From NCBI GenBank assembly GCA_003116975.1, contig BGKB01000030.1, positions 189,399 through 253,398 on the forward strand: a stretch of DNA of 64,000 nt. Reading direction: 5' to 3'. The notes beneath the pieces were generated by a model. The model was not told where the DNA came from, did not search any database, and worked only from the letters and a program-made list of their open reading frames with translations. The translations under genes were made by a program, and so were the position numbers. This document shows positions 1 to 64,000 of this stretch, piece after piece; position 1 is the first letter of the stretch, and every line of letters begins with the position of its first letter. The stretch comes from Aurantiochytrium sp. KH105. Lineage: Eukaryota; Sar; Bigyra; Thraustochytrida; Thraustochytriidae.

Positions 1-42
1 TTGCTTGCTTACTTGCTCACGTGCATTTTTGTTTTGTTTTGT

Positions 43-1410
43 TTAGAAGCCAACGCCAGGCATAGGGAAGGGCTTGGCAAAAGCATGAACATCCTCCTTG
101 AGCTTTTCGAGCTCAGCGTTGTTGTCAAGGCCGGCCTTGAAGGCCTTGAGGGCCTTGCCGTGCTCCTGCTGGATCTTGCCAGCGATCTCGACGGCGCGGT
201 GCAAGAACTCGGCAACCTTTTCGAACTCAGACTCGGTGAAGCCGCGCGTGGTGAGCGCAGGCGTTCCGAGGCGGACACCGCCGGGAGAAAGTGCGGACTT
301 GTCTCCGGGCACTGCGTTCTTGTTCAGCGTAATGTGGCAGCGGTCGCATAGGGTCTCGATCTTGGAGCCCGTGATCTCCTGGGGACGAAGATCCCAGAGG
401 AGAAGGTGGTTGTCGGTACCGCCGGTGGCGAGCTTGTAGCCGTACTTGCTGAGAGCCGCACCGAGAGCCTGTGCGTTCTTCTTGACCTGGCCAGCGTACT
501 CCTTGAACTCGGGGCTCATTACCTCCTTGAGCTGCGTGGCGATGGCGCCAATGGCGTTCTCGTGCGGGCCACCCTGAAGACCGGGGAAGACAGCGGCGTC
601 GATCTTGGGGCCAAACTCGCGCTCATCCTTCTTGTAGAAGATCATGGCCGCGCGCGGGCCACGAAGAGACTTGTGCGTGGTGGTGGTGACAATGTCGGCG
701 TACTCGAACGGGCTGTCGGCCTCCTCGGTGGCGACGAGGCCCGAGATGTGCGCCATGTCGCAGAGAAGAAGGGCGCCGTTCTCGTTCGCGATCTCGCGGA
801 AGCGCTTGTAGTCCCACTCGCGGGGGTACGCGGAGCCGCCGCAAATGATGAGCGCCGGCTTGAAGGTGCGCGCAAGATCAGCGAGGCGGTCAAAGTCGAT
901 GAGTCCGGTCTCCGGGTGCACAGTGTAGGGAAGGCTCTCAAAGTACGCCGAGGTGGCCGAGATGTTTTTGCGCTCGCCGGTCTTCTTGTCGAGCGTGTAA
1001 AAGCCGTGCGTAAGGTGGCCACCCGAGGGCAGGTCAAGACCCATGATGCGGTCGTGCGGGCGCAGGACGGCGGTGAAGGCGGCAAAGTTGGCTGGCGATC
1101 CACTGTACGGCGCCACGTTCACGCCCCACTCCTCCTCGTTGAGCCGGTACGCCTTGAGTGCGCGCTTCATGCACATGGTCTCGACCTGGTCGATGATCTG
1201 GTTGCCACCGTAGTAACGCTTCCCGGGCATGCCCTCGGCATACTTGTTGGTGAGGCAGCTTCCCAGAGTCTGCATCACCGCGGTCGACGTAAAGTTCTCG
1301 CTGGCGATCAGCTCGAGGCCGCCGCGCTGCCGCTCGGCCTCCTGCTCGAGGAGCGCGAACAGCTCCGGGTCATGTTCCTGGAGCGACTTTTGTCCGGGCA
1401 GCTGCGCCAT
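43..1410 (-). CDS. SHMT: Serine hydroxymethyltransferase (glycine hydroxymethyltransferase)
   Basis: PLP enzyme that interconverts serine plus tetrahydrofolate with glycine plus 5,10-methylene-THF, the main entry to one-carbon metabolism. From the chosen Met the protein is 455 aa, normal for the eukaryotic cytosolic form. Visible family marks are LELIASENF near residue 32, the YYGGN segment near 66, the DMAHISGL segment near 218 and the PLP-lysine motif TTTTHKS with Lys247. The frame stays open upstream to 1650, adding 80 residues, but that stretch is Ser-rich and translates CTG and GAA simple repeats, so I start at 1410 where family similarity begins. A longer targeted isoform cannot be excluded. 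The C-terminus ends in GVGF with no obvious peroxisomal or ER signal. The family call is secure; the start and the cytosolic location are inferences. Confidence 0.95.
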
Positions 1411-1429
1411 CTTGCTCGCTGCTCGCTCG

Positions 1430-1470
1430 CTGCTCCTGCTGCTGCCGCTGCTGCTGCTGCTGCTGCTACT
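1430..1470. repeat. CTG/CAG trinucleotide repeat in the SHMT leader
   Basis: Imperfect CTG run on the + strand, so CAG in the SHMT transcript, about 20 bases upstream of the chosen start codon. Read in frame it would give polySer. Confidence 0.85.
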
Positions 1471-1578
1471 TCTGCTCTCCTGCCTCGGCTCTGCGATGCG
1501 TGCGTCGCCAACCAAGTCGTTGTGAATCTGCCGCTGCCGGTTACCAACGCCCTCGGAGGAGAGCGAGCAGCCGGCCGA

Positions 1579-1612
1579 AGAAGCAGAAGAAGAAGAAGAA
1601 GAAGAAGAAGAA
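1579..1612. repeat. AAG/CTT-rich simple repeat
   Basis: Run of GAA/AAG triplets upstream of SHMT. On the minus strand it would code polySer in the rejected N-terminal extension. Confidence 0.8.
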
Positions 1613-1650
1613 CAAAAACCAGCCAACAACAATCCAAAGGAGAGGAACAA

Positions 1651-4265
1651 GAAGAGCTAAACTTCGTCCAGGAGGCGGTGAGTGAATGGTCACCATACAT
1701 TGGCTAGCCTGCACGCTAGCCAGGCCCTACCTGCCTGCAGTGCATTACATCGCGGGTGCTTTCCCGAAACCTTCAATGGCCGGTGCAGACTCGCTCGGTA
1801 CCCTCCTCTTTGTCTGTGCGCAAGCAGCGGGCGAGGCCCGGAGCAGGCCCTCCTCGGGTAGCAGTATGGGGTCAGAACGCGCCGCGTAGCCCCCTGCCCG
1901 CCGGGCGATCAGTGGCTGTCAGAGAACCAGCGGGCACAAGCGCGGCGAACACCGGCGCGATGGAAGAATTGCGAGCGATACGGACTCCGAGGCGTCGAGA
2001 ACCTCCTCGAAAAGAAAGATCTGCAGCAGCTGCAGCGCAGAAGCTAGCTAGCCACGGTCGGGAAAGGAAAGGACCGTGATGATGACTCGGAAAGATGGGA
2101 GCTACTGCAGCTGCGCGAGAGAGAGCGTGACCCAGTGACCGTTGCTTGTGTTCTGGCGTTGTTTCCCCCGGTTATCAATCAAGCAAGCGACCTTTTGCCT
2201 GCTGATCGATAGCTTGCACAGTAAAAAACCAGTAATACCTTCCGTCGGAAAAGGTGTCGTGCGCACAACATGACGACGATGCCGAAAGTGATCATGGTGA
2301 ATGTTGGATTGCCTCCCAGAATGGGGGCACTTTTTTCACACCGCGCGGAAAGGAAGAAAGGGGAAAAAGGAGGGAAAGGATCGGGTAGATCACCGGGACT
2401 TAAGAAGTCTCCACTGGCATAAGTTCTTGAAGTTTTAATTTGAATAAAAATGTTCAATTCCTCATATATTTCAATATCAAAGGGAACGTATTCAAAAAAA
2501 TTCACGTGATTTTATGGGAGGGGACACATGGCTTATGTACCTTAATTCTACTCAGTGGACCTCACATGATAGCTGGTGAGTTCTCCCGCAGACCTCTCAC
2601 AGCGTCCCCAGTGGAATGTGTCGTGGCAAATTGTAATGAATGACTCAAAACCACTCGTTACACTCGTCACAACTTAGTTTGCTTCTATCGTTGCCTCCAC
2701 TGACGGAGGTCGCAGGTAGTGAAGCGCGGATCGGCGGCGGTTGGTATGGCGGCGGCGGCGCGGCAGGAGAGGAAAAAAAGCCATGCCAAACCATTCGCGG
2801 CGTCAGCCTTTCCGCTTGGTTGCAGCGTGAGCTGCATCGACGTAACGCAGCTGCAGATGGACGGACGAAGAAGCGGCGCGCTTCACGCACGAGCGGGGGG
2901 GCGCGATGCTTCTGAAGACGAAGCCGTCGAAGAGCCCTACCCTACCGCACGACGAAGCCCTCACGACGATTAGGCTAGCGAGGCGGGCGAGGCGAGCGAC
3001 GCAGATATACACGAACCAGGAGAAGAAGGCGTCGTCGCGCTCCGTAAAAAGTCCATACGAACCACAGAGAAGGATCGGATCTCTGCTCTTTGCGATCGCA
3101 TGTCGAGAATGAGTCTGAAAGAAGCTCAAGATGTGTATGGANNNNNNNNNNNNNNNNNNNNNNNNNNNNNNNNNNNNNNNNNNNNNNNNNNNNNNNNNNN
3201 NNNNNNNNNNNNNNNNNNNNNNNNNNNNNNNNNNNNNNNNNNNNNNNNNNNNNNNNNNNNNNNNNNNNNNNNNNNNNNNNNNNNNNNNNNNNNNNNNNNN
3301 NNNNNNNNNNNNNNNNNNNNNNNNNNNNNNNNNNNNNNNNNNNNNNNNNNNNNNNNNNNNNNNNNNNNNNNNNNNNNNNNNNNNNNNNNNNNNNNNNNNN
3401 NNNNNNNNNNNNNNNNNNNNNNNNNNNNNNNNNNNNNNNNNNNNNNNNNNNNNNNNNNNNNNNNNNNNNNNNNNNNNNNNNNNNNNNNNNNNNNNNNNNN
3501 NNNNNNNNNNNNNNNNNNNNNNNNNNNNNNNNNNNNNNNNNNNNNNNNNNNNNNNNNNNNNNNNNNNNNNNNNNNNNNNNNNNNNNNNNNNNNNNNNNNN
3601 NNNNNNNNNNNNNNNNNNNNNNNNNNNNNNNNNNNNNNNNNNNNNNNNNNNNNNNNNNNNNNNNNNNNNNNNNNNNNNNNNNNNNNNNNNNNNNNNNNNN
3701 NNNNNNNNNNNNNNNNNNNNNNNNNNNNNNNNNNNNNNNNNNNNNNNNNNNNNNNNNNNNNNNNNNNNNNNNNNNNNNNNNNNNNNNNNNNNNNNNNNNN
3801 NNNNNNNNNNNNNNNNNNNNNNNNNNNNNNNNNNNNNNNNNNNNNNNNNNNNNNNNNNNNNNNNNNNNNNNNNNNNNNNNNNNNNNNNNNNNNNNNNNNN
3901 NNNNNNNNNNNNNNNNNNNNNNNNNNNNNNNNNNNNNNNNNNNNNNNNNNNNNNNNNNNNNNNNNNNNNNNNNNNNNNNNNNNNNNNNNNNNNNNNNNNN
4001 NNNNNNNNNNNNNNNNNNNNNNNNNNNNNNNNNNNNNNNNNNNNNNNNNNNNNNNNNNNNNNNNNNNNTGATCATGGCGAGGTGTGCATTGTCACTTGTT
4101 CGTAGTACTTCTCTACACGAGAGGACGAGGGGAAAGGGGAAGGGGGGGGGGGGCTGTTTGTAAAAGGGAGGAAAACAAACAAGCTTTTGCATGCATTATT
4201 ATCAGAGGCTAAGTAAGATCGATCAAGCCCACCGTCACCATCACCATCACCGCCGATGAAGCGCA
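1651..4265. other. Spacer between SHMT and the GT47 gene
   Basis: No convincing gene was found. Short frames here lack family similarity and share no consistent codon bias. The stretch holds the SHMT upstream region, an AT-richer part near 2410-2520 and the 927-base gap at 3142-4068. A poly-G run lies near 4142-4152. A gene wholly or partly inside the gap would be invisible. Confidence 0.6.
3142..4068. other. Assembly gap (N run, 927 bases)
   Basis: Uninterrupted N characters. The true length and content are unknown. All frames reported across it are artefacts. Confidence 1.
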
Positions 4266-6062
4266 TTAACGGCGCGGCGGCATGAGCTTTAGCTCCTCAA
4301 GAATAGCACTGACCACCCCATAAGCATGCGTCGCACTCGGACGCTGTGCTGTGGTCGCAGTTTCATTCCCAGATGCCACCGGCGCCTCGACGCGAGGGTC
4401 CACAAAGGCCGGCGGGAACTCGAGCATGGGGAGCAAGTGACGCAGGGTGGTCTTATGCAAAGCTTTTGCCTGAGGTGCCTGGGTCATTTCTTCGAGCATG
4501 GGGATCTCCACCACGGCTTTGTCAAAACAGCTCGCGCCCGCGGTAATGTAGACAGCCTTCGTCCAGTCAACCTGCATGGTGAACGGAAGCTCCTCGTTGT
4601 CAAAGAGCAAAATTGGGATACAGCCTGCGCGGATCGCGTCGTAGAGCGTAGCCATTCCGATCGCGTCCGTTGTATCGACCTCGCGGTTCGTGACGAAGCA
4701 GTGCTCGGCACGCTCCATGAGGAGGGCATTCTGCTTGCGGTCATCCATGAGGCCAAAGGCGTGCGCGTGGCCTGTGATGCGCGCTCTCGACATGACGATT
4801 TGATGCTGCATATTACGCAATGATTTGGCCGCGGCCGCATCGCCAATCACTTCGTCGAAAAAGTACTGAATGCTGCGTTCTGTCTGGGTGAACGCCTCTT
4901 TCGACAGAAACGGATTCGCCACGAGCGGAATGCGGAGAACGTTCTTCATAAAGGCTTCCGCGCCCAGCGTCTTTTTCCAAATCTTCTTTTTCAGATTCTT
5001 TCGCAGAGTCTTGTCAAGGAGCGTCGTGGAGCCTGTCAACATGCGCACATGGCCATGCACGAGACGCTCCGTAACTTCTGGAGAGATGGAGGTTCTCAAC
5101 CCTTGTTCACCGAGCGACCGAGAGTGAATCATAGCAAACTGATTTCGCGTGGTCCCGTTGGACCACTGAGGCAACCCGTCAAGAACATCCATGGCCGCCA
5201 GCTGCCGATCGGCGTGCGACACGAGGCCGTCCTCGAGCCATGGGCAAATGTCCAGGATGATATCCGTGTCGGGAAGTTCAAAGGATACATAGGGAAGGTA
5301 GCCAAGCACAATATAAGAGGCCTCTGTAATGTCGTACACGCGGTCTGGGTGCTGCCTAAAGCCTTCCAAGAGAGCAATGTCGGTCAGCGCGAAACGTAGG
5401 TGCTCGTGGTCTTGCACGTGCGATTGCAGCAAGATATCTGCCACATTGATATCTCGGGTACCGTCTGCTGGCAGCGGGGCATCGATCGAGGCCAAGAGGC
5501 ACTTGACCACGAGGTCCGTGTTGAGCGCCTTTTCGTCTTCGAAAATAAAGAACTTTTGAGCATCGGACGGAGGCGTCTGTCTCGAGAGCGACCCTCGTCT
5601 GACATCCGACATTTTCACCCAGAGCGGGAGCGTCAAATCCCGCGAGCGGATACAAGTCGGTTGCGGGGGTGGGGTTGGCGCAGATGTTTCTTTCCTTGTA
5701 GGCACCTGCCCCTGCGCTCCCTGCTCCTGGTACTGCGTCGATGAAGAAGCTGCTTTCGTTCCCTTGTAGTACCCCGGTGCCGAATCAAGTATTGATGGCG
5801 TTGGAGATGGGGCTGCGCCGCCAACATTTGGCACGGAAGGAGTGGAAGGGAGGAAATAATCCATGGCGGTCACAAAGACGAAGCCAGCAAGAATGCCTGC
5901 AAGGCTGAGTTTGATGAACTCGCGCATGCTCATACCAGAGTCTGAAGTCGCTTCGCGCCCGGGAGAGTTTACCGCATTCTGGTTGGCGGACCTTCCGCTG
6001 CGCAAGCCTTCGAGCTCCTCCTCATCAGCCCCTTCACGTCTCCCGCGCCGAGGATTAAGCAT
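4266..6062 (-). CDS. Exostosin-like glycosyltransferase (GT47), type II membrane protein
   Basis: 598 aa with a short charged cytosolic N-terminus, one hydrophobic segment at about residues 49-71 and then a Pro/Ser/Thr-rich stem to about 150. This is the layout of a Golgi type II glycosyltransferase. The C-terminal third carries the exostosin hallmark DAIRAGCIP starting at residue 475, followed by an acidic-loop-LPF segment as in the nucleotide-sugar binding part of GT47 enzymes. The middle (about 170-420) is only weakly recognisable. GT47 members transfer sugars such as glucuronic acid, galactose, xylose or arabinose to glycans; the donor and acceptor here cannot be told. A role in the sulfated galactan scale wall of thraustochytrids is possible but is pure inference. 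Transcription runs leftward and the nearest genes are unrelated. Confidence 0.78.
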   Translation of the reverse strand: MLNPRRGRREGADEEELEGLRSGRSANQNAVNSPGREATSDSGMSMREFIKLSLAGILAGFVFVTAMDYFLPSTPSVPNVGGAAPSPTPSILDSAPGYYKGTKAASSSTQYQEQGAQGQVPTRKETSAPTPPPQPTCIRSRDLTLPLWVKMSDVRRGSLSRQTPPSDAQKFFIFEDEKALNTDLVVKCLLASIDAPLPADGTRDINVADILLQSHVQDHEHLRFALTDIALLEGFRQHPDRVYDITEASYIVLGYLPYVSFELPDTDIILDICPWLEDGLVSHADRQLAAMDVLDGLPQWSNGTTRNQFAMIHSRSLGEQGLRTSISPEVTERLVHGHVRMLTGSTTLLDKTLRKNLKKKIWKKTLGAEAFMKNVLRIPLVANPFLSKEAFTQTERSIQYFFDEVIGDAAAAKSLRNMQHQIVMSRARITGHAHAFGLMDDRKQNALLMERAEHCFVTNREVDTTDAIGMATLYDAIRAGCIPILLFDNEELPFTMQVDWTKAVYITAGASCFDKAVVEIPMLEEMTQAPQAKALHKTTLRHLLPMLEFPPAFVDPRVEAPVASGNETATTAQRPSATHAYGVVSAILEELKLMPPRR

Positions 6063-6829
6063 GGTTCACTTTTTTGTGGAGCAGTCGATCTTGAAGCCAA
6101 ATCTTTCCTCTTGATTCAAGTTTTGCTCCCCGCAAAAGGCAGATCGATCCGCTACCTCCTACGATGAACCTGGCCGAAAGCAGACGAACACTAACGAGGT
6201 AATCCTGTCTGCCGCTGGTCCTCGATTGGTTGCTCGGTCAGTCGGTCAGTTGGTCGGCGCCGAGCTTGAAATGATGGATGGACGGATGCTCTTCTCCGGC
6301 TCCTGCGATGGGTCGGCAGCTTCTCCGCAGTCCGCGAGGCAGCTCCTGCGTAACCGCGCGACCGAGATCGCGACGTCCCCTTCTTAGCTATCGGCGGCTC
6401 GCCCGCCGGTCCCGCCCCAGCTCGCTCGCGCGAACGGCGATTGCAGTTGAGATGCGACGGTGGTGACGATGGTGATGCTGGGATAGCCGACTCGACTACG
6501 CGAAAAGAAAAGAGAAGAAAACAAGCTTGAAAAGGAAAAGAAAAGAAAGGTTGAATGACTGACTGTGAATGAATGATAGAGAGGGAGAAAGACGGTTATG
6601 CTCCAGGGAAGTTCGGAGATCTCGGGGTCTTCATCTTCTTCTCTTGCACCCATTCCTCAGCAAGAGGCGGCCTGGTGGGAGGTCGAGCTTGGCCGACAGC
6701 TGGCTCGCAGTTTATGCGAGCATCTTGACATGGCTTTTCCGCGATCGACTCGACCGAGCCCGCCGCCCTACAAGGCTCGTAGCGGTGCTGCCGGTGTCAC
6801 TCTGGAAGAGCAAGCACAGCAGTAGCAGT

Positions 6830-6909
<80 letters not shown>

Positions 6910-6994
6910 GAGTCGCTCGAAGCAAGGCATTTTTGCTCTTTGAGAGACAGGCAAAAGGCCAAAAAGGGAGCGAAAATCAGTTATGTTAACAGGC
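6063..6994. other. Spacer between GT47 and p24 genes
   Basis: Upstream region of the GT47 gene and downstream region of p24. Apart from the CAG tract at 6822-6908 I see only GC-rich low-information sequence and no credible gene. Confidence 0.6.
6822..6908. repeat. CAG trinucleotide microsatellite
   Basis: About 25 uninterrupted CAG units from 6832 to 6908, preceded by AGTAGCAGTA variants. It lies outside any supported coding sequence, roughly 90 bases downstream of the p24 stop codon in that gene's direction. Confidence 0.95.
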
Positions 6995-7825
6995 TCAAAC
7001 CCAGGCGCGCTGGTTGATGAGACGCTGCACATAGAACACCTGGGCCAGCGTGATCCCGAGCATAATGGTGCTCTCGACAATGGTGTAAAAGGAGACCTTG
7101 AACTCAATTGAGTCCTCAGTGAGCATGTGTCTACGCACGCGAGAAACGATAAAGTTCTGCTCTGCGACAAGATCGTTCAAATCGTGATGCGCGGCACGAA
7201 TAGCCTCTTCAAGAGGTGTAATTTCAGCCCCCTTGGCAACCTCGCGCTTTCGCACACCCACGTGAAGTGCAAAGGTGACGTGCTTCTTTTGTCCTGAAGG
7301 ATTTGAAAAGCAGAACTTGTACTCGCGTGCTTCACGCACGATTGTCGAAAAGGTACCTTCGGTCTTGCCCGTCTGCTCGTGCAAGACCTTTTCTTGGCCG
7401 GCATGAGCGTCGCCCTTGCGCCCAGTGTGCGCGACGCGTACGTTGACCTTTTGCGAGTTCCCGCTCGCAACAAAATATGCCATGCGCACGCGGATGGGAA
7501 CAGTGGTGATTTCTTCGTAAAAGCACTCCTCGTATCTTTCGAGCGGAAAGGTAAAGACATGACTTGGGCTGAAGTCATCCATGTGAAAATTTGACTCCAG
7601 GTCTTCATCGTCGTACTCGTCCTCCGTGCCCTCTTCGTCGTCCTCGTCCAGCTCCTCTGGCGCCACCTTGAGGTCCAGATACTCGTCGTCGTCCGCGGCG
7701 GCCGTCGCTGCTGCCGCCGCAGTGGCGAGGCCATCGTCCGCGGCGCCAGTTTCCGCGGCGTGAACGCCGAGCGCCGCGGCGCACGCCAAGGCCGCCAGCG
7801 CCCAGGACACGCGTCGTGCCCGCAT
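6995..7825 (-). CDS. p24 family (emp24/gp25L, GOLD domain) cargo receptor
   Basis: 276 aa from the chosen Met. A signal peptide (residues 1 to about 24, ending VHAAE) is followed by an unusual Ala- and Asp/Glu-rich lumenal insert (about 28-80), then a GOLD domain from about residue 85. Cys101 (ECFYEE) and Cys172 (YKFCFSN) match the conserved GOLD disulfide pair. A heptad-like membrane-proximal helix (about 203-243) precedes a single transmembrane segment (about 247-267) and a very short tail ending WV. p24 proteins cycle between ER and Golgi in COPI/COPII vesicles and sort cargo such as GPI-anchored proteins. The tail lacks a KKxx signal and a clear FF motif, so retrieval may depend on partner p24 subunits (inference). 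The frame extends 46 codons upstream, but the signal peptide fixes this start. Confidence 0.9.
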   Translation of the reverse strand: MRARRVSWALAALACAAALGVHAAETGAADDGLATAAAAATAAADDDEYLDLKVAPEELDEDDEEGTEDEYDDEDLESNFHMDDFSPSHVFTFPLERYEECFYEEITTVPIRVRMAYFVASGNSQKVNVRVAHTGRKGDAHAGQEKVLHEQTGKTEGTFSTIVREAREYKFCFSNPSGQKKHVTFALHVGVRKREVAKGAEITPLEEAIRAAHHDLNDLVAEQNFIVSRVRRHMLTEDSIEFKVSFYTIVESTIMLGITLAQVFYVQRLINQRAWV

Positions 7826-8202
7826 CCTCGTCCCCGTGCGCGCACGTGCGCGAGCCGCCGCCGCCGCCGCCGAGTCCGAGGGTCGAGATGCCGTTTTGCT
7901 TGCTTTGCCCAAACTGTTTGTGTGTTGCCCGATGTTGCCGCGGCTCATTGGTCGATCGATCAACGTGCTCCGAGCGAGGCCGCCATCGACCTCTTCCCTG
8001 AGCGTAACGCGAGCGGTCGAAGCCTGGCAGCGCAGTCACGAGGACCGCTACGCACGATCGCGAGAGCAGGCATGTCTATCTATCTGCGCACTCGGCGGCG
8101 TCTCGAAACACACGTGTTGGCACGATCGTGTTGGCATGGCAGTGTCGTTCACGTTTTGGGCGCGGCGGCGGGGTCCGTCCAGTCCCGACCCTTGCTGGCG
8201 GG

Positions 8203-8210
8203 TATATAAG
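8203..8210 (+). promoter_or_regulatory. Possible TATA box (TATATAAG)
   Basis: Good TATA consensus on the + strand, 480 bases upstream of the thiolase ATG. If it is used, the leader would be long and contain upstream ATGs unless a leader intron is removed, so the assignment is weak. Confidence 0.35.
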
Positions 8211-8447
8211 ATTCGCAAAAGCTGCACAAAGACCCGCTCGAGCTGGAGGCTCGACGAGCTCCCTGTTTGTCGATGTCATGCCGCCTGCTCATGTCAATCA
8301 CATCGCCGCGCGACTCGGCATGGCGGCCTTCTCCGCGAGCTCATTGCTGGGACCAAGATCTCCTTCCTTCACACCTAGTCGCCCCGGCCTTGCGTTTTGC
8401 GCACCGTGCAAGCTTTCCCAGGCCGAGCGCCCCAACGCGAACGAATG

Positions 8448-8472
8448 GTGGTATACGTACGTAGTATACCAC
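8448..8472. promoter_or_regulatory. Perfect 9-bp inverted repeat upstream of the thiolase
   Basis: Arms GTGGTATAC (8448-8456) and GTATACCAC (8464-8472) flank the 7-base centre GTACGTA. It could be a dimeric regulator site or a leader hairpin; the function is unknown. Confidence 0.5.
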
Positions 8473-8689
8473 ATGCTGCTGTACTCCACGTAGTACTACT
8501 CGCCCAGGTCCGCCGCCACGATCTCGTCCATAGCGGACTGACAGCTCGAGATCCACGCCCGCCGCCTCCATCATTCCCTCGAATCCCATTCTGCTTGTGC
8601 CGCATTTTCGCTGGGTGGCAGACCCAGAACGCAAGGCACTGATAACACGAGAAGGCAAGGCCGCGGCCGTGAAGCGTGAGCGAGGAAAG

Positions 8690-9985
8690 ATGGTGGCCAA
8701 GAAGAACCCGGGCCGGCGCGTGTTTGTGGTGGGCGTGGGCATGACGCCGTTCACCAAGCCGAAGAAGGACCCGAAAGAGGGACCCTTCTTCACGACTTTG
8801 GGCGTGGAGGCCGTGGAGCGCGCGCTGGAAGACGCCTGTATCAAGGACGAGCGCTCGCTTGTTGAAAGCGCCTGCGTAGGCTCCATGTTCACGCTCGGCG
8901 CCGGACAGCGTGTGCTGTACGATTGCGGACTCTACAACATCCCTACCTTTAATGTGAACAATGCCTGCGCGACGGGGTCCAACGCGCTGGCGATCGCACG
9001 CCAAAATGTAGCCAGTGGCATGGCGGACTGCGCTCTCGCACTTGGCGTCGAGGTCATGCGCCCTGGCTCGCTCGGCGGCGGCGAGGCGAACGGGCCGACC
9101 AGCCTAGACCACCACTACAAGGTCCTCAACGACAACTACGGACTCACAAAGGATCCTCCCATGGCGCAATTTTTTGGTCGCGCTGGCGAAGAGCACATGA
9201 AGCTTTATGGTACCAAACCTGAACATTTTGCCATGATTGGCGAAAAGAACCACCGTCACAGCCGCAACAACCCTTACTCGCAATTTCGTGACGTCTACTC
9301 GCTGGAGCAGATTCAGAGTTCCCCCAAGGTTTGTGGCCCACTCACAAAGCTGCAATGCTCGCCAACGTCCAACGGTGCTGCTTGCGCCATTCTTGCCTCC
9401 GAAGACTTTGTCATCAAGCACGGGCTCCAGGGACAGGCCATTGAGCTTGTGGCACAAAGCGTGCACTCGGACAGCCCGGAGGTCTTCAAGTCGGCCGAGG
9501 GCAAGGCCCTCATCGAGGCTGTTGGAAAGTCCATGGCCCAGAAGGCGGCCCAAGACGCATACGCCGAGGCCGGTCTCACCCCAGACGATGTCAACGTCGT
9601 TGAACTTCACGATTGCTTCTCATGCAACGAGCTCATCACATATGAGTCCCTCGGGCTCGCCAAGGAGGGTGAGGGTGGCAAGCTTATTGAGAGTGGGAAT
9701 GCCACCTTTGGAGGCAAGTACGTCATTAACCCGAGTGGTGGTCTCATTTCCAAGGGACACCCTCTTGGTGCTACGGGCGTGGCTCAGTGTGCCGAGCTCT
9801 GCTGGCAGCTTCGCGGCGAGTGCGGCCCGAGACAGGTCCCCGGCGCCAAGGTCGGTCTTCAGCACAACCTCGGTCTCGGCGGTCTTGTTGTCATTGGCCT
9901 TTACCGCAAGCCTGAAGAATGGGTTTCGATTCCTCCCAAGCGCAAGCAATCTCTTGCCTGCGGCGCAGAGTCCTCCAAGCTCTAA
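8690..9985 (+). CDS. SCPx-type 3-ketoacyl-CoA thiolase, peroxisomal
   Basis: 431 aa closely matching the thiolase half of sterol carrier protein X (SCP2 gene product). It starts with the RRVFVVGVGMT strand, has the nucleophile cysteine in NNACATGS (Cys93), the NNPYSQF segment, ELHDCFS and a C-terminal SKGHPLGATG plus QHNLGLGG block. The enzyme cleaves 3-oxoacyl-CoA with CoA, acting on straight and 2-methyl-branched chains in peroxisomal beta-oxidation. The protein ends in SSKL, a textbook type 1 peroxisomal targeting signal, placed directly after the thiolase fold. There is no SCP2 lipid-transfer domain as in animal SCPx, so it resembles stand-alone forms. An in-frame Met at 8597 would add 31 residues; I chose 8690 because similarity begins nine residues later. 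Its 3' end converges with RPB1, 199 bases away. Confidence 0.95.
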   Translation: MVAKKNPGRRVFVVGVGMTPFTKPKKDPKEGPFFTTLGVEAVERALEDACIKDERSLVESACVGSMFTLGAGQRVLYDCGLYNIPTFNVNNACATGSNALAIARQNVASGMADCALALGVEVMRPGSLGGGEANGPTSLDHHYKVLNDNYGLTKDPPMAQFFGRAGEEHMKLYGTKPEHFAMIGEKNHRHSRNNPYSQFRDVYSLEQIQSSPKVCGPLTKLQCSPTSNGAACAILASEDFVIKHGLQGQAIELVAQSVHSDSPEVFKSAEGKALIEAVGKSMAQKAAQDAYAEAGLTPDDVNVVELHDCFSCNELITYESLGLAKEGEGGKLIESGNATFGGKYVINPSGGLISKGHPLGATGVAQCAELCWQLRGECGPRQVPGAKVGLQHNLGLGGLVVIGLYRKPEEWVSIPPKRKQSLACGAESSKL

Positions 9986-10088
9986 AATCATCCTCTTGTA
10001 AATGACAAGACATTTTTGTACGCAAACCTTTCATCTGAGTCTGGGAGCGTCTGGTTTTGCTTTTCATCTAGAACTCGCGTGAAACTGG

Positions 10089-10094
10089 AATAAA
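10089..10094 (+). terminator. Possible polyadenylation signal AATAAA of the thiolase
   Basis: Canonical hexamer 104 bases past the thiolase stop codon, inside the short convergent gap before the RPB1 stop. Confidence 0.35.
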
Positions 10095-10184
10095 ATGCAA
10101 GTTTTCTTCTTCATCTTTAGACCGCACATCATGTGTTCCCTAGCCAAAACCAAAAAAGTTGAAATGTTGCAATTTTTAGCTGCC

Positions 10185-13100
10185 TTACTCCGCTGCCGGC
10201 GAAGATGGACTGTACGCCGGAGACGCCGGAGAGTACGCCGGCGAAGCCGGGCTGTAGGCGGCACCATGATCACCTCTGCCCATCGGACCAGCAGCCGGCG
10301 AGCTTGGCGAATACGCAGGGCTCGCAGGCGAGTACGCCGCTGCTGGCGAGCTCGGGCTATAAGCCTGCGCCGGGGAGCTCGGACTATAAGCCTGCGCCGG
10401 GGAGCTCGGGCTGTAAGCCTGCGCCGGGGAGCTTGGGCTGTACGCTTGCGCCGGAGAGCTCGGGCTGTAGGCCTGAGCCGGAGAGCTCGGGCTGTAGGCC
10501 GCAGCTGGCGAGCTCGGGCTGTAGGCCGCTGCGGGTGAGCTCGGGCCGTAGGCCGCCGCAGGGGAGCTCGGGCTGTATGCAGCAGCAGGGGAGCTCGGGC
10601 TGTATGCAGCAGCAGGGGAGCTCGGGCTGTAAGCCGCAGCTGGGCTCGAGGGCGAGTACCCAGGAGATGCGGCGTTGCCGGATCCATACATTGGCGAAGT
10701 AGGCGAACTCGGGTTGTATCCGGGACTTGCTGGGCTGTACGCCGGGGACGAAGGCGAAAAGGCTCCACCCGCGTTGTAGCCCGGAGACTGCGCACCCGCA
10801 GAGCTCATCCGGTTGTACGAAGGAGAGGCCCCTGCCGCAGGCGACTGCGGCTGGTACGCCGGCGACGCCGGCGAGTACGGCGAGCTTGGTGTAAAGGCCG
10901 GAGAGGCGGGACCGCCACCCGGACCAGGCGAGAACCCAGCGTCTCCAGCAGGCGAAAAGGGCGCGTAGGCGCCGGGACTCATCGTCGGACTAAATGCGCC
11001 AGCAAGTGGGGTAGCCATTGCGTTCGAAGGACCAAGGTGCGGGTCTCGTGCCACCTCCTGCGCCAGTTCCTCTTCGGCATCGACCTCGATGGCGTCCTTG
11101 AGCATCTCCTCATCAATGTAGAGGTCAAAGGCACCGGTACCGATGGGCGCAAGCTGACCAAGCATGATGTTCTCCGAAACAGCAGCAAGAGGATCGCACT
11201 CCGAAAAGGCAGCAGCGTCCATGAGAAGCTCGACGGTCTCCTCAAAGGAGCAACGCTGCAACGGTCCGGAACCATTGCGGTTGATGCCATGGCGAGTGAC
11301 AGGCTGCAGCTCACCACGCGCTGCCATAACATCCACCAGCATTGAAAGATGGCGGTAGTTCACGTAACTACCATCGAAGGAAATGACTGCGCGAATTTCG
11401 TTGAGCAGCGAGCGGCGAAGCGCCTCGGCACCTAGCACTTGCCAGATCTCAATGCAGTGGTTCGAGACGGTGCGCTTGTGGTCCACGCCTGGCTGGGCGA
11501 GAATGGCCAAAAGGTTCGTTCCGTCCGTATCGAGCACCCATTCCTTCTTGTCGTACTCTGCGCCGGTCTCCGGGTCCCAGCCCTTGGCCTTGTCAAACTC
11601 GCGCACAAAGCACTTTTTGATGTTCGGGATACCCCGCAGACGCAGGTTGTCGAGCAGTTCTGTTTCGAGGCGACGCAGAAAGATGAACTCGTCCATGCCG
11701 TAAAGTTTTTCGTCCTCCACGACCTGTGCCTGAGCCTCGCCGTCCTCCCCACCGGCTCCCTCGCCCTCCTTTCCGGGCGCGGCGCCACCCACGTTATCGC
11801 GAACGACTCGGATGTGCACCACGCACTCGTCACTGTTGTCATCGTTGGCAATACAATGCAGGGTGTCTCCAAAGTCGGCGTGAATGGTCTTGATGAGCTC
11901 CGAGTTGGAAATTTTCTTGAAGCGCATAATCTTCTTCTCGGCAACGATGCGCAGCAGCCAGGGCGAAAGCTGGTCCTGGCGCACGTTGTCCTCTCCATCC
12001 TCAATCTCCCAGTAGCCGCTCACAAAGCTGTAATCCTCCTCGACAACAGTCTCTTCCGGCTTGGGGTCAAAGATGATGCTTGTCTCCACTGCAAGCTCGC
12101 GGAGGCGCGTAAATTCGAGTCGCGACATGACTTCGGATGCTCGCGCCTCCGTGTTGCGATGTTCCTCATCGAGATAGACAGTGACGGAGGGCGTCTTGAC
12201 GTTCTTGGCGCCGTTGATCACCTCCTTGAGACGGGGCACACCCAGCGTGACGTTTTTGGCCGAGACACCGGCAAAGTGAAAGGTGTTGAGCGTCATCTGG
12301 GTCGCCGGCTCACCGATGGACTGCGCGGCCAAAACACCACACATTTCACCCGGATTGACCATCGACTTGAAGAAGCGCGACTCGATCTGGCCAATGAGAC
12401 TTTTGAAGGCGTCCTTCGTAAGACGGTGACGCACAAGAATGACTTTGGATGCCAGGGAGCTGCGAATGAGGATCTTGATGAGCTTGGTGGCGTTGTCCTG
12501 CGCCTCGCGCGAGAGCGGATCTTCACCAAGCACGACGACGAGGCGATCGCAGAGGGCGCTCACCTCGTGCACAATGTCGCAGGGGTCAAGATCCGAAGTA
12601 CGGTTCTTGTCGATGCGATACGTGTGCGACACATTCCAGATCATGCGCGCAATGTTCACAGGGAGGTGGAGCTTGTCCTCCACGGACATGACGCCACCGG
12701 GCTCGCGCTCTGAGGCCACGAGACGCAGGAGCGCCTGATCGCGGCGCAGCTGTTCCGCCTCTTCATTGAGGATCTGCATGGCCTCCGGATTGTGGCGGAG
12801 CTTGTGCAGAATGTTGGGCATCAGGTACTGCTTGCCTCGGAACATGCCAAAGTCCGCGTCGTCCACGCGGTACACATACGTCTCCTCGAACTCGCGCTTG
12901 CTCTTGCGCAAAAGGTCAAAGACTTGGGTCTCTACGAAGGCACCGTCCATGCCATCTTCTCCGTAGAGGAATTGGATAATGTCGCCGCGGCCATTGCGGA
13001 CGGTGCCATCGTAGCGAACGCTGAGATCCTCCAGAGCCTTGACGAGGCGACGTTGAATGTATCCGGTTTCGGCAGTCTTACAGGCCGTATCAATGAGACC

Positions 13101-15581
13101 CTCGCGACCGCCCATGGCGTGAAAGTAGAACTCCTGCGGCGACAGGCCTTTGAGGTAGGAATTCTCCACAAAGCCGCGCGACTCGGGGCCGAGATCGTCC
13201 TTGTAAAAATGCGGGAGCGTGCGGTACCTGAAGCCAAAGGGAATGCGCTGGCCTTCCACGTTCTGCTGCCCGACGCAGCCCATAATCTGGGAGATGTTAA
13301 TGAAACTGCCCTTGGAGCCAGAAGTCACAGTGGCCTTGAAGTTGTTCTCGGCCGTGAGCGACTTGACGGACTCCTTACCGGCGTTATCACGCGCCTCGTT
13401 CAGACAAATGTTCACATGGTCCTCGAAACTTTCCTGCATGGTGCGACCGGGCTGCACCTTGAGCATACCGCGCTGACCCTGCTTGACGAGATCGGCGACC
13501 TTGAGCTTGGCCGCCTCGAGGACATCACGCACCTTGGCAAGAGTCGCATCATCGGCGACGGTATCGCCGACGCCAACGGTGAATCCATGGTGCAGAATAA
13601 AGTGGTTACTCAGCTTCTGAATCTGGTTCATGAGCACGCGGGTGACCTCAGGGCCCATCTCGTTAAAGCAGGTGTGGATCAGGCCACCCTGCTTGGCGCC
13701 AAGTGTGGACTTGTCGATAATGCCCGTAATGATCTCGCCGTTTTGGATAAGCACCGCGGTGTCCTCGGGGTTCAAATCACGCGGGAATTTTTCCGACTTG
13801 TCGTGGCCGTTGGCCTTGGCGCTGAGGTTGATACCCGCGGGGACGATGGAGCTGAAGACCTGCTTGCCGGTCCAGAGAGCGTGGTAACTGCCGGCGCGAG
13901 TCTTGTCCGGAACCATGACGGCGGGAATGGGCACGTTGCCGTCAAAGTCTTCGACCCACATGAGCAGATTGAAAAGCTCGTTCTGATTGAGAAAAATGTC
14001 GCGGCGTGTCATGCGCCACGAACTAAGCAGAGAATCCTGCACAATACCCATGACGGGACGATTACTCTGCGGCGAGACAATCACCTTGTTGACCATCATA
14101 TTTGTCTCCGCCTCGGCGCGCGCTGTGAGACCCTGGGGCACGTGCAAGTTCATCTCATCGCCATCAAAGTCAGCGTTGTACGGAGAAGTCACACTGAGGT
14201 TCATGCGAAAGGTTGACCAGTACATGACGCGCACGCGATGGCCCATGATACTCATCTTGTGCAGCGAAGGCTGGCGATTGAAGAGCACGACGTCGTCGTT
14301 CGCCAAGTGACGCTCCACGATCCAGCCCTTTTTCAGCATCACCTCATTCGGGTCGCTATAACGCAAATCCATCTTCAGACCCTGATCGTTGATGATGTAG
14401 CGCGCTCCCGGGTGCTTGTCGGGTCCGTTGCGCACGAGGTTCTTGAGGCGTTCGAGGTTGAAGGCCGTGACGCGTTCTGGGACGGTCAGGTTGAGCGCAA
14501 TGGAGCGCGGCACACCGACCTGGTCGATACTCAGGTTGGGATCTGCCGTAATGACGGTACGCGCGGAAAAGTCGACACGCTTTCCCATAAGATTGCCGCG
14601 CACGCGGCCCTCCTTGCCGACGAGGCGCTGGCGCAGCGTCTTAAGCGGCTTGCCACTCTTCTGGCTGGCTTGTGCCTGGTACGGCAGCTGATTGTCCACA
14701 AAGGTGGCGCAGTGGTATTGCAGAACCTTGATGTACTGCTCGAGAACGTGGTCTGCATCACCGTTACGCTCGCAATGCAGGACAGCGAGATTGGCCTTGA
14801 CAATGTCGCTCAGCTTGTGAGTCAGATCATCTTCACAGCGCGCAGCGCCGCCCATGCTCACGCTGGGGCGGACCTGAGGAGGCGGGACCGGAAGCACTTG
14901 CAAAATGAGCCACGAAGGATGGCACCACTTGGGGTTGAGTCCAAGAATGCGCGCATCCTCGTCTGAGATCTTCTTGAGGATCTCGAGCGCCTGTGCAGCG
15001 GTGAGAACCTGCTGCGTCTCGCCTGTGCCGGGGATCTGCTCCTTGTTGGTCTTCTCGCCAAAGTTCATGACAATCCGGAGACCATCCTTGCGGTAACGAG
15101 GCTGCGGGAGATTGGACCGCGGGCAGGTCGTAAAGCGCACGGACATTTTGCTCAGGGCACCAAGACGGTTTTTGCCCTCGAGAAGCTGCAGCTTGTCCCA
15201 GGCCACCACGTCTTCATCGCGCGTGAAAAGGACGCCGCCATCGTAAAAGGAGACGCAACGCAGGATGGCCAGCACGGTATTGAGAAATCCCACATGGTAC
15301 ACGGGTCTCGCCAGCTCAATGTGACCAAAGTAGCCAGGATGGTTGTTGTCACCAACCGCTGAGCCCATACGCGGGTCATTTACGCCGCCACGAACAGGCT
15401 CGCCGTCGCGATACGTCTCGTGCGACGTCACGCCGGCGGGAATAGGTCTCTCGTTCCGCACGACCAACTTTTGCGTCACCGAGTAGCCCTTGAGCTCTTC
15501 GGGGGACATGACGCTAAACTGGACGCGGTCGATGCGCTTCCACGGCACCGACGAAAACGGGAACATGTGAGCGGTCGACAT
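10185..15581 (-). CDS. RPB1: RNA polymerase II largest subunit RPB1
   Basis: 1798 aa in one exon. All core blocks are recognisable: RNLMGKRVDFSARTVI, the catalytic NADFDGDEMN with metal-binding Asp471/473/475, FIYGEDGMD-like and HAMGGREGLIDTA segments, and the trigger loop TLNTFHFAG with His1102. The residue 1530-1798 tail is the C-terminal domain that recruits processing factors when phosphorylated. It is atypical: 12 consecutive nine-residue units of YSPSSPA plus AA or QA, flanked by a few heptads, with no Thr4 and no Ser7. The clamp-core zinc cysteines expected near residues 60-170 are absent; only the HPGYFGHIEL part of that block is kept. The start is Met1 at 15581, with Met6 (15566) as an alternative. 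It works in the nucleus in the 12-subunit Pol II. Identity is certain; the unusual ends are discussed as findings. Confidence 0.98.
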   Translation of the reverse strand: MSTAHMFPFSSVPWKRIDRVQFSVMSPEELKGYSVTQKLVVRNERPIPAGVTSHETYRDGEPVRGGVNDPRMGSAVGDNNHPGYFGHIELARPVYHVGFLNTVLAILRCVSFYDGGVLFTRDEDVVAWDKLQLLEGKNRLGALSKMSVRFTTCPRSNLPQPRYRKDGLRIVMNFGEKTNKEQIPGTGETQQVLTAAQALEILKKISDEDARILGLNPKWCHPSWLILQVLPVPPPQVRPSVSMGGAARCEDDLTHKLSDIVKANLAVLHCERNGDADHVLEQYIKVLQYHCATFVDNQLPYQAQASQKSGKPLKTLRQRLVGKEGRVRGNLMGKRVDFSARTVITADPNLSIDQVGVPRSIALNLTVPERVTAFNLERLKNLVRNGPDKHPGARYIINDQGLKMDLRYSDPNEVMLKKGWIVERHLANDDVVLFNRQPSLHKMSIMGHRVRVMYWSTFRMNLSVTSPYNADFDGDEMNLHVPQGLTARAEAETNMMVNKVIVSPQSNRPVMGIVQDSLLSSWRMTRRDIFLNQNELFNLLMWVEDFDGNVPIPAVMVPDKTRAGSYHALWTGKQVFSSIVPAGINLSAKANGHDKSEKFPRDLNPEDTAVLIQNGEIITGIIDKSTLGAKQGGLIHTCFNEMGPEVTRVLMNQIQKLSNHFILHHGFTVGVGDTVADDATLAKVRDVLEAAKLKVADLVKQGQRGMLKVQPGRTMQESFEDHVNICLNEARDNAGKESVKSLTAENNFKATVTSGSKGSFINISQIMGCVGQQNVEGQRIPFGFRYRTLPHFYKDDLGPESRGFVENSYLKGLSPQEFYFHAMGGREGLIDTACKTAETGYIQRRLVKALEDLSVRYDGTVRNGRGDIIQFLYGEDGMDGAFVETQVFDLLRKSKREFEETYVYRVDDADFGMFRGKQYLMPNILHKLRHNPEAMQILNEEAEQLRRDQALLRLVASEREPGGVMSVEDKLHLPVNIARMIWNVSHTYRIDKNRTSDLDPCDIVHEVSALCDRLVVVLGEDPLSREAQDNATKLIKILIRSSLASKVILVRHRLTKDAFKSLIGQIESRFFKSMVNPGEMCGVLAAQSIGEPATQMTLNTFHFAGVSAKNVTLGVPRLKEVINGAKNVKTPSVTVYLDEEHRNTEARASEVMSRLEFTRLRELAVETSIIFDPKPEETVVEEDYSFVSGYWEIEDGEDNVRQDQLSPWLLRIVAEKKIMRFKKISNSELIKTIHADFGDTLHCIANDDNSDECVVHIRVVRDNVGGAAPGKEGEGAGGEDGEAQAQVVEDEKLYGMDEFIFLRRLETELLDNLRLRGIPNIKKCFVREFDKAKGWDPETGAEYDKKEWVLDTDGTNLLAILAQPGVDHKRTVSNHCIEIWQVLGAEALRRSLLNEIRAVISFDGSYVNYRHLSMLVDVMAARGELQPVTRHGINRNGSGPLQRCSFEETVELLMDAAAFSECDPLAAVSENIMLGQLAPIGTGAFDLYIDEEMLKDAIEVDAEEELAQEVARDPHLGPSNAMATPLAGAFSPTMSPGAYAPFSPAGDAGFSPGPGGGPASPAFTPSSPYSPASPAYQPQSPAAGASPSYNRMSSAGAQSPGYNAGGAFSPSSPAYSPASPGYNPSSPTSPMYGSGNAASPGYSPSSPAAAYSPSSPAAAYSPSSPAAAYSPSSPAAAYGPSSPAAAYSPSSPAAAYSPSSPAQAYSPSSPAQAYSPSSPAQAYSPSSPAQAYSPSSPAQAYSPSSPAAAYSPASPAYSPSSPAAGPMGRGDHGAAYSPASPAYSPASPAYSPSSPAAE
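10335..10658 (-). repeat. 27-bp tandem repeat encoding nine-residue CTD units
   Basis: Twelve in-frame 27-base units encode residues 1642-1749 of RPB1. The unit protein is YSPSSPAAA (or AQA in five of them; one has YGPSSPAAA). Synonymous differences between units show that the array is not brand new. Confidence 0.95.
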
Positions 15582-16849
15582 GGTGCTCGGTCCTCGCTGT
15601 TCCTGCTCTTACCTCACTCGCTTCTTGCTTGCTCGCTTGCTTGCTTGCGCTGGTGTTTCTAGGTGCTGTGCTTTTTTGCACTGCTAAACGGGGCGCGCCA
15701 ACGGCGTGTGGACGCGGCTTTTCCGCGCTCGCGCGCTCGCGACGCGTAGGGGGAAGGGAGGCGTTCCTTCGCGGGCCTCGGAGACTTCAGCGGCGGGTGC
15801 CGCGCACGCGCGCGCGCAGCGAGAAGCTCGAGCGAGTGGCCGGGCGAGCGCGGCGTCCCTCGTGGGCGTCGCGCGCCCTGGCGCTGCTACGCCTGCCTCT
15901 CCAATGTCGCGCCGCGGGGGCGCTCGCGCGTGGGCGGTGCGGAGCGAGAGCGGGCGCGAACGCGAGAGCGACGCACCGCGCAGACGCGGGCGGCCTGCTG
16001 CCGGCCTGCGTGCGCGGGCGGGCGGGCGGGCGTACTCGCGCGCGCTCTGCCCGGATCGGCGAAGCGGGTTTGATTTGATTTGATTTGATTTGAATTGATT
16101 TTTTATTTTATTTCTCTCTGTCTCTCTCTCTCCTTCTCTCTTGTGCGGCATCGGAGAGTGCAACACGGAAGAACCGGCACGGAACAGGCACAGAACCCGG
16201 TCTTGGGTATAGCCAGGCGCAGCGTGTCATTATCAGCGACCGCGTTACGGAAAAGGAAAGGAAAAGACCACGGAAAATCAGGGTGGAGATCTGTTCTTTG
16301 TGTTGCCGGTAACGAGGAAAGGAAAATGATCATTGCAAGTTGCGGGTGGAAGACAAGACTTGCGATTGGAGACAGAGCTCTCGGAAAAGGCCAACGCATG
16401 CCTCGGAGACTGGACGTTGCGACCCAGCAAACGTTTTGATATATTTTTAAAAAATTAAAACTCGCTGTCCTGATTTGCGCTGAGCAGCGCATTTATTTTT
16501 CTTTTATTCGTTTATTCGGCCCGACGGGGCATAGAATTTTAGTAATAAAAAATTACCCCACCAATAAATACTTCAATGCAAGCGCCTTGCAGTTTCTCAA
16601 TTTCTTTGGGTGGCAGGTACTACCCGCGTGCCTACTTTAGCGCAGGAAAAGGGCAGCAGATGGTGCAATTTACAATCCGTCTTCCATTGCAAAATAACTT
16701 GAACTTTTACACCATGCAGCTTGTGCAGTAGCTACAGAGTATACGCCCCAATTTCTTTATATTTATCTTCCCATTATTCGAAGTGTCCTTCTTGAGGCGT
16801 GAGTGTTTGGTGTGTGTTTGTTTCGTCGATTATTGTCGGATTGGAGGGC
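15582..16849. other. RPB1 upstream region
   Basis: No supported gene. It holds a TTGC-rich run near 15628-15652 in the RPB1 leader, a very GC-rich CG-repeat section (15700-16060), a TTTGA pentanucleotide run at 16069-16100 and an AT-rich section (16430-16780) that is probably the 3' flank of the next minus-strand gene. Confidence 0.6.
16069..16100. repeat. TTTGA pentanucleotide repeat
   Basis: About five TTTGA units and a variant, some 490 bases upstream of the RPB1 start. Confidence 0.85.
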
Positions 16850-17434
16850 TCATGCTGGATACGTGGAAAACACTGCAGAAGCAGATTTGGGGATGAGCCA
16901 TGGGGAAGAACGTTGTACCGCGCCTGTGGATTGATTGCGGCAGAGTCCTCGGCCAAGCTCGTCATCCTCATCATCGCCAAGCGAATATTCTGCAATCGAT
17001 CGAGGCGGGGGATTCCCTGGTCCGAGGAGCTTGAGCGGTTCAAAAGTGTCGCCATTCCGAACAGCATACCATGGTTTGAGCTTGCGCTTACTCTTTCGTT
17101 TCTCGCCAGGAGGAGCGTTCTCCAAAAAAGTGTTGTCACGACTGTTATTCTTAATCACCGGCCAGAGCGAGCGTCCATCGAGGTCAAAATCCTTTCCATT
17201 TGGCGCAGGTTCTCCAGCCTTCAAGTCGAACTTGTCGAACCACGCAGTGTTGATAGAAGGGTTCCATGGCGCCGGATGCTTGGCGCCTCTGTTTTTCGGC
17301 GCGCGTTTCTCCTGTTCGCGTTTTTGCGTCGCGCGAAGTAGTTTCTCTTGTCGAGCCGCCACGAGACCAGCCCTCTGCTGGCGTAGCGTCTCGAGCAAGT
17401 CTTCCACGGACACAGACTTTTGCATGGTTGCCAC
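16850..17434 (-). CDS. Hypothetical 194-aa basic/acidic protein
   Basis: I do not recognise the family. The protein opens with a Gln/Arg/Lys-rich likely helix (about 8-50), has a motif-like middle (NTAWFDKFDLKAGEP, DLDGRSLWPVIKNNS), a basic patch GEKRKSKRKLKPWY near 110-125 and an acidic LGDDEDDELG segment near 155. No signal peptide or membrane segment is seen. The mixed charged composition and Trp/Tyr content look like real protein, whereas overlapping frames on the other strand look like shadows. The start could be Met1 (17434) or Met4 (17425). It is divergent from the GT8 gene with 259 bases between them, which may be a shared promoter region. Confidence 0.55.
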   Translation of the reverse strand: MATMQKSVSVEDLLETLRQQRAGLVAARQEKLLRATQKREQEKRAPKNRGAKHPAPWNPSINTAWFDKFDLKAGEPAPNGKDFDLDGRSLWPVIKNNSRDNTFLENAPPGEKRKSKRKLKPWYAVRNGDTFEPLKLLGPGNPPPRSIAEYSLGDDEDDELGRGLCRNQSTGAVQRSSPWLIPKSASAVFSTYPA

Positions 17435-17693
17435 GCGCTCTCTGCGTTCAGGACACCTACGTTATCGCCTGATCTGCCTGCGCGTGCTTCGCACCAAAAT
17501 TAAATTCTCGTTCTGATGACGTCTTGCAGCACCGGATCAGTACACACTCTTAGTTTGGCGGGAGGGGGGCACTTGGCAACGATTTTGCTCGCTTTTCCGT
17601 GACTACAATAATGAAAATGACGAGTATTATCTATGGAGGTAATTCTCACTCACCTAAACTGACCCTTGCCTTACTCGTCACCTTGAGTTCAAC

Positions 17694-17992
17694 TTGCCAC
17701 CTAACAGTGAATCATCGACGTGGGATTGCCCGCGCGAGGGTGACTGTCTCGCGCGGGCAAACGTAGCGCACGGACTGACCGTGAACATGTCCTTTTCTGT
17801 TGGCGTTGGTCCGTGTTGGGATGGCGTGACGTCAAGAAAGTTGCATTGGCTCAGGGTGGCACACGCCGGCGAACCTGAAACTGAAAGATTTACAGAATGC
17901 GAAAAGAGAGAGAACAGACCACGGCAATGGCCAGGGCTTGGCAACGACAAAAGCTCGACACGCTGTGTCGAGGCGACGATGCATGCCGATGC

Positions 17993-18065
<73 letters not shown>

Positions 18066-18965
18066 GCGACATGCGCTCAAGGTGGCGACGAGAGCGTCGA
18101 GGAGTCGCAACAAACAAAGCCTGAAAACCTCACTGTTGTCGTGCCACGCAGCGCAGATGATACCAAGAGCGAAGGCGAAGCCCGAGGACGCGGCGAGAGG
18201 CCATGCGAGCAAGCAAAGCCGGTGGCAGTCGGGACGCTGCTCACAGATGACTCCTTCCTTCCAGGCGCGACGGCGCTCTTGAAGAGCTTGCGTGTGCACA
18301 ACAAGGATATTTTGGAGAACCTTGTATGCCTTTGCGTCGTCGTGACGCCGCAGGTGTCGAGAACAAGCAAGCACATTTTGCGACGGCGTCTGGGAGCCCA
18401 AATTATCGAGGCAGAAAGCATTGCGAATGCTTTTACGACGCACGTGCAAGGGTGGGACGCTGCAGGTCTAAGTAAATTACGACTTTGGACGCTCACGCAA
18501 TTCAGCCGCTTTATCTACATTGATGCTGACTGCGTAGTGACGGGGTCCATCCAGGACCTTTATGCAGTCGAGTTGGGCCCGTACGGGCTTGCCGCAGCGC
18601 CAGACATCGTTCCTCCAGACCGATTCAATGCTGGTGTTCTGGTATTGCGTCCTGATCAGAGTGTCTTTGCGAAAATGCAGCAGGCTTTGGAGCAGGGGAC
18701 GTTCACGAGCTACGATGGTGGAGACACGGGTTTTCTCAATGCTTTTTACTCAGACTGGTACCAGTGGCCCAAAGCCAATCGGCTTGGGTTTCGATATAAT
18801 GCTCAGCGTCTCGCGTGGCACTTGACGCGCTCGGTGCCATCGTATTGGATCACAGTCAATCCCTGTATTATTCATTATTCGTCAACGCCCAAGCCGTGGG
18901 ACCCGGGTGCAAACAAGGGAGGGGAATTGGAGTCGATGTGGTGGCAATACTATATCAAATCTTGA
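17694..18965 (+). CDS. Glycosyltransferase family 8 (glycogenin/galactinol synthase-like)
   Basis: The C-terminal 250 residues form a GT8 domain: VAVGTLLTDDSFLPGATALLKSL from about residue 172, a KLRLWTL helix, and the metal-binding DxD in YIDADC (Asp277/Asp279). A FNAGVLVLRP block, DGGDTGFLNAF and a C-terminal HYSSTPKPWDP follow. Enzymes of this group use UDP-sugars and retain anomeric configuration; products range from self-glucosylated primers to galactinol, and the acceptor here is unknown. The N-terminal 170 residues are low complexity, with a polySer tract at about 101-124 encoded by AGC repeats. The start is uncertain: Met at 17694, 17787 or 17979 all keep the domain intact. No signal peptide or transmembrane helix is clear, which favours a cytosolic enzyme. 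Confidence 0.85.
17994..18065. repeat. AGC/CAG microsatellite inside the GT8 gene
   Basis: About 23-24 AGC units, read in frame as polySer if translation starts upstream of 17994. Confidence 0.95.
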
Positions 18966-19217
18966 GGAGGATAGAAGGAAAGAGAGACAGAGAGCGAGCG
19001 AGAGAAAAGAAAGAAAGAACCAAAAGAGAAAGTGGATCAAGTTGAGAAAACGGTGGAGGAAAAGCAGATCGCGGAGGAGATGACTTCTAATGCTTGCTTC
19101 AAGCAAATACTAGTTTTATCCTTGAAAGTTATGCTGTCTCGAGCCATACATGATGTTGAACGGCTGTTGCTGTTGTTGCTCAAATTGTTGTTGTTCTTGC
19201 TTTTGCTGGAATTGTAA

Positions 19218-20028
19218 TTAAAATTGTTGCTGTTGCTGTTGATGATGTTGCGGCTGTTGCTGCTGCTGCTGTTGATTCAAATTTAGTGTGCCTGGAGATG
19301 ATGAAACAACTGATGCCCATGTAGGATTTTCACTTGAAGAGAAAGATCCCACGGCTCTGCCTGCGGCGCCCGGAGCGATGCTTGGTGCCTGGAACTGGGC
19401 CAGCCCCTGGCCTTGTCCCATTCCCTGCCCGCCCTGCCCCTGCGCGCCGAGGGTCTCATACGCCCCCATTCCAGTGTTCACGGCTGAAAAGGATGGAGAT
19501 TGGTACTGCTGTTGTTGCCGATGCTCAAAGGGAGCAGACGCTGCATTCCATTCCTGCGAAAAGCGCATGGAACCCATTTGCGGCGTCACTGAAGATGCCG
19601 AAAAGGACCTTTGCGAATTGGCCGCGTGAGGCTGTTCGCCCATGCGAGCGCTTGCCGAGGCTCCGGTGCCGGCGGCCGGGTTTGATGATGGCACCACCTT
19701 CTGCCCCCCTCCGTCAACGGGTCCGGAAACATGAGCTTGTTGCGGCGGCTGTTGCGGCGGCTGTTGCGGCTGCGTGCTGACCACAGAAGCGGGCACAGGC
19801 CCCACGTGAAAGCCCCCCTGCTGGTGCTGGTGCTGGTGCTGGTGCTGGAAGGCCTGCTGCTGGTGCTGCTGGTGCATGGCAGAAATAAAGTGTGGCTGTT
19901 GCTGCTCAGGGATCACAAAGGCCTGGCCAGGCGCGACAAAGGGCATGCCAGGATGCGGGAAAGCGTTTGGAGGAAAGGTCATGAATGCCTGCTGTGGCGC
20001 TGCTTGTGGAAACATCCAGTGCTGCTGT

Positions 20029-20114
<86 letters not shown>

Positions 20115-21926
20115 ATGCTGCGTCGAGGAGGGCTGGACATACGAGAGGCCGCCCGGGTGAACCGCGACTGAGGAGACATCGACGCCCGAGCTCTGCATGC
20201 GCGCCACAATTTTCTTGTGTGTGGTGCAGTAACCATTCTTGGTTCTTGAAAAAGTGTCGCAGGAGGGGAAGGTGCACCTGAAACCGCCTCCATGGCGAGC
20301 GCAATGATCCGAGGCGCCAATGGCACCCTTGGTGCAACCAGGCTCTTGACATCTGCGCCCTCCACCATGGGCGACGCAATAACGCGTAGTTGAAATGGCG
20401 CTCTTGGTGCAGCCGGGGTGCTCGCAGCGAGGCCCACCGCCGTGGGCGCGGCAGCGCTTCGAGGTGGTGATGGCGCCCTTGGTGCAGCCCGGGTACTCGC
20501 AGCGCTTTCCGCCGCCATGCCTCACGCAATGATTGCTCGACGACACGGCGCCCTTGTCGCAGCCGGGAAATTTGCAGCGCTTGCGGCGGCGGTGGCGCGA
20601 GCACAGCGTAATGCCGGACTCGGCGGGGAGTTTGCATCGCGGTTGCGAGCATGTTTGCGCAGGGGGGGCGCCGTAGATCATGCCGGGCGCAATGATGTGC
20701 CCAAAGGCCTGTGCCTGGCCCAGGACCTGAAAGGGCGCCGGGGCCATCGAGGATCCAATCATGATTGGGCCCATGGCCGTGGCTTGCACTGCCGAAGACG
20801 ACGGAGCAGCGCCCGGGCTGCGTCCTGCCCCGCCGTCCGTGTATGTTGCGCCTTTGCTGGACTCTCGGCTGCTGTCCTTCGAGGCGTGGCCATCAGTGGG
20901 TTTGGGGAGTGAAGGTCTAGTATGGGCGCCCGTTGGGTTTCGACCACGTTTGGCCGGATGCGAAGAGCTCTGATTGGCGGGTGACGCGCGCGACCGACCT
21001 GTCCTGCCAGCTCTGGAATTGTTTTGGTTGAACCGAGAGTCATGACCGCCACCTCTACGTCCGCCGCCGCGGTCCACGTGGCTGCGGTTGCCACTCTCGT
21101 TGCTACCGCCACTGGCGCTATTGTTGCTGCTGTTGCTGTTGCTGCCGCTACCACTATCGCTGCCGCTATTGCTTCCGCTATTGCTTCCGCTATTGCTTCC
21201 GCTATTGCTTCCGCTTGCGCTTTCGTGGTCCCGATTGCCATTTCGCTTGTACTTGTCGGGTCTGCCTCGCTCCCTGTGTTCATGTGTGGATGTGGGCATG
21301 CTCGGGGCAGGACTTGCTTCGTTGGTGGTAGAAATATTTTTTGCTATTGCGGACGTGGACGCTGATGACGAAGCGAGTGACGACGATGAGGAAGAGGAGG
21401 ATGAAGACGAGGACGACGACGATGAGGAGGAAGAGGAAGAGGAGGTCGAGTGAAAAGGATAGGTGGAGGAAGAGGATCCTGCTCCTAATGCGGGACTGTG
21501 GTTGTGGTGGCGCGTGGGCCGCGAGGTTGACGCAGGCTGAATATCCCCAGTAGTGCTGCTGTTACTGTTGCTGTTGCTGGTCGCGCTACCGGCGCCGCTG
21601 ACAGTGGCGGTACGATTGACACTGTTGCTCCCTTCGAAATTTTCGGGAATGGCGGCATCTGAGCTGGGGCGCATGACTTTGGGTGCGGGTTTCTGTGTAC
21701 TTCCCGCCGAATCTCTGCTGTTGCCGTCTGAGGAGCCAGAAAGTTCTAAGACTTCAACGTTGGAGGCGGGCGAGCCGGGCCCTGAGTGTCTTTGCAGCTG
21801 GGAAGCATGCTTAGGTCTTGACCGTCGACTCCGTTTCTCGCGCGAAGACATGTTTCCCAAGACTTGCCGCGCGAGTGCTTGGCTTGTAGGGTCTTCGCTG
21901 GACGTCTGGATCCGTTTGCACGACAC
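19218..21926 (-). CDS. WRKY19-like zinc-finger repeat protein with polyQ and polySer tracts
   Basis: 902 aa. The only folded part is residues 426-570: six tandem units of pattern C-x4-C-x10-C-x2-H, spaced about 25 residues and linked by HGGGxRC. This matches the small zinc-finger repeats attached to plant WRKY19 proteins and common in oomycetes and other stramenopiles; no WRKY domain is present. The N-terminal half is Ser/Asn/Gly-rich with a basic patch (SSREKRSRRSR, from residue 27), an acidic-strand-encoded polySer run near 160-185, Asn-Ser-Gly repeats near 245-260 and a DRGGGRRGGG element near 280. The C-terminal part is Gln/His-rich with a polyQ run near 604-635 and ends in a second Q tract. 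A nuclear regulatory role is plausible but unproven. Met26 (21851) is an alternative start. Confidence 0.85.
20021..20114. repeat. CTG/CAG tract encoding polyQ
   Basis: Mixed CAG/CAA glutamine codons on the minus strand, about 30 residues of near-uninterrupted Gln in the zinc-finger protein. Confidence 0.95.
20217..20651 (-). repeat. Six tandem zinc-finger units (about 75 bp each)
   Basis: Internal duplication within the 902-aa gene. Units 2-5 share CTKGAI or a close variant and HGGG linkers; the first and last are more diverged. Confidence 0.85.
21145..21215. repeat. 12-bp tandem repeat in coding sequence (Ser-Asn-Ser-Gly)
   Basis: Units like CTTCCGCTATTG repeat in frame, encoding the Asn-Ser-Gly-Ser stretch of the zinc-finger protein. 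Confidence 0.75.
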
Positions 21927-22453
21927 GACGTATGCGCAAAAAGGGCTTAAAGTGCGCGTGAACAGTTGATCGTGGACGAAAATGAAGGGGAGTAGTTGGT
22001 AAGTTTGTAGCGAGGCGCCTTATTGGCTTGATGGAGTCGCGGCAAGCAAGGCCGGCGACAACCTTCTTTGGGAAAAGAGGGTAAAAGTCACCTGTGAGAC
22101 TGATTTATAGGCCAGGCCAGGCCAAGTCAGGCCAAGTCAGGCCACGCCTAACGTGCACAGGAGCGCAGAGTAGAGCAGCGCAGGCCAGACCAAGCCAGAT
22201 TGACGTCAAAAACCGGGCTTGTACGGGCATTAAACGTCGGAGGAGCAAGACGCGAGAACAGCGAGCTTACCTTGCCGTTGCACGAGCACGTCTGCGGGGC
22301 TTTGCTTGCTGTCCGGGTGGCTTTGCTGCCTGCGTGGCTTGGGCTGCCTGCACGACTTTTCTACTTGCTCGGCAGGCCAACAGGCAAGCCGTCGGCGCGC
22401 TAGCAAGCCAGCAAGCCAGCCCGCGACCTGCTTGCCACGGTCTTGGTTGGCTG

Positions 22454-22484
22454 CCTCTCCGTCAGAAGCTTTTTGACGGAGAGG
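22454..22484. other. Perfect 11-bp stem hairpin
   Basis: CCTCTCCGTCA (22454-22464) pairs fully with TGACGGAGAGG (22474-22484) around a 9-base loop. There is no T-run after it and no neighbouring gene within 500 bases. Confidence 0.6.
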
Positions 22485-23414
22485 GGAAAAGGCCAAGCTA
22501 GGCCTAGTAGCTTAGCTATCGCTAGCTTGCTCGCTCGCGAGCTAGCTGGCTGGCCAGGCAGGCCGATAGCCCTCGCCTGCGTCGCGGCTCGCGCGAGAGG
22601 GCTGTTGGCTCGCCCTCCGCACGGGGTGGGGCGAGCCGGCGTGGGGCGAGCCGGCACGCTCGTAGAGAAGGCGCTCCTTCTCGCCGTCCGCGGCGAGAAG
22701 CGTCTGGCTGGTGTTGAGTCGAGATGGTTTCTTTCTTTGTGCGATTGAGCGCTTATTTTGTCGATGGCTCGTCGCCCAGGATGCAAGAGAAGAAGCCGCA
22801 CCGCACCGCGCCACGCTGCTGCCCTCAGACGCCAGGGCAATCGGGTCTGGCGCCGCTGCGCTCGCGCGGGCGGCCTGCGGCGACAACGCACAGACGCTGG
22901 CAGGCCGCTCGCGTCTGCTTTCTGCTTTCTGCTCTTTGCTCTCCCCGCTGCGCTGCTTGCTTTCTATTCTCCCTCTCACTACTCCTCGTCGAGCTCCCTC
23001 TCTGGATACCCGCAAAAGGGCCTCTGCGCCTTCGAGCTGCGGGGCATTCAACTGTGCTGCTGCGAGTGCGGGGGGTGATTTTGCGCTCCCCTCGTGCCAC
23101 TGCGTCTGTGTCGTCCCTACACCACAGCTCGTCGTGTAGCGCAGATCGGTGCTCCGCGCCCACACACAAGCTAGTAGTCGCTAGGGCTCCCTCCCAACAA
23201 TTTGTGCGCTAGTATCGTGCCAATCAACCCGCTGCGGGGACGGTCCTTCCCGCCGTATGGACTGCTACGCGAAACCACTGCGCCATGCGGCGTCCTAGGA
23301 CGCCCTTGGGCCTACGGGAGCCTTACGCGGCAGGCCCCGCAGCCCCCTCCCTCCCTCTCACTCTCGCTCTCGTGGCAGGCTGCGCGAGCTCGACGCGCCT
23401 TTCTTGCTCGCAGT

Positions 23415-23431
23415 CGCCTGCTTGCTTGATC

Positions 23432-23494
<63 letters not shown>

Positions 23495-23525
23495 CGCTTG
23501 CCTGCTTGCTCGCTTGCTTGCTTGC
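23415..23525. repeat. TTGC/GCAA tetranucleotide microsatellite
   Basis: Roughly 25 CTTG units with a few CTCG or CCTG variants near the ends. Confidence 0.95.
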
Positions 23526-24762
23526 CTTGACGGAGGAAGGCACCGATCGACGATGAGCGTCACTACCTAGCGCGCCGCTCTAGCACGGTCTGCGCTCGGG
23601 GCGGCTCGCGTCGGCCTGCCTGCCTGCCGCCATCGAAGCGGAGAGCGACGGCCTAGCGCCTCCTACTGCAGATGTTGAGCAGCGGCGGCGACCACAGCCA
23701 GGCAGCTTCACAAGAAAACAGCTAGCCAAAGCGCACCGTCGGCGCATCCTGTGAGGTTGCCAAGCGAGCAACAGCGAGCGATCGAGCGACTTGGACTCGA
23801 ACTCGAATTCGAACCCGGCAAGCTGTCGAGCTTTTCAAGCAAGCAAGAACGCACCGAAAGCGCGCAGCGGGAGAGGGAGGAGGGAAACGTGAGGCGGAAG
23901 ACGCGCCGGGATCACGCGAGGCCGGTGGTGATGAGGCGGTTATACTAATGTTTATCCTGCCGCCAAACACAAAGCAGGGATCTCGGAAGCAAGCAGCCAC
24001 GGCAGCTGAGCTGGCCCCGCCTCGCCGTAGGAGCGGCCAAGCAGGCAAAGTGGCGGCGGCCTTAGTGGTCTAGTGATCATCAGCCCTGCACCCGACCCGC
24101 CGCTGCTACGGCCGCTTAGCCTTTAGCAGGGCTGGCGCGCTGCCGGCCACCGCTGCTGCGGGGCGCTGCTGCGGGTGGCTAGGCGTGCGCGTAAGGTCCG
24201 CTAGCCACGCCGCTCCAAAGCCCTCTCCCGCGCCGCAGAGCATGCTTGGGCAGAGCATAGCAGACCAGACCAGCCCAGACCAGACCAGACCAGACCAGAC
24301 TAGACTAGAGCATGGTTGAGCAGAGCGAGCAGGAGAAGAAGCTTCAAGTTAAAGGAGGTCTTCAGCCAGATCGTGATTGCAAGATGCGACCAATGCATTT
24401 TTTGCAAGCGCCTCGGGCGGCTGGTTCGTTATGATGGGCGGTGGCCGGGCACTGGTGGCCTGCTGAGCCCGAACACTGCGGTAAATGCGGTGACTGCGGT
24501 GCTGCTGCGGTCCGCCCAGGACGCGCACTCTGTTGGCCTGTATTATCCCACAACACCACAAGTTGCAGCGATTGCGCCAAGCTCCGTCCGCCGGCCCCAG
24601 CCCCACAACAGCCCATCCTTCGCCTCACAGGGCCTTGCAAGCGCTGAGGCGCTGCCCCCAGGCCGCTCGCGCCGCGTGGCCGCCCCCCGCCGCCCCTCGT
24701 TCGTTCGCTCGTTCGCACCTACGTACGTTTGCCGGTCGGGAGCTTCATTTATTACCCCCCCC

Positions 24763-24787
24763 NNNNNNNNNNNNNNNNNNNNNNNNN
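24763..24787. other. Assembly gap (25 N) inside a poly-C run
   Basis: Eight C precede and about ten C follow the N run, so the gap probably hides a longer homopolymer rather than unique sequence. Confidence 1.
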
Positions 24788-27255
24788 CCCCCCCCCGCCG
24801 CCCTCGCCGACGCGCCGGACTCGACGCGCGCCGCAGCGTCGTCTACAGGCGACACAGTGAGCTGTGCGCTTATGAGCCGCCCCGCTTTTCTCGAAACGCC
24901 CTCCCTCCCTCCGCAGCTGACAGGGGGCTGGCCGGCCGGCCGACCGGCCCTTCCCTTCCTCCCTCACAGCCCCTCCTGCGCGCGCGGCCAGTGCAGCCGG
25001 CCAGTGCAGAGAGTTGGAGGAGGCGGTGAAGAAGTCGGCGGGGAGGAAGCGGAGCAGACGCGCGCGCCGTGGCGCCTCTGGCCGGAGATATGAAATGAAT
25101 GAGCGCAGGCGCGGCCCCTCAGCGGCCCCCTGCCCCCTCCAACTTCGCGCCCTCCCTCCCTCCCCCCCGCCTCTTCCTGCCTCCCACCGCTCCCGTCTCT
25201 CCCACAGCCCGCGCGCTCCCCCCGCGTGCTGCTGCGAGTTTCGCTCGCTGCCACACAAGGCGCACACGCTTCCGCCTAGCCGCGCATACGCCCGTATAGA
25301 CCCTGACGAAGAGCCACACCGAGCCGTCTGCACTGGCCGGCTACGCAGGGGGGAACTGAGGGAGATGAGGTGAGGCAGGATATGGCCACTGATGTAAACT
25401 GTGGTATGGCGAGGTTTGGCCATTCTAACGTGGCGTAGCGTGGCGTTGACCGCGAGCGTAGGGCGGCGTAGCTGCAGCCACTCGGCGGGCGCGGGCAAGA
25501 AGCCATCACGACGGGGCCGTTGACTCTGCCCGACGTTGACTCGCCATGCCGCTGCTGCAGCGAATCGCATCATAAGCTCTGCTGTGTTGTGTTGTCTCCT
25601 CCCGGTGCAGCCGGACGATTGGCAAGACGGGGCGAGACAAGAAATAGTTGTTGGAGAAACAGCCAGAAATTGTTGGTTTCTGGGTTTCCACCGCTTCTGC
25701 TGCTGCGACAACGCTCGCTCGCACTGGTCGCTAGAAAACTCATATTCGTAGCCGTGGCGTTGGGCGCGACAGAACTTGCCCGACGGGGCGGCGCGCAGAT
25801 AGGCGGCCGGCCAGCACCGTGGCCAGAGGCAGGTGAAGCGCACTGGCGTGAACGCCACGAGCGTCTCAAGGGGAATAAGACTGGGACTCCGGAGAGCGCA
25901 TCGATCGGGACAAAGTGCTTGGGTCCTTGACTGGTGTGAATTATGTCTGCAGCGGACACCGCGTGCCTGTCTCGGTTCTATCTTGCGATCAAAATAATCT
26001 CCCTAGGGCGGGGTACTGAAGTCATCCCCGAGGAGGACGATGTTCTTGCGAGAAGCAGCTTCAGCTGCAGCTGCCGCAGGCAAAAGAAATCGCCTAGCTG
26101 AGCTCATTGCTCGGGGAGAACTCTCAAGCGACTGTGAGTGTAGTAGACGTTGCTTCAAAGAACGCATGGGACAAGTCCGCGAAAATTCCTCTTGCGTATG
26201 GCGTATAAACCGGCAAATGCAAGTATTCTTGTCGATGGGTAAGCAGCTGCAGATAAATATGAGCTTAAAATCAGGCGAAAAGTTGAAGAAGGAGGGGAGG
26301 GTTTCATGGCCCTGGTCACGCCCGTCCACCCAGTCTCGAGCCATCCTGATTCGAAAAGGAAGAATCAGCGGTCTCGCGTTTCTGACACAAAGCAGACCTG
26401 CTTTCTTTCTTTCTTTCTTTCTTTCGATCTTCACATTGGCCGAGACACGAGAATCTCAAATCCGGAAAGAGTGGTCGAAGAGGCACTCGCATAGCGAGCG
26501 CAATGTTCTGCCGATTTTCATTCAGCTCGACAAGCAAATCCGCTGACGAGCAAAGAGGAAATGATGCCTTGCACATGTTGAAAAAAAGATCAAGAAGAGG
26601 ATATGCACGGCTAGCATAGATGCCTCCATCACAAGCTCAAGAGAGTTTGGTCCATGGTGCACAACGTGGAAATAATAAAAAGGCAATGGAAAGAGCCGTC
26701 ATTCGTTTCCAGAAGAGCTCTGTTTGATCTGTGCGCGCGAGGCAAACGGCTTCTACGCTGTGCAATGAATGCACGACACTGACGACAACCTCGTCTGGAG
26801 CAGCGCACTCTCAAGCAACGCCATACGACAACAAAAACCCTGCACGTTAGTCGTGCAACCATCGTCGTCAACAACAATGTAACCACCACTGCCGTTCGTC
26901 CAGCTGGAATCCAGTAGGAGCGGTTGCAGCATTCATGTGGCCTGTCGAAGCTTGCGCTCGCGAGGAGACCGAAAACCTTCGCGCGCGCGCGGAGGCAGGC
27001 AGGCAGGCAGGCCGGCAAGAAGGCACCAGGGGGCGGCGAAGCGGCGCACGTCGCGCGAACGGCTGCGCGATCGAACGCGTGCAAAGTCGGAGACGCGCGG
27101 TTTGATCGATCGATCGCATCGGTGGTCTCCTTCTTGGGTGGCCGGCGGCCAGCGCGGCGAGCCCGACGCCGAGGACGCTCACGAGCGCGCGAGCACGCCC
27201 AGACCCAGGGGAGAGACGCGGAGTACTACCCGTCGCAAATAAGCCAGCAGGCAAG

Positions 27256-30197
27256 ATGGACAAGGTTCTGCTTGAAGCGTGAGTTTTTTAATTTTGGGAA
27301 GAGAATGATGCCTCGACCTCGCGCAGGGTCTTGAATGAAGCCAAAAACCAAAGTCTGACAGAGTTTAACATTTACGCGAACGTAGCAAGGTGTATGTGGA
27401 GAGCTATGTGCTCACGAGCGCAGATGCAGGCGGCGAAGCCTTCGACGCGAGTCGCTGGCAAGAAAGTGGAAGCGCAACGATTCGCGTCATGCAAAAGAAC
27501 CAATCCAACGAGTCCCACGTAGTCGTCGCTGGCATCGACAGCGCAAACAAAGACAAGGTTCTCAACGTGCACTTGATCCACCCCGACACAAGTCTCGCCG
27601 AAGTCTACGATGGAAAGGGATACATGTTCTGGACCCAGGACAGCTCCGAAGGACAGGATCTTCAGGACACCTGCCTCAAGCTTCGCTTTGAAAGTGCGAA
27701 TGTGGCCGCCGAGTTCGCACGCCAATACCGCAGGTGCCAGCAAGCCATGTTTGACCTGCACCGCGACACCGAACAAGAGTGGCATCGCGCCGACGTCCAA
27801 TACGAGTTCATGAGCCAAGAGTCCGAGGCTGCCCCAAGCGCTGGCAGCCAGTCCTCCAAGACTGCAAAGCCTCTGTTTGGCGGATCGTCGTCGCAGACTT
27901 CCTCATCTTCGCTCTTTTCTTCGCCTTCTGCGGCTCCGTCAAGTCCCGCGCCTTCCGCCTCAAAGAGTCTCTTCTCGTCGGCACCTGCGCCGGCCTCGAC
28001 ATCAATGCAAGCGTCGCCCACCTTTACCTTTTCTTCTCAAATCGCGCAGACGCCTGAGCCTGACGAAGATTACGAGGATGAAGATGACGACGACGAGGAA
28101 GAGGAAGACGAGGACGAAGAGGATGATGAAGACATCGAGGACGACGACGGCGAGGAAGATGCCGCGGAAGAAGATGAGGACGAGGAGGATGACTTTGAAG
28201 AAGGATTTGCCTCGGATGTCGACCAAGATAGCGACGACTCGGATGCATCCGAGATCAGCCTCGAGTCCTTTGAGTCGGACGACTTCAAGCCCCAACGCGA
28301 GCTTGGCCCGCCTCTGCTCAAGGATGGCACGGATTGGCGCTGCGAGCCATGCCGCACGATGAATCCGGCCGTGATTGACGTCTGCATGGCTTGCGATAAG
28401 CCGCGGCCTGGATCCAAGGCTGATGAAGAGAAGAAGAAGGAGGACGAAGCCCAAAAGGCGGCCGCGTCCTCGTTCAGCTTCAACCTTGGTGGCGGCGGCG
28501 GCAGCAGCAGCACTAGCAACCAATCGACCACGAGCAAGAAGCCCGAGACGAAACTAGATTTTGGAGGCTCCTCGTCCAGCTCTGGTGGGAGCCTCTTTTC
28601 GTTTGGGGGTGCGGCCAGCAGCGGCGGCGACAAAGCAACCCCTGCAAGCAAGCCAGCATTTGACTTTAGCGGTGGAAGCAGTACGGCGGGGCAGTCAGGA
28701 TCAACATTTTCGTTCGGGGCCACGAACCCGGGCGGCGGCCTCTTTGGTGGCGGCGCAACTGCCTCCAAGCCTCTCTTTGGAGGTTCGGGAAGCACCAGCA
28801 GCGCTAGCTCGGGCAAGCCCCTGTTCTCATTTGGAAATACCGGGGCTGCTGTTGAGTCCAAGCCTGCTGCGTCTGCTGCGAGTTCGTCTTCGTCAAATTC
28901 TACCCCGGCCGCTCAAGAGGCAGCCAAGCCGGCTGCTGCTGCTGCTGCTGCAAAGAAGAGTCCTTACCCTCCCATGGAGACAATGAAAAAGGTCGAGCAG
29001 TTTGATCCTAGCAAGCCCAAGCCCGCTGCTGCCTCGGCTCCGGCGCCGGCACCCGCGAAGAAGAGCCCGTACCCGCCCATGGAGACAATGAAAAAGGTCG
29101 AGCAGTTTGATCCTAGCAAGCCCAAGCCTGCTGCTGCGGTAGCAGCGGCACCGGCCAAGAAGAGCCCGTACCCGCCCATGGAGACAATGCAAAAGGTCGA
29201 ACAATTTGACCCGAGCAAACCCAAGCCTGCAGCGGCACCTGCCAAGAAGAGCCCATACCCGCCCATGGAGACGATGCAAAAGGTTGAGCAGTTTGACCCA
29301 AGCAAACCCAAACCCGCGACTGAATCAAAAGCAGCACCAGCCAAGTCTGGCGGTGGCCTCTTTGGGGACGTGAGTGCTGCGACAAATGTCTTTAGCTCTA
29401 TGAGCACATCGTCATCGACGGGAGCCTCTGGCGGCGCATTCGGAAGCAGTAGTGGCGGTGGCTTTGGATCGAGCCAGAGCGGGGTTGGCCTCTTCGGAAC
29501 ACCTTCTTCATCATCTTCTTCCCTCTTTAGCGGCGCATCCTCGAGCAAACCTGCCTTTGGATCAAGTGGGACTTCTGTCTTTGGCAACTCAAGCAGCAGT
29601 GGCGCTACCTTTGGAAGCGCGAGTCAGTCAGGCAAGAGCACTTCCCTCTTTAGCGCCAGCAGTGAAACGCCAAGCGCGGGTCGCAAGCTCTTTGAAAGCT
29701 CTCCTCCTGCGGATAGTTTTCGCGATTCAACGCAAGATGTTGACGCGGGAGATACTGATGACGAGGACTCTGACGCGGGCGAGGGCCCTTCTTCTTCTAC
29801 ATCGTTGTCCTTTGGCGGGAACGAGAATGCCTCTACGAGCAATGCGTCTGCGCCAGCATCGGGTGGGTTCTCCAGCACCTTCAAGTCCTCCTTTGGGTCA
29901 TCATCCGGCGGATCCTCTTTCAACTTTTCGGGTGGAGCCTCCAACTCGATGGGCAGTACCTCTGGCGGTTTTGGATCGCCATCTACGCTCGGCGGAGGGG
30001 GCACCTCGGGCGGATTCGGTGCTCCGAGTAGTTTTGGGACCCCAAGTGGCTTCGGCACACCAAGTGCACTTGGCGGCGCATCCTCGAGCGCCTCCGCCAG
30101 CAAGGAAGGCAGCAGCGGTGGTGGTTTTGCGTCTTTTGCAAGCAAACCACAAGGATTTGGCCAGGTGTCCCAAGAAGGTTCGTGGGCATCGAAGTGA
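27256..30197 (+). CDS. FG-repeat nucleoporin with Ran-binding-like domain and RanBP2-type zinc finger (two exons)
   Basis: Predicted join of exon 1 (27256-27278, eight residues MDKVLLEA including the split codon) and exon 2 (27386-30197), giving 944 aa. Residues about 10-130 resemble a Ran-binding/PH-like fold (YVESYVL, ATIRVM, LNVHLIHPDTSL, KLRFES then a terminal helix). A long Asp/Glu tract follows (about 235-300), then a RanBP2-type zinc finger with W325 and Cys327/330/341/344. The rest is Ser/Gly-rich with many FG, FGG and LFG motifs, the mark of nuclear pore proteins that bind transport receptors and form the permeability barrier. Four copies of a unit containing KKSPYPPMETM and KVEQFDPSKPKP sit between two FG blocks. 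The combination recalls Nup358/Nup153/Nup2-type proteins, but I cannot assign an ortholog. Exon 1 is inferred from splice signals and frame continuity. Confidence 0.82.
27279..27385 (+). other. Predicted GT-AG spliceosomal intron (107 bp)
   Basis: Donor GTGAGT directly after eight codons opened by an ATG in good context; acceptor ACGTAG at 27380-27385; a CTGAC branch-like motif lies about 30 bases before the acceptor. Splicing restores the frame of exon 2, whose own frame is blocked upstream by TAA at 27366-27368. Confidence 0.65.
28951..29328 (+). repeat. Four tandem SPYPPM-type coding repeats
   Basis: Units of about 84-105 bases encode KKSPYPPMETM-(K/Q)KVEQF-DPSKPKP with Ala/Pro linkers of different length. 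The units are almost identical at the protein level. Confidence 0.9.
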
Positions 30198-30653
30198 GCT
30201 ACCTCGTAACAAAGAAATATTCATTCCAACTGCTCTGCTTGTGTGACTGATTTGGTTGCGCGTCATTGCAACATTACCCAACAAAGTATCGGAAGATTGG
30301 AGACGACTTTGTTTGTAAAGCTGGAGACGATATTGGGTATCGAGGTGAGCTTGCTCGTAGCAAAGAAATTATTGCTTGTGTGTTTCATTCGACTGCGAGT
30401 CGAGGCACCTTTGCAAAGAAGTTATTGCTTGTTTGAATCATTTGACTGAGACATTTGCTCATTCTACGTGTTTGCTGGAGCGAAGGAGTGGAAAGTAATG
30501 ACATTATTTTATTTCCAATTGAGTGCGACTGACGACGACCATCATTGTCGAAACAAGTGTTTTCCGATCTTTCGATGGCAGACAAAGTTGGCCAGCTTTA
30601 CGGCGCTCTCCACAGAGACAAGAAAATGGTCACGAATCCCCACTCTAGCATCC

Positions 30654-30732
30654 GGCCTGATGACCGAGCGGTTAAGGTGCCACGTTAAGGCCGTGGTTCG
30701 AAAGAGCGTGGGTTCGAGTCCCACTCAGGTCA
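30654..30732 (+). tRNA. tRNA-Leu (anticodon AAG), copy 1
   Basis: 79-nt type II tRNA without an intron. The acceptor stem is GGCCTGA/TCAGGTC with one G-U pair. The anticodon stem CCACG/CGTGG carries the loop TTAAGGC, so the anticodon is AAG (Leu CUU; CUC and CUA too if A34 becomes inosine). A short variable arm has a GAAA tetraloop; the T-arm is GTGGG/CCCAC with TTCGAGT. A box TGACCGAGCGG and B box GGTTCGAGTCC serve as the internal Pol III promoter; a T6 run at 30744-30749 can terminate. Confidence 0.95.
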
Positions 30733-30830
30733 CAGGATTTCAATTTTTTGTTCTGTTCTTATTTTTTTTTCTCTCCCAAAGCAAGTCGTGCATTGCCCAA
30801 AAATGGCCGTGGACTGAGCCTCCATCAACA

Positions 30831-30909
30831 GGCCTGATGACCGAGCGGTTAAGGTGCCACGTTAAGGCCGTGGTTCGAAAGAGCGTGGGTTCGAGTCCCA
30901 CTCAGGTCA
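30831..30909 (+). tRNA. tRNA-Leu (AAG), copy 2
   Basis: Identical over all 79 nt to the copy at 30654, starting 98 bases after it ends. A long T-run follows from about 30915. The flanks are otherwise different. Confidence 0.95.
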
Positions 30910-31034
30910 GGAAGATTTTTTTTTCCCTCGCGCGGTGTCTCCCATGTCCTCCTAGCCATTGATTTTTTTTTCCTTTCCTTCCTGTTTGATCCATGCATTC
31001 CGCAAAACCACCCGAGCGCCCAGCACCCACAGCA

Positions 31035-31113
31035 GGCCTGATGACCGAGCGGTTAAGGTGCCACGTTAAGGCCGTGGTTCGAAAGAGCGTGGGTTCGAGT
31101 CCCACTCAGGTCA
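31035..31113 (+). tRNA. tRNA-Leu (AAG), copy 3
   Basis: Identical 79-nt gene, 125 bases after copy 2, followed by a T-run at about 31119-31128. The bases before the gene (AGCA) resemble those before copies 2 and 4. Confidence 0.95.
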
Positions 31114-31202
31114 AGCAGTTTTTTTTTTGCATAAAGCTTGGTCGTGTTCGGCCCAGGCAAGACATGGTTCTCCGAAGGATGTCATTCAAGACAACCGACG
31201 AA

Positions 31203-31286
31203 CGGGTATTGTATTGTCTTGCTCTTCATTTTTTGGTCTGAGCGGGTATTGTATTTATTGTCTTGGTCTTCATTTTGTGGCCTGAG
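31203..31286. repeat. Tandem duplication of a 40-44 bp unit
   Basis: Two head-to-tail copies (31203-31242 and 31243-31286) starting CGGGTATTGTATT and ending CTGAG, with a 4-base indel and a few substitutions. Confidence 0.8.
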
Positions 31287-31997
31287 CGATGCTTGGCCTG
31301 AGCGTTCTCAAACGAGCCCATCTCAGTTTCGACCCAAACGGACTCGTAAACAGCTACTCTATGTCGCGTCGTTGAACTAGGGCATGCAGAAGACGAAGAA
31401 GGAAGGCATTGTTTCTCGACACGCTGGTCGTATTCTCTGCTTCAACTGATTTGCCTGATTTGCGAGAAATTTCAAGCATTGAACAGCCTGTTAATCAGTC
31501 AGCGGCTTCTTGCACGATTTACAAGCCCCTGACTGGTCACCCCATCTCACGAGTCATTGGCAAGTCCATCTGGTCAGATAACATGGGGGCCGAGCGAGCA
31601 AAACCCGTTTTCTCGCAACGAAGTGAGCTCTATCGGTCCCAAACGCTGCAGCGGGGGCCAATGAAGTCTGCAAGAAATTCTTGCACAACCTGCTTGTGCA
31701 GAAGTGCTTCGGTGAAAAGCGTAAGCGAAAAATCGTTGGCGAGACTCGTCAGCGTTGCGGTCGTTAGACCTTGCACGTCCTCGACTGCTTTTTCGCACTC
31801 GCCCTGTCCGAAACAGGGCGCTCCTCTGACTCGTACTTCGTGGTGGTTGTACCAGCCAGCGCACCTTCCTGCCTTATCATGATTTGAGTGCGCTTCATGC
31901 TCGTGCCTGTTCATATCGTCGTCGCTGCGCTCGTATTCCGCACTTTCGTTATTCCCACGGTGGCTGATTCGGACTGTTCGTGACTGTTCGTGACTGG

Positions 31998-32016
31998 CTG
32001 TTCGTGAGACGAACAG
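31998..32016. other. Hairpin with 8-bp perfect stem
   Basis: CTGTTCGT (31998-32005), loop GAG, ACGAACAG (32009-32016). Two further GACTGTTCGT copies lie just upstream. No gene is attached. Confidence 0.5.
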
Positions 32017-32770
32017 TCGCGGCTAAGTCGCGGCTAATCGCAACCTTATTTTACTTATTTGGCTGTCCAATGCGTTCTAATATTGTCGAAAGTAGCATTC
32101 TACGCAATATTCTTCAACAAAGCTGACATTTTGCGCAATGGTCTCCAACAAAATTGCAACGATCACCAAGAAATTCGTCCCAAATGCCATTTTGCGCAAT
32201 GGTCGCCAAAAGCTCGGAGCGTACGTCGTGTTTCCTTAGACTGTGATATCTCTCCATGATACGCGCACGCATGCAATTCGTATTAACGAGTGAGGAAGAA
32301 CATTGAGCGAAAAAGAACAGTCACGACGCAAAGGTGATGTCGAGCGCTCCACGCCATCAGATACGAAGCATGAACATGTTGAAGCGAATCGCCGGCATCA
32401 CAAGAACTTTCACTGCCAGACCGATACCGGCTACTTTGACCCTGTGCTTGGATACGCTCCGCTAGAACATGAGAGGGCTGTCGTGACCTCAAGCTACATC
32501 CCGGAGCATAAGCAAAGGCGTGGTGTTCAAGGGATACTCGGATCCGAAACTCTTGCTTGATGCTACGAAATAGAGGCCATACCCTGGCACTCACCTGCAA
32601 ACAACGAGCATGAGACGTCCTCTTGTCTTGGTTCTCCAATTGCTGCTTTCAAGAGAACATGCGTTTCTCGTGCGCGTGAATGTACAGGCCTTGCTGCTCT
32701 CTTTTTTTTTTTTCAGTCGCTGCGCGCGCCCTTGCCGGCGAAACTGCGCTGCGTCTCGTTTCCACCAGCA

Positions 32771-32849
32771 GGCCTGATGACCGAGCGGTTAAGGTGCCAC
32801 GTTAAGGCCGTGGTTCGAAAGAGCGTGGGTTCGAGTCCCACTCAGGTCA
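32771..32849 (+). tRNA. tRNA-Leu (AAG), copy 4
   Basis: Fourth identical 79-nt gene, 1.66 kb beyond copy 3, again preceded by CAGCA and followed by a T-rich stretch from about 32860. Confidence 0.95.
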
Positions 32850-33593
32850 AGCAGACTTTATTTTTTTTCATGTGATTTTATTTTTTCGCTGCAGCCGCCA
32901 CTGCCACTGCCGCAGCCGTTCGTCCCTGAGACTCAGCGTCGCTTCCGAGGTGAGGTTACGCACCCCGTGTCGCGAATACCCACCCCTCCATGCCGGCACG
33001 ATTCTCCGGGCTCCTCCTCCTGCTCTGCTCGTCCCCCGCGAACCTGAGCCTCCGGTTCCGGTTCCGCTTCCCCTCCGATCAGTCGATTGGTCGAGCGAGC
33101 GAGCTCTACTTTCTCAGTTGCGTTGTGCGTGCGGCGCAGGTGCTTGCTTCTTCTGTCGATCGGGGATCCCGGCACCGACCACGACCGCGACCGCTTCTCC
33201 TTTCCGTCCGGAGCTCGGCGCAGCGACCGGGCGAGAGAAGAGCAGAGCAGCGCACAGCAGCGCAGTGCCGTGCAGCGAGCGTGCGGGTTCTCACGCGCAA
33301 AAGCGAGCAAGCTATGCTGGCTTCTCTCCTTCGCAAGTGCACCTTGTGCGCCAACACCTTTGGCCAAAACAAACAAGCGACCGCGAGAGTTCTTCGGACC
33401 TCCCAGAGTTCTGTCGCAGTGCCGCGGCAGCTTTCTCTGCGTTCACAGTCAGAAAGTAGTAGAGTTTACTACACGCCAAAACCGACCTGCTTCGACCACT
33501 GCCACTGCTGCTGCTGCTTTTTATTGCTCCCTCTACACAGCTGACTTGTCGCAGCGAGCGAACGTGCTGCGTCAGCGACAGCGTGCGCCCGAC

Positions 33594-33665
33594 AGCGTGG
33601 CGCGAGACGACACGAGACGAGACAACACGACACGAGACGACACGACACGAGACGAGACGACACGA
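33594..33665. repeat. Degenerate ACGAG/ACACG simple repeat
   Basis: Interspersed CGAGACGACACGAGACGAGAC-like units over about 70 bases in non-coding sequence. Confidence 0.8.
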
Positions 33666-33828
33666 GCGGCGCTCAGCCTCCGCCTTTCGCCGGCACCACT
33701 CGGCCCCGGCAGGCTTCCCCTCGCACGGCCTGACACACTATACACACACGCACGCGCGGCCGCGACACGAGATAGCGACGCAAAAGCTCGCCTCGGCTCG
33801 GCGTGGCGGCCCTTCTTTGGCCGCTTGA

Positions 33829-33892
33829 TCTCGAGCTTGACCTCGAGCTTGACCTCGAGCTTGACCTCGAGCTTGACCTTGAGCTTGACCTC
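33829..33892. repeat. 12-bp tandem repeat, unit CTCGAGCTTGAC, five copies
   Basis: Near-perfect head-to-tail array with one C-to-T change in unit four or five. It lies in GC-rich spacer without a supported gene. Confidence 0.85.
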
Positions 33893-34591
33893 GGCCTCAA
33901 CGTCGGCGTTGTCGTCTGTCTGCGTTGGCTCGTGCTCGACTTGACCTGCCCGCTGCTGCGTGTACAGCACATTCCGCATCACACCCGGTCGTCAAGCCGG
34001 CGGCTGCGCCCCCCTCCGCGCAGCTTCGCGGGGCCCGGGGCACCTGCAGCTGCTGCTGCTCCTGCTGTGCGTACGCCTGGCTCGGGAGGGGCACGAGATA
34101 GATCATGGCGCGCCGGTTCAGGTCACCGCACGATGGCATCGTTCGACCGCTCGAACGAACGCGGCCCGCGCCGCGTCCCTGCGCTTCGCGTCGCGCCCCT
34201 CTCCGCGGCGCGCTGCGGCCAGCCGGCCGGCCGGCCGGCCGCGCGCGCGCCGCGGCCAGGCCCTCGAACGCGGCGCGCGCCTGCGATTGATCAGCGCAAG
34301 CCATCTCGCCAGAGAGCGCAGAGCTCGAGCGCTGCGCCTCGCGTCTCTCGTCTCGCACGTTGCCTCCGGCCAGTTGTCACTCGGGTCTGTGTGCCCGCCT
34401 GCCTCGCCTGGCCGGCCCGCGTCGACCGCTCTGCACACGCCTGCGAACCCTTCCTGGGACTTGGCTCGCGCGGCCGGCCCGGGCTCGCGTCGCCGGCGAG
34501 CGAGCATCGTCGCGGAGGGGAGCGTACAGAAAGATAACGCGCCGGAAGGTCTGAGGGCTCGAGCGAGGAGGCCCTGGCTTCAGGGTGCAGT

Positions 34592-34592
34592 T

Positions 34593-34635
<43 letters not shown>
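34592..34635. repeat. CTGG tetranucleotide microsatellite
   Basis: About eleven CTGG units without interruption. Confidence 0.9.
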
Positions 34636-35267
34636 TGCACGCGTCCGCTGCGCTGCGCGCGCTGCATTCACGCGTCGCGTCGCGGGCCAGGAAGGAGGCA
34701 AGCAAGGGAAGCGAGGGCGGAAAGGAGCGGCCGGCAGGCAAGAAGCGAGGCGGGTGCCCGCGCGCGCGCCCGCAGAGGCCCGCTACAGCACGCCGGCCCT
34801 GCTCGCGGCCCCTTCCCGCAAACTACACAGCTGTGTGCTTCTGCGCCTCAGCGCGCGCTGTGTGGGCGGCGCCGTGCTAGTCGCCGCGGGACGCCGGCGC
34901 CGCGTCCTCCCACGACCGCCGCGTCGGCCCCACAGCCGACGTCCCGCCTCTACGCCGCGGGGGCGCTGCGGACCGCAGGGATCAACAAATCACCGCTAGC
35001 GGTGGCGCGCATAAAGCCGGGATCAACCACCCCTCGCGCGCCTCTGCTTCTGCCGCCCGGCCGGCTGAGAGCGCCGCCGCTGCGCCCGCCCCGGCCGGCC
35101 GAGAGCGCGGCGCAGGAGGTGGACGGCCGCCCAGACAAACGCCTCGCGGCCGGCAGCGCAGCGCAGCGCGGCGCAGAGCGGCGCGGCGGAGGTCGCTCGA
35201 CACATCGCCCATCGCCGACGATTGCAACGACTCCCGGCGGCGCCTCCGAGCGAGGCCGCGCGTGGCC

Positions 35268-35353
35268 ACAGCGCAGCGCAGCGCAGCACGGCGCAGAGCA
35301 CAGCAGAGCAGAGCACAGCAGAGCAGAGCACAGCAGAGCAGAGCACAGCAGAA
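35268..35353. repeat. AGCGC/GAGCACAGCA simple-repeat block
   Basis: AGCGC units pass into AGAGCACAGC units, about 85 bases in total. Confidence 0.8.
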
Positions 35354-35574
35354 CAAACGAAGCGCGCGGGGAGCACAAGGGCCCCGCGCAGCTCGGCAGG
35401 CGGCGCAGACGCGCGAGGCCACCAAGTTTGCGCTTGCGATCGCGCTTGCGATCTATCTCATCTCTCGCCCGCCTGCTCGCTCGCTCGCCCGGCACGGCGC
35501 GGTGGGTCCCAGACTCTGCGCGCGAGACCGTCCGGGCAGACGGACGCGCCCGGCCGCGAGCTCGGCGCGCAGCG

Positions 35575-35634
35575 GCACGCAGCGCCTCGCAGCGCCACGC
35601 AGCGCCACGCAGCGCCACGCAGCGCCACGCAGGA
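35575..35634. repeat. 10-bp tandem repeat, unit GCCACGCAGC
   Basis: Four clear copies plus diverged edge units. Confidence 0.8.
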
Positions 35635-36305
35635 GCTGAGCTGCGTCGGGAGAGGCCGCGCGTGTGCTGTGGCGCGGTCCGGCGCCCAGCCCGGGCTCCA
35701 GCACGCAGCGGCGGCTGCACTGCACCGAGCGCCCCGCCGCGGGGCGCGAGCGGGTGGACGGCGGAGAGCGAGCAGTCCGCCTTCTCCGCGCGCGGCGCGC
35801 CTCACTCGCCGCCGCTCGGCGGAGCGAGCGAGCGAAGCGACACGTGCAGGCGCCGAGCGCGGCTGCTGGCGAGCAGGCCAGGCGAGCAGGCAACTCAACC
35901 AACCTCCGGAGGGCTACCGCCTGGCTGGCGCCGAGGGCGAGGACGAGGCCGCAGGCGCGGCGCCGGAGGCGGCTTGGACTTGACGCAGGTCCGTCTTTCA
36001 CGTCTCCGTCGGTCGCGGTGGTCGAGGTCGTGGTCGTCGTCCCAATTGGCCCAACTGGGCATTCGAATTCTTGCCCACCGATCGCGGTTGTTTTCGTCTC
36101 CGCCAAGCTGCGTCGCTTTGTTGGGGGCTCCTCGCTCGCTTGGCGCGGGTCATCACATCGTCACAAAGGAGGGGCACGTCTACGGCCCTCTGCCAAATAG
36201 AGTCGCAGACCGCCAACGTCTCGGAGGACACGAATCACTCACGAGGAGAGGCAGGGCGCGAAACGTAGACCTCGTCCAAAGGGGTGGCTGGCTCTCCCAC
36301 AAGCA

Positions 36306-38081
36306 ATGAGCTCGCGACGCAAGAGCAAAGCAAAAGCGAGCTCGCGCGACAAAGTCAAAGGTCGCCAGCAGCAACAGCAGCAACAGCAGCCACCCAAACG
36401 CCCAGCACAGACGCAGCCTGCAACGGCGCAGACCTCACAACCTCTGCCGGTGTCATCCATACCCCCATCCCCATTTCAACTTCAGGTACCTCCGGACGCA
36501 GCTTCCTTTGCTCAGGTGCGACTCGAAGGCAATCGAGCGCTCTTCTCAGGCCAGCCTGGCGCGCCATCCTCGCCATCTGGGTTTGGCGATGATGCTTTCG
36601 CTAGTGCTGGCTCTGGACAGCAGTTCCCGGCCCCCGCATGGGCTGTACAGGGTGCAGTGATGCGCTCTGTCTCAGCAAATACCTCGACATCCTCGTCTTC
36701 ATCGTCATCAAACTCGAATTCTCAGTCTTCTTCCTCCAACGCAGGGCTCTCGTCGACTTCTGGTATATCTGCACTGCAAACGCCACCTATGCAAGAGTAT
36801 GTCAAGGCAGTATCGCGGGCGCGGCCACCGCCGGGACCGTTTTCTTCTCCAGCAGCTGCCAAAGACTCAAGCTCGTCGGGCCAGTCTCAACAACAACAGG
36901 CTGCCCAAACTGCTCCTGGGAGTAGTAGCAGTAGTAGTAGTAGTAGTAGCAGCAGCAGCAGCAGCAGCAGCAGTGGCGATGACAATAGCGGGAGTGACAA
37001 TAGCGGAAGTGACAACAGCGGTAGAAAGAGCGGAGGCGGGAAAAGTGGCGAGAGCGAGAACAGCCGCTCCAGCAGTGCTTGGGGTAACCTCTCGCTTCCC
37101 CAAGGGATCGGTCCGTCCACCGGAATGAGCATGCAGTTCTTGGAGTCTGACTTGCCTGTTTCCAGTGCCAAACCAGCCCATGATGATCATCATCAACAAC
37201 AACAGCAGCAGCAGCAACAACAACAATACGACAGAGGCTATGCGCCTCAATTTCCTTTGTTTGCGACATCTGACTCGTCCTTCGTTGCACGAGATCACAG
37301 CCAAAGCTCCGCGAATGAAAGAGCTGTTGGATCTACGTCTTCTTCTTCTTCGTCGTCGTCGTCGACGTCAACGTCGAGTTCCTCCTCACATACGCCAGTC
37401 ACCACAGCCCATGCCCAAAACAGCTCGTATCCCGCCGGAACGACGCATTCACCAGCCAAGTATTTTCCCACCACTCGTCAGTTCGGCATTGTCGCGCTCA
37501 CCCCGCAACGCAAGGTACAACAACTCGAATTTGTGCTGGGCGCCTACGTCATCGACTTGCCCTCGCCAAATACCTTTTACCTCTGCGTTTTCATCGAGAG
37601 TGGCGTCTTTGTCGAGGTCACTAGGACCGACATCGATGGTGCCACAATACTCGCCAAAGGCGCAATCATGCCTGGCAAACCAGGAAAGTGGTGGAGAATT
37701 CGACTTGACGTCAAGGGCCCCACAGGGACTCTCGAACAGGACCCCGCCGCGGTTGCGCGAGAAGAGGCAGAGTGTCCGTCTCTCATCGTGCGCTACTACA
37801 CATGCTCGGGCAAAGTCGGCGCTCCACCACGCGCGGATCCCACGCCAGAGTATGTGGCCAAACAGACGGCCACACGCATCAAGCGCGTCTTGCACCCTGT
37901 TGTCAGCGCCACGGATCTCCGCTATGAGATTGCGTCGAGATGCCGTCGAGCAGCGACACCATTTGCGCTACAGACCATAAAATACATGACATCGATGCAG
38001 CGGAATCGCCTCACCCGGGCCGAATCAAGTGCAGTTCTGAGCGATCGCCGCGCTCCCAAGCCACATTTTGCGCGAAAATGA
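36306..38081 (+). CDS. Hypothetical Ser/Gln-rich protein with a C-terminal globular domain
   Basis: 591 aa. A basic N-terminus (SSRRKSKAKASSRDKVKGR) leads into low-complexity sequence with polyQ near 21-28 and 294-309 and polySer near 117-150, 200-225 and 343-362. From about residue 378 the composition changes to an ordered segment with alternating strands (FGIVALTPQRKVQQLEFVLG, YLCVFIESGVFVEVTRTDI, KWWRIRLDVKG, LIVRYYTCSGKVG), then helices (YVAKQTATRIKRVLHP, LRYEIASRCRRAATPFALQTIKYM) up to residue 591. I do not recognise the family. The basic start and low-complexity body suit a nuclear protein, but this is a guess. It converges with the PUF gene; an AATAAA lies at about 38522, 440 bases past the stop. 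Confidence 0.72.
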   Translation: MSSRRKSKAKASSRDKVKGRQQQQQQQQPPKRPAQTQPATAQTSQPLPVSSIPPSPFQLQVPPDAASFAQVRLEGNRALFSGQPGAPSSPSGFGDDAFASAGSGQQFPAPAWAVQGAVMRSVSANTSTSSSSSSSNSNSQSSSSNAGLSSTSGISALQTPPMQEYVKAVSRARPPPGPFSSPAAAKDSSSSGQSQQQQAAQTAPGSSSSSSSSSSSSSSSSSSGDDNSGSDNSGSDNSGRKSGGGKSGESENSRSSSAWGNLSLPQGIGPSTGMSMQFLESDLPVSSAKPAHDDHHQQQQQQQQQQQYDRGYAPQFPLFATSDSSFVARDHSQSSANERAVGSTSSSSSSSSSTSTSSSSSHTPVTTAHAQNSSYPAGTTHSPAKYFPTTRQFGIVALTPQRKVQQLEFVLGAYVIDLPSPNTFYLCVFIESGVFVEVTRTDIDGATILAKGAIMPGKPGKWWRIRLDVKGPTGTLEQDPAAVAREEAECPSLIVRYYTCSGKVGAPPRADPTPEYVAKQTATRIKRVLHPVVSATDLRYEIASRCRRAATPFALQTIKYMTSMQRNRLTRAESSAVLSDRRAPKPHFARK

Positions 38082-38634
38082 CTTCGATTTACTTTTTACG
38101 AGCAAGCTTCCTTAACGAGGCTGGCTGCCTGCCTTTTACCCACATCCGTGCATGCCTGCGCGTTTCAATGGGGCGGGCGTTCGAAAGGCAAGACCTGGGC
38201 GAAAGGGTCCATGTACATTGCCCGCCATCATCATTTCTAACGAAAAAGTTCAATCGATTCACAACATCAACATCAATAGCAGTCCATCCCCCCTAACCCC
38301 CCACCCCCCCCCCCCCCCCTCCCCACACACAACAAGAGATCAATTGAGGGAATCTGAGGACAATGTCTCGAGCCTCGCGCTTTGCGCAAAATTCCTTGGC
38401 CCCATCTGCGGCCCAGCATCGTATACTTTTATTCATTTCCTTTTACTTTTTTTCACTTGTTGTCATCATCGTCATCATTCGTCAGTCACACGAGGCCAGA
38501 CGGCCATGCGACAAGTTGAGCAATAAAGCGCACGTTGCTACGAGAGCGTGCTGTAAGAGCGAGTGTGCGCAAGGTGAGAGTAGCATTGGGTGAGAAAAGA
38601 AGAATGGCAAAGAGGATCGGTCACGCGCGCGCTT
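38082..38634. other. Convergent 3' spacer with poly-C run
   Basis: Joins the 3' ends of the Ser/Gln-rich gene and the PUF gene. It contains a 16-C run at 38304-38319 and an AATAAA near 38522. No gene was seen. Confidence 0.6.
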
Positions 38635-41600
38635 CTAGTGGTGGTTGTTGTTGTTACCTCTAGACCTACGCTTGCTGGCGCTGTTTCTGCCGCCACGACT
38701 CTGCCGATGATGCTCGTTGTTGGAGTGGCCACCGCCGCCACCGTTGCCGCCTCCCGGAGTGCTCCCACCATTTCCACTTCCGCCGCCGCCGCCACCAGAG
38801 ACCCGATTGATGTGCAGCAGAATATGGCGTCCATAGGTAAAGCGTTGCAAAAGCTCTGCGCGCTGGTGAATCTCGCCACTGAGCCGCTCTCGCAACGCCC
38901 CCTGGCTACGGTCAAACGCGCGCTGCACCACAAAGTTCGCGTAAGGATCTTGCATGAGCATGAGCAGGTTGTCATCGCCAATGTGCTGCACCGACGACGT
39001 GCGCGATCTCGATCCACCACGACGATCGCTCGTGGTCGGTGCATCTTGCGAATGCGAGGAGCTCAACAGCTCGTTCGACTTGGACAGATTCTTGCCCGTG
39101 GGCTCAATCAGCTGCGAAACGAGACGCTCCACCTGCTTGGGCTTGGCGCAAGCCAAACACTTTTCCACGAGATGGCTCGAGAATTTTAGCATCGAGAGCT
39201 CCACGACATTGGCTGCAACATAGGCCTGAACCATTTCCTGGTGCCGAGACTCGCCATGCATAAGAAGGTGCTGCAGCACAAAATTGGCGTGCTGATCCTT
39301 GGCGAGCTCTTCCTGGGAGGTGGCCAACTGAGCAAAGATCGATTTCATGGCATCGCTGCGCTCCTCGTCGCAGTCGTCAAGAACAGAAAGCACAAGACGA
39401 TACGAATGTGCGTGCTTGGAAAGTGCCACAAAGTCGAGGTCCACCGCCCGCTCGGCAGCTGCCAAGAGCGCCGCGGTAGACGGCGCGCCGTTCTCGGGCT
39501 TCTCCTCGGGCCCGCCGCGCTTGCGCCGCTCCTTCTCCTCTTCCAGAACAATAGCCATGACCTTTTGGATGCAATGCGTCGCGAAAGAATTTCTCGCAGC
39601 CTCGCCCAGGGAATCAGGGCTTAGGACCAGCTCGCCAAGCAGCTCGTTGCGAAGGCCGATGGTCAGAAGCGTAATGGCGCGCTGCACAACTCGCGTCCCA
39701 TGCGCGTTGGAAGACAGGTCCATCATGTGGCCCTTCATACACAGACCGATTTTTTCACGCGCGTCCGTGGGCGAACGTTCCAAGTAATTCTGCACCACAT
39801 AATTTCCAAAGGTGTCCTGCATCAGCGTCACGGCATTTGTGCAAATCTCGTCAACAAGTCGCCGCTTCACATCGTCCGAAGCCGATTCGTTGAGGTACTG
39901 CAGGTAGCGGGAACCGGCTGCGTCGCGCGCAAACTCCACAACATGGCCCTTGAGCTCATCTGCACTGGGCTGTGTCCCGGAAGCCCGATATTCGAGGAGG
40001 GCGACGCATGAGTTTCGGTTGTTGCTATTGTTGCTATTGTTGTTGCTGTTATTATTGTTGTTGGCGCCGCCACCGCTACCTCCCGCGCTACCCATTCCGC
40101 CGGTACCATTCCCAGATACACCGCCAGCCTTGCCGCGATGCATAAGCCCGGCATTGTGTCGACGGTCGCTGTGATGCTGCGCGTTGCGATGGAGAGCTAT
40201 AGACCCAGATCCGCCCGCGTTACCTCCGCCGGCACCGCCTTGACCTCCACCCATCATGTCGCCTCCCATGCGTGATCCCCGACCGTGAGCCTGAAGCCCT
40301 GGAGATGGTGGAGGTGACCCCACGCCAGACATGCCATGGCCCATTCCGGCTCCCATGGGCATTCCTGGCGGGAGATAGCCTGCTCCGCCGCCACCGCCGC
40401 CAGAAGGTGTCGGGTAGTAGTTCCCGGGGTACATCCAAGGCTGAGGCACCATGTGCGACTGTGAAGGGTGGTGCATCATGAGGTCTGATGGGCCCTGCGG
40501 AGGTTGGCCAGCCATGCCTTGATAGTGCATATTCATGTTCATGTTCATGTTCATCATGGAAGATGAAGGGCCAGAGTTGTACGCTCCCGTTGCGTACATT
40601 CCATTGGCGTCAGGATAGATATTTTGCATTTGCTGGTGTTGTGGCTGGTGTTGTGGCTGGTGTTGCTGATGGTGGTGCAAGTGCGAGGTGTGGGACCCGT
40701 GCCCTCCGTTGCCACTTCCACCGCTGCCACCATGGCCCATCATCATTTGCGAATTTGCGTACTGTTGATGCATGCGATCATGATGGCTGTGCATCTGCTG
40801 GTAGTGTTCGGCATCTTCGTTGTATCTGTGGTCATTCGCACTCTGCTGGTGGTGCTGGTGCTGATGCTGCTGATGCTGGCTGCCCAAGCTGCGAGTGCTT
40901 CCCTGCAGCTCGCAATCTTCAGCGCCACTTCGGATATGACTACTTACTGCGCCCGCCAATGGAGAGCCCGAGGGAGAACCAACACTGTTGTTTTCCTTTG
41001 GACGAGCAAAGATCTCACGGAATGAATCGAGCTGCTCCGCCCGAAGCCCCGGCACATTACCATTCACGTCGCGCATGCGCAGAAAAGCCGCGCTGCTATC
41101 CGCAGGAGGCGTCGCTGAAGAACCGGAGCGATCCGGGAGATCCCACTTGGGAAAGGGCGTACCAGCTTCGTAATCGCCGGGCCCAATTCCAAACGGCGCA
41201 TACCCTGCCGCAGCCGTGTGCGTATGGGAACGACGATGCTTTGACGGCGACGGGCGAAAGACTGAGTCGTTAAAGATATTGATCTCCTTGTCCTCTTTGC
41301 CCGAATGCCCTTGTGCGATGTCGCCGCCGCTGTCGTTGCCGTTTCCTCGCCTGGCCACGTTTCCGCCGTCCCCGCCATCAAGACCAGACATGGCATGGTC
41401 ACGACTGCCGACGGGAGCGTCCAGCAAAGCATCAGAGAGGGAAAGAGATGCGGTCAGTGTAGAGATGTCAAAGTCATCTGCGAGCGAGCTCGAGGGCGAC
41501 CCCATGGTCGCGCTGCGACGGTGACCTCCTCCTCCTCCTCCTCCTCCCCCAGGAGATGCGGTGCCGCGCCCTGCTTGCGATGAAGATACCGAGGCCGTGC

Positions 41601-42111
41601 TCGAGGACGATGATGAGAAGCCCCCAAAGCCGCCCAGCGAGCCCTCTGCGTGCTCAGTGAGCCACGGCATGGACTGCGGAAGCACAGCATCGTGGTCCGC
41701 GTCTCCTCCCCGGCCTCCTCTGCCGCTGCCGCTGCCGTCGCCGCCGCCGCTCACAAAGACGAGGTCGCTGGGCCGCCTGGCGCCGCGATGTTGGGCCGCC
41801 TGGTGGCGCCCGTGCGGGGAGTCTCCGTCTGCGAGCGCAGCCGCCGCCGAGGCAGCCGCTGCCGCCGCGGCGTTCGAGTCCTCGTCCGCGGCGTCGTGGG
41901 ACTGCTCGCCTTCGGGCAGCTCGCTCTGCAGGCTGGGCAGCAGGGTGTCGAAGGAGAACTGGTCCCACGTCAGCGACTTGTGATGCCGCGCCCTCTCCCT
42001 GGCGCGCGCCTCGCCGCCCTCCTCGTCCTCGCCTTCCTGCGCCTCCTCGCCGCGCGCCTGCGTCTGCAGGTCGCGCTCGCGCAGCCCGTGATCATCCCTC
42101 ACATTCTGCAT
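38635..42111 (-). CDS. Pumilio/PUF-family RNA-binding protein
   Basis: 1158 aa from the chosen Met. The long N-terminal part (1 to about 715) is Gly/Ser/His/Gln-rich. Residues about 717-1100 form a Pumilio homology domain with eight recognisable repeats. RNA-reading side chains can be picked out: SR..Q (repeat 1), NY..Q (2), TR..Q (3), TH..Q (4), NF..Q (6), SH..E (7), NF..Q (8). Repeat 5 has YR..L instead of the usual CR..Q. PUF proteins bind UGUA-containing 3' UTRs in the cytoplasm and repress or destabilise mRNAs. The C-terminus after the domain is Gly/Asn/Arg-rich. The frame stays open to 42609, but those 166 codons translate GC-rich leader and a GATCC repeat, so the start at 42111 is preferred. 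Confidence 0.92.
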   Translation of the reverse strand: MQNVRDDHGLRERDLQTQARGEEAQEGEDEEGGEARARERARHHKSLTWDQFSFDTLLPSLQSELPEGEQSHDAADEDSNAAAAAAASAAAALADGDSPHGRHQAAQHRGARRPSDLVFVSGGGDGSGSGRGGRGGDADHDAVLPQSMPWLTEHAEGSLGGFGGFSSSSSSTASVSSSQAGRGTASPGGGGGGGGGHRRSATMGSPSSSLADDFDISTLTASLSLSDALLDAPVGSRDHAMSGLDGGDGGNVARRGNGNDSGGDIAQGHSGKEDKEINIFNDSVFRPSPSKHRRSHTHTAAAGYAPFGIGPGDYEAGTPFPKWDLPDRSGSSATPPADSSAAFLRMRDVNGNVPGLRAEQLDSFREIFARPKENNSVGSPSGSPLAGAVSSHIRSGAEDCELQGSTRSLGSQHQQHQHQHHQQSANDHRYNEDAEHYQQMHSHHDRMHQQYANSQMMMGHGGSGGSGNGGHGSHTSHLHHHQQHQPQHQPQHQQMQNIYPDANGMYATGAYNSGPSSSMMNMNMNMNMHYQGMAGQPPQGPSDLMMHHPSQSHMVPQPWMYPGNYYPTPSGGGGGGAGYLPPGMPMGAGMGHGMSGVGSPPPSPGLQAHGRGSRMGGDMMGGGQGGAGGGNAGGSGSIALHRNAQHHSDRRHNAGLMHRGKAGGVSGNGTGGMGSAGGSGGGANNNNNSNNNSNNSNNRNSCVALLEYRASGTQPSADELKGHVVEFARDAAGSRYLQYLNESASDDVKRRLVDEICTNAVTLMQDTFGNYVVQNYLERSPTDAREKIGLCMKGHMMDLSSNAHGTRVVQRAITLLTIGLRNELLGELVLSPDSLGEAARNSFATHCIQKVMAIVLEEEKERRKRGGPEEKPENGAPSTAALLAAAERAVDLDFVALSKHAHSYRLVLSVLDDCDEERSDAMKSIFAQLATSQEELAKDQHANFVLQHLLMHGESRHQEMVQAYVAANVVELSMLKFSSHLVEKCLACAKPKQVERLVSQLIEPTGKNLSKSNELLSSSHSQDAPTTSDRRGGSRSRTSSVQHIGDDNLLMLMQDPYANFVVQRAFDRSQGALRERLSGEIHQRAELLQRFTYGRHILLHINRVSGGGGGGSGNGGSTPGGGNGGGGGHSNNEHHRQSRGGRNSASKRRSRGNNNNHH

Positions 42112-42300
42112 CTCCGCAGATCGCGCCGCCGCTGCTCCGCGTCTCCGTGCAGCGCCGCGCGCAGCCACGCGAGCAAGCAAGCGAGCGAGCGAGCTCGCCG
42201 CTCGCGCGCACGCGCGCACGCGCGCCTCGCGGAGTTCGCGCGGCTGGGCTTGCTTGCTCTCGCCTGCCGGTCTCGCCTTGGCCCTGGAGGTTTTTGAACG

Positions 42301-42335
42301 ATCCGATCCGATCCGATCCGATCCGATCCGATCCG
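42301..42335. repeat. ATCCG pentanucleotide repeat, seven units
   Basis: Perfect ATCCG units in the GC-rich PUF leader/upstream region. Confidence 0.95.
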
Positions 42336-42584
42336 CTCCGCGCCAGCGCCCGGCCTCGCAGGGGCCGCGCGCCTCCGCGCCTCCGCGCAAGCGCGCGCGC
42401 CGCCTCCGGCCGCGTCCGCTCGCTCCGCCGCGCGCCTCGCTCGGCCTCGCGCGGATGGACTCGGCTCTGCTCTGCTCGCGCTGCTCTCTCTCTCTCTCCG
42501 TTTCCTCGCCTCCGCTTTCCTCTCCTTTCCTTTCCTTTCCGCACTTCCAGACGCTTCCGAGCCGCTGTTCCCGCGCCGCGCGCA

Positions 42585-42610
42585 AGTGGGTTATCCCGGG
42601 ATACCCCACT
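42585..42610. promoter_or_regulatory. 26-bp near-perfect palindrome
   Basis: Arms AGTGGGTTATCCC and GGGATACCCCACT pair at 12 of 13 positions with no spacer. It lies 475 bases upstream of the PUF start and may be a binding site. Confidence 0.45.
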
Positions 42611-42706
42611 GTGCCGCGTTCGCCTCTTCGCCGCCGCGGTCAAGGGACGCGGAGCGCGGCGGCTCGGCTGACTGGACGGCCGCGGCCGAGGATAGGATGG
42701 GTTAGA

Positions 42707-42779
42707 GAGGATATGCTGGGAGACCGCAACGGAGACGAGGATATTCAAGGGTTGAGGTTGAGAGCCGAGGATATCCTCG
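42707..42779. promoter_or_regulatory. Three GAGGATAT boxes at exact 30-bp spacing
   Basis: Boxes begin at 42707, 42737 and 42767. The last lies in the perfect 14-bp palindrome CGAGGATATCCTCG (42766-42779). The sequence between boxes is not conserved. Confidence 0.4.
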
Positions 42780-42871
42780 AGGAAGAGTATACAGTGAGCC
42801 GCTCACGCTATACGTACACAGTAGTGGATGGACAAAGGAAAATGGAGAGGTAAGGTAAGATCCACGTGTGG

Positions 42872-43024
42872 ATCGACATAAAGATGAAATAGAATGCACG
42901 CACGTGACAAGACGTAAATCGACTAAAGAGGAAACAAAGATACACGCACGTGAGGTGGTGGGTCGACAGAAAGAGGAAACTACATACACGCACCTGACAT
43001 GGATCGACAGAAGAGGAAACCAAG
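42872..43024. repeat. 41-46 bp degenerate tandem repeat with CACGTG boxes
   Basis: Four units starting at TCGAC near 42872, 42918, 42962 and 43003, each followed by an AAGAGGAAAC-like and an ACACGCACGTGA-like part. CACGTG occurs at 42863, 42901 and 42947. Confidence 0.75.
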
Positions 43025-43427
43025 ATGCACATGAGGTTTTGTTCCCTCTTTGTATTCGGTAAATCGACAAGAGGTAGGCTGCCGCAGCGGCTGCGGCTAT
43101 AACCATGACCGTCAGCCTTTCCTTCACGCTCTCTTCCGACAAGTGAGTGAGTGTCGGGAACTAATTATGCAAAGGAGGTTTGTTCCCTCTTTGTATTCGG
43201 TGAATGGACAATAGGTAGGCTGCCACAGCGGCTGCGGCTATAACCATGACCGTCAGCCTTTCCCACACGCTCTCTTCCGACAAGTGAGTGAGTATCGGGA
43301 AACAAAGATGCACAGGAGGTTTTGTTCCCTCTTTGTATCGGTAAATCGACAAGAGGTATAGATCGACCTCGGTTCGCCATAGTTATGACCGTCTTTATCC
43401 TTTTTCCGCCCAGCGAGTGAGTGAGTA
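43025..43427. repeat. 141-bp minisatellite, about 2.8 copies
   Basis: Copy 1 43025-43166, copy 2 43167-43307, copy 3 43308-43427 (more diverged). Shared parts include GTTCCCTCTTTGTATTCGGT, a GCCGCAG-CGG-CTGCGGC inverted repeat (perfect in copy 1, one mismatch in copy 2), and a CTCTCTTCCGACAAGTGAGTG block. Confidence 0.9.
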
Positions 43428-43562
43428 GGCCTACCCCAAGAGCTAACTGAAAGGGAAACTTCTTTCATTCACAACATGAACATCATTTTGGATTGTGTTG
43501 ATTGATTGATTTATATCTTCTCGATCGATGGTGATCGAGTTCGAAGCAAGATTTGCATATAC

Positions 43563-46500
43563 TTACTTGCGCACAACGGCGTTGGCGACGGCAACGTCAG
43601 CCGTGTGCGAGATGGAAACTGTGAGGTTGTTGACAGCAAGCATCTCGGACACCTGCTGCGGGTGACCGTGGAGCTGGACCACCGGCGCGCCCGAAGGGTT
43701 CGGGACGATCTCGATGTCCACAAGAGGAGCGTGGCCGCCCGACCAGAGCGGGCGCTGCTCCGGCGCGAGGCTCGAGAGAGCCTTGACGAGCGCCTCCTTG
43801 GCAGCCCAGCGGCCCGCAAACGAGGCCGCAGGATCCGCAGCCGCGCGGCAGTACGCAATCTCGCGCTCCGTAAAGTTGCGCGCGATAAAGTCCTGCTTCG
43901 AGCCGGCAAAGTCGGCAAAGGTGCTGACGTTCTCAACGTCAACGCCGACGCCAACACCGGATCCACCAAAGTTGGAAGACATGCCCTCCGCCTGCTCCTG
44001 CAGCGTCATACGGAGACGGTCCTTGGCCGAAACCTGAAGACCCTGAGGGGCAACCGCCTCGGTGGGGCCTGCGGGCACCTGCGCGGCGCCAGATGCCTGC
44101 GCAGCGATACGCGGCATGCCGCTCGACGTGACGCCGGCGGCCGAGCGGAACTCCCAGGTGCCAGAGGCGGCGCTGTATGTGGCGCGCGCAAGAGGATCCA
44201 GGTACACGGCCTCCTCGAGCTCCTCCGGGTAAGGAGGGGCCTCCTTGACCACAACGTACTTGCGCACGCCAGTCATGACATTCTGCGAAGTACGGAAGGT
44301 ACGGCGCTCGCGCAGGCTGCGCGTCTCGGCGTACTTGTCAAAGACGTCCTTGGAGAGCGTCGCGAGCAGGCGGTCCGGATGCACAATGACGACCTCGGCA
44401 CCGGCCTGGCCAAAGCCAAAGCTCTTGAGCAGGGCAGCCTCGATCTTAGGCAGCTCCACGGGCTCGTTCGGGTACACGAGGTACGAGTTCTTCTGCAACT
44501 TGACATCGACGTTGTCGAGGTTGCGGTTGCCCGGCACACGAGCATCGTTCATGCACTGGATCAGGCCGTTCAACATCCAGGCGCAGGCCGCACCCTTGGG
44601 GTGGCCCGTAAGGTACTTTTGCGCCACAACAAAGAGCACGTTACCCTTGGAGCGACCAAGGTGCTCCATCTGCTTGTTAAGCACGCCGGACTCGTTCGTG
44701 TCGTTGAGCTTGGTCGAGGTACCGTGGAAGCTGGCCACACCGAGGTCATCGACGCCAAGGCCGTACACAGCCAGAGCGCCACGCAGAGGCGCAATGCTCG
44801 GGTCATTCTTGAAAAAGCCCTGGCCCCAGGTCTCGAGCGCAGCGGCGCGGCGACGCTGGATAAGACGCTCCAAAAAGGCCGCATCCTCGCCCTCGGCGTC
44901 CGACTTTTGCTTGTTCAGGCTCTCGAGCGCCTCGAGCTCCATCTTGAGACCCGCACGGCGACGCTCCAGCGAAAGAAGCGGCGAAGGCGCACCACCAGAG
45001 CTGCTCTCGCGGGCCGAGGTGAGAATACCGCGACCCGGCGCAGGGATCGAACGTCCTTGCTTGTCCGTGGCCGTGCTCGTGAGAGCGAGCACCGCAAAGA
45101 TGGGAGCACCCATCTCGAGAGCAAGCTCGGCATCCATGAGGACCTGCATACCGGCACCCTGGGACTCCACAAAGCCAGCACGCGAGCTCGACATGGGGCG
45201 CGAGCTCTCGCGGACAGTGCGACCACGGCCCGAATCGAGGTCAGTGTTGTTGGTCGCGCCCATTTGCGCGAACTCGTAGCTGCCCTCCTCGCCAAAGTCA
45301 TCGTAGCCACCAGCAATGACGACGCGGGCCTTGCCACTGAGAATCGTCTCCATACCAATGTCGAGCGACTCGGCGGCCGTGGCGCAAGCACCGACTGGGG
45401 TTTTGATCGGACCCGAGCTGCTCATCAAGAGCATGTTCACCCACGCAGGCATGGTGTTGATAAATGACTCCGCAAGCGTGTCGCTCGGGATGTCCTCGTC
45501 GAGCGCACGCTGGTGGAAGAGACGCTTGAGCGAGCGCATGCCGCCCATGCCACCACCCGAGGTGTTGCCCACCTCGCTGACATGCACGTACTGGTAAAGC
45601 TCGTACGGGTCCGAAAGACCGGCGGCCATGAGGGCCTCCACAGTACTCACCAACGTGTACAGCGTCACGGGGTCGACACCCGTGGCAATGTCCTCGGGGA
45701 GGCCAAAGCGACGCGCGTCCCATCCGGTCGGGATCTGGCCCGCAATGTTGCGGTTGAACTTGAGCGCCTTGGCGATCGACACCTCGGCGCCCTTCTTGAC
45801 TCGCATCATCCACTGGCCATCGGAAGGCTTCTGCCACACGTCGCAGCAGTCCGCACCGAGCTCGTTGCGGTACTGAAGACCCTCCTCGAGACCCGAGAGC
45901 TCGACAGGGGGCATGTCGCGGTCGAGAACGACCGAATGCAGGAAGCGCTTGGCCTCAGGGTTGTAGCCCTCAAAGAGCTCGGGCTCAACGATGCGGATAC
46001 CGCAGCTCTTGAGCATGTGCTCCTCGTAACGGCGCTTGATCTCGTTGTCGGCCACAGGCTCGCCCGAAGCGGCGTCCACCCAGCCCGTGTACTTGGACCG
46101 CGGCGGGCCCGAGGGGAGCGGGCCGTCATGGTGCTTGATGAGACCGACCATCCAGGCGAGCTCGATCGAGCCCTCGAGCGAGAACTCGCCATAGCTTTCC
46201 ATCTCCCAGCGCGTGCGGGCGTTACCCCAAGGGCCGACCTCACCGTAGCCCACCACGACCACAACCTTGCGGAGGTCAACCATGCCCTCGAGCGCACTGA
46301 GCGACTTGCGCGCCTCCTCCGACGGAAGCGCCGGGAAGGGCGTCATGCCCAACCGCGTGCTGGCAAGCGGACCAGACGACTCGGGCGGCGGCAGCACGTG
46401 CGAGACATCGGCCGACTTGGCCTCCTCGAGCTGGTTGCTCGCGGCAATGGCGCGCGCGACGCGCGACTTGGACATGAGACCGCTACGGAGGCCGTCAGCG

Positions 46501-49500
46501 GCGTCCTTCATGTTCGGAATGACCGTCCAGCAGCCCGTGAGATCGGCCCACAGCGGCTCCTCCGCAGCGAGGGTGACCATGCGCGGGTGCAGGAGACCCA
46601 CAAGGTTAAAGTTCGTCTCCTCGGGGGCAAAAGTGCGGCAACCAAGCTTCTCGATGCCCGGGGCCACAATGTTGTTGTGCTGCATCAGCGCAGAACGCGT
46701 CCAGCCAATAACGCACGCCGCAAGACTGAGGTAGTCGCCCCAGCCCTCGCTCGACCACTTGTTGAGCAGGGCCTCGCATCCAAGCTTGGACTCGGCGTAA
46801 AGGCCATCCTGGCCAAACTCACCATGGTTCGGGGAGCACGGAATGAGCACCATGGCAGGGCGCGTGGTGATGTCACGCGACGCCTTGGCGTCCTTGAGGG
46901 CGCCGAGAAGACGGACCACGTTGGTCATCATCATGCGGTGCGAGACCTCAGACGAAGCGTCGATCGAGGAAATGTCCTTGCCCTGCTGCGCGGCAGCCGC
47001 AAAAGGCACGACAAAGTCCACGTCCAGACCGAGCTTGTCGTACGTGTAAGAGACGAGCGACTTCATGTCCTGCTGCGAGGCACAGTTGCAAGGGACGAGG
47101 TACAGCTTGCTGTCCTTGGCGCCAAACTCCTTGTAAATGCTCTGGAAGCGAGCGTACTCCTTGGTGAGCGCCGCCTCGGACCGCGCCGTGCGGATGGCCG
47201 CCAAGACCGTCGCGCCACCCTCGAGGAGTGACTTGACTAGCTCTGCACCGATCGAGCCCGAGCCGGCACCCGTGACGAGGGCGACCTGGCCGGCAAAGCT
47301 CACACCGCTGGTGGCAATCTCATCCATGCACGAAAAGTACTCGGAAGTGAGCTGCTCGTTGAGGATGCGCACAGACTTGTCGACGCCCGAGAGCGACTTG
47401 AGGTGCACGTAAGGCACCTGCTTGGACACGTGGATGCTCTCGTAGCCGTTCTTGAGCGAGGCCGTCGAGATCTTGCCCTCGCCACCCTCGGCTTCGTCGC
47501 CGCCCACGCCACGGTTCACCGAGGCGCGGAGGCGATCGAGCGTCGGGCCATCGGGAAGGTCGCCCTCCTCGCTGCTCGTCTCGCTGGTGTCCAGAGAGAG
47601 AGGCTCGCCCGTGAGCTCGCGCGCAAGCTCGGCCTCCGATCGAGGCAGACGCCAGCCAGCGCCCGCAACCGCCTCGATCTCGCTCTGCGAAGGCGGCAGC
47701 TCCAAAAGCGTGAGGCGACCGTCGCCGGCAACGTTGACCGTTTGCGAGGGGTTCTCCACGCGGGACGGGCCCGTGCGCTTGTAGTAGAGGCCACGGCTCA
47801 TCTCGGCAACGTAGCGGGCCGCATCGTTGACGCCGTCGCGGTCGGTCTCAAAGTAGTCGACGACACCATCGTCGAGCACGCGGACCTGGGGCGCCTTGGG
47901 CTCAAAGTTAGCAACATGCACTGGGACGTTGTTGAGCCAGTTCTTGACCTGCTCAGCAAGGAGCGAAATGGCCTGCGCGTAGTCGACGTAGCCGGCATCG
48001 TGCATCGAGTTGGCAAAGAACTTGACCGCCTGAAGGAGCTGCGGGGTCGCACGGTTGCACAAAAAGTTGCGGAACCAGGCAATGGGGGGCGCCTCCGAAG
48101 AGCTGGAGCCCAAGAGCCACTTGGACATCTCGTCAAAGTGCGGGTTCGAGTCCGCCGAGGCGTCGATCTCCTTGCCCTGGCGCGCGGCCTCGAGGCGGCC
48201 GAGCACGTGGAGGTGCATCTGCATGGCGTCCTGGACGACCCAGTTCCAGAACGAGTCGTAGACGCGGACACGGTTCTCGTCGAACTGGGGCTGGACACGC
48301 TCGCAAAAGTCCACCGTCATCTCGGCGTGGATCGAGTCCAGCTTCGACTCGGTCTCCGCGCGCACCTGCTTCTCGAGATCGAGAAGCTTGTCGGCATGAA
48401 GCGGGTCAATGTCGAGGAAGCGGCGCAGGGCGTCGAGCTGGGACTCCACCATGGCCTGCACGTCGGACTTGAGGGCGTTCAACTCGGCCGAAGAGACCTG
48501 AGGGCCGCCGGCAAAGCCCATAGCGGCGCCACCGCCGCCCGAGCCGGGCGTCGGGATGGTGATGCCTGCAAAGCTACCGTATGCGGAGCAGAGGCTGTCG
48601 AGCCAGGCCTTGGCATCCTCGGGGGAGCCCAGACGGCCCTTGGGAGCCATGCACAGACCATGGATGAGCACAGACTCGACACGCCCGGCTGGCAGCATGC
48701 GGTCGCCAGACAGGTACGAGCGCGCGGCGCTGGCACCAAAGCCACCGGGGAGGCACTGGCCGAGGAGCTTGTTGACATCGCGCGTGAGGACCTTGCCAGG
48801 GCCGTTGTAGCTTCCCTGGACCTTGCCGGCAAGCTCGGAGAGCGGCGTCTGCGCAGCCTCCTCGACCTCGCCAAACTCGGCGCCAAAGTCACCGGCGACC
48901 TCGTTCTGAACAGCACTCTTGCCGTTGCTCAGAGCAGCAACCGTAGCCGAATCCGCGACGTCGGCAAAGCCCTTTTCGAACTTGGCCGCAAGCATGACGC
49001 GCATCGCGTGAAGAGCCGACACGGGGGCATCGGGAGGAGGCGCCGCAGCGGGACCAGCAGATTGCTGCATCATCATCATGGGCGCGGCTGCGGCAGCGCC
49101 GGCGCTGCCACCACCAGGAGACAGCGAGACACCGGCATCCTCGCCGTACGACTTGCACGCGTCGTCGAGCCACTGCTTGCCCTCCTCCTCCGACTTGAGG
49201 CGCTTCTCTGGGGCCATGGTCGTGGCATGGAGAAGCACGGAAAACGTGCGACCGGCGCCAAGACCCCAGTGCTGGCCGAGGTAGTCCTTGGCAGCGTTGG
49301 CGCCAAAGCCACCGGGCAGCGCCGCGCTCAAGGTGCGGGCAACGAGCTTTTGCGTCACCGGACCGGGGTCCTTGTAGCTCGAAAGGTTGCCACCGAGTTC
49401 GGCAAGAGGCATCTCGCCGGCGTTGTCAGGGATGGCACCCTTGAACTCGGCCGAGAGCTCGCCCATGACCTCGTTCTGCACGGCACTACGACCGGCGCTG

Positions 49501-52500
49501 AGGGCCTGGACTGTGGTGGACGCAGGGACGTCGCCCATGGACTTCTTGAGCTTGGCCGCGAGCAGGGCGCGGAGGACGTGCTTGGCGTCGGGCGGGGCGT
49601 CCGCAACCGAGCCACCCGCAGCCGGAGCAGGAGCGGGCGCTGCGGGAGCGGGTGCGGCAGGGGCCGGAGCAGCCGCCTTGGGCGCGGGCGCGGCGGCCTT
49701 GGGCGCAGGAGCGGCCTCGGCCTTGGGGGCCGCCTCCGCCTTGGGCTCGGCCTTGGCAGCCTTGGCCGCGGCCAGCTCCTCCTCGAGAGCGGCGCGCTCG
49801 TCCATGTAGTCGCCAAAGGACGGGCCAACGTTTTCGACCTCGTAGTACACGGAGTCGCGGTCCTGCTTCCACCACATGATCTCCGGGCTGTACTCGTCGG
49901 CATCGCCGTAGGCGCCCGACTTGACCGTCTGCTTCGCCATGGCCGTGAGCGTCGCGGAAGGGCCCATCTCGATGACACGCTCCACATGCGAGCCGAACAT
50001 AAGGTCCTGTGTCTCAATCCAGCGCACCGGCATGGCGAACTGGTGAGCGAGGAGCTCAATCACAAGAGTGCGCACCTTTTCGGCATCGGTGGCCGTGTCA
50101 AAGTCCTCGAGAAGCTCCGCCATCGGCTGCGAGCCCGTCACCTTTTGGACCTTTTCGGCGTAGGCGCGGTCGAGACTGAGCACCTCGGCCGTGACGTTGG
50201 GAATGTAGTTGCCAACGAGACGATCGATGATCTTCTCCATGGTCTGCAGGCTGAAACGCGGCGCGAGCAGCTTGCGGAAGGCGCCGACGCCGGGGAGGAG
50301 CTTGCGCGAGTGGAAGGGCACATCGATGCCGGGAAGAGGGATGGTCGCCTTGCCGCGCTTGAGGGGCTCGGCGCGGCCGTTGCGCTTGGCAAGACTGGCC
50401 TGGGCCGTCTTGGCGCCGTGCTCGGCCAGAGCGGCCACATCGCGAACGCCCTTGGCAAAGGCCAAGTTCAGGGCCTCCGCAAGAGCGTCGAGGGCCAGCA
50501 GCTCACCGGCCACAACGTACTGCGTGAAGCGTACGTTGAAGTTGACAATCTGCAGCAGCGGCTTGCCCATCTCCTCGTTCTCGGTGATGAGATCCACAAT
50601 CTCGCTGAGCATCTCCGGCGTGAAGCCGCGACCGACGCGAAGCGGGTTCGCGGCAACCATGGCGTAGTTCGAGCGACCCTCGCTGTCGCGGGGAACGGCG
50701 TTCTGCATGACCATGCCGCGCAGGAAGACCGTCTCGACGAGGTCCTCGATGGTCAGCGAGTCGGCATAGCCGGCAAGAGCGGCGTACTCACCGAGCGAAT
50801 GACCCGCAAAGAGGGCCTTCTCAGGCACGAGGCCGGCCTCGCGGAGCTCCTCAAAGGCGGCCTTTTGCACGAGCACGAGAGCGGGCTGCGAGAACTGCGT
50901 GGCAAAGAGCAGACCGGTGGGCGAGTTGAACGTAAACGACTTGGTCGTCGCCGAGATCTCCGGGAGAAGAGGCACGTTCTGGCCCGTGCTCGGGTCCTGC
51001 GCCGTGAGGTTGCGCAGGTTCTCGCGAATTGCCTTGCCACGCGGGCCACCAAAGTGCACCGTGAACGACTTGGGGTTCTCGCGGACAATCTGCAGAATGG
51101 AGAAGCCAAAGCGAGCGCGGAGGTAGTCCTCGGCACGGTCCCAGACGTTGCGCACGGTCGCGCTGGCCGCGTAGCGGTCCATGCCCATGCCCTTGGACGC
51201 CGAACCCTGGCCGGTGAACAGGTAAGCCGTCGACGGCTGCTCGAGCTCGGCGCGCGCCGTCATGACCAGGGCGCGGTCCGAGGTGCGGTTCACGCTGACC
51301 GTCACCAGCATGAGGCCGTTCTTGACGCCCGTCTGCTTGGCAGTCACGACGAGCTCGTCGCTGCAGTGCACCATGTCCACGAAGGAGGCCTCGTACGAGA
51401 CGATGCGCTTGAGTTCACCCTTAGCGGCGATCTCTTCGAGACGAGCACGGGCCATGCAGGCGGTCCACATGCCGTGAACAATGGGCTTGCCATCCGGAAG
51501 GTCGGCGAGGACCGCAAAGGCCTCCTCGCGATGGATCGGGTTGGCGTCCCGCGAGCCACGGGCATAGGTCGTGCAGTCAGCCGGTGCCTTGACAACGGCC
51601 GGCTCGTCGAAGAGCTCGTAGCCGCCGTTCTCGGCAACATAGCCCAAGTTCTTGGCTTCGCTGTACTTTTCGAGAAAGGAAAGAACAGGGTTCACCTGGA
51701 ACTCCTGGCCGTCCGAAGTGGCAAAGTCGACAACGCCAATCTTCGAGGTGCCCGAGCTGGAGCCCACGTTGATAAAGTCGTCGCTCGGCACGCTGCCGGC
51801 CGAGTGCGACGGCGAAGCAGGGAACTGGCGCGGCGACTTGGCGGTGGACTCGATAAAGACGTTGCCCGAGGCCTTGATGTCAACAAGGCGGCCAGGGCCA
51901 GCAAAGCGGTTCGAGATGGTGCCAAGGTCAATCGTGACGCGATCGCCCTCGTGGATCTTGACGCCGGACTCGAGCTTGATCCAGGCGCGGGACATGAGGA
52001 GCTCGGCAACGGTCTCGTCCTTGACCTCGATGACATGGCGCTCGGCAGGGGTCTCCTCGAACGTGGTGGCGTACTCTTCCGGGGTTTCGTTGATGCCGCG
52101 AATGAGGAACTCCGAGTTCATCTCGACCCACATCTGCGGCTCCGAGGTGCTGTCCTTGGCACGTGTGATGCGACCCTTGACCTGCACCTTCTTGCCGACC
52201 TTGGGCTGGATGGTGATGCCCGTGATGCGAGCCTCGGAGCGGATGACCTCGCCAGCCTTGACCGGGGTGCGCGTCGCCGGGTTGGGAAGACGAATGCCGT
52301 TGGTAAGGTGCACGAGCTTGAGGAGGTTGCTCTTGAGTTCCTCGACAAAGAGAGCGCGCGCCAGCGGGCGCCAGCCGGCCATGATGGAAATGTCGGTCGG
52401 CGCCTCGGCGTTGCCCGAGTACTCATCCGACGTGCCAAGGTTGAAGGCCTCAATGTTGTCGGCCGTGACGGTGATCTCGTCGGTAAAGGTGTCTCCAGCG

Positions 52501-55500
52501 TGGTACTCGTCCTGGCAGTCCCATGCGGCGCGGTAGAGCTGCTTGGTGGCCGCAAGGTTGTTCTCCTCGGTCTGGAAGAGCGGGCGGGGCGAGGTCAGGT
52601 CGACGGTAAAGGTCTGCTTGAGGACGGCGCCAGCCTCCTTGTCGAAGACCTTGAACTCGATCTCGGTGCCAGAGCTACCAACCTGGGACACGGTGGCGAC
52701 GGTAAGGCCGCGCTCCGGGTCCTGGACGGTGATGCCATCCTCGCCAAAGGAAGAGTGTTCGAAGCCCTCGCGCTTGACGACGCGGCCAATGGGGTTGGCC
52801 ACAAAGGACTTGCCACGCACCAAGAAGGGCGTCTCCGAGATGATGCGCAGGATCGAGGCATCGTGGAGAGACTGAGGCGAGAGCACGCTGACCTTGATCT
52901 CGTCGCACTTGATGGACTTGACAATGTCGGCGTGGATGCCGCCAAGAATGTCGGCGATGGGCTCGTCGACCTTGGTGGAGAAGCGCGCGGCCACAGGGCC
53001 GTGAAGGATGCACACACGGCCGGGGTCGCGGCCCGGCACAGCGTCGAGCTGCTCCGAGTACCAGAGCGAGTCCTTCTTGAGCCAGAAGCCGAGGTCCTCG
53101 TCGACGACGGGGATGAAGTTGACGGGCTTGCCGCGCGTCGGGACCTTGCAGAGATCGAGAAAGTAAGTTACATCGTCGTCGGCCATGAGGGACTCGCGCA
53201 GGGCGGGGATAGCGTCAAAGAACTTGGCAATGGCCGCGTCCGGGTCCTCCTTGAGGAGCTTATTGTCCGGAACGACCGCGGCCGTCTTCTTGCCCTTGGG
53301 CGCAAAGCGAGCGGCGGCGCGCTGCATCATGAGAAGGACACGCGAGCAAAAGGTGGGGTCAATCCAGCGCGTGGGCGCGAGGCGGCCGGCCTTGTCGCCG
53401 CCGTTCTTTACATGCATGAGCTCGACCATGCGCTCGAGGACCTCGGCATAGGTCATCTCCTCGACGTCGCAGGTGGAGCCGTCGCTCTTGCGGCCAAAGT
53501 AGGGCTTCTGGAAGTCAGCGTTGAGGCGCGCAATGATCTCGTCCTTGGCGGACATGATGGCGTTGCGACGCTTCTCGCCACGAGGCTGGTCGAAGAAGCG
53601 CTTGTCGAACTCGCGCCAGAGCAAGATGCCGCGCGTGGCAATCTTGTGAATGGGCTCGCCGAGCTCGGACTTGACGGTGACAACGCCTCCAGCGACCTCT
53701 TCATAGGACTTTTCCCAGGAGAGCTCGTCCTCGAGGCCCTCGGCATCGACGATGAGCTGCTTGACCTCCGGTGCGGTGGCGGCTTCTAAGGCGACCATGC
53801 AGCGCGAGCCAAAGAGAACACCATCGACGGGCATCTTGGCCAGACGGCCAAAGGTCTCGTTTTGGGACCATGAGCCATCGAGGTAGGTGAGCACGCTTTG
53901 GGCATCTCCAAAGCCGGAGCCAATGACAAGGACAATGTTGTCGTGGCTGCGGATCTCCTCGTAGGTCGAGAGGAGGGGCTCGTGGAAGTCCTCAAAAGAG
54001 TGGTGGCCACCGCCGCGGCCCGAGGTCCACTGAAGCATGACGTTCATGCTGGGACGCAGGGCGGCGAGGGCACAGACGTCCTTAATAGCCTGCTTGGAAC
54101 CCGGCTTGAAGGCGATGAGGTTGATGCCGGCGCTCTGCAGGCCGTCGAAGATGTCGCCGGCCTTGTCCTCGGAGGGCACACCGGCGCCAATGGTGATGGA
54201 CTCGATGGGGACGCCCTGCTTGGCGAGCTCAACCACGAGCGGGAACTGGAAACCCCACTGGTAGGCGTTCAGGTAGAGCATGTTGATGGAGATGCCGACG
54301 CCCGGGTTGAGCTTGCTGGCGAGCTCGAGGACCTTGGACTTGAAGATGTCGGGCGTGGGGAGACCACCGGCAGCAAGCTCGGCGTTGAAGCCGGCGTTGG
54401 AGGCGGCGGCCACGAGATCGACGCCGTGGAAAGAGGTCGTGGGCGTCATGCCGGACATGAGGACCGGGGCGCGGCCAAGGGTCGAGGTGAACTTGGTCAT
54501 GAGCACGCGCTCGCCGTCGCTAGCGCGCACGGCAATGCGCGGGGCGAACTTCTTGGACCACTCGGGCGCCGTGGGCACGGCCTCGGGGGACTGGGCCTCG
54601 AGAACGGAGCCAAAGGAGATGGCCGAGGAACGCTTGGAGTCGTTCGGGGTGTCCGGGTCGGCGGCCTGGACGACCTGGATCCCAGTGCCAACGAGGGCGT
54701 GGGCCATGAGGTGGCCGGCGACGCGGCCGGGGCCGAAACAGAGGAGGTGGCTGGCGTCGGTCTTGGTCTCGGCGGCTCGGAGGGAGATAAGAACGTCGGC
54801 GCGCTCAATGAGCATGTTGGTGGTAAGATGGGCGACAACATCGGCGGCGGGAACATCTTGCAGATTAGCGCCAGACTTGGTGTCAAAGACGGGAACACGA
54901 AGCGAGGCCTGGGCGAAGGACTTGCCAAAGGCGGACTCCGGGGCCCAGGCGTTGATCTGGGCGAGGGCGTCCTTGTTGAGAGCGCTGTGGAAGACGGCCG
55001 TCATGCGGAGGAAGGTGGTCTGGGTGACGGGCTTGCGCTTGGAAAAGGGCGTGCGAGCCTGTGCCTCCTTGCCGGGCTCGGCGCTCTGTTTCTCGATGAC
55101 CTTGCGGAGGACGCGCAGGTCCTTGGGCTCGCCGCAGACGACAAAGTCGTCGTGGCCGTTGCGGAGGGCGATGGAGAAGCGCTCTTCGTCGCTAACGGCG
55201 GCCGGGGTGGCGGCGGCGGCCGTGGGGGAGATTTTGGCCATCATGGCCTGCTTTTCGTTGGAGAGCGAGACGGCAGCCTTGAAGGCCTTGGTAAGGATTT
55301 TTTCGTCCATTCCCTGTACAGCGAGCATCGGGGTCTCCGGGCCGGCGTTGCGGCGTCCGAGCTCGTAGTCGAGCGTGCGCTGGGCGGTGATGCCGACTTT
55401 TGACATGTATTCGAGGCCGGAGACCACGAGGTTGCGCAGCTCGCGGTCGGTGTTGGCTGCGGCGACGACGGCGGCGGAGACGACGCCCTGGCTGTGTCCG

Positions 55501-55964
55501 AGCGAGGCCTTGACCCAGCCCTTTTGGAGGGCGTCTTCATGGCAGGTGCCGAGTTTCTCGAGGACACGCATGTAGTTGCACATTTGGGTGAGGAAGATCA
55601 AGGGAAAGGAGACGGGCGCGTAGCGGAGGAGATCGAAGTTGGGGACATTATCGTCGCTCTCGAGCCAGGCGCGGATATCAAATCCTCCGTGCTCCTCGTA
55701 CCAGGGCTCGGCCTTGACAATATCCTCAAGCTTGTCGAGTGCGAGTTCGATGGTTTCTCGCACGTTGGTCTGGCCCTTTTCCTGGAGGGAGCGCAGCTCA
55801 CTGAGCCAGTCGCTTCCCTGGCCGCCAAAGGCGGCGATGCAGGTTGCCACATCGGCGTCGGCGAAGCAGTGCTTCTTCACCTGGGCATTATCCTGCTGCG
55901 GCGCGACCTCGATCTGGCCTTCCTCGGGCGTCATGGTCGGCGTCGTCGACTCGGGCTGCGCCAT
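43563..55964 (-). CDS. FAS: Fused fungal-type (type I) fatty acid synthase
   Basis: 4133 aa in one exon, carrying yeast FAS beta then alpha in a single chain. Order: acetyltransferase with GHSQG (Ser158); FMN enoyl reductase with GRGGGHHSF (about 649-657); dehydratase with DANPIH (His1478); malonyl/palmitoyl transferase with GHSLGEYAAL (Ser1723); Ala/Pro linker (about 2060-2115); two acyl carrier domains with phosphopantetheine serines Ser2160 (GRSAVQNE) and Ser2350 (GKSAVQNE); ketoreductase with TGAGSGSIG from 2898 and YAESK (Tyr3056, Lys3060); ketosynthase with Cys3527 (GACATAAES), His3747 and His3788; C-terminal phosphopantetheinyl transferase with GVDVENV (Asp4009) and GRWAAKEALVKAL. It makes saturated acyl-CoA (mainly C14-C16 expected) from acetyl- and malonyl-CoA in the cytosol and can load its own carriers. 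All catalytic residues checked are intact. Length and design match the reported Schizochytrium enzyme. Confidence 0.98.
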   Translation of the reverse strand: MAQPESTTPTMTPEEGQIEVAPQQDNAQVKKHCFADADVATCIAAFGGQGSDWLSELRSLQEKGQTNVRETIELALDKLEDIVKAEPWYEEHGGFDIRAWLESDDNVPNFDLLRYAPVSFPLIFLTQMCNYMRVLEKLGTCHEDALQKGWVKASLGHSQGVVSAAVVAAANTDRELRNLVVSGLEYMSKVGITAQRTLDYELGRRNAGPETPMLAVQGMDEKILTKAFKAAVSLSNEKQAMMAKISPTAAAATPAAVSDEERFSIALRNGHDDFVVCGEPKDLRVLRKVIEKQSAEPGKEAQARTPFSKRKPVTQTTFLRMTAVFHSALNKDALAQINAWAPESAFGKSFAQASLRVPVFDTKSGANLQDVPAADVVAHLTTNMLIERADVLISLRAAETKTDASHLLCFGPGRVAGHLMAHALVGTGIQVVQAADPDTPNDSKRSSAISFGSVLEAQSPEAVPTAPEWSKKFAPRIAVRASDGERVLMTKFTSTLGRAPVLMSGMTPTTSFHGVDLVAAASNAGFNAELAAGGLPTPDIFKSKVLELASKLNPGVGISINMLYLNAYQWGFQFPLVVELAKQGVPIESITIGAGVPSEDKAGDIFDGLQSAGINLIAFKPGSKQAIKDVCALAALRPSMNVMLQWTSGRGGGHHSFEDFHEPLLSTYEEIRSHDNIVLVIGSGFGDAQSVLTYLDGSWSQNETFGRLAKMPVDGVLFGSRCMVALEAATAPEVKQLIVDAEGLEDELSWEKSYEEVAGGVVTVKSELGEPIHKIATRGILLWREFDKRFFDQPRGEKRRNAIMSAKDEIIARLNADFQKPYFGRKSDGSTCDVEEMTYAEVLERMVELMHVKNGGDKAGRLAPTRWIDPTFCSRVLLMMQRAAARFAPKGKKTAAVVPDNKLLKEDPDAAIAKFFDAIPALRESLMADDDVTYFLDLCKVPTRGKPVNFIPVVDEDLGFWLKKDSLWYSEQLDAVPGRDPGRVCILHGPVAARFSTKVDEPIADILGGIHADIVKSIKCDEIKVSVLSPQSLHDASILRIISETPFLVRGKSFVANPIGRVVKREGFEHSSFGEDGITVQDPERGLTVATVSQVGSSGTEIEFKVFDKEAGAVLKQTFTVDLTSPRPLFQTEENNLAATKQLYRAAWDCQDEYHAGDTFTDEITVTADNIEAFNLGTSDEYSGNAEAPTDISIMAGWRPLARALFVEELKSNLLKLVHLTNGIRLPNPATRTPVKAGEVIRSEARITGITIQPKVGKKVQVKGRITRAKDSTSEPQMWVEMNSEFLIRGINETPEEYATTFEETPAERHVIEVKDETVAELLMSRAWIKLESGVKIHEGDRVTIDLGTISNRFAGPGRLVDIKASGNVFIESTAKSPRQFPASPSHSAGSVPSDDFINVGSSSGTSKIGVVDFATSDGQEFQVNPVLSFLEKYSEAKNLGYVAENGGYELFDEPAVVKAPADCTTYARGSRDANPIHREEAFAVLADLPDGKPIVHGMWTACMARARLEEIAAKGELKRIVSYEASFVDMVHCSDELVVTAKQTGVKNGLMLVTVSVNRTSDRALVMTARAELEQPSTAYLFTGQGSASKGMGMDRYAASATVRNVWDRAEDYLRARFGFSILQIVRENPKSFTVHFGGPRGKAIRENLRNLTAQDPSTGQNVPLLPEISATTKSFTFNSPTGLLFATQFSQPALVLVQKAAFEELREAGLVPEKALFAGHSLGEYAALAGYADSLTIEDLVETVFLRGMVMQNAVPRDSEGRSNYAMVAANPLRVGRGFTPEMLSEIVDLITENEEMGKPLLQIVNFNVRFTQYVVAGELLALDALAEALNLAFAKGVRDVAALAEHGAKTAQASLAKRNGRAEPLKRGKATIPLPGIDVPFHSRKLLPGVGAFRKLLAPRFSLQTMEKIIDRLVGNYIPNVTAEVLSLDRAYAEKVQKVTGSQPMAELLEDFDTATDAEKVRTLVIELLAHQFAMPVRWIETQDLMFGSHVERVIEMGPSATLTAMAKQTVKSGAYGDADEYSPEIMWWKQDRDSVYYEVENVGPSFGDYMDERAALEEELAAAKAAKAEPKAEAAPKAEAAPAPKAAAPAPKAAAPAPAAPAPAAPAPAPAAGGSVADAPPDAKHVLRALLAAKLKKSMGDVPASTTVQALSAGRSAVQNEVMGELSAEFKGAIPDNAGEMPLAELGGNLSSYKDPGPVTQKLVARTLSAALPGGFGANAAKDYLGQHWGLGAGRTFSVLLHATTMAPEKRLKSEEEGKQWLDDACKSYGEDAGVSLSPGGGSAGAAAAAPMMMMQQSAGPAAAPPPDAPVSALHAMRVMLAAKFEKGFADVADSATVAALSNGKSAVQNEVAGDFGAEFGEVEEAAQTPLSELAGKVQGSYNGPGKVLTRDVNKLLGQCLPGGFGASAARSYLSGDRMLPAGRVESVLIHGLCMAPKGRLGSPEDAKAWLDSLCSAYGSFAGITIPTPGSGGGGAAMGFAGGPQVSSAELNALKSDVQAMVESQLDALRRFLDIDPLHADKLLDLEKQVRAETESKLDSIHAEMTVDFCERVQPQFDENRVRVYDSFWNWVVQDAMQMHLHVLGRLEAARQGKEIDASADSNPHFDEMSKWLLGSSSSEAPPIAWFRNFLCNRATPQLLQAVKFFANSMHDAGYVDYAQAISLLAEQVKNWLNNVPVHVANFEPKAPQVRVLDDGVVDYFETDRDGVNDAARYVAEMSRGLYYKRTGPSRVENPSQTVNVAGDGRLTLLELPPSQSEIEAVAGAGWRLPRSEAELARELTGEPLSLDTSETSSEEGDLPDGPTLDRLRASVNRGVGGDEAEGGEGKISTASLKNGYESIHVSKQVPYVHLKSLSGVDKSVRILNEQLTSEYFSCMDEIATSGVSFAGQVALVTGAGSGSIGAELVKSLLEGGATVLAAIRTARSEAALTKEYARFQSIYKEFGAKDSKLYLVPCNCASQQDMKSLVSYTYDKLGLDVDFVVPFAAAAQQGKDISSIDASSEVSHRMMMTNVVRLLGALKDAKASRDITTRPAMVLIPCSPNHGEFGQDGLYAESKLGCEALLNKWSSEGWGDYLSLAACVIGWTRSALMQHNNIVAPGIEKLGCRTFAPEETNFNLVGLLHPRMVTLAAEEPLWADLTGCWTVIPNMKDAADGLRSGLMSKSRVARAIAASNQLEEAKSADVSHVLPPPESSGPLASTRLGMTPFPALPSEEARKSLSALEGMVDLRKVVVVVGYGEVGPWGNARTRWEMESYGEFSLEGSIELAWMVGLIKHHDGPLPSGPPRSKYTGWVDAASGEPVADNEIKRRYEEHMLKSCGIRIVEPELFEGYNPEAKRFLHSVVLDRDMPPVELSGLEEGLQYRNELGADCCDVWQKPSDGQWMMRVKKGAEVSIAKALKFNRNIAGQIPTGWDARRFGLPEDIATGVDPVTLYTLVSTVEALMAAGLSDPYELYQYVHVSEVGNTSGGGMGGMRSLKRLFHQRALDEDIPSDTLAESFINTMPAWVNMLLMSSSGPIKTPVGACATAAESLDIGMETILSGKARVVIAGGYDDFGEEGSYEFAQMGATNNTDLDSGRGRTVRESSRPMSSSRAGFVESQGAGMQVLMDAELALEMGAPIFAVLALTSTATDKQGRSIPAPGRGILTSARESSSGGAPSPLLSLERRRAGLKMELEALESLNKQKSDAEGEDAAFLERLIQRRRAAALETWGQGFFKNDPSIAPLRGALAVYGLGVDDLGVASFHGTSTKLNDTNESGVLNKQMEHLGRSKGNVLFVVAQKYLTGHPKGAACAWMLNGLIQCMNDARVPGNRNLDNVDVKLQKNSYLVYPNEPVELPKIEAALLKSFGFGQAGAEVVIVHPDRLLATLSKDVFDKYAETRSLRERRTFRTSQNVMTGVRKYVVVKEAPPYPEELEEAVYLDPLARATYSAASGTWEFRSAAGVTSSGMPRIAAQASGAAQVPAGPTEAVAPQGLQVSAKDRLRMTLQEQAEGMSSNFGGSGVGVGVDVENVSTFADFAGSKQDFIARNFTEREIAYCRAAADPAASFAGRWAAKEALVKALSSLAPEQRPLWSGGHAPLVDIEIVPNPSGAPVVQLHGHPQQVSEMLAVNNLTVSISHTADVAVANAVVRK
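48850..49560 (-). repeat. Tandem duplication encoding two acyl carrier domains
   Basis: The two carrier serines are 190 residues apart. Each unit has the order KxxxxVAxSxTVxALSxGxSAVQNE, LPGGFGAxAA and a C-terminal LCxAYG or CKSYG helix. The copies differ at many positions, so the duplication is old. Confidence 0.9.
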
Positions 55965-55971
55965 CTTTCTC

Positions 55972-55973
<2 letters not shown>

Positions 55974-56007
<34 letters not shown>

Positions 56008-56155
56008 CTGTTGCTGCTGCTGCTGCTTCTTTTGTTGCTCGAGGCCGGCGGTCAGCGCCTCCTCTCGCTGCTCGCTCCGCTGCTGCTGCTGCTGCCGGCT
56101 GTGCTCCTTTTGTTGCTGCCGCTGCCGCTGCTGCTGCTGCTGCTGCTGCTGCGTT
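55974..56155. repeat. CTG/CAG-rich tract in the FAS leader
   Basis: Pure CTG runs at about 55974-56005 and 56120-56152 with imperfect CTG between them; CAG in FAS transcript sense, ending about 10 bases before the start codon. Confidence 0.9.
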
Positions 56156-57441
56156 CGTGCGTGCGTGCGTGCTTACGCGCAGTGAACAAGCTCGAAGAGC
56201 TGTCTTTTACCCAGAGTAGCGGGTTTGCTGCCGGCCGGCCGCGCTCGCCCGCCGTCTTGCCTTCCTCGGCCTGGCTGCGCTGCGCATGCCGCTCTTGCCG
56301 CCCTTTTTGGCCCAGCCAGGCAGGCACACCGTAGCCGCCGCCTAGCCCTCCCTCCCTCCTCCTCCCTGCCCGCCGCCTCGGCAAACACGCGCCCCCCTTC
56401 TTCCTGCAGCGCGACGCAGCCGCGGGCGCCTGCGGCGTCTGCACTCGCCGCTCTCGGTCGCGTCGTGCCCCGCGCACGCACGCACGCACGCGAGCACGCA
56501 CGCACGCGAGCAGAGCAAGCGGAGCGAGGCGAGGCGATGCAATGCGAGGCGGGCGGAGCGGCGCGGCGAGCGAGCGCGCGTCCGGCCGCGCTTCGAGGGA
56601 GCGAGGGTCGCGCGAGGCGCGATTCTGTGCTCTGCGCGGGATACAATTCCGAGACGATGGATATCGCGGCGCCGCCGGGCCCCGCACTGGACGGCGCGCG
56701 TGCGTCCCCCTCCCGGTTCCTGGTTCCTCCCGTATTGCATAGGCGGGGCCGCCGCCTACGTCATCCCGCGGAAGGGGACGCGCGCCCCGCGTCCCCCCCG
56801 CGGGCCGCGCGCCGGCTGTGGGCGCGTTTGCGGGCGCGTTTGCGGCACTTGCAGAGCGGCCCGCGCAGTGCGGGCCGGCGCGGCGGCTCTTTGTTCGCGG
56901 GGCGCGCGGGGCGCGGCTGCGGGGGAGAAGGGCGCGAGGGGGGCGAAGGGGGGAAGGGCTGCGGCCCACAGTGGGGGGGCGCCGCCGCTGCTTGCGTCGT
57001 CGGCGGGGCCAAGACGCAAGGCGGCGCAGGAAGCGGCGCCGCAAGACGTCGTGCCTTGCCCGCGCATAGACATCGCGGGCGCGTCGCAGTCGCCGGGGCG
57101 AACGCAGCCGCGGCGCAGCTGCAGCGCAAGAGAAGAAAAGAAAAGAAAGGAAAAGAAAAGAAAAGAAAACAAAACAAACACCTCGCCGGCTTCGAAAGAC
57201 GCGCCTGGCTCCACGGAGAAGACGCCGCGCCGCGAGTTTGTCTTGTTTGTTTGTTTGTTTCGTTTTTTTTGTTGTTGTTTTTTTCCACCATCACGAGTGG
57301 GCTCAAGCGATGACGAACGTTTCGACAAACAGACCAGCCTAGCGAGCTCGCGTTCATTCCCCGGTGCTGAGGTCGCGGACGCGGCCGAGGTCGAGTCCGC
57401 AGAGGCCGCCGCGGCGGAGGAGTTCAAGATGTCCTGGTTTC

Positions 57442-57442
<1 letters not shown>

Positions 57443-57477
<35 letters not shown>

Positions 57478-57500
57478 AAAGCAAGCAAGAAAGCAAGCAG
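57443..57500. repeat. AAGC tetranucleotide microsatellite
   Basis: About eleven AAGC units, some changed to AAGAAAGC. Confidence 0.9.
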
Positions 57501-58983
57501 GCAAGCTCGGTCCAAGTTCGTCCTGGCCGGGAAGAAGCGAAGCGAAGGAAGGCGCGGGTGATCGATCAGATCCTATCCTGTGTCACTTCTGCGATGCGCC
57601 AAGGGCGATGCGATGCGATCCGGCCGAGGAGGAAAAGTTCGCAGAGCAGAGAAAAGAAAAAAGAGCAGAGCAGAGAAGAGCGGAGCAGAGAAGAGCGGAG
57701 CAGAGCGAGTGACGCGACGCCGGGCGCACAAACTACCCGACCAGGCAGCAGCGACTGCGACTGCGACGCGCGGCGGGCTCCGGCCAGCGCGCTTTCTCGG
57801 GCAGCCAGCATGGCCAGTGGCCGGCTAGCGAGCGCCGGCGGCGTCCGGGCCCGGAGAGCGGGCGTGGATGGATGGATGGGTGGATGGCATGGCATGGCGT
57901 GGATGGATGATGGCGAGCATCCGCTCTTGCCAACCAACTCCGGCGACGCGACGCGACGCGACGCGACGCGATGCGGAGGCGGGGACGGGGCCGGGAGCGG
58001 CTGCGGCGGCTTGCGTGGGATGAGGTAAGCGTGACGTGGGCTGTGACGCGACGTGGCGCGGGGCCGGCAGCTTTGGTTTGAAAAAATGAAGAACCAGAAG
58101 CTCGAAAAGCGAGCTCGCCGAGGCCCTCGCACGCACGGGCAAGCGAGGTCGATCGAGGCAAGCAAGGCCTTGAGCTCCAGGGGCCAGGCCGAGGACGCGG
58201 GCGGGGACGAGGAGATCTTTCGCGGCTTGGAAGCTCGCCAGTCCATGCCAGGTCGAGCCACCAGTGCCAGCATCTCAGGAGCATGGACCTCTCCGCTCTG
58301 TATCTTACAGATTGATCGAGCACCGAGCGATCGATCGATCGATCGTTCGTTCGTTCACTTCCAAGGCGCGGCACGGGCGACGCGATGCGACGATTCGCAT
58401 CGCTCGCCAGCCTTGCCTTGCCTTACGGCCACGATGCTTGTGCTCCTGGCCTCTCTCGGTCACTGGGACCTCGGCGCGGCCGCGCCTCCGATGGGACGCC
58501 GCTGCACTGCCGCGATGACGAGCCCGGCAGATCCACGAACACGCTCGCCTCGCTCCAGAGACAGCGAGAGAGACAGAGATCATCCTCGCTCGTCCCGGCC
58601 AGTCTCCACGCTGCAGCTGCCTGCCACTGCAGCTGCAGCTGCAGCTGCAGCGACGTCGCCCTCGCCGTCCCCTCGCTCGACGATTCGTCCCTCGACCCCG
58701 GCCTCCGCACCCGCACCCGGCGACGTCGTAGCCGCAGCTGATATCCAAGCACCTGCAGCAGCAGCTGCTGCTGCTGCTGCCCGCCCACAACAACAACGAC
58801 GACGACAACAACAACAACAACAAGAGCAGCAACAACAGCAACACCAAGACGGCGCAGGATCCGCCGGCCGATTCTCGGTTCGCGGCCGCGGCGTGCGAGA
58901 GCGACGCGCCGGACCGGCGAGATGGACGCCGCCTCACCTCGCGACACTGTCAGTCACCTCCTACCGCACGTGACGCACGCCGC

Positions 58984-58989
58984 GCCCAC

Positions 58990-59045
<56 letters not shown>
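58984..59045. repeat. CAAG tetranucleotide microsatellite
   Basis: About fifteen uninterrupted CAAG units in non-coding sequence. Confidence 0.95.
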
Positions 59046-60170
59046 GGCGAGCAAGCTAGATCGCGGCAGGCGATCATCGCTCGCATCGACCGCGTCACCG
59101 CGAGGGTGGGACGCGGGCGGGACGCAACGCAGGCGATGGCGATGGCGTCGCCGTCGCGCACGCAGTGCCGCAGGAGAGAGGCGCGAGAGAGCGCGAGAGC
59201 AGCAGCGCCGAAGCGCGGCGGGAGTGACGCAAGGCGCGCCCGCACGCACGTCAGCGGCGGCGGAGGAGGGCACGGCTGCGGCCGCGAGGGACTCCGGGGA
59301 CTCCGAGGGACTGGACGGAGGCATGGAGGGCCCGAGCGAGATCTGCGGGCAAGACTCCACGCTCCGGGCAGCGCCGCGGCGAGGAGACCCGGGTCGGGTC
59401 GGAGCGCCGCAGAGCAGGGCGCTTGTGGTCGACATGATGGAACTGGGATCTCCGGGGACGCAGGCACAGAGCCAGCGGGTAGACAGCTAGCTACCATGGC
59501 TACAGCCAGCTGCAGGGGCAGCAGCCGCAGCTGCAGGTGCAGACGTCAGTCAGGCGGTCGGCGATGGCTGCGGCGTCGGGAAGCCGACGTAGCTTTCTGT
59601 AGCTTGACTTGGCCTCACTTTTGGAGCTATTACGTTGGCTCGTGCCCGACCATGTCTTCGTTGTGTCCGCTTTTACCGCAAAGGTTTCCTTCCTCACGAC
59701 GCGGCGAGCAGGAGCAGCCACCATGGCAACTGCCACGCCATTTTGCAGGTAGTCAGTTTGTCGACGTTGACACCTAGTACTATACATGCTCTGCGCAGTT
59801 GCAGTACAGCTTGCATTGCTTGCAGTCGACTTGTGGTATGCAGCAACTTTAGTTCGGGCCGGGTAAAGTTGACCATGGGGCGACGCAAAAAAAAGAAGCT
59901 TCCGCTCCTTTTATGTCCAATGGTCGCAGATTTTGGACCGAGAGCCTGATGGGAAAGAGGCTTGGCCTGAAGGAATGAGACCGGAAGTCGACCAGAACTG
60001 GACGAAACAAAACGGTTGCTCGATGAGAAGCGACGACCGGAAGGTTTCTCTCTGGGTTGAAGCTTCGCACTCGACGAGAATAAAGACAGAACAGGGCCCG
60101 CTGTTGAGAAGAGACGGCAGCTCCTGCAATGTTGGAATGAAGGCGAAGGCTGCTACGGTGTACTCAATGA

Positions 60171-60510
60171 GGCAGAATGAATCTTCGTTCACTCTGCCAC
60201 TGACCGACAATGAGTAAAACGTACAAGGCTTGGTTTGCCTCGCCTTGTCTTGACTTGCGCATTGACGCTGCGTGACTTGAACCGTGCAAGCAAAGGCTCA
60301 AATGTACCCTACGCACCTTGCAAAGAGACATTTCGGTGTCTGTGATCATAATCACATCGCTTGAACGTAGCAGAACGAATCTTCGTTCGCCCAGCCACTG
60401 ACCGACAATGAGTAAAACGTACAAGGTTTTACTTGACTTGACAATGCACAACTTGAATCGTACAAGCAAAGGCCCAACAGAAAAGGTGAGCTATCGCACC
60501 TTGCAAAGAA
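60171..60510. repeat. Two diverged direct repeats about 200 bp apart
   Basis: Segments 60171-60328 and 60370-60510 share a 50-base core (GAATCTTCGTTC to AAAACGTACAAGG), then CAAGCAAAGGC and GCACCTTGCAAAGA in the same order with gaps. The origin is unknown. Confidence 0.75.
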
Positions 60511-61775
60511 TCGATTGGACCACATTATGAAGGAAGTGGACCTTCCCAAAGACCTGAGGTTAGGCGGGAAGCTGCTCTAAGAGAGTCAGAATACCGATGA
60601 TAAAGATCGAAGGGGCACGATGCGAGATCAACGCATCGACCCGCGCCATGGGAACGCGACGCGCGGAGTTGAGGAACTGTCAAGGCCGCGCCATTAGTCC
60701 GCGCCGAGCTTGGCCCGCGCCCGAAATAATTCTAGTACAATCGTAGACCTACTTGGTGAAATTGGACCAGGGTCGCAGCCTGGGATTACTGAGCCAAATG
60801 AACCTAGCGGCGACCAAAGTCGATGCCAGAAGCCGGCAGAACCGAAACTTACCCAACTACACCAAAACATTGAAGCTAACTCCGAGCAGCAACGTGAGAA
60901 GCTTTCAATCTACTTTCCCGTTTCGTGCTAGCCACGAAGCGATATTCATTTTTGCGTGCAGTGACGTCAAGCTTTCATTCTTTTGTTTTACCGTCAACAA
61001 GAAACAATTTGGTGTGCATGATCACAATCACATCGCGTACAGCTTATAATTATCTTCAATGATGAAAGTGATTGCACTCATGAATATCCTGACCCAACAA
61101 TAGATGAGGCGATTGCATCTTGCATTGCATGGTGTATCCAAGATTGAGAGGCTTGCCAATCGGCGACGGCCAGTAGAAAAGAAACGAAGCCTAATTCCAA
61201 GTCCAGCGCTCAACTTCAATTTACATTCAGCATCGAGGGTCTGTTGCTTATGCACCCATGCTAAGCTCGCCTTGGTACTCAGCCCTTAATCTTCTGGAAA
61301 TCGTCCTTTTGTTTTCGTGTTCTTCGGGCGCCGCCACCGGCGGCCTAACGTTCCTTTCGTGTTCTTTTAGAGATGTTCTCCAAAAACCAAAAGCAAAAAA
61401 CCCACGGCGATCTCGCTGCGATTGCGCGCGCCGTGAGCAAGCGACGCTGGGCGCGGGTGTTACAGACTGCGCCGGCGCCCGCTACCCCGTTGCTGCCCGG
61501 CGCGCACAACCAACGTACAAAGGCTGGTGGGCTAGAGGCGCTTGCTCATCAAGTGAGCGAAGCCATTCGAGAAGGCTCTTGGCTCCCTACGCTCTCTTAC
61601 GCACCCTCTCACTCTCGAGCGCGCGCGCGCGCGCGCTCGCCAAGCACGCACGCGTGCAAGAACAAGCACGTACGTACGCACGCACCTCGATCTCGTGTGC
61701 TCTTGCTGTCTCGCTGCATCGTGAGGTGCAGACTGCGAAACCTGCGCAGTACGTAACAAGAGACGAGCAGAAAAG

Positions 61776-64000
61776 ATGGACGATGACGACCTCTTTGGCG
61801 ATGACTCCGCGTTCCTGCAGAATATACAACCACCGCCGCCCCGGCATAGCCATGCACAACATCCACAAACACATCCGCGTCAGCCACATCAGAGCATGGG
61901 AGGCTATCATCCGTCTTCGTCTGGCCATTACGCACCTAATGGAGTCCCTCAATCCTCTGCTGCGTATGCGCATCAGGGAGGAGGCTACGTGAGCGGCCAA
62001 GCCCCGAACGACTATGCAAGAAGGCAACAGCAGCACACTCAGCAGCAGCAGCAGCGACACATTCCCCATCCCCATTCTCAACAGCCACCGCAACAGCAGC
62101 ATCAGCACCAACGACAACGACAACAACAACAGCATCCGCAGCACCAACAACAGCAGATCCGGCAGCAACAGCAACAGCAAAAGCGGCAGCAGCAGCAACA
62201 GCAACAGCAGCAACAGCAGCAACAGCAGCAACAGCAGCAACCATCCTTTCAGGTACCGCGAGGCATGCCTCCACGCGCGTACGAAAACGGCAGGAATTAT
62301 CTGCTGGTGTTGCTCCGCTGGCTCTACATTTACCGCAAGGAAAACTACCCGACCAGCCTCAAGGATACAGCGTCTCGCCACGTTGTGGAGAACCAAATTG
62401 AGCAGGCCAATGATGCGCGTCGCAAGCTCCAGATTCTGATGCGTTTTCAATCAGAAGCCGGAGTGACGCAGTTCTTCAAGGACTATCATACGTGGAATCG
62501 CCAAATCATGTCGTACTATGTGGCCTTTTGCACCAAGTATCTCGCCAATCAAACAGCACTCGTTAATGCTGTGAAATCCGTCGAGAAACCAGCCGGCGTC
62601 TTTGATCTCGAGAATGCGGCTCGCAGGGTGGCTCCTGTCGAACTCGTCGGCAAGATTCAACATAATGTCGTCAAGAGTGTCGCAAAAATGCTTGAAAAGG
62701 CACACATGAAAAAGAAAGAGGAAAAGCGTCAGCAGCAAATGCAGCAGCAACCGCCGCCGTCAGCCCCATCGCAGACGCCGCAAACCTCGCAGCCGCAGAT
62801 GCAGCATCACGCGCCGCATGCGCCGCAACCTCACGGGCAGCATCCAGCCCGACCCGTTCCTGGGCAACCGCTCAAGCAAGAGCACCACCAGCAGCATCAA
62901 CGCTCCGCAGGAATGCCGTCTCAACCTCCAGGCCCGCAGCAAGCTCACGCGATGCCCAGAAATGGGGCCCCTCGGCCGCCATACGCTGGTAACGCGGGGC
63001 CCGTGCGAGGGCCGAGGCCTCCGATGGCACGCAGCCCTTCGAATGCAAGCGCCTCTTCAAAGCAATCCGCAAAGTCCAAGAAATCATCTGCGACAGGTCC
63101 CTCCGCGGCCACTGCGGCCAATGCTGCCGCATTGCGCGGACCGCGGCCAATGGCGGCCCGACCCATGCATGCAGGCATGGCCCCACAAAAGGGCGTCCAT
63201 CCGACCGCGGCAGGGATGCCCCCACCTCAAATGCAGCATATGCAGCCCCAGGCACAGTCGCAGGCCCCACCGCGCGGAATGCCCACGACCTCCAAAAAGG
63301 CATCTCGCCCAATCGGACGTCCCCCTGCTGCAACCAAAAAGCAGCAAATGGTCAAACCTACGCCCCAACAGCAGCAGCAAATGCAACAGCAGCAAAAGCA
63401 AATGCAGCAAAAGCAACAGCAGCAAATGCAACAGCATCCGCAACTCATGATGCAGCAGCAACAGCAGCAGCAACAAGCTGGCGCGCCGCCGGCTAAAATG
63501 AAGCGCACCATCTCAAAGGCTTCCTCGACAGGCTCGAACGCATCGAAAAAGAAAAAAGCCAAGACCGCCGCGAGTGCCGCCGCCAATGGGGCAGAAAAGG
63601 CGAGCAAAACGAAGAACACTGCGCCAACCGCAGCATCCTTGGCGTCAATGCAGAGACCTCCCATGGCACGCGGTCCCAGCAGCTCGGGGATGCCCGTTAA
63701 CAGCGCCGCGACCGCAGCCGCTGCATCAACAGCAGCTCGTACGGGCTCTCCGGTGCCACCAGGAAGGGGTCCTTCGAGCCCGGTGCCCACCCCTGCAAGC
63801 AAGCTGCACAGCACTGGCAGCGACAAAGCCTCTGCCGCGGGCTCGGGGGCCTCGCGCGGTGGTACGGCCGCAAGCAAGTCAAAGCCTGTCAGCAAACAGA
63901 CCAAGCCAAGTCGGCAGGACTCGATGAGTTCAATGTCGAAGAACGCGGCTTCCAACAGCAAGAAGCCACAGCCGACGCTCAAGCTTGACCACGTCCCGTT
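61776..64000 (+). CDS. Gln/Pro-rich protein, 5' complete, runs off the window
   Basis: ATG at 61776 opens a frame with no stop for 741 codons to the window end. It starts with an acidic MDDDDLFGDDSAF motif, then a Gln/His-rich part with a Q run at about 135-160. Residues about 162-315 look folded and helical: RNYLLVLLRWLYIYRKENYP, QFFKDYHTWNRQIMSYYVAF, AARRVAPVELVGKIQHNVVK and a Lys-rich helix. The rest is Pro/Gln/Met/Ser/Ala-rich with basic nuclear-localisation-like patches (SKKKKAK near 590). I cannot name the family. An acidic start, one helical module and Gln-rich flanks are typical of nuclear co-activator subunits such as Mediator or chromatin-complex proteins, but that is inference from composition only. 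The 3' end is missing. Confidence 0.8.
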   Translation, partial: MDDDDLFGDDSAFLQNIQPPPPRHSHAQHPQTHPRQPHQSMGGYHPSSSGHYAPNGVPQSSAAYAHQGGGYVSGQAPNDYARRQQQHTQQQQQRHIPHPHSQQPPQQQHQHQRQRQQQQHPQHQQQQIRQQQQQQKRQQQQQQQQQQQQQQQQQQPSFQVPRGMPPRAYENGRNYLLVLLRWLYIYRKENYPTSLKDTASRHVVENQIEQANDARRKLQILMRFQSEAGVTQFFKDYHTWNRQIMSYYVAFCTKYLANQTALVNAVKSVEKPAGVFDLENAARRVAPVELVGKIQHNVVKSVAKMLEKAHMKKKEEKRQQQMQQQPPPSAPSQTPQTSQPQMQHHAPHAPQPHGQHPARPVPGQPLKQEHHQQHQRSAGMPSQPPGPQQAHAMPRNGAPRPPYAGNAGPVRGPRPPMARSPSNASASSKQSAKSKKSSATGPSAATAANAAALRGPRPMAARPMHAGMAPQKGVHPTAAGMPPPQMQHMQPQAQSQAPPRGMPTTSKKASRPIGRPPAATKKQQMVKPTPQQQQQMQQQQKQMQQKQQQQMQQHPQLMMQQQQQQQQAGAPPAKMKRTISKASSTGSNASKKKKAKTAASAAANGAEKASKTKNTAPTAASLASMQRPPMARGPSSSGMPVNSAATAAAASTAARTGSPVPPGRGPSSPVPTPASKLHSTGSDKASAAGSGASRGGTAASKSKPVSKQTKPSRQDSMSSMSKNAASNSKKPQPTLKLDHVP

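Follow-up and report, generated by a model that had tools for sequence, protein, structure and literature searches.

A C-terminal domain of RNA polymerase II built largely of nine-residue repeats, and how it may be read

The largest subunit of RNA polymerase II, RPB1, ends in yeast and mammals in a C-terminal domain (CTD) of tandem YSPTSPS heptads, and in yeast the spacing of these heptads has been probed by mutation. The functional unit of the yeast tail consists of three Ser-Pro dipeptides and two tyrosines seven residues apart (PMC6548728, with PMC9451162 in agreement; these and the other papers cited are drawn on in excerpt). A single alanine placed between adjacent heptads is lethal, whereas insertions between heptad pairs are tolerated (PMC6548728), up to a point, as seven alanines between pairs are again lethal (PMC6548728; PMC2894937). 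The DNA analysed here (the window, 64,000 nucleotides in its whole length) encodes an RPB1 in which two residues follow every heptad over much of the tail, and the question that this locus raises is how such a tail could serve a working polymerase.

An earlier note on this DNA had read the gene as RPB1, and that identification was confirmed by domain and structure searches. The minus strand holds a single unbroken reading frame of 1798 aa at 10185-15581, in which all seven Pfam models of the RPB1 core are matched (E 1e-30 to 4e-97) and the YNADFDGDEMN motif is found. The closest solved structures in a PDB search with the whole protein are chains named RPB1, the best of which we take to be mammalian, fission-yeast and budding-yeast entries. 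The gene and the parts of its tail are arranged as follows.

10185..15581, minus strand: RPB1 gene, from Pfam Rpb1 domains 1-7 and the PDB matches above.
10185..10967, minus strand: CTD of 260 residues, from residue counts and a match of the tail alone to PF05001.
10659..10967, minus strand: proximal CTD, degenerate, with few heptads (YSPASPA, YSPASPG, FSPSSPA, YQPQSPA, YNPSSPT), from the translation.
10335..10658, minus strand: nonamer array, 12 units of YSPSSPA-(A/Q)A with unit 5 reading YGPSSPAAA, from the translation, a tandem-repeat scan and a DNA pattern.
10257..10334, minus strand: a YSPASPA-YSPSSPA pair followed by a non-repeat insert, AGPMGRGDHGAA, from the translation.
10185..10256, minus strand: C-terminal end, with canonical-length YSPASPA-YSPASPA-YSPSSPA in tandem, then AE and the stop codon, from the translation.

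The array spans residues 1642-1749 and comprises 12 consecutive in-frame nonamers, exactly as the earlier note had claimed for 10335-10658. Each nonamer is an ordinary heptad followed by a two-residue spacer of Ala-Ala or Gln-Ala. The units are six YSPSSPAAA, five YSPSSPAQA and one YGPSSPAAA, in an order that runs from five YSPSSPAAA, with the YGPSSPAAA among them, through the five YSPSSPAQA to a last YSPSSPAAA. Conservation within the unit is close to complete, with Ser4, Ser5 and Ala7 present in 12 of 12 nonamers and Ser-Pro dipeptides retained at 23 of 24 array positions. Thus the claim that position 4 is serine stands without exception, whereas the claim that Ser2 and Ser5 are both kept holds throughout for Ser5 and in 11 of 12 units for Ser2, unit 5 having glycine there. 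The spacer is likewise restricted: codon 9 specifies alanine in every unit by way of four different codons, codon 8 specifies alanine in seven units and glutamine in five, and there are no slips to 8 or 10 residues across the 12 units.

This regularity is not expected from the composition of the tail: when the tail residues were shuffled 10,000 times, no more than three nine-residue Tyr-Tyr spacings ever fell in succession, against the twelve observed. At the DNA level, 11.6 copies of a 27-bp unit (86% matches) were placed at 10332-10644 by Tandem Repeats Finder. A general nonamer DNA pattern has eight matches in the window, every one in the array, the last of them extending 8 bases into the heptad beyond it; 100 dinucleotide shuffles gave a mean of 0.

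Outside the array the tail is more heterogeneous. The 260 residues include 25 Tyr, 49 Ser-Pro dipeptides, 2 Thr, 2 Arg and no Lys, and the Tyr-Tyr spacing is nine residues in 12 of 24 cases and seven in 5 of 24, so that the tail is not a canonical heptad CTD with tyrosines seven apart through most of its length. Strict YSP(A/S)SPA heptads outside the nonamers, of which about six had been noted earlier, number exactly six (residues 1569, 1750, 1757, 1776, 1783 and 1790). Four of them carry Ala4, and those at 1757 and 1790 are followed by Ala-Ala rather than by Tyr. The decapeptide YSPxSPxYSP, which corresponds to the yeast-type unit, does not occur within the array. Its three overlapping matches, at residues 1750, 1776 and 1783, are all found beyond the C-terminal edge of the array, and two of them lie in the C-terminal end at 10185..10256. 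These distal heptads are also the best stretch for PF05001, a 14-residue double-heptad model that matches the isolated tail with 32.3 bits against a cut-off of 20.3 (E 1e-7). PF05001 is not listed in the scan of the whole protein, even at E 10; the idea that the Pfam repeat model fails on this RPB1 was nevertheless rejected, given its match to the isolated tail.

Comparison with known CTDs narrows down what is out of the ordinary. Like the canonical YSPTSPS tail of yeast and mammals, this one ends RPB1 with tandem Tyr-Ser-Pro-x-Ser-Pro units, but its array has a nine-residue unit with Ser4 and Ala7, and the tail has no Lys. The earlier note had counted Ala7 among the departures from the norm; it is indeed present in all 12 units, but it is not special to them. 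The Phytophthora RPB1 CTD, known to us by description, consists of YSPTSPA heptads and thus has Ala7 in common with the tail studied here, from which its Thr4 and its spacer-free heptads set it apart (PMC11062530). The CTD of Mastigamoeba invertens, with 25 YSPASPA heptads, compromises growth when placed in budding yeast; it shares Ala7, and its Ala4 recurs in the four strict heptads mentioned above, but its heptads have no spacer (PMC4977518). As judged from the sequence, then, what sets the array apart is not Ala7 but the pair of residues that separates each heptad from the next. The nearest architecture is found in the laboratory CTDs of yeast in which alanine splits the heptads (PMC6548728; PMC2894937), where one Ala in each gap is already lethal; the natural array has two residues after every heptad over 12 units.

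The widening by two residues of the Ser-Pro spacing between units, which the earlier note had also pointed out, is seen both in the Tyr spacings and in alignment to known proteins. With the tail alone as query, RPB1 chains were matched in the PDB (best E 1.8e-18), and in the alignment to a 1970-residue RPB1 chain, presumably the human one, most spacers appear as two-residue insertions. A literature search at the level of titles and abstract openings found, among the matches listed, no nonamer CTD and no labyrinthulomycete CTD. An earlier description is possible, and the nonamer tail may already be in print; its newness is unproven. The comparison within the stramenopiles covers one described CTD, that of Phytophthora, which has heptads.

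The DNA of the units bears on how the array arose. Units 2-12 differ from one another at a mean of 5.4 of 27 nucleotides, whereas 8.3 would be expected of independent codings of the same peptide with the codon usage of this RPB1 gene, and they therefore share partial ancestry through 27-bp duplication. Only units 2 and 3 have the same DNA, so that 11 distinct sequences are found among the 12 units. Unit 1 stands apart, differing from the other units at 11-16 of 27 nucleotides, with a mean of 13 that is above the 8.3 for independent codings. It uses the other class of serine codons at positions 2, 4 and 5, and still encodes the same YSPSSPAAA as five other units.

Differences among the units are mostly silent. 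Over all 66 unit pairs pN/pS is 0.23, and with codon 8 left out pN is 0.077 against a pS of 0.56. Measured against the unit consensus, 37 codon cells carry silent changes and six carry amino-acid-changing ones, five of the six being at the Ala/Gln position and the other being Gly2 of unit 5. In a neutral simulation, in which each unit received as many nucleotide changes as it actually carries, at random places and with transitions weighted twice, 10,000 runs gave a mean of 35 amino-acid-changing cells and a minimum of 23. All of these statistics treat the units as independent despite their shared descent by duplication, and should be taken as indicative, not as a rigorous test. As such, they suggest that the array was built by 27-bp duplication and then maintained by selection at the level of the protein.

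The reading that we favour, at a probability of roughly 55%, is that the array is a spaced-heptad CTD, in which each nonamer would provide one complete phospho-acceptor heptad plus a linker and would be read singly. The scheme starts from an intact RPB1 gene that bears the array and, as the unit sequences show, from units 2-12 that have part of their DNA ancestry in common, as 27-bp duplication would yield. Purifying selection, to which the codon statistics point, would then have held the amino acids of the unit while allowing Ala or Gln at position 8. Kinases of the CDK7/CDK9 type and single-repeat readers would continue to act on the Ser5-Pro and Ser2-Pro of every nonamer, the linker between heptads being presumed flexible. 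For Phytophthora, the source describes CDK7 as phosphorylating the YSPTSPA tail in vitro, with S2A and T4A forms still phosphorylated and S5A the sole exception, and its discussion states that changes to Ser2 or Ser5 impair phosphorylation of the tail (PMC11062530). Functions that need two tyrosines seven apart would fall to the small number of canonical pairs, chiefly those of the C-terminal triplet, whose units would serve factors spanning two repeats; alternatively, readers in this lineage may no longer need two tyrosines at that distance. One or the other is needed because a single-alanine insertion is lethal in yeast, so that single reading of nonamers calls for either distal canonical pairs or changed readers. 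The earlier expectation that kinases and readers meet a changed register would, we infer, apply to those that span at least two repeats, with single-repeat readers unaffected.

The strongest competitor is tolerated drift, whereby a 27-bp minisatellite expanded in a genome full of repeats, leaving the spacer without a function and the essential work to the C-terminal heptads. It is a serious rival, given that the window is rich in tandem repeats (82 rows in the repeat scan, some overlapping) and that more canonical heptads remain on the flanks of the array. The identity of units 2 and 3 and the adjacency of the five AQA units are, moreover, what local duplication yields. Against it, amino-acid-changing differences are far below those of the neutral simulation, and unit 1 arrives at nine residues identical to those of five other units through codons nearly unrelated to theirs. 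Budding yeast requires about eight CTD heptads, and only the six strict ones lie outside the array to carry the load that drift would leave to them. On balance we regard drift as unlikely, albeit the first alternative to be reckoned with.

More doubtful still is a re-registered code. Here the nonamer itself would have become the functional unit, and those capping, Mediator and processing factors whose contacts extend over more than one repeat would have been retuned in this lineage to a period of nine. The evenness of the array and the narrow choice of spacer, AA or QA, are as this would have it, and readers that engage several repeats would encounter the new period. For instance, the Cgt1 capping enzyme has been seen with a 17-residue CTD peptide bound (PMC4977518), and yeast Ess1 engages 4-5 or more CTD repeats (PMC7994582), as far as the excerpts of these papers go. 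However, canonical-length heptads remain on either side of the array, and duplication of a 27-bp unit would by itself yield the regularity. Were the re-registered code true, Pol II would here be working with a kind of tail that yeast reportedly does not survive.

An artefact of assembly or gene model, with the array collapsed, expanded or misread, is very improbable, since, for all that short tandem repeats are often miscounted and N runs do occur in the sequence (3142-4068 and 24763-24787), no more than two of the 12 units are alike in DNA, the nearest N run is 6 kb away and the frame runs on through canonical heptads to its stop.

Tails that resemble CTDs were also sought in contigs of viruses, bacteria and archaea. 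A specific nonamer DNA pattern had no match in the viral contigs and none in the genome contigs, an absence that, in collections of this scope, says almost nothing about stramenopiles. A looser nonamer pattern picked out five stretches in the viral contigs, none of them CTD-like on translation. As a positive control, a heptad pattern found six stretches in the viral contigs, four of them CTD-like, the other two (L031 and L032) having just 3 and 6 residues between stops. Of 23 stretches in the genome contigs, one (L049) was judged by eye to be CTD-like, and the other 22 are short frames or other low-complexity repeats. A search of the viral contigs with the whole RPB1 gave 16 loci, two of which (L005 and L008) have CTD-like tails by a frame scan requiring at least three repeat motifs, and a second search with L005 gave 12 loci, all on contigs from the first.

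The five tails so found (viral L005, L008, L033 and L034, and L049) consist of YSPTSPA- or YSPTSPC-type heptads. Of their 37 Tyr-x-Pro spacings, 28 measure seven residues, and a spacing of nine does not occur. They are weak comparators, four being viral, with L033 and L034 known from short fragments read for the tail only; L005, L008 and L049 have their tails on RPB1-like proteins.

Some of these loci merit a record of their own. Giant-virus-like IMG/VR contigs (L005:2956-7458 and L008:2818-7727) encode RPB1 with host-like heptad tails, YSPTSPC and YSPTSPA, and such tails are also seen in L033 and L034. PF05001 is matched in L008 and falls just below the cut-off in L005. A literature search on CTD tails of giant-virus RPB1 found none among the matches listed, as far as the partial records of these go. 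The L008 RPB1 is broken into two frames (974 and 653 aa) at L008:5742-5766, in a conserved region near QMTLNTFH, an arrangement that suggests an intron, an intein or a frameshift. The 3678-bp contig L049 is filed under a Gemmatimonadaceae MAG, but its divergent RPB1-like protein, which has YSPTSPA heptads and is 31% identical to the window's RPB1 over 371 aa, makes it a probable contaminant from a eukaryote or a giant virus.

A second peculiarity of the gene lies near its 5' end.

15072-15500, minus strand: altered clamp region, RPB1 residues about 28-170, from alignments to PDB RPB1 chains and to the viral proteins.

The Cys/His positions that are altered here are, we assume, the ligands of the two zinc sites in the RPB1 clamp. 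In the ligand segments the first CxxC, the CPGH and the second CxxC are replaced, and Cys153, of the later pair, is the only ligand that stays. DPRMGSAVGDNNHPGYFGHIEL occupies the place of CxxC...CPGH and CVSFYDGG that of CVCxxC, and an insertion of 11-13 residues (13 when aligned to the viral proteins, 11 when aligned to the PDB chains) lies just upstream of the altered segments. All six aligned viral-contig proteins retain the clamp cysteines and histidine, L005 with two extra residues in its second pair. Among 10 viral proteins, L007 has a changed first site and L009 is without the second, whereas the window's RPB1 is without both. A local frameshift was rejected as the cause, there being no CxxC in the other two frames of the clamp region. 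From the alignments, both clamp zinc sites seem to have been lost, a loss that does not outweigh the other evidence for RPB1 identity.

The remainder of the window provides the setting.

43563-55964, minus strand: fused type I fatty-acid synthase (FAS) of 4133 aa, with its domains in one frame.
43015-43358: tandem repeat with a 141-bp unit, 2.4 copies at 87% match, from the tandem-repeat scan.
28953-29317, plus strand: protein repeat of about 30-35 residues, KKSPYPPMETM(K/Q)KVEQFDPSKPKPA, in four copies within the reading frame 27390-30197.
3142-4068 and 24763-24787: N runs of 927 and 25 bases, either gaps or withheld stretches.

The single frame of the FAS includes Fas domains of both the beta and the alpha type, a PPTase domain and two stretches of ACP. 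Such a single chain agrees with the account of Schizochytrium as having one type I FAS, in the part of that report drawn on here (PMC11145866), and makes a labyrinthulomycete source, probably a thraustochytrid, plausible though not proven. Just downstream of this reading frame is the 141-bp repeat, the top-scoring repeat of the window. The 935-aa protein of 27390-30197 had no match in a Pfam scan, and the low-GC bin at 2001-4000 is due to the N run there.

The rule of two tyrosines seven residues apart derives from yeast mutants, and the main array described here breaks it in every unit. A natural, working exception would place the rule with the readers of yeast rather than with the CTD as such, and the array would then be a ready-made set of substrates for sorting factors that need one repeat from those that need two. 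If the array is instead drift backed by distal heptads, the tail would give a natural estimate of the minimum canonical tail that suffices. The altered clamp, if real, would mean a Pol II clamp that folds without zinc. Should the host be one of the oil-producing thraustochytrids, it ought to be open to culture and to genetics.
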